From positions 1 through 37,882 of the forward strand of contig JAGFNJ010000052.1 of assembly GCA_017592775.1 (NCBI GenBank): a DNA stretch of 37,882 nt, written 5' to 3'. The position numbers and the translations under genes were made by a program. Positions 1-37,882 of the stretch are shown one piece after another. Position 1 is the stretch's first letter; each line of letters opens with the position of its first letter. This stretch comes from Candidatus Accumulibacter conexus. Its GTDB lineage: Bacteria; Pseudomonadota; Gammaproteobacteria; Burkholderiales; Rhodocyclaceae. Under the pieces are notes generated by a model that worked only from the letters and a program-made list of their open reading frames with translations, had not been told where the DNA came from and did not search any database.

Positions 1-2
1 AA

Positions 3-353
3 CTCAAGGCCTTGTGCGAACGCCACCAACACAGTCCCTTCGTCAAGCTCGGCGAATTCTGCCGCGAGATGCTCAACGATTGGGAAGCGATCATCCGGCC
101 GCTACTCGACCCCAGCCTGCCGCTCACCAACAATGCGGCCGAACGTCTGTTGCGCCACTGGGTCATCGCCCGTCGCCTGAGCTTCGGTACCCGCAGCGAG
201 CAAGGAACTCGAGCGTTTGCGCTGCTCGCCAGCATCATCGATACTTGCCGCGCAAGGAAAGCGTCCGCTTGGGATTACCTCACCGCCGCCCTTCAGGCCG
301 GCCGCCAAGGACTACCGATGCCACCTTTGCCCGCCGTCTCGGTAGGGGGGTGA
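3..353 (+). CDS. IS66-family transposase, C-terminal part (cut by window start)
   Basis: This is the tail of a DDE transposase of the IS66 family. The frame is open from the window edge, so the gene begins outside. The visible part carries the family's C-terminal block: an LTNNAAERLLRHWVIARR stretch containing the conserved N-x-x-E of the catalytic region, then a GTRSEQGTRAFALLASIIDTCR helix. The short proline-rich end (MPPLPAVSVGG) resembles a natural IS66 C-terminus. Immediately after the stop comes group II intron maturase sequence instead of the element's right end, so the IS is interrupted or deleted here. Whether the upstream part is intact cannot be judged. Confidence 0.85.
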   Translation, partial: LKALCERHQHSPFVKLGEFCREMLNDWEAIIRPLLDPSLPLTNNAAERLLRHWVIARRLSFGTRSEQGTRAFALLASIIDTCRARKASAWDYLTAALQAGRQGLPMPPLPAVSVGG

Positions 354-683
354 TTGGTTACGTCGTCGCAGAGCTTGGACAAACCCTGCTTGGTTGGAAA
401 GCGTACTTCGGAGGCGCCGAGGTGCTGAGCCCTCTGCGCGACCTCGACAAGTGGGTCCTTTGCCCGTTACGCTGCCATCTCTGGAAGCAATGGGGTCGAG
501 CGGGCTATCGGGAACTGCGCAAACGTGGCGTGTCTGTGCGTGCAGCGTGGCATACCAGCAAGCCCGCACACGGTCCATGGCGGGTGTCGCAGACGCCGGC
601 CCTGTCGATCGCGCTCCCGTTGCGCTTCTTCGAGCAAATGGGACTGCCGAGCCTTGCGCCGCGGCAGGAATTTGCTTCATCGA

Positions 684-755
684 ACCGCCGGATACGTGAC
701 CCGTTCGTCCGGTGGTGTGGGAGGTGGAGGCCGCGAGGCTTTACCCTATCCCGAT
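684..755 (+). ncRNA. Group II intron domains V and VI (3' end relic)
   Basis: A 9-bp helix pairs 684-692 with 708-716 (ACCGCCGGA with TCCGGTGGT). It is followed by a 2-nt bulge at 705-706 and a short apical stem ACG/CGT, which is the expected shape of catalytic domain V. A second hairpin at about 719-752 (GGGA...TCCC with an inner GGCC-GCGA-GGC) fits domain VI, and an AT at 754-755 fits the 3' splice end. It lies directly behind the maturase tail, as in bacterial (class C-like) introns. With domains I-IV absent it cannot splice in cis. Confidence 0.7.
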
Positions 756-786
756 TGGGCCTTTCCTGTCGTTGGGCCTTTCCTGT
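755..786 (+). repeat. 15-bp direct repeat pair at the intron 3' boundary
   Basis: The 15-mer TTGGGCCTTTCCTGT occurs at 755-769 and again at 772-786, separated by 2 nt. It begins at the proposed 3' end of the intron. It may be a small tandem duplication of the flank; no function is evident. Confidence 0.6.
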
Positions 787-814
787 TGCAGGTTTCCGCT
801 GATAGGTCGATAAT
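786..814 (+). promoter_or_regulatory. Candidate sigma-70 promoter for hicB
   Basis: A -35-like TTGCAG (786-791), a 17-nt spacer and a -10-like GATAAT (809-814) lie 27 nt upstream of the HicB start. The -35 overlaps the end of the direct repeat behind the intron relic. The match is good but is only a sequence prediction. Confidence 0.4.
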
Positions 815-841
815 CAGACACGCCCATAGTTGGAGTCAATC

Positions 842-1051
842 ATGAGAACCTACTCTGGCGTCATTGAACGTTGCCCACAGACCAAACTCTTTGTGGGGTT
901 TGTCCCTGGCTTTCCTGGCGCGCACTCGCAAGGCATGACTCTCGACGAGGTGAACCATAACCTGCAAGAAGTTCTCGCCATGCTTCTTGAAGACGGCGAG
1001 CCTGACTTGGAGTCCGAGTTTGTCGGCGTGCAGAATGTCGTGGTCGTTTAA
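842..1051 (+). CDS. hicB: HicB-family antitoxin
   Basis: This 69-aa protein has the HicB-type partial RNase H-like fold signature: a strand reading YSGVIERCPQTKLFVGFVPGFPGAHSQG, then a T-L-D-E-V helix with N-L-Q-E-V-L. HicB antitoxins bind and block the dsRBD-like mRNA-cleaving toxin HicA and usually repress their own operon. The ATG at 842 is preceded by GGAG. The protein is short for the family and has no C-terminal DNA-binding extension. Four bases downstream begins a broken hicA-like reading frame, so the pair is in the hicB-hicA order but lacks a full toxin. The base composition is less GC-rich than the core genes further downstream, consistent with an acquired segment. Confidence 0.75.
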   Translation: MRTYSGVIERCPQTKLFVGFVPGFPGAHSQGMTLDEVNHNLQEVLAMLLEDGEPDLESEFVGVQNVVVV

Positions 1052-1054
1052 ACG

Positions 1055-1129
1055 ATGGGGAACATCCCCGCTCTCAAACCGAGTGAGGTCATCACCATTC
1101 TTGTTTCACTTGGTTTCTCAGAGCAATAG
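1055..1129 (+). pseudogene. hicA: hicA toxin, N-terminal fragment
   Basis: The 24-codon frame starting MGNIPALKPSEVITILVSLG, then FSEQ and stop, matches the start of HicA proteins. These normally continue with a G-S-H motif containing the catalytic histidine and total about 60-80 aa. Here everything after the first helix is missing. The break coincides with a GGGGACAGACCG-type sequence at about 1129-1140, which resembles repeats seen around REP-associated transposases; that identification is from memory and uncertain. The toxin is inactive as read, leaving an orphan antitoxin. Confidence 0.6.
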
Positions 1130-1165
1130 GGGACAGACCGCGGTTTCTGAACGAAGAGTGAGATT

Positions 1166-1646
1166 GTGACACGACGCAGGATCTACGTTGAAACCTCCGT
1201 GATCAGCTACCTTACCGCTCGTTCCACCAGGAACGTGATCGAAGCTGGTCATCAGCAGAGCACTTTTCTCTTCTGGGATCGACGTGGCGAATTCGACTTG
1301 GTAGCATCGGAACTTGTCGTCACTGAATGCAGCTTGGGAGATGCTGTTGCAGCAAGCAAACGGCTCGACGCTATTGGAAATGCCGCTGCTCGACATCAAC
1401 GCGCACAGCGTTGAACTCGCGAAAGGGCTGGTTGCTTCAGGCATCGTGCCGATCAAGGCGAGCGAGGATGCCCTGCATATTTCGATCGCCACAGTTCATT
1501 TCGTGGACTATCTGCTGACGTGGAACTGCCGGCACATTGCCAACCCGGAAGTTCAGGCGCGAATCGCCGAGCATTTCCGACCGCTGGGCTTGTCCTTGCC
1601 TTTCATTTGTACACCTGACGAACTCTTGGGAGATCAAGATGACTGA
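1166..1646 (+). pseudogene. PIN-domain toxin, frameshifted (module 1)
   Basis: Two overlapping frames together make one PIN-domain protein. The first (GTG at 1166) gives the N-terminal IYVETSVISYLTAR block and VASELVVTECSLGDAVAASKRLDAI. The second supplies EMPLLDINAHSVELAKGLV through DALHISIATVHFVDYLLTW, then NCRHIAN and FICTPDELL to the stop at 1646. The switch to the +1 frame lies around 1366-1380 (a 1-nt gain or 2-nt loss). Aligned to the intact paralogue at 2212-2685, the motif order is the same. The acidic residues expected of a Mg-dependent RNase split between the two halves, so the gene as read is dead unless the shift is a sequencing error. Its stop overlaps the next start by 8 nt. 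Confidence 0.8.
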
Positions 1647-1845
1647 TGGCATCATCGACGAAGTACGAGCGATTCGCGAACAACACGCCGCTGGTTTTGG
1701 CTTCGATCTCGATCGCATTTTCGCCGATCTCCAGGCGCGCCAAAGCAAACACGCAGCCGAGGGGTGGACGGTCATTCCTGCCCCTGCCAGCCCACCACCG
1801 GAGACTGACTTGGCATTGCAGCGGACTCGCTTCGCTCACCGCTGA
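1639..1845 (+). CDS. Small partner protein of PIN toxin, module 1 (putative antitoxin)
   Basis: This 68-aa charged protein begins MTDGIIDEVRAIREQHAAGF, followed by DLDRIFADLQARQ. It overlaps the end of the PIN gene by 8 nt (ATGACTGA). The same architecture recurs in the second module at 2689-2895: D-x-I-V/I-x-E-x-R-x-x-R-E-Q-x-A-A/S, then D-x-I-F-x-D-I/L-x-x-R-Q. Genes of this type are commonly found just behind PIN genes of this subfamily. An antitoxin role is inferred from position, size and co-conservation, since no known DNA-binding fold is evident. The C-terminal proline-rich stretch (PAPASPPPE) is probably disordered. With its toxin frameshifted, this copy may be an orphan. Confidence 0.65.
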   Translation: MTDGIIDEVRAIREQHAAGFGFDLDRIFADLQARQSKHAAEGWTVIPAPASPPPETDLALQRTRFAHR

Positions 1846-1863
1846 ATTTCAACTTTGGAGCGC

Positions 1864-1968
1864 ATGAAGACATCTTGGTCGCTCGGCACTCGCGTTTTTT
1901 TCGCGTTGCTTCTGGTCGTGCTCGGTTCCGCCGTTTGCCTTGTTCTGGCGCTTCCGCGGTCCAAGTGA
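1864..1968 (+). CDS. Possible 34-aa single-span membrane peptide
   Basis: An ATG at 1864 behind GGAG (1857-1860; spacing short at 3 nt) opens a 34-codon frame. It has a basic, short N-terminus and then a continuous hydrophobic segment (VFFALLLVVLGSAVCLVLAL) ending PRSK. Such peptides can be type I toxins, small membrane proteins or chance. It lies between the module 1 antitoxin gene and an intron fragment. There is no comparative support, so treat it as a weak call. Confidence 0.25.
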   Translation: MKTSWSLGTRVFFALLLVVLGSAVCLVLALPRSK

Positions 1969-2057
1969 GGCGCGGCACCTCTTCGTTCGCGATACGCGGC
2001 TCGCCACTCGCCACCTCGAGCAGGTCAGCGACCCGGGTCACGCCTCTCATGTCAAAC

Positions 2058-2139
2058 GTGTGCGCCGGGCATGGCGCGTTACTTCATGGGTGCAAGTCCC
2101 ATGGCCAGGTTTTGCCGCACCTGCGGTGCGTCGAACCCC
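2058..2139 (+). ncRNA. Group II intron 5' end fragment (start of domain I), copy 1
   Basis: The sequence opens with GTGTGCG, matching the GUGYG 5' splice consensus. It contains the hallmark GGGTGCAAGTCCC inside a perfect CATGGG/CCCATG hairpin, and a further CGCAC/GTGCG stem. These are characteristic of the start of group II intron domain I. Only about 82 nt are shared with copy 2 (2922-3003), with 3 mismatches. No reverse transcriptase follows. It is a relic, or possibly a 5' piece able to act in trans; the latter is speculation. Confidence 0.65.
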
Positions 2140-2162
2140 ACTGCGAAATCAACGGGGTCAGG

Positions 2163-2184
2163 GTGGATTTGGATGCAAATCCAC
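2163..2184. promoter_or_regulatory. 8-bp perfect inverted repeat upstream of the PIN gene
   Basis: GTGGATTT (2163-2170) and AAATCCAC (2177-2184) flank a 6-nt centre, 28 nt before the TTG start of the intact PIN toxin. It could be an autoregulatory operator for the toxin-antitoxin module or an RNA hairpin limiting its translation. The sequence alone does not decide. Confidence 0.35.
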
Positions 2185-2211
2185 GTTGAGATGCAAAACT
2201 AGAGGTGACAC

Positions 2212-2685
2212 TTGAAGTCTACCGTTTACATTGAAACTTCGATCATCAGCTATTTGACTGCGCGTCCAAGCAATGACTTGCGCTCGATGGCCAACAAGAG
2301 CGCCACCATCGAATGGTGGGAAACTCAAAAGCCAAAATACGAGTTGGTCGTTTCTGAGTTTGTCGTTGCAGAGGCAGGCCTTGGGCATCCAGAAGCCGCC
2401 GAGCGTCGCCTCGCAGCCTTGGAAGGCCTTGCGGAACTGCGGGCGACAGAGGCGGTTCGTGTGCTGGGTCAAGAACTCATCTCTCGTAACGCTTTGCCAG
2501 AGAAGGCAGAAATTGATGCCTATCATGTGGCAATCGCCGCCGTGAACGGTATCGAGTACTTGCTGACATGGAACTGCACCCATATAGCCAATGCAATCAC
2601 ACGGCCGAAAATCGAAGCTGCATGCAGGGCACTTGGCTACGAACCACCTATCATTTGCACACCCGACGAACTGATGGAGACTTAG
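2212..2685 (+). CDS. PIN-domain protein, putative toxin RNase (module 2)
   Basis: This intact 157-aa PIN-fold protein is paralogous to the broken gene at 1166-1646. Motifs in order are YIETSIISYLTARPS near residue 5 (first acidic residue is Glu), VVSEFVVAEAGLG around 45-60, the EIDAYHVAIAAVNGIEYLLTW block carrying a central Asp, then NCTHIAN, and the conserved PIICTPDELME tail. PIN toxins are Mg-dependent ribonucleases, commonly attacking tRNA or mRNA. The start is TTG at 2212 behind AGAGG; there is no better in-frame ATG before the first motif. The partner gene starts 3 nt after the stop, so toxin-first order is kept in both modules. Confidence 0.8.
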   Translation: MKSTVYIETSIISYLTARPSNDLRSMANKSATIEWWETQKPKYELVVSEFVVAEAGLGHPEAAERRLAALEGLAELRATEAVRVLGQELISRNALPEKAEIDAYHVAIAAVNGIEYLLTWNCTHIANAITRPKIEAACRALGYEPPIICTPDELMET

Positions 2686-2688
2686 TCC

Positions 2689-2895
2689 ATGTGGAAAGAC
2701 CCAATCGTTACAGAGACGCGCCAACTGAGAGAACAATACGCAAGCCAGTTCGCACACAATGCTGACGCCATCTTCCAGGACATTTTGCGGAGGCAGAGCA
2801 TGCCGGGAAAAAAACTCGTTTCATTCCAGCCACGCAAACCTGTCTTGGCTCCCATTGCAGCCCAGCCCGGAAGTCCAGGGGACCCTCCGCGATAA
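2689..2895 (+). CDS. Small partner protein of PIN toxin, module 2 (putative antitoxin)
   Basis: This 68-aa protein starts MWKDPIVTETRQLREQYASQ and continues with DAIFQDILRRQSMPGKKLVSF before a proline-rich tail. It is paralogous to the product of 1639-1845 and lies 3 nt behind the PIN gene, so the two are almost certainly cotranscribed. The N-terminal helix (R-x-x-R-E-Q-Y-A) and the D-x-I-F-x-D motif are the conserved parts. An antitoxin function is inferred from context. No helix-turn-helix or ribbon-helix-helix domain is recognised, so it may neutralise without binding DNA. It ends 27 nt before intron fragment copy 2. Confidence 0.65.
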   Translation: MWKDPIVTETRQLREQYASQFAHNADAIFQDILRRQSMPGKKLVSFQPRKPVLAPIAAQPGSPGDPPR

Positions 2896-2921
2896 AGCCG
2901 CGTCGCGCCCTTCAGTTCTAT

Positions 2922-3003
2922 GTGTGCGCCGGGGATGGCGCGTTACTTCATGGGTGCAAGTCCCATGGCCAGGTTGTGCCGCACCGGCGGTGCGTCGAAC
3001 CCC
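2922..3003 (+). ncRNA. Group II intron 5' end fragment (start of domain I), copy 2
   Basis: This is the same 82-nt element as at 2058-2139, in the same orientation, 864 nt further on, differing at 3 positions. It has the GUGYG-like start, the GGGTGCAAGTCCC hairpin and the CGCAC/GTGCG stem. The sequence continues CGAGCCGAAGGCAAGG, which also resembles domain I of bacterial introns, so more of the intron may be left here than in copy 1. The two copies bracket the intact PIN module as direct repeats. Confidence 0.65.
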
Positions 3004-3181
3004 GATGCGCCGAGCCGAAGGCAAGGAGAAGGGCAATTTCATGCTGAAATGGTCACAAACTCGTCAACCACACGGGGCAGGATGACGGCGCCGGTTTCAA
3101 GCAAGCCTCGCCGGTCGCTCTGACGCTGGCCCGGCGAGTCCGCCAGCCGGCGTCCTCCGAACTCAAGAAGGGATAGTTGAT

Positions 3182-4615
3182 ATGATGATCAGAAAAGGAT
3201 ATCTCGCCATCGCCCTGATGGTGGTCGGCAACGTCCACGCCGCCGACCTCACTCGGTTCGACAACTTTACGCCGCTGATCGGCAATCCGGCTGCCGGAAG
3301 CCTGCCGGAGAGCGCGCCGTTCAAGCTGTCGTCGCCGGCTTTCAGCCAGGTCGTCCTGGCCAATCGCAGCAACCAGAACCGGTTGGTTCCGGGTTCGAAC
3401 TCCGGCAGTTGGGACATGATCACGGCCAACGAAACAGGCGCCAATGCCGGCCGCTATCTGTTCATGCCCTTCGAAGCCGGATCCGCCGGCGTACAGCGGG
3501 TCGACCTGCGCGACAGCAATTACGACACCCGCACGGTGACCATCGTCGCTCCGGGGACACAGGGTTTCGCGTCTGGCGATGCTTCCCGGTGGACGCCCTG
3601 GGGCAGCTATCTGACTGCCGAGGAATCGTGGGGAACCGGCAGCAGCAAGGGTCGCCTGTTCGAGGTGACCAACGCGACCACCGCCGGGGCGAACGGCGGC
3701 AACCTCGTCCAGCGCTCGATCATCCCCCGCGTCTCGCATGAAGGCCTGGCCTTTGACAAGGACAACAACCTGTACTTCATCGACGAGTTGAACGGAGGCT
3801 CCCTCTACAAGTACGTTTCCGCCAAACCCGGTGCCGCCACCGGTGCCGACTTCTTCGCCAAAGGCCAGACCTTCGTCCTGAAGGTCGGCGCGGGCGGCCA
3901 GTCCGAGGGCAACAACGGCCCTGCGATTGCCGGTAGCGCCAGTTGGGTGGCGATCACCGACGCGAATGGAGGCCCGCTGGCGGGCATTTCCACCGTTCTG
4001 GCCGACGGGACCATTGATGGCCGGGCGACCGCCGACCATGCCGCCGTCTTGGGCACCGGCTACAATCGCCCAGAGGATCTGGAGATTCAGCAAGCACCCA
4101 GCGGCAGGCAGATTCTTTACTTCACCACCACCGACTCCGACAGCGACGGCAACAGCGCCAATGGGCGCGGTCGAATCTATTCCCTCGATCTGGCCTCGAA
4201 CGACGTCAGACTGGCTGCTGATGGCGGCACTCCGGACATGGCCACCGGCCTCGCGGTCGGCGGCACGTGGAGCAATCCGGACAACCTTGCCATCGATGCC
4301 AACGGCAACATCTACGGCATCGAGGACCAGGACGGCGGCCGAGCGGACATCTGGTTCCTGCAGGACATCGACAGGGATGGGGTCGCCGAGGCAGTCGGCA
4401 AGTGGGCCTCGCTGAGCACCCCCGGCGCCGAGCCCACCGGGCTGTACTTCGACCCCTTCAACCCCGACGTGGCGTACGTGAACGTCCAGCACCCGACAAG
4501 TGGCAACGACCTGCTGGTCCAGATCACTGCCGTTCCGGAGCCGGAGACTTGCAGCATGGTGCTGGCAGGTCTGGGCCTGCTGGGTGCCACGGCACGACGC
4601 TGCAGGCGCGCCTGA
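3182..4615 (+). CDS. PhoX-like (DUF839) exported phosphatase-type protein with PEP-CTERM tail
   Basis: This 477-aa secreted protein has a signal peptide (residues 1-20, cleavage near VHA-AD). Its body resembles the PhoX/DUF839 beta-propeller family: WTPWGSYLTAEESWG, HEGLAFDKDNNLYFIDELNGG, YNRPEDLEI, NPDNLAIDANGNIYGIEDQDGG. These acidic blade motifs fit Ca/Fe-binding alkaline phosphatases of the PhoX type. The C-terminus VPEPETCSMVLAGLGLLGATARRCRR is a PEP-CTERM sorting signal, so an exosortase elsewhere in the genome should process it. The ATG at 3182 follows AAGGGA. Typical PhoX proteins have a Tat signal; this one looks Sec-type, so the phosphatase activity is a family inference. Confidence 0.75.
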   Translation: MMIRKGYLAIALMVVGNVHAADLTRFDNFTPLIGNPAAGSLPESAPFKLSSPAFSQVVLANRSNQNRLVPGSNSGSWDMITANETGANAGRYLFMPFEAGSAGVQRVDLRDSNYDTRTVTIVAPGTQGFASGDASRWTPWGSYLTAEESWGTGSSKGRLFEVTNATTAGANGGNLVQRSIIPRVSHEGLAFDKDNNLYFIDELNGGSLYKYVSAKPGAATGADFFAKGQTFVLKVGAGGQSEGNNGPAIAGSASWVAITDANGGPLAGISTVLADGTIDGRATADHAAVLGTGYNRPEDLEIQQAPSGRQILYFTTTDSDSDGNSANGRGRIYSLDLASNDVRLAADGGTPDMATGLAVGGTWSNPDNLAIDANGNIYGIEDQDGGRADIWFLQDIDRDGVAEAVGKWASLSTPGAEPTGLYFDPFNPDVAYVNVQHPTSGNDLLVQITAVPEPETCSMVLAGLGLLGATARRCRRA

Positions 4616-4634
4616 GCGGCCTTCCGCAAACCGC

Positions 4635-5114
4635 ATGGCGTTGAGCTCGAGCGTCTACGAGGAACTGTTGTTCCGCGGCGTGCTGTATGGCTCGGTGGAG
4701 CAGTGGTTTGGCAGTTGGACAGCGCTGGTGGTGTCTTCGCTCGTGTTCGGCCTGACCCACCTGTTGAACCCGCAGGGCACGCTTGAGGGAGCGCTGTTCA
4801 TCGCCGTGGAAGCCGGCATCCTGCTGGCTGCAGCTTACATGCTGACGCGCCGGCTTTGGTTGAGCATCGGCTTCCATCTGGCGTGGAACTACACGCAGTC
4901 GGCCGTTTTCTCAGGCGTTGTCTCCGGCAACGACGCCCAACAGGGCCTGATCCGGTCCACCATCAACGGCCCCGACTGGCTGACTGGAGGCAGCTTCGGT
5001 GTTGAATCGTCCGTGCTTGCGCTGCTTTTATGCACCACTACCGGCATCGTGATGTTGGTCATGGCGGCAAGGCGCGGAAGAGTAGTCCCCCCTGTTTGGC
5101 AGCGCCCGCGCTGA
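4635..5114 (+). pseudogene. CPBP (CAAX/Abi) intramembrane protease, N-terminally truncated
   Basis: The C-terminal half of a CPBP-family intramembrane metalloprotease remains. The EExxxR motif is seen in SVYEELLFRGVLYG. The second motif is FGLTHLLNP, and the third is HLAWN within LWLSIGFHLAWNYTQ. Family members usually have several more transmembrane helices before the EE motif and about 220-300 residues. Here the motif starts 9 residues after the first possible Met (4635), with no ribosome binding site and only 19 nt from the phoX-like stop. The most likely reading is a gene whose front was lost when the upstream gene's region was joined to it. The three catalytic motifs themselves are intact. 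Confidence 0.7.
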
Positions 5115-5585
5115 TTGGTGATGGTGATCCAGATGGATGAGGCCCGGCTCGCGGCTGTCAACCGATCGGCGAACGACCACCCACTGCTGCGACTGGCAGG
5201 CGGGACGGGCCGGCGGCTGTGGTCGGTGCCTGGATCCCTGCCCGGAAGATCCTGACCAGATCCCGGTGGTTGAACGGATGGCCGCCGCTGACCTTGCCCG
5301 GTCCTTTCGTCCGCCACCGACGGCGCACGGCATCGATCGCGGCGGCCGAGTGTGGCTGTTGCGCTGGATCGCTGGTACCATCGGCCGCTGCACCCTGGCC
5401 GGCTGCGGTCGGCTGGCCGGTCGTGCGGCTGGTGGCACCTGCCGGCTGCAGCCGCGGCCGGGTTTCCGCGAACGATTTTCGTCGAGGTGGCTGCACGATG
5501 CGCGATCGCTGGCTGTTTCGTTCTGCTCTCATCCTTTCCCGTTGGCATTGACGCGACTCGTTCGGCGGTCGGCAACTCGGCCCTC
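5115..5585. other. Intergenic region without a recognisable gene
   Basis: These 471 bases lie between the truncated protease gene and tamA. Short open frames exist on both strands but none has a family-like sequence, a convincing ribosome binding site or coding-type bias. A frame beginning near 5119 (MVIQMDEARLAAV) faintly recalls the start of some transposases but stops after about 40 codons. No clear promoter or terminator was found. Confidence 0.4.
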
Positions 5586-7295
5586 ATGCACCGTTTCCTT
5601 TTCCTCGCAGCCATGCTGCTCTCCCTGCCTGCCCTGGCTGTCGTGCCGACCTTGCGCGCACCGGAGGACGTGCGTGCGTTGCTCGAGAGCCACCTCGAGA
5701 TCGGCGACGTCGCCGATCAGCCGGCCGAGGTCGCTTTCGCGCGCCGCATGCAGCGCGAGGTGGAGAAACTGCTGGCCACCGAGGGTTACTTCTCGCCGCG
5801 CGCCAGCCTGCGCCGCGACGGCGAGGAGTTGTTCCTCGAGGTCGATCCCGGAGCGCGTGCGCTGATCGGCAGCGTGCACATCGACATCAACGGAGCGGTC
5901 GACGCGGCACGGCGGCAGGAACTGGTCGACGGCTGGAAGCTGAAGGTCGGACAACCCTTCCGCCAGGCCGACTGGGACGAGGCCAAGGATTCGCTGCTCG
6001 CCGGCCTGCTGGCGGTCGACCATGCCGGTGCGCGCCTGCAGGAGACGAGCGCCGAAGTCGATCCCGAGGCGCTGCGGGTCGACCTGCTGCTGGTCGCCGA
6101 ACCGGGACCGCGCTATCGCTTCGGCGAGTTGCAGATCAGCGGCCTGCAGCGCTACCCGCCCGAGCTGGTGGCGCGCTTCAACCGCAGCGTCAAACCGGGC
6201 GACGCGTATCGCGAGGATCAGTTGCTGGCGCTGCAGGCTGCGCTGCAGAGCACGCCCTACTTCTCGTCGGTCAGCGTCGCGCTGCAGCGCAGCGATGCCG
6301 ACCGCGCGAGCGCCGCCGCGAACGACGGCTGGGTGCGTGCGCCGGTGCTGGTGCAGGTGCGCGAGCGCGCGCCGTACCAGATCACACTTGGCGCCGGTTA
6401 CAGCACCAACACCGGTGCGCGCGTCGAGGCCGGTTACCGCAGCAGCGATTTCCTCGGCCGTGCCTGGCAGTTGCAGACCGGGGTCCGCATCGAGCAGTTG
6501 CGGCAGTCCGGTTTCGCCGATGTCTTCTTTCCGCCGGACGAGCAGCAGCGGCGTGATGGCGTCGGCACCGTCATCGAGCACTCGGACATCGAGAACCTTG
6601 ATATCGAGCGTTTTGCCGTCGGCGTGATGCGCGTGCAGAAGCTGGGCAGCATCGAACAGCAGCTCGGCATCAACTGGCAGAACGAACGGCAGGCGCCGGA
6701 GGGTGCTGCGGCGACGACCAACCGCGCACTGACGGCGCAGGCCGGCTGGACCTGGCGGCATGCGGTCGATCCGCTCGACCCGGCCGAGGGGCTGTCGCTG
6801 CAGTTCCAGATCGGCGGTGGCAGCAAGCATCTCCTCTCCGACCAGAGCTTCGTCCGCACCTATCTGCGCTACAGCCAGGGCGTGCCGCTCGGAGCCCGCG
6901 ACGCGCTGCTCTTTCGCGGCGAACTCGGGGTGACCTTCGCCGAGTCGTCGCAGGGGATTCCGCAGGATTTCCTCTTTCGCACCGGTGGCAGCAACTCGGT
7001 GCGCGGCTACTCGTATCTCAGCCTCGGCGTGCCGCAGGGGTCGGCGATCGTCGGCGGCCGCTACCTGGCGACGCTGAGTGGCGAATACACGCACTGGCTC
7101 ACGCCCACTTGGGGGGCGGCCGTCTTCGTCGATGCCGGCAACGCGGTCGACGATCTGCAGGAGATGAGCCTGGCGGTCGGCTACGGGGTCGGCGCGCGCT
7201 GGCGCAGTCCGGCCGGGCCGCTCGGCATCGATGTCGCCTACGGCCAGCGTGACGGCTCGCTGCGGCTCGATTTTTCGCTGGCGATCCCGTTTTGA
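5586..7295 (+). CDS. tamA: Translocation and assembly module subunit TamA (Omp85 family)
   Basis: TamA is an outer-membrane BamA paralogue that works with TamB in delivering proteins and lipids to the outer membrane. The 569-aa product begins with a signal peptide (MHRFLFLAAMLLSLPALA). POTRA domains occupy roughly residues 25-265 (RYRFGELQISGLQRYPPELV is a typical POTRA start). The C-terminal 16-strand barrel follows, with YQITLGAGYSTNTGARVEAGY and the Omp85 signature GGSNSVRGYSYLSLG near residue 480. The last residues (LRLDFSLAIPF) end in an aromatic beta-signal. The ATG at 5586 is chosen because it begins the signal peptide; longer in-frame starts have no such sequence. tamB follows after 25 nt. 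Confidence 0.92.
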   Translation: MHRFLFLAAMLLSLPALAVVPTLRAPEDVRALLESHLEIGDVADQPAEVAFARRMQREVEKLLATEGYFSPRASLRRDGEELFLEVDPGARALIGSVHIDINGAVDAARRQELVDGWKLKVGQPFRQADWDEAKDSLLAGLLAVDHAGARLQETSAEVDPEALRVDLLLVAEPGPRYRFGELQISGLQRYPPELVARFNRSVKPGDAYREDQLLALQAALQSTPYFSSVSVALQRSDADRASAAANDGWVRAPVLVQVRERAPYQITLGAGYSTNTGARVEAGYRSSDFLGRAWQLQTGVRIEQLRQSGFADVFFPPDEQQRRDGVGTVIEHSDIENLDIERFAVGVMRVQKLGSIEQQLGINWQNERQAPEGAAATTNRALTAQAGWTWRHAVDPLDPAEGLSLQFQIGGGSKHLLSDQSFVRTYLRYSQGVPLGARDALLFRGELGVTFAESSQGIPQDFLFRTGGSNSVRGYSYLSLGVPQGSAIVGGRYLATLSGEYTHWLTPTWGAAVFVDAGNAVDDLQEMSLAVGYGVGARWRSPAGPLGIDVAYGQRDGSLRLDFSLAIPF

Positions 7296-7320
7296 ACGGC
7301 CGCAGCGAGGAGAGGCGACG

Positions 7321-10300
7321 ATGAACCGGGAGAGCAGCCTGCCGCCGCCCGCCACAGCGCCCGCGACCGACGCACCCCCGCCGCGCCGGCGGCGGCGCTG
7401 GCTGGCGCTGCTGGCCGTGTCGCTGATCGTGCTGACGGGTGGCGGCGCCGCGCTGCTGGGCAGCGAGAGCGGGCTGCGCCTGGCCTGCCTTCTGCTCGAG
7501 CGGCTCGCTGCCGGGCAGCTCGTCATCGCCGCGCCCAGCGGCACCCTGGCTTCGTCGTTCTCGTTGCCGTCGCTGCATTGGCGCAGCGCGACGCTCGATG
7601 TCCAGGTGCAGGAACTGCAGGTTGACTGGCGCCCGCTCGAGTTGCTGCGCGGTCGTCTGGCGGTCGGCCGCATCGCCGCCGACCGGCTGCGCGTCTCGCA
7701 GCTGGCGAACGACGACCCGGTCGTCCTGCCGGAGAGCCTCGATCTGCCGCTGGCGGTGGCCATCGAGCGACTCGAGATCGCCGTCATCGAGGTTGGCGAC
7801 CATGCCCATCCCGCCGGGACGGCGGCAACGATCGCCGAGTCGCTGGCGGCCGAGCTGGCGAGCGACGGTGCGCTGCATCGTCTGCTCGACCTGCATGCCC
7901 GGGTCGGCGGACTGGCAGTGAGCGGCGATGCTTCGCTGGCGGCGGCGAAACCGTTCGCACTCGTCGCCCGCGCCGCCATCGAAGGTGAAGCGGGCGGCCG
8001 CGCCCTCGCTTTCGACCTCGCCGCCGAGGGCCGGCTGGAGGAGTTTGCCGTGCACGGGGGCGCGCGACCGCTGGCAGCGGCGCCCGCCGACGGCTTCGTC
8101 GGCGAGGTCGATGCCCGCATCCTGCCCTTCGCGCCGCAGGTGCTCGGCGAGGCGGTGGCGCGGCTGTCCGGCGTCGATCCGGCGGCGTGGGTGGTCGGCG
8201 CGCCGCGTGCCGATCTCGAGCTGCGCCTCGAACTGCGGCCGCTGGGCGACTCGCCGACCGCTCTGAGCGGCCGCCTGCAGGCGGTGAACCATCGCCCGGG
8301 GACGATCGATCGCCAGTTGCTGCCGGTCGAGTCGCTGACCGCCGGCCTGGCACTGGCTGCCGACACACTGGAAATCGGCGACATCGATCTGCGCCTCGCC
8401 GGCGGCGGCCGCCTGCGCGGCAGCGGCGCGCTGCGTGCGTCGGAGCTCTCGCTGCGGCTCGCCGCCAGCGCGGTCGATGCCGGCGCGCTCTACGCCGGCC
8501 TGCAGCGAACGCGCCTCGCCGGCCCGTTGCGCGCCACGCTCGGGCTGCACCGGCAGGTGGTCGAGGGCGAGCTGCGCGATCCGCGCTTCGTACTCGAGAC
8601 CAGCCTGGCGATCGACCCCGAGCAGGTGGCCGTCGATCGACTGCGCCTCGCCAGCGGCGACGCAGACCTCGTTGCCAGTGGCAAGGTGGCGCTCACCGGC
8701 AATGGTCGCTTCGAACTCAAGGGGCAGCTCAGGGACTTCGATCCCCACCGCTTCGTCGCCAGCCTGCCGGCTGCCCGTCTCAATGCCGAAGTCTCTGCCA
8801 ACGGCAGCAGCAGGCCGCAGCTCAGCCTCGGGCTTGCCTTCCAGTTGCGCAACAGTCGCCTGGCCGGCGAGGTGCTGGCCGGCGGCGGCGCGATCGACCT
8901 GGCGCCGGACCACCTGCGCCGGGTCGATGTCGAACTGAGCGCCGGCGGCAACCGGCTGCTGGCGAAGGGCGCTTTCGGGGCGCCGGGCGAGCGGCTGCAG
9001 TTGAGCATCGCGGCGCCGCGGCTCGATCCGCTGGGTCCGACCGGCGACCTGGCGGGCGAGATCGTCGTCGGCGGCAGCTTTCGCGCGCCGGAAGTCTCCG
9101 CGACGCTGCAGTCGACGCGCCTGGCGCTGCGTGGCTTTGGCCAGTTGCGCGGACTCGATCTCGCTGGCCGCCTCGCCGGCGGCGACCAGGGCGCCGTCAG
9201 CGCGAAGCTGCGACTGGCCGCTATCGACCTCGCCGGCGGCGACACCGTCGTCACCGCGCTGCAGCTCGACGCCGACGGTGTGCGCAGTCGGCACCAGTTG
9301 CGCGCAGCTTTCGAGCTTGCCGGCCGGCGCACCGTCGAGCTGCTGCTCGCCGGCGGCTTCAAGCCACAGAGCCCGGCACCGGTATGGGTCGGCACGCTGC
9401 AGGAGGCCAGCTTGTCGCAGGCGGCCGGCCGGCAGCCGCCCTTCGTCCGTCTTGGCGCGGCGATGCCGTTGCAGCTCGCGGCGGGCCGCGTCGCTGCCGG
9501 GCCGGCCGAGTTCGTCGGCGCCGACTGGTCGGCGCGGCTGCAGCGCGCGAGCTACGACGCTGGCGCCTGGCAGACCGCCGGCAGCCTGCGGGCCTTGCCG
9601 GTGGCGGCGACGCTGGCCGAGTTCCCGGAGGTGTTTGCCGCCGTGGCGGCGGTGGTCAAGGGCAACGGCGAGCCGCTGCGCATCAACGGCGAGTGGGATC
9701 TCGGCAACGCCGGTCGCGCGCTGACTGCGCCGGCGGCGGGCAGGCGCTTGCCGAGCGGCAGCCTGCGACTGTGGCGCGACCGCGGCGACCTCTCGGTCGG
9801 CACCCTGCCGCTCGGCCTCGAGGAGGGCAGCCTCAGTCTGCTGGCGGCTGACGGCAAGCTCGACGGGCGCCTGCAACTGCGCGGCAAACGGCTCGGCGAG
9901 GTGAGCGGCGAACTCAGCGCGACGAGTTCCGCCGATACGCTGATCAACCGGCTGGCACCCTGGCGCGGACGTCTGCGGCTGAACATGCCGGATTTGGCGT
10001 GGGCGGGCCCGCTGCTCGGTGCCGGCTGGCAGCTCGGCGGCCAGTTGGCGGGCGAGGCGCGGCTCGACGGCAGCCCGGCACAGCCGCGCGTCAGCGGTGA
10101 CTGGCGCGGCGACGGCCTGGCGGTGCGGGCGCTCGACCAGGGCATGCGTCTCGAGCGCGGCAAGCTGTTGCTCGAGCTGGCGGTCGGCGCCGATGGCGCG
10201 CAGCGGTTGCTGCTCCGGGAACTGGCTTTCGACAGCGAGCTGCAGCCGCTGCCGCGCGTGCTGGCCGTCGCGCCGGGGACCGACGTCGCGGCCCTGACCG

Positions 10301-11364
10301 GCCGGCCGGGACGGCTCGAGGCCAGCGGCGAACTGCGCTTCGGCAGCAACGACGGTGTTCTCAGCGTGCGCGCCGAGCGCCTCGGCGTGACGCAGCGCGC
10401 CGACCAGTGGACCCTGCTGTCGGGTAGCGCCGAGCTGAAGCTGGCGGCCGGCGTCCTCGACATCGCCGGCAAGCTCCGCTTCGACGCCGGTTACTGGCAA
10501 CTGGCGAAGACCGGCACGCCGCAGCTCTCCGACGACGTCGTCATCCGGCGCAGCGGTGCCGCGGCGAAGAAGGACCCGGCGGCGATCCGGCTGCTGTCGG
10601 TCGACGTCGAGGCCGACCTCGGGCGCAACTTCCATTTCCGTGGTGCCGGCGTCGAGAGCCGGCTGGTCGGCGCCGTGCGGCTGCGCTCGGATGGAACCGG
10701 GATGCCGCAGGCGACCGGGTCGATCCGTACCCGCGACGGGCTTTTCGACGCTTATGGGCAGAAGCTCGAGATCGAGCGCGGCATCCTCAACTTCCACGGC
10801 CTGATCGACAACCCCGGTCTCAACATCCGCGCGGTGCGGGCCAACCTGCCGGTCGAGGCCGGCGTCGAGGTGACCGGCACCGCCAGGCGACCGATCGTCC
10901 GCCTGGTTTCCGACCCGGAGGTGCCGGACGCCGAGAAGCTTTCCTGGCTGGTCCTCGGCCATGGTCCGGACCAACAGGGCGGCAAGGATTCCTCGGTCCT
11001 GCTGGCGGCGGCGCAGACCATCCTCGGTGGCCAGGATGGCGGACCGTTGAAGGCGGTGCAGCGCGAACTGGGAATCGACGAGTTCGGCATCAGTGCGGGG
11101 ACGCTGAGTGGCTCCGGGCGTCCGCTGAGCAGCCGCATCGCCAGCAACTCCGGCTTCAGCGCCAGCGACACGACCACCGACCAGATCGTCAGCATCGGCA
11201 AGCGGTTGTCGTCGACGATGGTGATCAGCTACGACCAGTCGTTGAGCAATGCTGGCAGCGTCGTCAAGCTGACTGTCAACCTCGGGAAGAACCTGTCGCT
11301 GGTCGGCCGTGCCGGCACCGACAACGGCCTCGACCTGCTCTGGAACTATCGCTTCGGGCGTTAG
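7321..11364 (+). CDS. tamB: Translocation and assembly module subunit TamB
   Basis: This 1347-aa AsmA-like bridge protein is anchored in the inner membrane and spans the periplasm to TamA. A proline/arginine-rich cytoplasmic start (PPPRRRRR) precedes one transmembrane helix (about residues 27-48). A long run of beta-helical repeats follows (many L-x-L-x-G-x-L stretches). The conserved TamB domain (DUF490) is at the end: IRTRDGLFDAYGQKLEIERG, LNFHGLIDNPGLNIRA, then SDPEVPDAEKLSWLVLGHGP and ending GLDLLWNYRFGR. The length is usual for the family. AGGAGAGG sits just upstream of the ATG. It is cotranscribed with tamA. Confidence 0.92.
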   Translation: MNRESSLPPPATAPATDAPPPRRRRRWLALLAVSLIVLTGGGAALLGSESGLRLACLLLERLAAGQLVIAAPSGTLASSFSLPSLHWRSATLDVQVQELQVDWRPLELLRGRLAVGRIAADRLRVSQLANDDPVVLPESLDLPLAVAIERLEIAVIEVGDHAHPAGTAATIAESLAAELASDGALHRLLDLHARVGGLAVSGDASLAAAKPFALVARAAIEGEAGGRALAFDLAAEGRLEEFAVHGGARPLAAAPADGFVGEVDARILPFAPQVLGEAVARLSGVDPAAWVVGAPRADLELRLELRPLGDSPTALSGRLQAVNHRPGTIDRQLLPVESLTAGLALAADTLEIGDIDLRLAGGGRLRGSGALRASELSLRLAASAVDAGALYAGLQRTRLAGPLRATLGLHRQVVEGELRDPRFVLETSLAIDPEQVAVDRLRLASGDADLVASGKVALTGNGRFELKGQLRDFDPHRFVASLPAARLNAEVSANGSSRPQLSLGLAFQLRNSRLAGEVLAGGGAIDLAPDHLRRVDVELSAGGNRLLAKGAFGAPGERLQLSIAAPRLDPLGPTGDLAGEIVVGGSFRAPEVSATLQSTRLALRGFGQLRGLDLAGRLAGGDQGAVSAKLRLAAIDLAGGDTVVTALQLDADGVRSRHQLRAAFELAGRRTVELLLAGGFKPQSPAPVWVGTLQEASLSQAAGRQPPFVRLGAAMPLQLAAGRVAAGPAEFVGADWSARLQRASYDAGAWQTAGSLRALPVAATLAEFPEVFAAVAAVVKGNGEPLRINGEWDLGNAGRALTAPAAGRRLPSGSLRLWRDRGDLSVGTLPLGLEEGSLSLLAADGKLDGRLQLRGKRLGEVSGELSATSSADTLINRLAPWRGRLRLNMPDLAWAGPLLGAGWQLGGQLAGEARLDGSPAQPRVSGDWRGDGLAVRALDQGMRLERGKLLLELAVGADGAQRLLLRELAFDSELQPLPRVLAVAPGTDVAALTGRPGRLEASGELRFGSNDGVLSVRAERLGVTQRADQWTLLSGSAELKLAAGVLDIAGKLRFDAGYWQLAKTGTPQLSDDVVIRRSGAAAKKDPAAIRLLSVDVEADLGRNFHFRGAGVESRLVGAVRLRSDGTGMPQATGSIRTRDGLFDAYGQKLEIERGILNFHGLIDNPGLNIRAVRANLPVEAGVEVTGTARRPIVRLVSDPEVPDAEKLSWLVLGHGPDQQGGKDSSVLLAAAQTILGGQDGGPLKAVQRELGIDEFGISAGTLSGSGRPLSSRIASNSGFSASDTTTDQIVSIGKRLSSTMVISYDQSLSNAGSVVKLTVNLGKNLSLVGRAGTDNGLDLLWNYRFGR

Positions 11365-11605
11365 CCGCCGCCATCTCCCGCTGGCCTCGCGGCGCCGCCG
11401 GCGGTCGGCGATTGCCGCCCAAGCGGGAGGGGGCACGCCTCGGTGCCAGCAGCGGCCAGTCGGGAGAGCAACCGTCAAGCGGGGGGCGGGCGCTCGCCGA
11501 GGTGTCGGAAATCTTTACACGCGTCGTTTGCCGGCTCGTGTCATGCAGGTGGCAATGCGGCCGAGTGGACTGATAAGTCGACCAAAAATCCTGCTGCCCT
11601 GTTGA
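11365..11605. other. Intergenic region behind tamB, with a long-range hairpin
   Basis: No gene is seen between tamB and the next promoter. CTCCCGCT at 11375-11382 pairs perfectly with AGCGGGAG at 11422-11429, enclosing a GC-rich segment with smaller inverted repeats. There is no T-run, so this is at best a weak or Rho-assisted termination structure for tamAB. Confidence 0.35.
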
Positions 11606-11621
11606 TGGTACAAAACTTGCT
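11606..11621 (+). promoter_or_regulatory. Sigma-54 (-24/-12) promoter
   Basis: TGGTACAAAACTTGCT matches the RpoN consensus TGGCACN5TTGCW closely. GG at 11607-11608 and GC at 11619-11620 are exactly 10 nt apart, as required. It lies 100 nt upstream of the VPLPA-tailed gene and in the same direction. PEP-CTERM/exosortase gene sets in Proteobacteria are known to be controlled by RpoN with the PrsK/PrsR two-component pair, which makes a real promoter likely. Confidence 0.75.
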
Positions 11622-11720
11622 CAGTGCGCCGGCTGGTTCGCTCAGAGGGTCGGTACGATTGGCGTGCTCGACCTTGGGGGAACGAACCTGTTGCCAACAA
11701 TCACGAGAAGAGGGTTTTCA

Positions 11721-12392
11721 ATGAGCAGGAATTCTTGGGTGGCTGTTGCTCGCGCGGCAGCGGCAGCGACACTGCTGTGGTCTCCGGCCGCCAGCGCGGT
11801 GCTGGTCATCGACTCCGGCGTCGATACGGTCAGCAAGCGCTACTCGATCACTTCGGGCAGCAGCGTGAGCTATCAGGCTGGGTTCTTTGGTGGCGGTGAC
11901 GTGGGGCCACTGCCGATTTCCGGTCAGTTCGACGCGGTGTTTTCGCGCCACTGGTGGGCGTACTACCAGGACTTCGATCCGCAGGGACTCCAGGGGACCT
12001 TTCTTGCAGAGTCCGATTGGGTCCAGTTCAAGAACCCTGACCTCGTGCTGGACAGTTCGCTGGGCGGTTTCGTCTTCCCCCGCTACCTCCTGCGGCGGAC
12101 CGGCGACCAATTGTCTGGCGACGAGCATCCGTGCAACTCCCCCTTTGGGCCGGACACTTTTTGCAGCGCTTCCGTGAACGGACCGCTTTCATCATTGGCG
12201 GGGCAGATCGCTCCCGATGGCCGGCTGACATTCGGCGGGTTCCAGCCAACGGGTTTCTTCTTCTTCGAGGGATTCAGTTACCAGGTGAACGCCGCGGAGG
12301 TGAACGCCGCGGCAGTTCCGTTGCCGGCCAGTCTCTGGCTCTTCGCGGCTGGACTCGGTCTACTGTGGAGGGAAACCCGGCGGCGTTCCTGA
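11721..12392 (+). CDS. Exported protein with VPLPA/PEP-CTERM-type sorting tail
   Basis: This 223-aa protein has a signal peptide (MSRNSWVAVARAAAAATLLW, then SPAASA) and a body of unknown family with two cysteines (HPCNSPFGPDTFC). Its C-terminus, VPLPASLWLFAAGLGLL followed by WRETRRRS, is the tripartite exosortase signal in the VPLPA variant. It is expected to be exported, processed and surface-linked, possibly with exopolysaccharide. The ATG at 11721 follows an AGAAGAGGG ribosome binding site. It is transcribed from the sigma-54 promoter at 11606-11621 and converges on sua5, with only 8 nt between the two stops. The function of the body is unknown. Confidence 0.8.
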   Translation: MSRNSWVAVARAAAAATLLWSPAASAVLVIDSGVDTVSKRYSITSGSSVSYQAGFFGGGDVGPLPISGQFDAVFSRHWWAYYQDFDPQGLQGTFLAESDWVQFKNPDLVLDSSLGGFVFPRYLLRRTGDQLSGDEHPCNSPFGPDTFCSASVNGPLSSLAGQIAPDGRLTFGGFQPTGFFFFEGFSYQVNAAEVNAAAVPLPASLWLFAAGLGLLWRETRRRS

Positions 12393-12400
12393 TGCGGTTT

Positions 12401-13450
12401 TCAGGCTGCCGGCAGGCATTTCCCGACTCCGCCGGCACCGCAGGCGGCGCGTCGCAGGCGGTCGGCGATCGCCGACCAGGCGGCGGTCGCTGGCACTTCC
12501 TCGACGACGATCAGCTCGGCACTCGACTGGTCGAGCTCGCGCAGTGCGGCGTAGAGCTCGCGCGCGTAGCGCGTCGGGTCGGCCGGCAACTGGCGAACCA
12601 GCAGCGCCGCCGTTTCGGCCGCCATCCGGCTGTGGCAGAGGACGGCGCAGCGCCGGCCAGTCGCCGGCGCGCTAGCGAGGCGGGCGATGTCGGTCGCTGG
12701 CAGCAGCCGCATCGGCGTCGCCGGCGCGTAGTGTGCCGCCAGCGCTCCGGGCACGCGCGGCACGGCGTCGGCGCGCGCGTCTTGCGGCTGGCTGCCGACC
12801 GCGGGCAGCCGGCCGATGACGGTGGCGATCTGCTCCGGCGTGATCGCTCCCGGACGCAGGACGCGCGGCGCTTCGCCGGCGCCGCGGCTGAGGTCGAGGA
12901 TCGTCGACTCGATGCCGACCGCACAGCGGCCGCCGTCGAGGATCAGTCGCACCGACTCGCCGAGTTCGGCGCGCACGTGCGCCGCCTCGGTCGGGCTGAT
13001 GCGCCCGAAGCGGTTGGCCGACGGTGCGGCGACACCGCAGAGGCCGCCAAGGCCGCCGCCGGCTTCGGCAAACGCCCGCAGCAGCGTGAGCGCGAGCGGG
13101 TGCGCCGGCACCCGCAGACCGATCGTCTCCTGGCCGCCGGTGACGACGCTGGGTATGCCGCGGGCGCGCCTGAGGATCAGCGTCAGCGGCCCGGGCCAGA
13201 AGGCTTCGGTCAGCTCCCAGGCCTGCCGCGGGATGTCGCTCGCCCAGTGGTCGAGGTAGCCGTCGGCCGGTAGATGGACGATCAGCGGGTGGTCGGCGGG
13301 GCGCCCCTTGGCAGCGAAGATGCGGCCGACGGCGGCCGGGTTGGCGGCATCGGCACCGAGGCCGTAGACCGTCTCGGTCGGGAAGGCGACGAGTTCGCCG
13401 GCCTGCAGCAGCGCGACGGCGTGGTCGATGACGGCGGCTTCAGGCAGCAT
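12401..13450 (-). CDS. L-threonylcarbamoyladenylate synthase, Sua5 type
   Basis: This enzyme makes threonylcarbamoyl-AMP from threonine, bicarbonate and ATP for the t6A37 modification of ANN-decoding tRNAs. The 349-aa product has the YrdC fold (GELVAFPTETVYGLGADA, KGRPADHPL, WPGPLTLIL, GLRVPAHPLA, APSANRFGRISPT) and the extra C-terminal Sua5 domain (VPRVPGALAAHYAPATPMRL onward). That makes it the two-domain form, unlike short TsaC. The start at 13450 is chosen because it overlaps the purK stop by 11 nt and places the fold normally; the longer frame to 13498 lies inside purK. It is the last gene of the leftward purine/folate run. Confidence 0.9.
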   Translation of the reverse strand: MLPEAAVIDHAVALLQAGELVAFPTETVYGLGADAANPAAVGRIFAAKGRPADHPLIVHLPADGYLDHWASDIPRQAWELTEAFWPGPLTLILRRARGIPSVVTGGQETIGLRVPAHPLALTLLRAFAEAGGGLGGLCGVAAPSANRFGRISPTEAAHVRAELGESVRLILDGGRCAVGIESTILDLSRGAGEAPRVLRPGAITPEQIATVIGRLPAVGSQPQDARADAVPRVPGALAAHYAPATPMRLLPATDIARLASAPATGRRCAVLCHSRMAAETAALLVRQLPADPTRYARELYAALRELDQSSAELIVVEEVPATAAWSAIADRLRRAACGAGGVGKCLPAA

Positions 13451-14597
13451 CGCCGATGCCGATCGCTGCCCGCGCCGCCATGGCGATGCTGCGGGCACTT
13501 TCCGCCTCGCCTGCCAGCACGGTGAAGTGGCCCATCTTGCGCCCGGGCCGGGCGTGGTGCTTGCCGTAGAGATGCAGCTTGAGGCCCGGGCAGGCGTACA
13601 GCGGCGACCAGTCGGGCTCGCGGTAGTGCTGGCCGGCGACGCCGTTTTCGTACCACAGGTCGCCGAGCAGGTTGACCATCGCCGCCGCCGAATGCGGGCG
13701 CGGGTCGCCGAGCGGCAGGCCGCAGAGTGCGCGCACCTGCTGCTCGAACTGGCTGGTGATGCAGGCGTCGAGCGTGTAGTGACCGCTGTTGTGTGGCCGC
13801 GGCGCCATCTCGTTGATCAGCAGTTCGCCGCCGACGACGAAGAACTCGACCGCCAGCGTGCCGACGTAGCCCAGACGTTCGGCGATCGTCGCCGCCAGCC
13901 CGGCGGCGCGTGCGTGCAGGGCAGCGGCGGCGCGTGCCGGCACCAGCGAGACGTCGAGAATGCCGTGGCGGTGGCTGTTCTCGGCGGTCGGGAAGCTCTG
14001 CACCAGACCGGCCTCGTCGCGCGCCAGAACCACCGACACCTCGCAGTCGAGCGACAACCTTTCTTCCAGCACACAGCTTTCGCCGTGGAAACGCTGGAAG
14101 GCGGCGATCGCCTGCTGGCGGTCGGCGACGACCGCCTGCCCCTTGCCGTCATAGCCGAAGCGGGCGACCTTGAGGATTCCCGGGAACAGTTCGTCGCCCG
14201 CCTGCCGCAGTTGCTGCTCGTTGTGCACCGTCACGAAGCGCGCGTGCGGCAGGCCGTTGTCGCGCAGGAAGTCCTTCTCCGCGCTGCGGTTCTGGCAGAC
14301 GCTGACCGCTGCCGCCGAAGGCCGGACGACGACGAACTTGTCGAGGTAGTCGAGCGTGCCTGCGGGGACGTTCTCGAACTCGGTGCTGACGGCGGCGCAG
14401 CCCTGCGCCAGCTCGTCGAGCGCCGCATAGTCGTCGTAGGCGGTGCACAGGTGGCGATCGGCGAGCAGTGCCGCCGGGCTGTGCGGGTCGGGGTCGAGAA
14501 CCCAGGCGCGGTAGCCCATTTCGTGTGCCGCCGCGACGAAGAAGCGGCCGAGCTGGCCGCCACCGAGCATGCCGAGCGTTGCGGGCGGAAGGATCAT
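13440..14597 (-). CDS. purK: N5-carboxyaminoimidazole ribonucleotide synthase
   Basis: PurK carboxylates AIR to N5-CAIR using ATP and bicarbonate in de novo purine synthesis; PurE then converts N5-CAIR to CAIR. The 385-aa ATP-grasp protein starts with the nucleotide-binding MILPPATLGMLGGGQLGRFF. It has the ATP-grasp core (ILKVARFGYDGKGQAVV) and the late metal-binding block (FVVGGELLINEMAPRPHNSG). The length is normal. It lies 28 nt behind purE and overlaps the start of sua5, so cotranscription and translational coupling are likely. Confidence 0.95.
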   Translation of the reverse strand: MILPPATLGMLGGGQLGRFFVAAAHEMGYRAWVLDPDPHSPAALLADRHLCTAYDDYAALDELAQGCAAVSTEFENVPAGTLDYLDKFVVVRPSAAAVSVCQNRSAEKDFLRDNGLPHARFVTVHNEQQLRQAGDELFPGILKVARFGYDGKGQAVVADRQQAIAAFQRFHGESCVLEERLSLDCEVSVVLARDEAGLVQSFPTAENSHRHGILDVSLVPARAAAALHARAAGLAATIAERLGYVGTLAVEFFVVGGELLINEMAPRPHNSGHYTLDACITSQFEQQVRALCGLPLGDPRPHSAAAMVNLLGDLWYENGVAGQHYREPDWSPLYACPGLKLHLYGKHHARPGRKMGHFTVLAGEAESARSIAMAARAAIGIGDAA

Positions 14598-14625
14598 CGT
14601 CGGGGAAGCGGACCGCAGTGGCGGT

Positions 14626-15123
14626 TCATACCTCTGGCAGCTTCATCGCCATCACCTTGTCGGCCTGGGCGCGGCGGAAGTCGGCGAGACGCTGCGCCAG
14701 CGCGGCGTCACCGGTGGCCAGCATGGCGACGGCGAACAGTGCGGCGTTGGCGGCGCCGGCCTCGCCGATGGCGAAGGTGGCGACCGGAATGCCCTTCGGC
14801 ATCTGCACGATCGACAGCAGCGAATCCTGTCCCGACAGTGCCTTCGACTGCACCGGCACACCGAGCACGGGAACGATCGTCTTCGCTGCCAGCATTCCGG
14901 GCAGGTGGGCGGCACCGCCGGCGCCGGCGATGATCGCCCGCAGGCCGCGTCCTGCCGCCGCAGCGGCGTACTCGAAGAGCAGGTCGGGCGTGCGGTGCGC
15001 CGAAACGACGCGCGCCTCGAAAGGCACGGCGAATTCCTTGAGCAGCACGGCGGCCGCCTGCATCGTCGGCCAGTCGGAATCGGAGCCCATGACGACGCCG
15101 ACGAGGGGCTCGCGGCCGGGCAT
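14626..15123 (-). CDS. purE: N5-carboxyaminoimidazole ribonucleotide mutase
   Basis: This 165-aa class I PurE moves the carboxylate of N5-CAIR to C4 of the ring. Diagnostic motifs are [14 protein letters not shown] (phosphate binding), [11 protein letters not shown] with the catalytic histidine, [16 protein letters not shown], and [20 protein letters not shown] then [12 protein letters not shown]. The ATG at 15123 shares one base with the folD stop (TGATG), so the two are coupled. The longer open frame upstream is folD read in another frame. Confidence 0.95.
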
Positions 15124-15974
15124 CAGCGGACCTCCCGCTCGGCCGCCTCGAGGGTGTTGGCGAGCAGCATGGTGATCGTCATCGGGCCGACGCCGCCGGG
15201 TACCGGGGTGATCGCTGAGGCGACCTCGCTGACGCCGGCAAAATCGACGTCGCCGCAGAGCTTGCCATCCGGCAGCCGGTTGATGCCGACATCGATGACC
15301 ACCGCGCCCGGCTTGACCATGTCGGCGGTGACGAAGCGGGCCTTGCCGAGCGCGGCGACGAGGATGTCGGCACGGCGGGTGTGGAAGGCGAGGTCGCGCG
15401 TCTGCGAGTGGCAGATGGTGACGGTGGCGCTGGCCTGCAGCAGCAGCATCGCCATCGGCTTGCCGACGATGTTCGAGCGGCCGAGGATCACCGCCTCCTT
15501 GCCACGCGGGTCGATGCCGGCATCGGCGAAGAACTGCATGACGCCATACGGTGTGCACGGGATGAAGCGCGGATGACCCTGCATCAGGGCGCCGATGTTC
15601 TCGGCGTGGAAGCCATCGACGTCCTTCGCGGGGGCGATCGCCTTCAGCACGGCGTCGCTGTCGAAGTGCTTCGGCAGCGGCAACTGCACCAGGATGCCAT
15701 GGATCGCCGGGTCGGCATTGAGTTCGGCGAGCTTGTCGAAGACCACCCGCGGCTCGACGTCCGGCGGGTAGCTGATCTTCGCCGAGTGGAAGCCGGCCTG
15801 CGCACAGGCGTTGACCTTGTTGCGCACGTAGACCTGCGACGCCGGGTCTTCACCGACGAGGATCACCGCCAGTCCGGGGCGGGTGCCGCGCGCCGCCAGC
15901 GCCTCGGCACGGGTCTTGAAATCGGCGCGCAGCCTTTGCGCCAGCGCGTTGCCGTCGAGGATTCTTGCGGTCAC
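15123..15974 (-). CDS. folD: Bifunctional methylenetetrahydrofolate dehydrogenase / methenyltetrahydrofolate cyclohydrolase
   Basis: FolD interconverts 5,10-methylene-THF and 10-formyl-THF, the formyl donor for purine synthesis, which fits its place before purE. The 283-aa product shows the active-site [14 protein letters not shown] (family Y-x-x-x-K), [23 protein letters not shown], the NAD(P)-binding [15 protein letters not shown], and the C-terminal [18 protein letters not shown]. The start is GTG at 15972-15974. A TAGAAT -10-like hexamer lies about 60 nt upstream, so folD-purE-purK-sua5 may form their own unit despite following iorB. Confidence 0.95.
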
Positions 15975-16032
15975 GTGATTCTTCCGATGAGGCCGGGAAA
16001 CGGGGGAGGGGGAGCGAAACGGAACGGCCGTG

Positions 16033-16038
16033 ATTCTA
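16033..16038 (-). promoter_or_regulatory. Candidate -10 element for folD operon
   Basis: Reading leftward, TAGAAT lies within the 71-nt gap between iorB and folD, about 60 nt before the folD GTG. No good -35 hexamer is seen at the right distance, since that region is inside the iorB end. It is a plausible internal promoter only. Confidence 0.35.
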
Positions 16039-16045
16039 GCGCAAA

Positions 16046-16681
16046 TCAGGCGGCATCAGGCTCGGCACGCAGCGCTGCGGCAGCCGCCGCGCGGCCGGCG
16101 GCGAAGGCGCGCCGGTTGAGGTCGACGATCTCCGGCTTCTTGCGCGCGAAGCGCTGCAGGATGCAACTCTCGAGCACTTCGGCGGGGAAGGGCAGGTGGT
16201 CGGCGATGGCGCCGAGCATGACGGTGTTGCCGAGTCGGATGTCGCCGAGTTCGAGGGCGATCGCCGAGGCGTCGAAGGACACCACGTGCGTGCCGGCAGC
16301 ACGCACCTCCGCCACCGGGTCGTCGGGGTAGTCGAAGAGGCCGAGTTCGACGATCGGCGGCACGAGGCGGCCGGTGTTCATCAGCACCAGGCCGTCGGGC
16401 CGCAGCATGTGGCGCCAGCGCATCGCCTCGGCGGCCTCGAAGCCGAGCAGCACGTCGGCCGAGCCGGGGCTGATCTGCGGCGACAGCACCTTCTGGCCGA
16501 AGCGCAGGTGCGACGAGACGACGCCGCCGCGTTGCGCCATGCCGGCGACCTCGGTCTTCTTGGCGTCGTGACCGAGGGCGATCGCCGCCTCGGCGAGGAT
16601 CTCGGTGGCGGTCATGACGCCCTGGCCGCCGGTGCCGACGACGAGAATGTTGGTGGTGTCATACTTGCATCGGGCAGACAT
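16046..16681 (-). CDS. iorB: Indolepyruvate ferredoxin oxidoreductase, beta subunit
   Basis: This is the small subunit of the oxygen-sensitive two-subunit IOR, which oxidatively decarboxylates aryl-pyruvates to acyl-CoA while reducing ferredoxin. The 211-aa product has the gamma-domain fold of 2-oxoacid:ferredoxin oxidoreductases. Visible motifs are [20 protein letters not shown], the [16 protein letters not shown] signature, [14 protein letters not shown], and a late [15 protein letters not shown]. It follows iorA by 77 nt on the same strand. The standard pairing and size leave little doubt about the family. The exact substrate (indolepyruvate versus phenylpyruvate) is not visible. Confidence 0.9.
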
Positions 16682-16758
16682 CGGATTCGGAACCTCTCAG
16701 CAGGGACGGGCAGGCGGCCGCCGGCGGCAGCGTTCGCCGCAGCGGATGCCGGCGCCGT

Positions 16759-18663
16759 CTAGGCGTTCTGGACGGGCGCGGTGGTCTTGCGGACGACCTT
16801 GATCGGCATCGCCAGCGTGTCGACATGGACGATCGCGTCGGGCGCGCAGGGTTTCAGGCACAGACCGCAGCCGGTGCAGGCGGCGCTCTCGATGCGCACG
16901 AAGGCGAGGTCGACCTCGCGGCCGCTGGCCTTCGTCACGCGGTCGCGGCGGGTGACGTGGATCGCCGGACAACCGACGTCGATGCAGTTGCCGCAGCCGG
17001 TGCAGCGCTCGTCGATCACCGTGTAGGGTTTCAGCGCATGGTAGTCCGGGATCAGGACGCAGGGCTGGCTGGTGATGATCACCGACGGTTCGGGGATCTT
17101 CGTCTCTTCGCGCAGGGTCTTCAGCAACACCGGCAGTTCATAGGCGTTGACCAGGTGCACCCGTTCTTCGCGCACGCCGAGTGCCTTGACGAGGCGGACG
17201 AAATCGACCCGCGGCGCCTCGTTGCCATGGATGTCGCGACCGCTGCCGGGATTGTCCTGGCCGCCGGTCATGCCGACGGCGCGATTGTCGAGCAGCAGGA
17301 CGGTGACGTTGCCCTGGTTGTAGACGATGTCGAGCAGGCCCTGCATGCCCATGTGCAGGAAGGTCGAGTCGCCGATGACGGCGACGATCTTGCGCTCCTT
17401 CTCGTTGTCGCCGCGGCCCTTGTCGAGACCGAGCGCCATGCCCATCGAGGCACCCATCGAAATGCACGCGTCGAGGGCGTTCCAGGGTTGGCCGAAGCCG
17501 AGGGTGTAGCAGCCGATGTCGCCCGAGATGGTGACGTTGCGCAACTGCGAGAGCGTGTAGTAGACGCCCAGGTGCGGGCAGGCGACGCACATCGTCGGCG
17601 GCCGCGGAAAGACCTTCATCGGTGCGACCGTGCTGTCTTCCGGCACCGGTTCGCCGAGCAGACGGGCGATCGCCGGTCGCAGCACCTGTGGCGACAGCTC
17701 GCCCGACAGCGGCAGGATCTGCTTGCCGGTGACGGCGATTCCCTGTGCCTGCAGCTCGGTTTCGATCAGCGGCTCGACTTCCTCGACGACGACGACCCGC
17801 TCGCAGCCGGCGGCGAAGCGGCGCAGGCTGTCGAAGGGCAGCGGGAACGAAAGGCCGAGCTTGAACACCGGCGCCTCCGGAAAACTCTCGCGGACGTGCA
17901 TGTAGGTCGGGCCGGAAGTGATGAAGCCGACCCGCCGGTCGCTGCCGGGCTCGGCAAAGTTCAGTGGCGAGACCTCGGCCTCGGCGCGCAGCCGGCGCTC
18001 ACGGTCGAACATCAGCGGCAGCCGGCGGCCGGCGGCACTCGGCACCATCACCCAGCGACCGACGTCCTTGGTGAAGCCGGCGGCGCTGTGGGCGCTGCGT
18101 TCGCCGGTCCGGACAACGCCCTTGACGTGGCAGATGCGGGTCGTCAGGCGCAGGATCACTGGCACCTCGAAACGCTCGGAGAGTTCGAAGGCGGCGAGCG
18201 TCAGGTCGTGCGCTTCCTGCGAGTCGGCCGGCTCGAGAACGGGCACATGCGCGAAGCGGCCCCAGTAGCGCGAATCCTGCTCGTTCTGCGACGAGGAGAG
18301 GCCGACATCGTCGGCGACGGCGATCACCAGGCCGCCGCGGACGCCGGTCAGCGTCATCGTCATCAGTGCGTCGGAGGCGACGTTCAGGCCGACATGCTTC
18401 ATCGCGCAGAAGCTGCGCGAACCCGCCATGGCGGCGCCGAAAGCGACTTCGAGCGAAACCTTTTCATTCACCGACCACTCGCTGTAGAGGTCGGGATAGC
18501 CTGCCAGGCACTCGAGGATCTCGGTCGATGGCGTGCCGGGGTAGGCCGCCGCGACGCGTGTTCCGGCTGCCCAGACGGCGCGCGCGACTGCCTCGTTGCC
18601 CGACATCAGGAGCCTGCTGCCGGCTGCAGCCGGCGGCGTCGACATCACTGCGTGTGCGCTCAT
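16759..18663 (-). CDS. iorA: Indolepyruvate ferredoxin oxidoreductase, alpha subunit
   Basis: This is the large TPP- and Fe-S-containing subunit of IOR. The 634-aa product begins with the pyrimidine-binding domain (GNEAVARAVWAAGTRVAAAY, then PGTPSTEI) and ends with the TPP-binding domain. The latter shows DIGCYTLGFGQPW, GDSTFLHMGMQGLLDIVYNQ and LLLDNRAVGMTGGQDNPGSG. Two ferredoxin-type [4Fe-4S] motifs close it, CTGCGNCIDVGCPAI and CTGCGLCLKPCAPDA. A strong GCAGGAGAGG ribosome binding site precedes the ATG at 18663. It is divergent from aceE across a 313-nt control region with an FNR-type box placed for activation of iorA. Confidence 0.93.
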   Translation of the reverse strand: MSAHAVMSTPPAAAGSRLLMSGNEAVARAVWAAGTRVAAAYPGTPSTEILECLAGYPDLYSEWSVNEKVSLEVAFGAAMAGSRSFCAMKHVGLNVASDALMTMTLTGVRGGLVIAVADDVGLSSSQNEQDSRYWGRFAHVPVLEPADSQEAHDLTLAAFELSERFEVPVILRLTTRICHVKGVVRTGERSAHSAAGFTKDVGRWVMVPSAAGRRLPLMFDRERRLRAEAEVSPLNFAEPGSDRRVGFITSGPTYMHVRESFPEAPVFKLGLSFPLPFDSLRRFAAGCERVVVVEEVEPLIETELQAQGIAVTGKQILPLSGELSPQVLRPAIARLLGEPVPEDSTVAPMKVFPRPPTMCVACPHLGVYYTLSQLRNVTISGDIGCYTLGFGQPWNALDACISMGASMGMALGLDKGRGDNEKERKIVAVIGDSTFLHMGMQGLLDIVYNQGNVTVLLLDNRAVGMTGGQDNPGSGRDIHGNEAPRVDFVRLVKALGVREERVHLVNAYELPVLLKTLREETKIPEPSVIITSQPCVLIPDYHALKPYTVIDERCTGCGNCIDVGCPAIHVTRRDRVTKASGREVDLAFVRIESAACTGCGLCLKPCAPDAIVHVDTLAMPIKVVRKTTAPVQNA

Positions 18664-18704
18664 TGCCTCTCCTGCAGAGAAGGGTTTTCTGCGACAAAGG
18701 CTGA

Positions 18705-18710
18705 ACCTTA
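18705..18710 (-). promoter_or_regulatory. Predicted -10 element of the iorAB promoter
   Basis: Reading leftward, TAAGGT lies here. If the FNR-type box centre (18739.5) is at -41.5, the start point is 18698 and this hexamer occupies -12 to -7 exactly. No -35 hexamer is needed in this class II arrangement. The leader before iorA would be about 35 nt. Confidence 0.5.
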
Positions 18711-18732
18711 GCCGCCGCCGGCGTTTCCGTGG

Positions 18733-18746
18733 TTGACGCAGGTCAA
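18733..18746. promoter_or_regulatory. FNR/Anr-type binding site
   Basis: TTGACGCAGGTCAA is a perfect inverted repeat (TTGAC-N4-GTCAA) close to the FNR consensus TTGAT-N4-ATCAA. FNR/Anr proteins bind such sites when oxygen is low. It lies between divergent iorA and aceE, at -41.5 relative to the predicted iorA start and about 112 nt upstream of the predicted aceE start. Activation of iorAB under anoxia is inferred. Confidence 0.65.
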
Positions 18747-18816
18747 CTTATCCCGGTCGGCGTTGTCAACTGGAGAGGGCGTCGACAGCGCAGACGTTGC
18801 ATCGCAATGAGCCGTG

Positions 18817-18845
18817 TTGCACGATGTAAAAGAACATTTTACAAT
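18817..18845 (+). promoter_or_regulatory. Sigma-70 promoter of the aceE operon
   Basis: TTGCAC (18817-18822), a 17-nt spacer and TACAAT (18840-18845) make a strong -35/-10 pair. The start point would be near 18852, leaving a leader of about 125 nt before aceE. The spacer is filled by the palindrome at 18825-18843. Confidence 0.65.
18825..18843. promoter_or_regulatory. Palindromic operator in the aceE promoter
   Basis: TGTAAAA-GAACA-TTTTACA is a perfect 7-bp inverted repeat lying between and partly over the -35 and -10 of the predicted aceE promoter. That position is typical of a repressor operator. It does not match the E. coli PdhR box. The regulator is unknown. Confidence 0.5.
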
Positions 18846-18976
18846 CCGGGACGATCTCATTGCTGCGCTGCGGTACCGCGCGGCCGCGCAAGGTATTACA
18901 TTCATCGCCGGCGTCGCTTCCGGCGTGCAGGCAGGCATCATTCATTCCACGATTCCGTAGATCAGGAGACATATTC

Positions 18977-21670
18977 ATGGCAGCTCTGCCCGAAAACGCG
19001 CTGTCGGCCAGCCCCGGCGATGCCGACCCGCAGGAAACCCAGGAGTGGCAAGACGCGCTCAGTGGCGTCATCGACCAGGAAGGGCCCGACCGTGCCCACT
19101 TCCTGATCCAGGGACTGATTGCCCAGGCGCGCCAGGAGGGGATCGACATCCCGTACAGCGCGACCACCGAATACGTGAACACGATCCCGGTCGAGCGGCA
19201 GCCGAAGTACCCGGGCAACGCCGACATGGAAATCCGCATCCACAACTACATCCGCTGGAATTCGATGGCGATGGTGGTGCGCGCCAACCGGCACAGCAAC
19301 GTCGGCGGTCACATCGCGTCGTTCGCCTCGGCGGCGGCGCTCTACGACGTCGGCTTCTCGTGGTTCTGGCACGCTCCCTCGGAAACGCATGGCGGCGACC
19401 TGATCTTCTTCCAGGGCCATTCGGTCCCCGGCGTCTATGCGCGCGCGCACCTGCTCGGCCGGCTGACCGACGAACAGATGGACTGCTTCCGGCAGGAAGT
19501 CGATGGCAAGGGCGTCTCGTCGTATCCGCACCCGTGGCTGATGCCGGGCTTCTGGCAGTTCCCGACGGTGTCGATGGGCCTCGGACCGATCCAGGCGATC
19601 TATCAGGCGCGCTTCATGAAGTATCTCGACAGCCGTGGCTTCATCAAGGCGGCCGACCGCAAGGTCTGGGCCTTCCTCGGCGACGGCGAGACCGACGAGG
19701 TCGAATCGCTCGGGGCCATCGGCATGGCGGCGCGCGAGCGGCTCGACAACCTGATCTTCGTCATCAACTGCAACCTGCAGCGGCTCGATGGGCCGGTGCG
19801 TGGCAATGGCAAGATCATCCAGGAACTCGAAGGCACCTTCCGCGGTGCCGGCTGGAACGTCATCAAGCTGATCTGGGGAACCAACTGGGACGCGCTCTTC
19901 CTGCGCGACAGGAACGGCATCCTGAAGAAGCGGATGATGGAGATCGTCGACGGCGAGTACCAGACCTTCAAGGCGAAGGACGGCGCCTACGTCCGCGAGC
20001 ACTTCTTCAACACGCCGGAGCTGAAGGAACTGGTCGCCGACTGGACCGACGATCAGGTCTGGGCGCTGAACCGCGGTGGCCACGACATCTTCAAGATCTA
20101 CAGCGCCTACAAGGCTGCGGTCGAGCACCAGGGGCAGCCGACGCTGATCCTCGCCAAGACGATCAAGGGCTACGGCATGGGACAGGCGGGCGAGGGGATG
20201 AACATCTCGCACCAGCAGAAGAAGCTCGACTTCGACGCCATCAAGCGCTTCCGCGACCGCTTCAGCCTGCCGGTCAGCGACGACCAGCTCTACGAGCTGC
20301 CGTACCTCAAGTTCGCCGAGGGATCGGCCGAACTCAGCTACATGCGGCAGCGCCGCATGGATCTCGGCGGCTACCTGCCGAAGCGCCGCGGTGCCGCAGC
20401 GCCGCTCGAAGTTCCTGAGCTGGCGGCCTTCGACACCCTGCTCAAGGCATCCGGTGAAGGGCGTGAGGTGTCGACGACGATGGCCATCGTCCGCCTGCTC
20501 AACATCCTGCTCAAGGACAAGAAGGTCGGCCGGCACGTCGTCCCGATCGTCCCCGACGAGTCGCGCACCTTCGGCATGGAGGGTCTCTTCCGCCAGGTCG
20601 GCATCTGGAACCAGGACGGGCAGAAGTACGTTCCGGAAGACCACGACCAGCTGATGTTCTACAAGGAGTCGAAGGACGGTCAGGTGCTGCAGGAAGGCAT
20701 CAACGAGGCCGGCGCGATGAGCGACTGGATCGCCGCCGCGACGGCGTACTCGGTGCACGGCGTGCAGATGATCCCGTTCTACATCTGCTACTCGATGTTC
20801 GGCATGCAACGCACCATGGACCTTTGCTGGGCGGCGGCCGACCAGCGCGCGCGTGGCTTCCTGATCGGCGGTACCGCTGGCCGCACGACGCTCAACGGCG
20901 AAGGCCTGCAGCACGAGGACGGCCATTCGCTGGTGCTCTCGAGCCTGATCCCGAACTGCCTCAGCTACGACCCGACCTTCTCCTTCGAAATCGCCGTCAT
21001 CATGCGCGAAGGATTGCGGCGGATGTACCAGGAGCAGGAGGACATCTTCTACTACATCACGGTGATGAACGAAAACTACGAGCATCCCGAGATGCCCGCC
21101 GGCGCCGAGGTCGACATCCTCAAGGGAATGTACCTGCTGCGTCGCGGCCAGTCGTCGGACACCCGCCCGGCAACGCCGCGCGTGCAGCTCCTCGGCTCGG
21201 GAACGATCTTCCGCGAAGTCATCGCCGCCGCCGAGCTGCTGAAGAACGACTGGGGCGTCGATGCCGACCTCTGGGGTTGCCCGAGCTTCACCGAACTGGC
21301 GCGCGACGGCCTCGACGTGCAGCGGTGGAACATGCTCAACCCGCTGGCGAAGCCGCGCGTCTCGCACGTCGAGAGTTGCCTCGGCGATACGCGCGGCCCG
21401 ATCGTCGCCGCCACCGACTACGTGCGCATGTTCGCCGAGCAGATTCGCCCGTTCATCAACCGTCGCTACGTGACCCTCGGTACCGACGGTTTCGGCCGCT
21501 CCGACACGCGCGAGAAGCTGCGCCATTTCTTCGAGGTCGATCGTCGCTGGGTCACCGTGGCGGCTCTGAAGGCGCTGGCCGACGACGGAACGATCGAGCG
21601 CGACAAGGTCGCGCATGCGATCGCCCGCTATGGCATCGACGTCAACAAACCCAACCCGACGACGGTTTAA
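18977..21670 (+). CDS. aceE: Pyruvate dehydrogenase E1 component (homodimeric)
   Basis: E1 decarboxylates pyruvate with TPP and transfers the acetyl group to the lipoyl arms of E2. The 897-aa product has the length of the single-chain E1 used by gamma- and betaproteobacteria. It contains HNYIRWNSMAMVVRANRHSN, GGHIASFASAAALYDVGFSW, and the TPP motif GDGETDEVESLG...NCNLQRLDGPVRGNGKI around residues 235-280. Also visible are AKTIKGYGMGQAGEGMNISH and PDESRTFGMEGLFRQ. The ATG at 18977 follows AGGAGA; the longer in-frame extension upstream has no family similarity. aceF starts 11 nt after the stop. Confidence 0.96.
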   Translation: MAALPENALSASPGDADPQETQEWQDALSGVIDQEGPDRAHFLIQGLIAQARQEGIDIPYSATTEYVNTIPVERQPKYPGNADMEIRIHNYIRWNSMAMVVRANRHSNVGGHIASFASAAALYDVGFSWFWHAPSETHGGDLIFFQGHSVPGVYARAHLLGRLTDEQMDCFRQEVDGKGVSSYPHPWLMPGFWQFPTVSMGLGPIQAIYQARFMKYLDSRGFIKAADRKVWAFLGDGETDEVESLGAIGMAARERLDNLIFVINCNLQRLDGPVRGNGKIIQELEGTFRGAGWNVIKLIWGTNWDALFLRDRNGILKKRMMEIVDGEYQTFKAKDGAYVREHFFNTPELKELVADWTDDQVWALNRGGHDIFKIYSAYKAAVEHQGQPTLILAKTIKGYGMGQAGEGMNISHQQKKLDFDAIKRFRDRFSLPVSDDQLYELPYLKFAEGSAELSYMRQRRMDLGGYLPKRRGAAAPLEVPELAAFDTLLKASGEGREVSTTMAIVRLLNILLKDKKVGRHVVPIVPDESRTFGMEGLFRQVGIWNQDGQKYVPEDHDQLMFYKESKDGQVLQEGINEAGAMSDWIAAATAYSVHGVQMIPFYICYSMFGMQRTMDLCWAAADQRARGFLIGGTAGRTTLNGEGLQHEDGHSLVLSSLIPNCLSYDPTFSFEIAVIMREGLRRMYQEQEDIFYYITVMNENYEHPEMPAGAEVDILKGMYLLRRGQSSDTRPATPRVQLLGSGTIFREVIAAAELLKNDWGVDADLWGCPSFTELARDGLDVQRWNMLNPLAKPRVSHVESCLGDTRGPIVAATDYVRMFAEQIRPFINRRYVTLGTDGFGRSDTREKLRHFFEVDRRWVTVAALKALADDGTIERDKVAHAIARYGIDVNKPNPTTV

Positions 21671-21681
21671 GGGAGCCAGCG

Positions 21682-23310
21682 ATGAGTCAACTGATCGAAG
21701 TAAGAGTCCCCGACATCGGCGACTACCATGACGTGCCGGTGATCGACCTCTGCGTCATCGTCGGCGACGTCGTCAAGGTCGATGATGCGCTGGTGACCCT
21801 CGAATCCGACAAGGCGACGATGGACGTTCCCTCGCCGGTGGCCGGCGTCGTGCGCGAGATCCGCGTCGCGCTCGGCGAGAAGGTGTCGGAGGGTGCCGTG
21901 GTCGTGCTGCTCGAGGCGGTGGAAGCCGCCGCTGCGACGGCCGCCACCGCCGTTCCGGCAGCCCCGCCGGCAGCTCCTGCGGCGGCGGCCGCGGCGCCGG
22001 TTGCCGCCGTCGCCACCGCCGCGGCGCCGGTCGAGGTACAGGTGCCGGACATCGGCGACTATCACGACGTGCCGGTGATCGACGTCTGCGTCAAGGTCGG
22101 CGACACGATCAAGGTCGATGACGCGCTGGTGACGCTCGAGTCCGACAAGGCGACGATGGACGTGCCGTCGCCGGTTGCCGGCGTCGTGCGCGCGATCCGC
22201 GTCGCCCTTGGCGACAAGGTCTCGGCCGGCAGCGTCGTCGCGCTGGTCGACCCGGGCACCACGGCTGTCGCTGGCGCAGCCGCGGTGGCTGTGGCCGCTG
22301 CTCCGGCCGCTGCGGCGGTGGTCGCCGCTGCCGCACCGACACCCGTCGCCGCGGTGGCCGCACCAGCCGCCGCGCCGCTTCCCGGCTTGGCGCTCGGTTC
22401 ACGTTCGCACGCCAGCCCCTCGGTTCGTCTGCTGGCGCGCGAACTCGGCGTCGATCTCACGAAGGTGAAGCCGACTGGCCCGAAATCCCGCATCCTCAAG
22501 GAGGACGTCACCGCCTACGTCAAGGGCGTCCTGACGGCACCGGCGCCGGCGGCGCCCGCTGCCTCGCTCGGCGGTGGCCTCGACCTGTTGCCGTGGCCGA
22601 AGGTCGACTTCGCCAGGTTCGGCGCCATCGAAGTCAAGCCGCTGTCGCGCATCAAGAAGATCTCGGCGCAGAACCTTGCCCGCAACTGGGTGATGATCCC
22701 GGCGGTGACCTACCACGAGGACGCCGACATCACCGACCTCGAAGCCTTCCGCGTCGCCATCAACCGCGAGAACGAGAAGTCGGGACTGAAGATCACCATG
22801 CTCGCCTTCCTGATCAAGGCCTGCGCGGTTGCCCTGAAGAAGTATCCGGAGTTCAACAGCTCGCTCGACGGCGACAACCTCGTCCTCAAGCAGTACTGCC
22901 ACATCGCTTTCGCCGCCGATACGCCGAACGGTCTCGTCGTGCCGGTGATCCGGAACGCCGACCAGAAATCGGTCGCCGAACTCGCCAGCGAGAGCGGCGA
23001 ACTGGCGAAGAAGGCGCGCGACGGCAAACTCACTCCGGGCGAGATGTCCGGTGCGTGTTTCACCATCTCGAGCGTTGGCGGCATCGGTGGCACGATGTTC
23101 TCGCCGATCATCAACGCGCCCGAGGTGGCGATTCTCGGCGTCAGCAAATCGGTCATGAAGCCGGTCTGGAACGGCCGCGAGTTCGCTCCGCGGCTCATCC
23201 TGCCGATGTCGTTGACCGCCGACCACCGCGTCATCGATGGCGCCGCGGCGACGCGCTTCAACGTCCATCTCGCCCAACTGCTCGCCGACATGCGGCGCGT
23301 GCTGCTCTGA
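21682..23310 (+). CDS. aceF: Dihydrolipoyl acetyltransferase (E2) of pyruvate dehydrogenase
   Basis: E2 forms the core of the complex and passes acetyl groups from lipoyl-lysine to CoA. The 542-aa product has two N-terminal lipoyl domains with modified lysines K44 and K156, each in ESDKATMDVPS. Alanine/proline-rich flexible linkers separate the domains. A peripheral subunit-binding domain follows (SHASPSVRLLARELGVDLTK, then VKPTGPKSRILKEDV). The catalytic domain ends in SLTADHRVIDGAAATRF with H515 and D519 as the active-site HxxxDG. The two lipoyl domains are almost identical to each other and to the one on LpdA. The gene sits between aceE and lpdA with short gaps. Confidence 0.96.
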   Translation: MSQLIEVRVPDIGDYHDVPVIDLCVIVGDVVKVDDALVTLESDKATMDVPSPVAGVVREIRVALGEKVSEGAVVVLLEAVEAAAATAATAVPAAPPAAPAAAAAAPVAAVATAAAPVEVQVPDIGDYHDVPVIDVCVKVGDTIKVDDALVTLESDKATMDVPSPVAGVVRAIRVALGDKVSAGSVVALVDPGTTAVAGAAAVAVAAAPAAAAVVAAAAPTPVAAVAAPAAAPLPGLALGSRSHASPSVRLLARELGVDLTKVKPTGPKSRILKEDVTAYVKGVLTAPAPAAPAASLGGGLDLLPWPKVDFARFGAIEVKPLSRIKKISAQNLARNWVMIPAVTYHEDADITDLEAFRVAINRENEKSGLKITMLAFLIKACAVALKKYPEFNSSLDGDNLVLKQYCHIAFAADTPNGLVVPVIRNADQKSVAELASESGELAKKARDGKLTPGEMSGACFTISSVGGIGGTMFSPIINAPEVAILGVSKSVMKPVWNGREFAPRLILPMSLTADHRVIDGAAATRFNVHLAQLLADMRRVLL

Positions 23311-23324
23311 CCGGGGACAAGACG

Positions 23325-25061
23325 ATGAGCCAGATCATTGAAGCGACAGTCCCGGACATCGGCGACTACCACGACGTGCCGGTCATCGATGTCTGCGTCG
23401 CCGTCGGCGACACGGTCCAGGTCGACGACGCGCTCGTCACCCTCGAGTCCGACAAGGCGACGATGGACGTGCCGAGCAGCGTCGCCGGCACCATCCGCGA
23501 AATCCGGGTCGCCATCGGCGACAAGGTCTCGGCCGGCGCGCTGGTGGCGCTGATCGAGACCGGCGCCGCGGTGGCGACACCGCCGGCACAGGCGGACACG
23601 GCGCTTGCGGCGACCGTCACCCCGGCGCCACAGGCGGCGCCGCCGGTCAGCGGCAAGGCCGACCTCGAATGCGAGATGCTGGTCCTCGGCGCCGGACCGG
23701 GCGGCTACTCGGCGGCCTTTCGCAGCGCCGACCTCGGCATGCGGACCGTCCTCGTCGAGCGCTACCCGACGCTCGGCGGCGTCTGTCTCAACGTCGGCTG
23801 CATCCCGTCGAAAGCGCTGCTGCATGTCGCCGCGGTCATGGAAGAGGCGCAGCACATGGGCGACTGTGGCGTCAGCTTCGGCGCGCCGAGCATCGACCTC
23901 GACCGGCTGCGCGCGCACAAGGACAAGGTCGTCGGCAAGCTGACCGGCGGTCTTGCCGGCATGGCCAAGGGGCGCAAGGTCGAGGTCGTGCAGGGCGTCG
24001 GCCAGTTCGTCGACGCCAACCATCTCGAGGTCGCGCTCGCCGCCGGCGGCAGCAAGCTGATCCGCTTCCAGAAGGCGATCATCGCCGCCGGTTCGCAGCC
24101 GATCGCGCTGCCCTTCATGCCCGACGACCCGCGCGTCGTCGATTCGACCGGCGCCCTCGAACTGCGGCAGGTTCCGCAGCGCATGCTGGTCGTCGGCGGC
24201 GGCATCATCGGCCTCGAAATGGCGAGCGTCTACTCGGCGCTCGGCTCGCGCATCACCGTCGTCGAACTCGGCGGCGTGCTGATGCCCGGCGCCGACCGCG
24301 ATCTGGTCAAGGTTTGGGAGAAGAAGAACGCCCACCGCTTCGACCGCATCCTGCTCAACACCGGCGTCGTCGCCGCCGCAGCGACCCCCGACGGCATCGA
24401 CGTCAGCTACAGCAGCGGCGAAAGCGAGCGCTTCGACCTCGTCCTCGTCGCCGTCGGCCGCGCGCCGAACGGCAGCAAGCTCGCCGCCGAGAAGGCCGGC
24501 GTCGCCGTCAATGAACGCGGTTTCATCCCGGTCGATACGCAGCAGCGGACCAACGTGCCGCACATCTTCGCCATCGGCGACATCGTCGGCCAGCCGATGC
24601 TGGCGCACAAGGGCGTGCACGAAGGGCACGTCGCCGCCGAGGCCGCGCAGGGCAGCAAACGTTGTTTCGATGCGCTGCAGATCCCGTCGGTCGCCTACAC
24701 CGACCCCGAGATCGCCTGGGCCGGAAAGACCGAGGAGCAATGCCGCGTCGAAGGGATCACCTACGGCAAGAGCGTGTTCCCGTGGGCCGCGTCCGGGCGC
24801 GCGCTGGCGAACGGCCGCGAGGAGGGTTTCACCAAGCTGATCTTCGACGAGGCGACGCACCGCATCATCGGCGGCAGCATCGTCGGCACAGAAGCCGGCG
24901 ACATGATCGGCGAAATCTGCCTCGCCATCGAGATGGGCTGCGACGCCGCCGACATCGGCCATACCATCCACCCGCACCCGACTCTGGGCGAATCGATTGG
25001 CATGGCAGCTGAGGTCTATGAGGGCGTCTGCACCGACCTGCCGGCGGTCAAGAAGAGGTAG
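23325..25061 (+). CDS. lpdA: Dihydrolipoyl dehydrogenase (E3) with N-terminal lipoyl domain
   Basis: E3 reoxidises dihydrolipoyl groups with FAD and NAD+. The 578-aa product is about 110 residues longer than ordinary E3 because a lipoyl domain (K44 in ESDKATMDVPS) and an Ala/Pro linker precede the flavoprotein. This arrangement is known from betaproteobacteria. The enzyme part shows the FAD motif VLGAGPGGYSAAF, the redox disulfide C154/C159 in GGVCLNVGCIPSK, the NAD motif VVGGGIIGLEMASVY, IFAIGDIVGQPMLAHK, and the catalytic H551/E556 in HPHPTLGES. The ATG at 23325 is 14 nt behind aceF. It ends the operon, with a hairpin shortly after. Confidence 0.96.
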   Translation: MSQIIEATVPDIGDYHDVPVIDVCVAVGDTVQVDDALVTLESDKATMDVPSSVAGTIREIRVAIGDKVSAGALVALIETGAAVATPPAQADTALAATVTPAPQAAPPVSGKADLECEMLVLGAGPGGYSAAFRSADLGMRTVLVERYPTLGGVCLNVGCIPSKALLHVAAVMEEAQHMGDCGVSFGAPSIDLDRLRAHKDKVVGKLTGGLAGMAKGRKVEVVQGVGQFVDANHLEVALAAGGSKLIRFQKAIIAAGSQPIALPFMPDDPRVVDSTGALELRQVPQRMLVVGGGIIGLEMASVYSALGSRITVVELGGVLMPGADRDLVKVWEKKNAHRFDRILLNTGVVAAAATPDGIDVSYSSGESERFDLVLVAVGRAPNGSKLAAEKAGVAVNERGFIPVDTQQRTNVPHIFAIGDIVGQPMLAHKGVHEGHVAAEAAQGSKRCFDALQIPSVAYTDPEIAWAGKTEEQCRVEGITYGKSVFPWAASGRALANGREEGFTKLIFDEATHRIIGGSIVGTEAGDMIGEICLAIEMGCDAADIGHTIHPHPTLGESIGMAAEVYEGVCTDLPAVKKR

Positions 25062-25083
25062 GGCGCAGCGGGTTCCTGACGGA

Positions 25084-25127
25084 CGATCTGGCCGCCGCAG
25101 GGGATCTGCGGCGGCCAGATCGTTTCG
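25084..25127 (+). terminator. Hairpin terminator of the aceE-aceF-lpdA operon
   Basis: A perfect 17-bp stem (25084-25100 with 25106-25122) closes a 5-nt loop 22 nt after the lpdA stop. The following T stretch is short (TTTCGTG), so termination may be only partly intrinsic. Confidence 0.7.
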
Positions 25128-25378
25128 TGTCCGGTTGCCCGCCAACAGGCCGCGTACTGCTCCGTCCGTGAGAGGACGATGAGCCGGATCATTGGCCAGT
25201 GTGGTTTCGCGCGCCCGCTTGGGTGCGCTGAACGCTGGCGGATTACTTTTCTTCCATCCTTTGGAACTTTGCCGATAGGGTCAAAGACCAACAATCGGGT
25301 AAGTCCGCGATTCTGCTTCGACCGCCCCCGCCCCCGCCTCGGCAAGGCGGCACATGCCCGATAGCTTGGAGATCGACC
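25128..25378. other. Intergenic region with an lpdA-start-like 20-mer
   Basis: No gene is supported here. At about 25176-25195 a 20-nt stretch repeats the sequence around the lpdA start codon (23321-23340) with one mismatch, again as ATG AGC C-G ATC ATT. The frame after it (MSRIIGQCGFARPLG) has no recognisable family. It may be the scar of a lost or duplicated gene. No convincing promoter for the PEP-CTERM gene was found. Confidence 0.35.
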
Positions 25379-26125
25379 ATGCAGCCTTCAGACCTAATCT
25401 TGCGGTTCATGCCGGGCCATGCCAAGTGCTCCCGGATATCCCGGCGCGCAGCCGCAGTTGCGGCATTGGCTCTTGGGATATCGGCACCCACGGCGGTCTT
25501 GGCGACTGTCTTTACGGACCCGGTCGGGGATTTTCTCGTGCCCGGTTATACCGGCCCGCAAAACAGCGACGTCGACATCGTTTCCGGTTCTGTGACCTAT
25601 ACGCCGAACCACGTGCAATTGTCGTTGACCCTGGACGGCGCGGTCGGCAACTCGACCGCGACACCCTACTATCTATTTGGAGTGAATCGCGGCAGCGGAA
25701 CGGACCGACTCGTGACTTCGGGTCCGCCGGCGGTCGGCGACTCGAGCATCCTGCTGGATGCGGTCGTGCGATTCGATTTCGACGGCAGCGGCAGGGTGGT
25801 GACGTTCGCGTCTGCAACGAGTCCGCCAGCAATCGCACTGCTGTTCGCCCATAGCATCGTGGGAAATACGGTCAGCGCCGAAATTCCTTGGTCGGCCCTC
25901 CCCAGTACCGGCTTTGCCCCTGCCGAGTACACCTACATCGCGTGGTCCAGATCGGCGCTCGGCAGCCAGCAGTTCATCGCGGACCTCGCTCCCGCAGCCA
26001 GCGTTTTGGCTGTCCCGGAACCGGTGAGTTCGGCGCTGATGATGGCCGGACTCCTGGCAGCCGGCATCGTGGTGAGAACTCGGCGAAACGAGAGGCCAGA
26101 TGGGCCCACGCCCAGTCAGGGTTGA
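25379..26125 (+). CDS. PEP-CTERM sorting domain protein, unknown body
   Basis: This 248-aa exported protein has a long basic signal region (residues 1-42; hydrophobic AAAVAALALGISAPTAVLA). The beta-rich body (FTDPVGDFLVPGYTGPQNSD, VDIVSGSVTYTPNHVQLSLT) resembles secreted beta-sandwich modules without a confident family. A C-terminal PEP-CTERM signal (VPEPVSSALMMAGLLAAGIV, then VRTRRNER) is expected to be cut by an exosortase. The ATG at 25379 follows TTGGAGA at good spacing. It lies alone between the pdh terminator and mobile-element debris. Unlike the gene at 11721 it has no clear sigma-54 promoter. Confidence 0.8.
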   Translation: MQPSDLILRFMPGHAKCSRISRRAAAVAALALGISAPTAVLATVFTDPVGDFLVPGYTGPQNSDVDIVSGSVTYTPNHVQLSLTLDGAVGNSTATPYYLFGVNRGSGTDRLVTSGPPAVGDSSILLDAVVRFDFDGSGRVVTFASATSPPAIALLFAHSIVGNTVSAEIPWSALPSTGFAPAEYTYIAWSRSALGSQQFIADLAPAASVLAVPEPVSSALMMAGLLAAGIVVRTRRNERPDGPTPSQG

Positions 26126-26488
26126 CTTGCGCGCGACGTCAGCCGATGGCCTTGTCGCGGGAATCTCGAGACCCTGGGTCTGGTGCGTTTCTCGGGACGC
26201 AAGAGCCACCTGCCGTGGGCGAAGACGTCATGCTCGGTCCGAGAGCCCGGTGCCGGCGAACGGTGCGCCGGGTTCCATGAGCCGGGTGTGGAAACGAGGT
26301 CATGGCGACGCCATTTGCGCACCACCAGACGAAACGGGCGGCAACAGACCAGCGGAGCGTGACGCCATCGCGCCACATCTCGACCCTACCGGCATTCAGG
26401 GGCGGAAGCGGGCGTGATGGCGGCCGCAGTCAGACGGATCGGCCGAGTCGACTGGTCCTGTGCCCACCGTTGATCCGTCAGCGCGACA
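26126..26488. other. Mobile-element debris without an intact gene
   Basis: This stretch of about 360 nt holds a group II intron domain V-like hairpin (26243-26275). Downstream sequence includes GGAAACGAGG and CACCAGACGAAACGGGCGG. From memory, similar wording follows domain V in some bacterial retroelements. No reverse transcriptase frame remains. It abuts the truncated IS1182-type transposase. Confidence 0.4.
26243..26275 (+). ncRNA. Group II intron domain V-like hairpin, second relic
   Basis: GAGCCCGG (26243-26250) pairs with CCGGGTTC (26268-26275). Above this come a U-G pair, a 2-nt GC bulge on the 3' side, and a CCG/CGG stem with a small loop. The AGC triad near the base, the total of 33 nt and the bulge position all match domain V. 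With no maturase or domain I nearby it is a relic. Confidence 0.55.
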
Positions 26489-27205
26489 TCAGGCAGCACG
26501 ACGCTGGAGGGCTGCAATCGCTTCCAGATTGGCACGCTTGAGTGTCTGATAGCGCTCCTCAGCCCGGGCAGCAATCTTCGCCTTGGCCGCCGCCATCGCC
26601 GCCAGCCGGTCTTCGCGTCGCTTGATTTCTTCGGGCAGGCTGACGCCATCCGGAACGTCGGCCTGATCGGCCTGTTCCGCCAACGCGAGCAGTTCCTGCA
26701 CCTCAGCCTTGAGCTGGGCTTCCAGCTTCACGATGTGGCCGTGCGAGAGCGCACTGTGCCGCGAGGCGTTGGCTTCGATCTTCGTGCCGTCCAGACAGAC
26801 GTTACCCAGCTTGAGCAGTTTCAGTTCCTTGGCCATCTCCAGGACCTGTAGAAACAGCTCGCTCAGTTCGTCAAGAAAACGCCGGCGGAACGTCGCCAGG
26901 CTGTCGTGATCGGGATGGCTGCCGGCAGCAATGTAGCGGAAGGCCACCGAATCGTAGGTTGCCCGCTCCAGCTTGCGGCTGGAGAAAACACCCGTCGCGT
27001 AACCATAGACCAGAATCGCCAGCAAGGTCGCCGGATGGTACCCCTTCAATCCTCGTCCAGCGTACCGGCGTGTCAGATTCGACAGGTCCAGCTGGTCGAC
27101 CACCTCCACGATGAAGCGCGCCAAGTGATCCTGGTTCAGCCAATCGTCAACCGATGGCGGCAGCAGGTAGTCGGTCTTGCGATCGGTGACGATGAAGTGG
27201 GACAT
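26489..27205 (-). pseudogene. IS1182-type transposase, N-terminal fragment
   Basis: The 238-aa remnant starts MSHFIVTDRKTDYLLPPSVDDWL and continues through the DUF772 N-terminal domain (GYHPATLLAILVYGYATGVF, then HPDHDSLATFRRRFL and LGNVCLDGTKIEANASRHSA). The last includes the first catalytic Asp of the DDE domain. A coiled-coil-like KR-rich region follows (EEIKRREDRLAAMAAAKAKI). The remaining DDE catalytic half is missing; the frame stops at 26489 beside the intron debris. Near 27266-27284, upstream of the start, GTCCGACAGGCTGCTAG may be the terminal repeat of the element (weak). The transposase cannot be active. Confidence 0.8.
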
Positions 27206-27359
27206 GCCGGACCTCAGGTGCTTGAACCAGCATGATCTTAGCATATCAGACGGCGAGCAAGCCGAAAGTCCGACAGGCTGCTAGCGGGCGAACCGGGCCT
27301 GTGCGATCTTTGACGAGTTGGCAGGCATCTTTCGGCAGTCGGCAGAGGGAGGGGTGAGC

Positions 27360-27698
27360 ATGAAGATGAGCGATCAAGGCGGTCTGCTGGTTGGCGGGAC
27401 GCTCGGGGCGCCGCCAGGCGAACTGGAGAGACTGGCTCGTCGCTATCACATCCGCCGCCTGGCGCTGTTCGGTTCCGCGGCACGGGGCGAGCTGGGGCCG
27501 GACAGTGACGTTGACCTGCTGGTGGAATTCGAGCCGGGCAAGGCCCTTTCGCTGGGGGGGGAGCAGGACTTGGAGCGAAGATTTTCCCGTCTCTTCGGCG
27601 GGCGGCGCGTCGACATCGCGCCGCCCGGGATCCTGCGGAATCCATACCGGAGACAGCAGATCGAGGGGGAGATCAGGCTGTTGCATGAAGCCGCCTGA
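27360..27698 (+). CDS. mntA: MNT-type nucleotidyltransferase (antitoxin of HepT)
   Basis: This 112-aa minimal nucleotidyltransferase is the antitoxin type that AMPylates the HEPN toxin HepT. The polymerase-beta signature is complete: LFGSAARGELGPDSDVDLLV with G38/S39 and catalytic D50 and D52, followed by EFEPGKALSL. The ATG at 27360 is placed behind GGGAGGGG at 5-nt spacing. The hepT start overlaps the end of this gene by 14 nt, the usual arrangement. The gene appears intact although its partner is broken. It lies about 80 nt from the presumed end of the truncated IS1182 element. Confidence 0.8.
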   Translation: MKMSDQGGLLVGGTLGAPPGELERLARRYHIRRLALFGSAARGELGPDSDVDLLVEFEPGKALSLGGEQDLERRFSRLFGGRRVDIAPPGILRNPYRRQQIEGEIRLLHEAA

Positions 27699-28038
27699 GC
27701 GGGATGCGGCCCACCTGTGGGACATCTCGACGCGGCCCGGCAGATCATGGATTTTTCGGCGGGACTCACCGCGGAGCAGCTCCAGGCGGACAAGCGTACC
27801 GGTTATGCCATCGAACGCGCGCTCGAGATCGTCGGCGAAGCGGCACGCCGGGTGAACCAGGACACTCGTTGCATGCACCCCGAGATTCCATGGTCCGGCA
27901 TCATCGGATTTCGCAACGTGCTCGCGTCAATACGGCGCGATCGATTACCAGCGGCTCTACGCGGTGGTCGCGGAAGGTGTTCCGGTGCTGATCTCCTCGC
28001 TGGAGGCCGCACTGGCCTCGATGGAGGACAGTGCATGA
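27685..28038 (+). pseudogene. hepT: HepT-type HEPN toxin, two frameshifts, active site lost
   Basis: Pieces in three frames rebuild one HEPN toxin: MKPPERDAAHLWDI, then LDAARQIMDFSAGLTAEQLQ to PWSGIIGFRNVLA, then YGAIDYQRLYAVVAEGVPVL to the stop at 28038. The first shift, at 27726/27727, equals loss of one C from an expected ATCCTCGAC. The second, at about 27926-27931, removes or changes the bases that should encode the His-Glu of the R-x4-6-H-x-Y ribonuclease motif (RNVLAHEYG expected, RNVLAS seen). The toxin is thus disabled exactly at its catalytic motif, while the neighbouring MNT antitoxin gene is intact. Confidence 0.8.
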
Positions 28039-28145
28039 ACACCGCTCCTCTCGTTCAGACGTTCTGAAACCACTGGAACAGCTCAGGGCCCGGTCTGACG
28101 CAACCAACTGTGACGTCGTCCGCAGCAAGCGCTTGCCATGTTTCC

Positions 28146-28151
28146 TATAAT
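28146..28151 (+). promoter_or_regulatory. Candidate -10 element for the RTX gene
   Basis: A perfect TATAAT lies 95 nt before the RTX start, in the non-coding gap after hepT. No good -35 is present at 16-18 nt, so activator dependence or a weak promoter is possible. Confidence 0.4.
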
Positions 28152-28246
28152 GTCGTGCGCGACTTTCGCGACGGCAGCGGCAATCCCGCGTCCTTGCCGG
28201 TGCACATCCATCCATCCTTCCTGCCTGTCCATTCGAGGAATTGACA

Positions 28247-31200
28247 ATGCCCACCCGTTCAGGTGTCCGATCCTACAGCCTGGTCACCGCTCCCGCCTAC
28301 GGCGTCACAGGAACCGGTCTCGACCAGATCGTTGAATACATCCATCGTGACCCCGGTCTGGCAGGGGCGAGCGATGGGAAGGACATCAAGGCGGGCGCCC
28401 AGGCAGCCAACAGCTTGAACCAACTGATCGTGCAGGCGGCCAAGGCGACGGGTGCTGCGGCTGACAAGGTGTTCACGGCTGCCGAAGTCAGCGCGATGAA
28501 CGCCTACCTGCGGAGCAATTTCCAGATGCAATGGACGTTGCTGCATGGCGATGACGAGGCGGGTTCGGAGACCGGTTTTCACCGGGTTCAGGATGATGGT
28601 GGAAGCACCCGGTATCGCGGCGAGAAACTGATCGACACGGTTGCAGACGGCCTCTACCACATGGGTTTCGAAATTCGCGATGCTCGTTTCCTCAACGAGG
28701 ACGGCGATCCGAATGCCTCGGTCGGGCAGGTGGCGGAATGGCTGACGCAGTTCTTCACCGATCACTCGACGAGTGGTACCGGGCTCGACAGGATCACCGA
28801 CCTGATCATGGCCGATGCCGGACTCGATCGCCGGACCAGCGACGCGCAGATCGCTGCCGGCGCCGATGCGGCCAATGGTCTCAACCTGATGCTGCGTGAC
28901 GCCCTGTCAGCGACCGGCGTCGCCCGCGATGAGTGGATTTCCGTTCAGGATGTCGTCGCCCTGAACAGATACCTGCGGGCGGACGCCGGGCGTCTCGCCG
29001 ACTGGACGCGCCTGCACGGGGACGACGAGAAGTGCCTGGAGACCGGTTTCCACAAGGTTCAGAACGATGGCGCGACGACGACCTTTTTTGGCGAGAACCT
29101 GGCGAACACCGTCGCCGACGGCATCTATCACCTCGGTTTCCAGATCAGGGACGGCCATCTCCTCAACGAGGACGGCGATCGCAACGCTTCGTTGTCGGAT
29201 GTCGCCGATTGGCTCAACTATTTCCTCACGGACGCATCCACTACGGGCACCGGCCTCGACCGCATCGTCGACCTGATCAAGAGCGATCGGGGCCTCGCGC
29301 GTCAAACCGAGGCGGGCGACATCAACCAGGGGGCAAAGGCCGCCGACGCGATGAACAGGATCATCGTCGACCTGATCGGCCGAACCGGCGCCCATGACGA
29401 CGGCTGGATCACGGTCGAAGAGCTGACCGAGATCAACCGCCTGCTTCGGGGCAACACGGCCTTGCTCAAGCGATGGACCGATCTGCACGGCGATGACGAA
29501 GGCGACCAAGTGAGTGGCTATCACTTTGTCCAGGGCAATGGCGCCACGACCAACTTCTTCGGCCGCAACCTCGTCGATACCGTTGGTGACGGCCTCTACC
29601 ACCTGGGTTTCGAGATCCGCGACGGTCGCTTCCTGAACGAGGATGGGGATGCCAATGCCGCGCTGACGGATGTCGCCACCTGGCTCAATTTCTTCTACGG
29701 GCAGGCGCCGATCATGCTCGGTGACGAGGCAGCCAACACGATCGATGGCGACGAGCGCGGTGAGCAGATCAACGCTGGCGGCGGCAACGACAGCATCTCC
29801 GCTGGCGCCGGCAACGATCTCGTCTACGGCGGCTGGGGAAGCGACCGCGTCCGGGGCGGTGACGGCAACGACCTGATCTACGGCGGTTCGGGCAACGACA
29901 GCCTGGAGGGTGGCTCTGGTGAAGACGTCTTCCGGGTCACCGGATCCGCCGGCTGTGGTCTTGAAGGCTACGACCGCTACGATGGTGGCGCCGGCACGGA
30001 CCGCATCGTCGCCTACGGTGGCAAGGTCGATATCGGTCTGGCGGCGTTCGGGCCGGCAAACAGTGTCGAGATCGTCGATGCCTCGGGCGCGAGCGGTGCG
30101 GTGCGCCTGCTCGGCGACTGGAACGACAACCTGCTCGACTTCAGCGCCACGTCCTTCGTCGGCAAGCTGAGCATCGATGGCGGTGGCGGCCGCGACACGA
30201 TCGTCGGCAGTGCCGGCGACGACCGTATCGACGGCGGCAGTTGGGGTGACCAGACGCTGTCGGGCGGCGAAGGCAACGACGTGCTGCACGGCGGGACGGG
30301 CACCGACAAACTCTCGGGCGGTGGCGGCGGCGACACCTTCCAGGTCACCGGCAACGTCGGCAGCGGTTTTGAAGGCTACGACCGCTACGATGGTGGCGCC
30401 GGCACGGACCGCATCGTCGCCTACGGTGGCAAGGTCGATATCGGTCTGGCGGCGTTCGGGCCGGCAAACAGTGTCGAGATCGTCGATGCCTCGGGCGCGA
30501 GCGGTGCGGTGCGCCTGCTCGGCGACTGGAACGACAACCTGCTCGACTTCAGCGCCACGTCCTTCGTCGGCAAGCTGAGCATCGATGGCGGTGGCGGCCG
30601 CGACACGATCGTCGGCAGTGCCGGCGACGACCGTATCGACGGCGGCAGTTGGGGTGACCAGACGCTGTCGGGCGGCGAAGGCAACGACGTGCTGCACGGC
30701 GGGACGGGCACCGACAAACTCTCGGGCGGTGGCGGCGGCGACACCTTCCAGGTCACCGGCAACGTCGGCAGCGGTTTTGAAGGCTACGACCGCTACGATG
30801 GTGGCGCCGGCACGGACCGCATCGTCGCCTACGGTGGCAAGGTCGATATCGGCCTGGCGGCGTTCGGGCCGGCAAACAGTGTCGAGATCGTCGATGCCTC
30901 GGGCGCGAGCGGCGCCGTGCGCCTGCTCGGCGACTGGAACGACAACCTGCTCGACTTCAGTGCCACATCCTTCGTCGGCAAGCTGAGCATCGACGGCGGT
31001 GGCGGCCGGGACACGATCATCGGCACGGCGGCCGACGATGTCATCGTTGGCGGCCATGGCGCGGATCGTCTCGACGGTCGTGGTGGCAACGATCGAATCA
31101 CCGGCGGAAGTGGTGCGGATACCTTCGTCTTCGGCAAGGCCTGGGGTCGCGATGTCGTTCGTGATGTCGTAACCGACTTCCAGGACGGGGTCGACCATCT

Positions 31201-31348
31201 CGATTTTCACGCTACGGGTCTTGCCGACTTCAAGAGCCTGAAGATCGTTGGCACCGGCAATGATGCGCTGATCAGCTGGAATGGCAACGAGGTGTTGCTG
31301 GTCGGGGTGCGGGCTGCCGATCTGGGTGCATCGGATTTCATCTTTTAA
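28247..31348 (+). CDS. Large RTX-type secreted protein with three ~155-aa N-terminal repeats
   Basis: This 1033-aa protein has no Sec signal. Residues about 22-175, 176-332 and 333-484 are three copies of an unrecognised domain. Each begins TGTGLD-x-I and contains LHGDDE, a V-x-DGLYHLGFEIRDGRFL stretch and a final NEDGD-x-NA loop that looks EF-hand/dockerin-like. RTX nonapeptides (GGxGxDxL-type) begin near residue 490. A 136-aa module then repeats from residue 573, twice identically and once partly. The end (SWNGNEVLLVGVRAADLGAS, then DFIF) is a typical type I secretion tail. It is probably exported by an ABC/HlyD/TolC system and folds on Ca2+ outside. The ATG at 28247 follows GAGGAA. Confidence 0.8.
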   Translation: MPTRSGVRSYSLVTAPAYGVTGTGLDQIVEYIHRDPGLAGASDGKDIKAGAQAANSLNQLIVQAAKATGAAADKVFTAAEVSAMNAYLRSNFQMQWTLLHGDDEAGSETGFHRVQDDGGSTRYRGEKLIDTVADGLYHMGFEIRDARFLNEDGDPNASVGQVAEWLTQFFTDHSTSGTGLDRITDLIMADAGLDRRTSDAQIAAGADAANGLNLMLRDALSATGVARDEWISVQDVVALNRYLRADAGRLADWTRLHGDDEKCLETGFHKVQNDGATTTFFGENLANTVADGIYHLGFQIRDGHLLNEDGDRNASLSDVADWLNYFLTDASTTGTGLDRIVDLIKSDRGLARQTEAGDINQGAKAADAMNRIIVDLIGRTGAHDDGWITVEELTEINRLLRGNTALLKRWTDLHGDDEGDQVSGYHFVQGNGATTNFFGRNLVDTVGDGLYHLGFEIRDGRFLNEDGDANAALTDVATWLNFFYGQAPIMLGDEAANTIDGDERGEQINAGGGNDSISAGAGNDLVYGGWGSDRVRGGDGNDLIYGGSGNDSLEGGSGEDVFRVTGSAGCGLEGYDRYDGGAGTDRIVAYGGKVDIGLAAFGPANSVEIVDASGASGAVRLLGDWNDNLLDFSATSFVGKLSIDGGGGRDTIVGSAGDDRIDGGSWGDQTLSGGEGNDVLHGGTGTDKLSGGGGGDTFQVTGNVGSGFEGYDRYDGGAGTDRIVAYGGKVDIGLAAFGPANSVEIVDASGASGAVRLLGDWNDNLLDFSATSFVGKLSIDGGGGRDTIVGSAGDDRIDGGSWGDQTLSGGEGNDVLHGGTGTDKLSGGGGGDTFQVTGNVGSGFEGYDRYDGGAGTDRIVAYGGKVDIGLAAFGPANSVEIVDASGASGAVRLLGDWNDNLLDFSATSFVGKLSIDGGGGRDTIIGTAADDVIVGGHGADRLDGRGGNDRITGGSGADTFVFGKAWGRDVVRDVVTDFQDGVDHLDFHATGLADFKSLKIVGTGNDALISWNGNEVLLVGVRAADLGASDFIF
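29963..31016 (+). repeat. Tandem 408-bp coding repeats (two full, one partial)
   Basis: Copy 1 is 29963-30370, copy 2 is 30371-30778 and copy 3 runs from 30779 to about 31016 before diverging. Copies 1 and 2 look identical at the nucleotide level; copy 3 has several silent changes. The period is a whole number of codons (136), so the frame is kept. Recent unequal crossing-over is likely, and copy number may be misassembled. Confidence 0.9.
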
Positions 31349-31617
31349 GCGGGTCGGCAGCCGCGGCGGCTCGCGTTCGGCGAGTAGAGGGGGCAGCGAG
31401 TTGTGGGGACCGCACATGAAATTTCCACCACTGCTCGCCGCGCCCCGTCGACTTCGTGATCGCGACGTTCCTGAGCCGGGAGTTCATTCAGTATCCTGCC
31501 GCCGAAATTCCGTCAGCGACCGAAGGCGTGGATGGCGGACCCCAGTCGAATAGCCCAGCAGAAATGCGCTGCCCGGGGTAAGCTTGCGCCGTTGCCAACG
31601 AGGGTGGATGGCGCGAC

Positions 31618-34422
31618 GTGGGCGCACCGGAAGAACAAGCAAGGGAGGAGATCGACCGCCTGCTGGCCGCTGCCGGCTGGGCGGTGCAGGACGTCGGCGC
31701 CGCCAACCTCCACGCTGCGCGTGGCGTCGCGCTGCGCGAGTTCGAGCTGAACGTCGGCCACGGCACCGCCGACTACCTGCTCTATGTCGGGGGCAGGGCT
31801 GCCGGCGTCATCGAAGCCAAGAAGGCGGGCGCCACGCTCAGCGGCGTCGAAGCGCAGTCGGTGCGCTATGCGCAAGGGTTGCCGGCCACGCTGCCGGCCT
31901 GGCTCCGACCGCTGCCGTTCCTCTACGAATCCACCGGGCTGGAGACACACTTCACCAACGGCCTCGATCCCGAGCCACGCGCCCGCGGCGTGTTCGCCTT
32001 CCATCGGCCGGAAACCCTGGCCGCCTGGTTGTCACCGTCCTTTCCGGCCGGGGAGGGCAGGGTGTCGGGGCCTCCACGCGCTGCAGACAACGCGGCGCTG
32101 ACCTACGCCTTGACCTTCCTCGCGCGCGTGCGCGCCATGCCGCCGCTGGTCACCGAGTGGTCCGACTGCAAGCTCTGGCCCGCGCAGATCACCGCCATCC
32201 GCAACCTGGAAGCCAGCCTCGCGCAGAACAAGCCGCGCGCGCTGATCCAGATGGCGACAGGCTCCGGCAAGACCTTCACCGCCATCAGCTTCATCTACCG
32301 GCTGATCAAGTTCGCCGGCGCGCGGCGTGTCCTGTTCCTGGTGGACCGCGGCAACCTCGGCCGGCAGGCCAGGAAGGAGTTCGACCAGTACGTCTCGCCC
32401 GTCAACAACTACAAGTTCGGCGAGGAGTTCATCGTCCAGCACCTCACCAGCAACCAGCTCGACAAGACGGCGCGCGTCTGCATCTGCACCATCCAGCGCA
32501 TGTATTCGATGCTCAAGGGCCGCGAGCTGCCGGAAGAAGCCGACGAGGAGTCCACCGAGCGCGTCGAGAGCCTGTTCAAGGAACCGGAGCCCATCGACTA
32601 CAACCCGGCGTTGCCGATCGAGACCTTCGACATCATCGTCACCGACGAGGCGCACCGCTCGATCTACAACCTGTGGCGGCAGGTGCTGGAGTACTTCGAC
32701 GCCCATCTGATCGGCCTGACCGCCACGCCCAACAAGCAGACCTTCGGCTTCTTCAACCAGAACCTGGTGATGGAGTACGGCCACCCGCAGGCGGTGGCCG
32801 ACGGCGTCAACGTCAACTACGACGTCTACCGCATCAGGACCGAGGTCACCGAAGCCGGCAGCACCGTGGAAGCCGGCTACTGGCTGCAGGTGCTGGACAA
32901 GCCCACCCGCGCCCGGCGCGACTGGCAGCTCGACGACGACTTCGAGTACGCGCCCGAAGAGCTGGACCGCAGCGTGCAGACGCCCGACCAGATCCGCACC
33001 ATCGCCCGCACGCTGCGTGACCGCTGGCAGAGCGACCTCTTTCCGCAGCGGCAGGAGCTGCCCAAGACGCTGGTGTTCGCCAAGGACGACAACCACGCCG
33101 AGGCCATCGTCGGCATCTTGCGCGAGGAGTGGGGCCGCGGCAACGAGTTCGCGCAGAAGATCACCTACCGCACCACGGGCAGCAAGCCGGAGGAGCTGAT
33201 CAAGGCCTTCCGCACCAGCTATTACCCGCGCATCGCCGTCACCGTCGACATGATCGCCACCGGCACCGACATCAAGCCGGTGGAGATCGTCGTCTTCATG
33301 CGCAGCGTGAAGAGCCGCAGCTTCTTCGAGCAGATGAAGGGCCGCGGCGTACGCGTCATCAAGGACGACGACCTGCGCGGCGTGAACCCGGGCGAGCACG
33401 TGCACAAGGACCGGTTCGTCATCGTCGACTGCGTGGGCGTGTGCGAGCGCGACAAGACCGACAGCCGGCCGATGGACCAGAAGAAGAGCGTGCCGCTGGC
33501 GGCGCTGCTGCAGGCCGTGAGCCTGGGCAACGTCGAGCCTGAGGTGCTCTCCAGCGTGGCCGTGCGCCTGGCGCGGCTGGACGCCCAACTCACCGACGCC
33601 GAGCGCGCCAGAGTGGTGAGCGAAGCCGGCGGCCTGGGCCTGAAAGAGCTCTCGCGCGGCATCGTGCAGGCGCTGGACCCGCGCGAAGACCGTTCGCCGC
33701 AGGAGGCCGAGGCGGCGCTGCGCAACGCCGTCAAGCCGCTCTCCAACCCCGCCCTGCGCACGCTGATCCTGACGCTGAAAACAATGAAGGAACTGGTGAT
33801 CGACACCGTCACGCAGGATCGTGTACTCGAAGCCGGCTTCTCCGAGGCCGCGCGCGAGCGCGCGCAGGGCATCGTGCAGAGCTTCGAAGCCTTCATCGCC
33901 CAGCACCGCGACGAGATCACCGCCCTGCAGATCCTCTACAACCGCCCGACCAAGGTGCCACTGAAGTTCGAAGACCTGAAGGCGCTGGCCGACACGCTGC
34001 AGGCCCCGCCGCATCTGTGGACCGAAAGCCAGCTCTGGCAGGCCTACGCCGCGCTCGACCAGACCAAGGGAGAGGGGAAAGTGCGGGGCGCGAGCCGCCG
34101 CCGTATCCTGACCGACCTGGTGTCACTGGTGCGCTACGCCATGCACCAAGAGAACGAACTGGTGCCGTACCCCGAGCGCGTAGCGGCCAACTTCAGGGCG
34201 TGGATGGCGCAGCAGCAGGGTTCAGGGAAGAGCTTCACCGACGAGCAGCGCTGGTGGCTGGAGAAAATGGCCGAGCACATCGCCAGCAACCTCGACATCG
34301 AGGCCGAGGACTTCGGCTACGCGCCCTTCGACCAGCGTGGTGGGCTGGGCAGGGTGCATCAGCTCTTCGGCACGGAGTTGCCGAAGGTGATCGATGAGTT
34401 TAATCGGGAGTTGGTGGCGTGA
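31618..34422 (+). CDS. hsdR: Type I restriction enzyme, R (endonuclease/translocase) subunit
   Basis: HsdR translocates DNA by ATP hydrolysis and cuts it away from the recognition site. The 934-aa product begins with a PD-(D/E)xK nuclease (D52 in GTADYLLY, E66-A-K68 in GVIEAKK). SF2 motor domains follow: Walker A MATGSGKT at residues 212-219, Walker B DEAH at 343-346, LIGLTATPNKQT, and the second RecA domain with TVDMIATGTDIKPVE and FFEQMKGRGVR. A C-terminal helical domain contacts the methylase. The start is GTG at 31618: an in-frame TAA lies at 31579 and there is no ATG or TTG between. It overlaps hsdS by 4 nt. Confidence 0.93.
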   Translation: MGAPEEQAREEIDRLLAAAGWAVQDVGAANLHAARGVALREFELNVGHGTADYLLYVGGRAAGVIEAKKAGATLSGVEAQSVRYAQGLPATLPAWLRPLPFLYESTGLETHFTNGLDPEPRARGVFAFHRPETLAAWLSPSFPAGEGRVSGPPRAADNAALTYALTFLARVRAMPPLVTEWSDCKLWPAQITAIRNLEASLAQNKPRALIQMATGSGKTFTAISFIYRLIKFAGARRVLFLVDRGNLGRQARKEFDQYVSPVNNYKFGEEFIVQHLTSNQLDKTARVCICTIQRMYSMLKGRELPEEADEESTERVESLFKEPEPIDYNPALPIETFDIIVTDEAHRSIYNLWRQVLEYFDAHLIGLTATPNKQTFGFFNQNLVMEYGHPQAVADGVNVNYDVYRIRTEVTEAGSTVEAGYWLQVLDKPTRARRDWQLDDDFEYAPEELDRSVQTPDQIRTIARTLRDRWQSDLFPQRQELPKTLVFAKDDNHAEAIVGILREEWGRGNEFAQKITYRTTGSKPEELIKAFRTSYYPRIAVTVDMIATGTDIKPVEIVVFMRSVKSRSFFEQMKGRGVRVIKDDDLRGVNPGEHVHKDRFVIVDCVGVCERDKTDSRPMDQKKSVPLAALLQAVSLGNVEPEVLSSVAVRLARLDAQLTDAERARVVSEAGGLGLKELSRGIVQALDPREDRSPQEAEAALRNAVKPLSNPALRTLILTLKTMKELVIDTVTQDRVLEAGFSEAARERAQGIVQSFEAFIAQHRDEITALQILYNRPTKVPLKFEDLKALADTLQAPPHLWTESQLWQAYAALDQTKGEGKVRGASRRRILTDLVSLVRYAMHQENELVPYPERVAANFRAWMAQQQGSGKSFTDEQRWWLEKMAEHIASNLDIEAEDFGYAPFDQRGGLGRVHQLFGTELPKVIDEFNRELVA

Positions 34423-35642
34423 GCGGCGCGACGATGACTCGCCTTCGCGACCTGGGCGACTGGCGCGGCGGAAACACTCCCCCGAAGGCCAACGCCGCCT
34501 ACTGGACCGACGGCACCGTCCCGTGGGTCTCACCGAAGGACATGAAGGTGGACGAGATCACCTCGTCCGAGGACCGAGTCTCAGAAGCTGCGCTGAAGGA
34601 GGGCCGTGTTTCGCTGGTGCCTGCGGGATCTGTGCTGGTTGTGACGCGCAGTGGCATCCTGTCGCACACGCTCCCGGTAGCAGTGACTAAGACTCAGGTC
34701 ACGATCAACCAAGACCTCAAGGCGCTGACTCCGAAGCCGGATGTTTCGCCGAAGTACGTTGCACATGCGCTGCGCGGAGCCAGTCGCCGCATCCTGAGGG
34801 AGTGCTCAAAGCACGGCACGACCGTTGCGTCGGTCGAGACCAGTGCATTACTGGACTTCGAGATTCCCCTCGTTGATCTGGACGAGCAGCGCCGGATCGT
34901 CGCCGAACTCGAAAAGCAGTTCTCCCGCCTCGACGAAGCCGTCGCCAACCTCCAGCGCGTCAAGGCCAACCTGCTCGCTTATAGGCAAGCAGCAGTGCGC
35001 GAGGCAATCTGGGGCCACCGGTTCGCGGAACCTTGGGCCGAGGATCTGCCTTCTGGTTGGTACAGGGCACCCCTATCCCAGCTGGGGCAGTTTGGGCGTG
35101 GCAAATCCAAACACCGCCCGCGCGGCGATCCGAGGCTCTTCGGAGGCCCATATCCGTTCATACAGACGGGGGACGTCCGACGGTCGGCTGGTGTGATCCG
35201 TGAATTCACACAGACGTATAGCGAGTTCGGGCTCCAGCAAAGCCGACTCTGGCCGGTCGGTACGCTTTGCATAACTATTGCAGCCAACATCGCCGAGACC
35301 GGCATTTTGGCGATGCCCGCTTGCTTTCCGGACAGCGTCGTCGGCTTCGTCTGTGAGGACGAGACACTGGTCCGGTACGTCGAACTCTTCTTCAGAACGA
35401 TTCGTGTCGACCTGGAGCGGCTCGCTCCTGCGACGGCGCAGAAGAATATCAACTTGGCTGTCTTGGAACGTCTTGAGGTGAAGGTCCCTCCGGCGCCGGA
35501 GCGCGAGCGCATCGTCGCCGAAGTCGACCGGCGCCTCTCCATCGTCCACGAAGTCGAGACCGAAGTCGACGCAAACTTGAGGCGCGCGGCTTTGCTTAGA
35601 TCAAGTTGTCTTGCGGCCTCGTTTTCGGCGGCTCCCATATGA
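34419..35642 (+). CDS. hsdS: Type I restriction-modification specificity subunit
   Basis: HsdS sets the bipartite DNA target for both methylation and cutting. The 407-aa product shows the usual order. TRD1 is at residues 5-150 (GDWRGGNTPPKANAAYWTDG, PWVSPKDM), with coiled-coil spacer CR1 around 160-205 (DEQRRIVAELEKQFSRLDEA, LLAYRQAAVREAIWG). TRD2 covers 215-350 (PFIQTGDVRRSAG). CR2 runs to the end (ERERIVAEVDRRLSIVHEVE). The GTG at 34419 overlaps the hsdR stop (GTGA), so the two are coupled; an ATG at 34434 is an alternative. The second half is visibly less GC-rich than hsdR, in line with shuffling of recognition domains. Confidence 0.92.
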   Translation: MSGATMTRLRDLGDWRGGNTPPKANAAYWTDGTVPWVSPKDMKVDEITSSEDRVSEAALKEGRVSLVPAGSVLVVTRSGILSHTLPVAVTKTQVTINQDLKALTPKPDVSPKYVAHALRGASRRILRECSKHGTTVASVETSALLDFEIPLVDLDEQRRIVAELEKQFSRLDEAVANLQRVKANLLAYRQAAVREAIWGHRFAEPWAEDLPSGWYRAPLSQLGQFGRGKSKHRPRGDPRLFGGPYPFIQTGDVRRSAGVIREFTQTYSEFGLQQSRLWPVGTLCITIAANIAETGILAMPACFPDSVVGFVCEDETLVRYVELFFRTIRVDLERLAPATAQKNINLAVLERLEVKVPPAPERERIVAEVDRRLSIVHEVETEVDANLRRAALLRSSCLAASFSAAPI

Positions 35643-35683
35643 GCAAGACCTGAACAAATGTAGAAAAGAGAGGAGGCAGCAGA

Positions 35684-37663
35684 TTGAAGCCTGTTCGTGC
35701 GTTTGTTGGTCACAGCTTTACCCCTGACGATGCTGTGTTAGTCGCCCCCTTTCTAAAGTACTTGACCGCAATATCGGAGATGCATCCGTCTTTCTCTTGG
35801 GAACACGCCGAGCGGGCGGAGCCGATGGTTATCGACGAGAAGGTTCTTCGGCTCTTCGCCGACAAGACTCTGTTCATCGCCATCTGTACCAGAAAGGAGC
35901 GGGTGATTTCGCCCGATGCACTTGGCCAGTCATTTTTTTTGCCGAATCGGTTCATTGCTGTCCAAGCTGCGTTCGCTTGGAAGACCTCGGACTGGATCAT
36001 TCAGGAGATTGGTCTAGCAATAGGGCTCGGACTCCCGGTAATACTCCTTGTCGAAGACGGCGTCCGGTCTCCGGGCGGATTGCAGGGCAATCTCGAGTGC
36101 ATCGCCTTTTCTCGTAGTTCGCCAGAGAGATCATTTCCAAAGCTGGCCGAGATGATTGCGACCCTCTCCCCTAGATCTAAGGCTCTGCAGGAGTCGACGG
36201 AAGCGCCGGCCGTTGCCGCTTCTCAGGGGCGGTTAGAGACCGAGGCGCCGCTGCCAGAGAACGCCTGGGCGAATCCGAGTCCGACTTGGAGCCGCCGCCA
36301 ATTCGATTTCGCCTTTATTAGCTTTGTGGCAATCGCTGACGAGGTCAATGCTAAGCGAATATCGGACGCGTTTCTCGCCTCTGATATTGGAGGTGATGCC
36401 GAAAGCAGGCAGACTTGGGTGGCCGACTGCGAGTGGGCCCGCATTGCCCTCGACAAGGGTGGCAAGCTTCAGCGCCTGGTGACACTTGCTGCCGAACATC
36501 CGGCCAACTCCGGCGTTGGTGAGACACTCGGGCGTGGTTTTCTGCATTACGGGGAGTACTCAAAGTCCGCAGACGCCTTTGAGCAAGCGGCGGTCAACGC
36601 CACGGATGCGCGACATGTAATTCGATTGCTGAAGGAATCCGCACTAGCAGCGCAGAAAGGGGGCGATGGAGCTCGTGCGCTGAAGATGACTGATCGCATG
36701 AGGCAGTTGGCCCAGGAAGCGGCGACCGGGTACGAAAGCATCTTGGAAGCAGAGCGCATGCTTGCCGAACTGCGAAAGGAAGACGACGTTCAGATCGCCA
36801 CCTTAGAGCGCTTACTTGAGATATCGCCAGACGATGCGGAAAAGCGATTCGCGCTGGCGTACAAGTACTCCGAACTAGAAAGGAATGATCTGGCGGCACT
36901 GCATTACTCGCGCATCCCGCTCGGTGAACGAACGGGTGTTACTTGGAACAACTTTGCTGTTTCGCTTGACCGACTGGGTATGCCGGGGAAGGCCGTCACC
37001 TCTTACCGACGCGCTGAGGAACTAGGCGAAACGCTGGCAATGAGCAATCTTGCCAACAAGCTAACGGAGTTCGGGTTCTTGTGTGAGGCACGGGCAATCC
37101 TTGAAGCCGCGATTGCCGTAAAGGATCATCACAAGAACGTGGATTCCTCGCTCAACCGACTGAAGGACCTGCCGGAAGACGAGAGCAGAAAGGAAGCGGA
37201 GGTCATCGAGCAAGCGAAACCGATCAGCGATTTCTACCGGGCGTTCGGAGAGGCCTTGATGAGGCCACTGCCGGCGGTTCTCGCGGACACATGGCGGGGC
37301 CCCGACTGTCCGTTGGAATTCAACGTGGAGGATGGGAGGCTTGTTGCGCGTGGCCAGTACGAACGGGCTCAAGGTGGGCTGCTCTTGGCGATGATGAGCC
37401 ACGAGGGCTTCGCGGGTAAGACTGATGCTGCTCCGTTGCGCTTTCGTGTTGAGTACGTGGCGACGGCAAGAGGTAGCGCCTTGGTGGGGCAAGTCAAGCG
37501 CTTCCGCGAGGGCGAGGTTCTGAAAGGAGCGGCTGCAACCTTTCTTGCGCAGGAGGAGGCTCCCCAGATCTTGATGGTCGTTAGTGCGGATGGCAGGTTG
37601 ATCCGTGTCCTCGAGAGAAGCAAGAACACTAGCCAGCGCACCTATGAGTTCAAAGCGGCCTAA
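35684..37663 (+). CDS. TIR-like domain protein with TPR-like repeats, inside the R-M operon
   Basis: This 659-aa protein is of no recognised named family. Residues 4-150 look like a TIR/TIR-like fold: first strand VRAFVGHSF, a second strand TLFIAICTR, SDWIIQEIGLAIGLGLPVIL with E108 in the place of the catalytic glutamate of TIR NADases, and a final strand near LECIAFSRS. Residues about 265-500 form helical pairs of TPR type (GRGFLHYGEYSKSADAFEQA, AEKRFALAYKYSELE, WNNFAVSLDRLGMPGKAVTS). The C-terminal 130 residues are unassigned. The TTG start follows a perfect AGGAGG at 7 nt; the next ATG would remove the first TIR strand. The gene is less GC-rich than hsdR. NADase activity is inferred. Confidence 0.65.
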   Translation: MKPVRAFVGHSFTPDDAVLVAPFLKYLTAISEMHPSFSWEHAERAEPMVIDEKVLRLFADKTLFIAICTRKERVISPDALGQSFFLPNRFIAVQAAFAWKTSDWIIQEIGLAIGLGLPVILLVEDGVRSPGGLQGNLECIAFSRSSPERSFPKLAEMIATLSPRSKALQESTEAPAVAASQGRLETEAPLPENAWANPSPTWSRRQFDFAFISFVAIADEVNAKRISDAFLASDIGGDAESRQTWVADCEWARIALDKGGKLQRLVTLAAEHPANSGVGETLGRGFLHYGEYSKSADAFEQAAVNATDARHVIRLLKESALAAQKGGDGARALKMTDRMRQLAQEAATGYESILEAERMLAELRKEDDVQIATLERLLEISPDDAEKRFALAYKYSELERNDLAALHYSRIPLGERTGVTWNNFAVSLDRLGMPGKAVTSYRRAEELGETLAMSNLANKLTEFGFLCEARAILEAAIAVKDHHKNVDSSLNRLKDLPEDESRKEAEVIEQAKPISDFYRAFGEALMRPLPAVLADTWRGPDCPLEFNVEDGRLVARGQYERAQGGLLLAMMSHEGFAGKTDAAPLRFRVEYVATARGSALVGQVKRFREGEVLKGAAATFLAQEEAPQILMVVSADGRLIRVLERSKNTSQRTYEFKAA

Positions 37664-37705
37664 GTGCCGACGTTCTGCGAAAAGACGCCGATTGGATGAT
37701 CCTGT

Positions 37706-37882
37706 TTGAACACCACCACCCTGGTTCATAAGCTCTGGAACTACTGCAACGTCCTGCGCGACGACGGCATGAGCTACGGCGACCACGTCGAGCAGCTCAC
37801 CTACCTGCTGTTCCTGAAGATGGCCGACGAGCGCAGCCGTCCGCCATACGACCAGGCCAGTCCCATCCCCGCGCCCTACGCC
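37706..37882 (+). CDS. hsdM: Type I restriction-modification methylase subunit, N-terminus (cut by window end)
   Basis: The frame from TTG at 37706 runs open to the window edge (59 codons): MNTTTLVHKLWNYCNVLRDD, GMSYGDHVEQLTYLLFLKMA, DERSRPPYDQ. This is the HsdM N-terminal helical domain, which normally precedes the SAM-dependent adenine methylase with its NPPF motif (outside the window). An in-frame TGA at 37697 rules out an earlier start, and no ATG lies before residue 22. It begins 42 nt after the TIR/TPR gene. The operon order is therefore hsdR-hsdS-X-hsdM. Confidence 0.85.
   Translation, partial: MNTTTLVHKLWNYCNVLRDDGMSYGDHVEQLTYLLFLKMADERSRPPYDQASPIPAPYA

Follow-up and report, generated by a model that had tools for sequence, protein, structure and literature searches.

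The window analysed here is a complete contig of 37,882 nucleotides from Candidatus Accumulibacter conexus, at whose end a type I restriction-modification (R-M) operon carries a 659-aa gene, here called T, between hsdS and the start of hsdM. We consider with moderate confidence that T encodes a self-contained abortive-infection protein of the TIR-TPR kind, carried as an exchangeable cargo of the hsdS-hsdM slot, and that it would act by cleaving NAD+ (or a related nucleotide) through residue E108.

The genes hsdR, hsdS, T and hsdM follow each other on the same strand (Table 1), with an overlap of 4 nt between hsdR and hsdS and gaps of 41 nt from hsdS to T and 42 nt from T to the TTG of hsdM. 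A preliminary description of this DNA had already pointed out the position of T, the small gaps and its own Shine-Dalgarno sequence, all of which were confirmed. As the contig ends with the window, only the first 59 codons of hsdM are present, and a search of the rest of the assembly did not recover the missing part. HsdR was 61.6% identical to that of the T-bearing operon of Nitrosomonas, and the 59 aa present of HsdM were 68% identical to the HsdM of the same organism. No promoter-like site was detected by a sigma-70-type scan of positions 31300–37882, the terminator-like sites in this stretch numbered seven vs. 5.0 expected by chance, and the gaps at both sides of T were free of plus-strand terminator-like sites. 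T is probably read through from the R-M promoter and co-transcribed with the hsd genes. It is poorer in GC (57.5%, GC3 64%) than hsdR (67%, 92%); the start of hsdM has 63% GC and a GC3 of 91.5%, and hsdS has intermediate values (62%, 73%). The 15 long rows of the family alignment were 30–49% identical to the T of the window, and the relatives with this identity over long stretches begin at the same place, indicating that T is not a chance ORF. Before the operon, at 28241–31348, the ORF list includes a large protein with glycine/aspartate-rich repeats in near-identical blocks of about 136 residues.

Table 1. Features of T and its operon (window positions) and contents of the hsdS-hsdM slot in operons with a related HsdR.
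Feature	Position	Strand	Details
hsdR	31618-34422	+	934 aa, GTG start; Pfam EcoEI_R_C 3e-43, ResIII 1.3e-36
hsdS	34419-35642	+	407 aa; Pfam Methylase_S 8e-25, two stretches
Shine-Dalgarno-like GAGGAGG	35670-35676	+	7 nt before TTG of T
Gene T	35684-37663	+	659-aa ORF, TTG start; TIR-like, TPR and beta domains
TIR/N-glycosidase-like domain, residues 1-162	35684-36169	+	predicted model
E108 codon, candidate catalytic Glu in TSDWIIQE	36005-36007	+	family alignment and hhalign
Eight helical hairpins (TPR superhelix, 204-477) and long helix (484-526)	36293-37261	+	predicted model
C-terminal beta-rich domain, residues 536-659	37289-37660	+	predicted model
hsdM start, TTG	37706-37882	+	cut by contig end; Pfam HsdM_N 1.9e-8
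Slot of L056			AbiEii-type
Slot of L059			OLD/AAA_15
Slots of L060 and L070			Schlafen AlbA_2
Slot of L061	L061:6147-8118		patatin (phospholipase effector) and CD-NTase, a CBASS-type pair
Slot of L064			NucS_C/DUF5655
Slot of L065			GmrSD
Slot of L066			Fic
Slot of L067			macro domain/DarG
Slot of L069			AAA_21 and a gene with PtuB- and PDC-type matches
Slot of L071			ParA/AAA_16 of PADLOC candidate PDC-M28C
Slot of L072			Abi_2

The N-terminal domain of T was predicted as an alternating alpha/beta fold with the TIR-like order of strands and helices that the preliminary description had read from the sequence, a fold that is also common to DNPH1/NDT. E108 was invariant in the 22 rows of the family alignment. 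Catalysis by a glutamate is known in the TIR domains of SARM1 and STING, and those of CAP12/Pycsar have NADase activity. In the helix of a WxxxE-like motif the catalytic Glu occupies what we take to be the position of E108, the candidate residue of T. By profile comparison the nearest sequence family of the domain is that of the CAP12/Pycsar TIRs: PF10137 (CAP12-PCTIR_TIR) matched eight of 22 members at E<=1 (best 8.9e-4), although not the window protein, and one member scored 12.6 against a cut-off of 24.7. T alone had no Pfam match above cut-off and no ATPase domain, none of the PADLOC (2023) families matched it at E<=1, its NCBIfam matches were weak and mostly to TPR-type proteins, and the profile of the N-domain retrieved from the PDB sequences six weak matches (E 0.22 or worse), with no TIR among them.

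DNPH1 and MilB are nucleotide N-glycosidases, and an N-domain of that type would destroy (deoxy)nucleotides during infection rather than act as a NADase. We regard this as unlikely, in view of the affinity to the CAP12/Pycsar TIR family, the absence of DNPH1 or NDT from the eight Pfam families matched by 22 members, and the hhalign alignment that sets E108 on a Glu of a CAP12-type TIR encoded beside one of the T copies. This TIR gene is found in a Bradyrhizobium MAG (L009:1539-2336), just upstream of a frame-broken T (2714-3548) whose C-terminal part is located on another contig (L074). The second Foldseek match of the modelled N-domain was EcThsB, as would fit a protein that makes a signalling nucleotide in the manner of Thoeris ThsB, or else a catalytically dead scaffold. 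Both options seem very unlikely, as the Glu and its surrounding motif are strictly kept and no single partner gene was found beside most members among the selected neighbors that were scanned; the only neighbors seen twice were Fic (L017 and L020) and AlbA_2 (L016 and L082).

As for the TPR-like helices of the preliminary description, the model supports them as a superhelix of tandem hairpins, although the Pfam TPR matches of the window protein stay below cut-off (best E 0.021, 15.4 bits vs. 27). A distant relative, L004, exceeds the cut-off for TPR_19. The C-terminal beta domain gave a weak profile match to L004 and to another distant relative, L005, and no fold could be named for it, the full-length structure searches being dominated by TPR proteins and other repeats of this sort. 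Another candidate retrieved with the C-terminal profile, L075, turned out to be an ordinary TPR protein by sequence. L004 (1081-2715) and L005 (697-2370) are TPR-beta relatives in which a hydrophobic-looking N-terminus replaces the TIR-like domain, and no hsd genes were found near them. The guess that this N-terminus is a membrane anchor was discarded after a Kyte-Doolittle scan with a 19-residue window, in which the maximum of T itself (2.21, inside the TIR-like domain) was above those of L004 (1.61) and L005 (1.44).

The T family has 24 members, namely the window, 22 loci that were found in genome contigs by a scan with the N-domain alignment profile, and one more (L082) on a viral contig that was recovered by a later scan with the family alignment. 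The search was limited to members containing the peptides WKTSDWI or AFVGHSFT. Scans of genome and viral contigs with the whole protein, of viral contigs with the first N-domain alignment, and of plasmids and phages by tblastn with T found nothing. Besides the window, 15 members are full length (L014–L021, L023, L027, L028, L030–L032 and L082), measuring 647–664 aa from the point where the match begins; in L013 the gene runs off the contig in frame, and in L022, L024, L025, L026, L029, L033 and L034 it is truncated, split or partial. In L003:2-1441 a copy of T is cut past TSDWIIQE, and the ORFs beside the break resemble transposases, by eye of the IS3 type. The family is rare. With the N-domain profile it was found in two of 398 genomes of the phylum-level sample, the own genome included. 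At the class level it was present in four of 369, again counting the own genome (two of the four being of the distant L004/L005 type), and among 61 genomes at the family level only in the own one. Nevertheless, by record title its members belong to Pseudomonadota, Nitrospirota, Nitrospinota, Thermodesulfobacteriota, Bacteroidota and Chloroflexi. Most of these records are MAGs, and the only T from Bacteroidota is very close to one from Chromatiales, so that its contig may have been binned wrongly.

Genes of the hsd type or their remnants adjoin seven of the 24 members (window, L014, L016, L017, L018, L020 and L022), or eight with the doubtful L025, left out here since its hsdS tail consisted of one match with E 0.009. 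In all seven T immediately follows hsdS (or a tail of it), and at the 3′ side it is mostly followed by hsdM or its start. The order in Nitrosomonas communis (L014) is R-S-T-M. In Rhodoferax (L016) R-S-T is followed by a Schlafen AlbA_2 gene and the end of the contig, in L018 S-T by the start of M and the contig end, and in both cases the start of T overlaps the stop of hsdS by 4 nt. In the two Nitrospirota loci (L020 and L022) only the hsdS tail remains before T, and in Chromatiales (L017) R-S-T precedes an hsdM-like start, a Fic gene and then hsdM in two frames. In L020 (region 10963-12120) the Fic gene is flanked by two diverged remnants of hsdM starts, and in L017 (region 10959-12271) it has the hsdM-like start, recognized by eye, before it and the longer hsdM after it. 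This repetition of hsdM 5′ ends around Fic suggests that cargo is exchanged by recombination between hsdM genes.

The recurrence of homologues after hsdS, for which the preliminary description had proposed a survey, was thus found in other genomes, but for 16 of the 24 members (17 if L025 is counted as unlinked) searches that used the operons' hsd proteins as queries (blastp and tblastn) found no hsd gene alongside; one flank is short, missing or broken in L013, L026, L029, L033 and L034, and L082 was judged from its ORF list. Around some of these copies there are housekeeping-type genes such as those for a fumarase-type lyase and a mannosyltransferase (L015) or for a Mur ligase and a SurA-like protein (L028), and integrases were found near T in L019 (with a D5-type primase) and L023. 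The viral contig, from IMG/VR, has a full-length T among genes for AlbA_2, AAA-TIR_2 and an 8xMP membrane protein (L082:2049-8501), which resembles a cluster of defence genes carried as cargo by a phage. When linkage to R-M was placed as a label on a tree of 19 rows, five changes were required, four of them forced by well-supported branches; random shuffles of the label gave an average of 5.9 changes and 149 of 500 were as low, i.e., the real number is no smaller than expected by chance. Addition of the L025 and L026 pieces left the count at five. A single clade of the seven linked rows was rejected (p-AU 1.3e-16, long branches being flagged). T appears, therefore, to have been gained or lost by R-M operons on several occasions.

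We then looked at the slot itself. The HsdR of the window was searched in 274 genomes of the class (E<=1e-150) and found in 20, the own genome included, and the downstream regions were read for 18 of the other 19. Both hsdS and hsdM were visible in 12 regions (fragmentary in L056 and L059), and in all 12 the slot was filled by another gene of defence type (Table 1), as judged by family names and with part of the intervening ORFs scanned. In the six remaining regions (L055, L057, L058, L062, L063 and L068) no hsdM was visible. None of the ORFs in the 18 relatives had T as its best match, so that T does not belong to every such operon, nor is the position between hsdS and hsdM peculiar to T. What is constant in the HsdR sample, taking the putative defence function of the cargoes from their family names, is the place and not the particular gene. 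The contig of L062 ends before hsdM, and directly after hsdS (4664-6197) it encodes a TIR_2 protein, a protein that matches the remaining part of the PADLOC Aga_TIR profiles, and the first part of a pAgo. To judge from these matches, this resembles a short Argonaute set, its TIR encoded by a gene of its own, within a type I R-M operon. The content of the slot, together with the T copies in or near mobile elements and the patchy occurrence of the family (as in the phylum-level sample), makes it highly improbable that T is a regulatory TPR protein foreign to defence and present in the operon by chance, an idea that housekeeping-type genes near several stand-alone copies might have favored.

A more specific alternative is that T works like PrrC, binding HsdS, HsdM or the assembled enzyme, staying silent as long as the enzyme is intact and firing when an anti-restriction factor of a phage disables it. 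The precedent of PrrC itself, the seven loci with T directly after hsdS and the 4-nt overlaps would agree with such a guard, and the case of RloC, with eight copies out of 72 located in type I or III loci, shows that loose linkage is compatible with a functional tie (PMC2610378). Still, most members have no hsd gene alongside, the single R-M-linked clade was rejected, and the slot also houses apparently complete systems with their own sensors, such as the CBASS pair, which argues for cargo rather than a guard. We consider this alternative quite unlikely. The dedicated R-M module of the preliminary description is not supported by the same linkage data, since homologues located mostly outside R-M loci were its own refuting condition, and neither is its hypothetical trigger, inhibition of R-M or loss of methylation. 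A guard is the less likely reading of T.

As exchangeable cargo, T would be read from the R-M promoter, and the operon would combine a first line of cutting with a second line of suicide. The TPR superhelix and the C-terminal beta domain would form the sensor and keep the TIR-like domain inactive. On an infection signal, probably a phage protein or nucleic acid, T would assemble, and the TIR-like domain would use E108 to break NAD+, or a related nucleotide, at its N-glycosidic bond, so that the cell stops. A bolder version, to which we give slightly less credit than to the guard described above, would make T the equivalent of PrrC among TIR proteins: a guard made of a single protein, which would sense the state of HsdS/HsdM through its TPR and beta parts and destroy NAD+ if the complex is disabled. 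Its stand-alone copies would guard R-M enzymes in trans, and the slot would be a general dock, fed by recombination, that lends the R-M promoter to suicide systems. T is a candidate single-gene anti-phage system from a rare and widely spread family. It bears on a question raised by PrrC, namely whether suicide genes embedded in an R-M operon act as guards of its enzyme or do no more than use its promoter, and the slot provides a rule for finding more cargo, i.e., to read between hsdS and hsdM in this HsdR group.

The preliminary description knew of no published defence arrangement of this kind. That it is undescribed is not supported, since type I operons with suicide or defence genes, or additional ORFs, inside them have been reported before. 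PrrC is a suicide nuclease within a type I operon, an NTPase-regulated anticodon nuclease, and HEPN, Sir2, ParB and REase-fold toxins are found in type I and III loci (PMC3506569); PrrC and PARIS are treated as guardians (PMC12707154). Likewise, the mlo genes (M-linked ORFs) located between hsdS and hsdM are a feature of the hsd loci of Campylobacter jejuni (PMC5183652), DarTG2 is embedded in the type I operon of the EPEC RRDM island, whose protection against phages was shown (PMC12255303), and TgvAB, with phage protection also shown, lies in the type I operon of Vibrio cholerae VPI-2 (PMC11411939). TIR domains fused to AbiJ N-terminal domains have been reported (PMC3710099). A word search for TIR gave no occurrence in PMC3506569, PMC12707154 and PMC12255303, and passages of PMC3710099, PMC6963756 and PMC10286901 describe no TIR gene between hsd genes. 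A literature search in which TIR was combined with terms for hsd or type I systems did not find the T family; its scope excluded preprints and the majority of subscription papers. Embedded defences are reportedly the subject of Payne et al. 2024, which may contain the T family.

Among known systems, the TIR effectors of CAP12/Pycsar (PF10137) resemble T in the fold of the N-domain, in partial profile similarity and in a Glu at the corresponding position of the helix. They differ in that no cyclase or STING is found among the four proteins of the window operon and that the sensor part of T is made of TPR and beta domains. ThsA of Thoeris was not among the PADLOC matches listed for these four proteins, up to 25 of them for HsdS. 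Compared with SPARTA/TIR-APAZ, T has its own TPR and beta domains and no Argonaute, and hhalign found no sequence similarity to their TIR. PrrC of the EcoprrI operon is, like T, a suicide-type gene inside an hsd operon, although it is an NTPase-regulated nuclease, whereas T has no Pfam ATPase domain and adjoins hsd genes in only part of its family. The mlo genes of C. jejuni occupy exactly the slot of T (PMC5183652). DarTG2 and TgvAB are also embedded in type I operons, as whole defence systems, but neither of them is a TIR protein, and they are located between hsdS and hsdR and between hsdR and hsdS, respectively, while T is found between hsdS and hsdM. The embedding is thus of a known kind, and what may be new is the T family itself, with its TIR-TPR-beta architecture.
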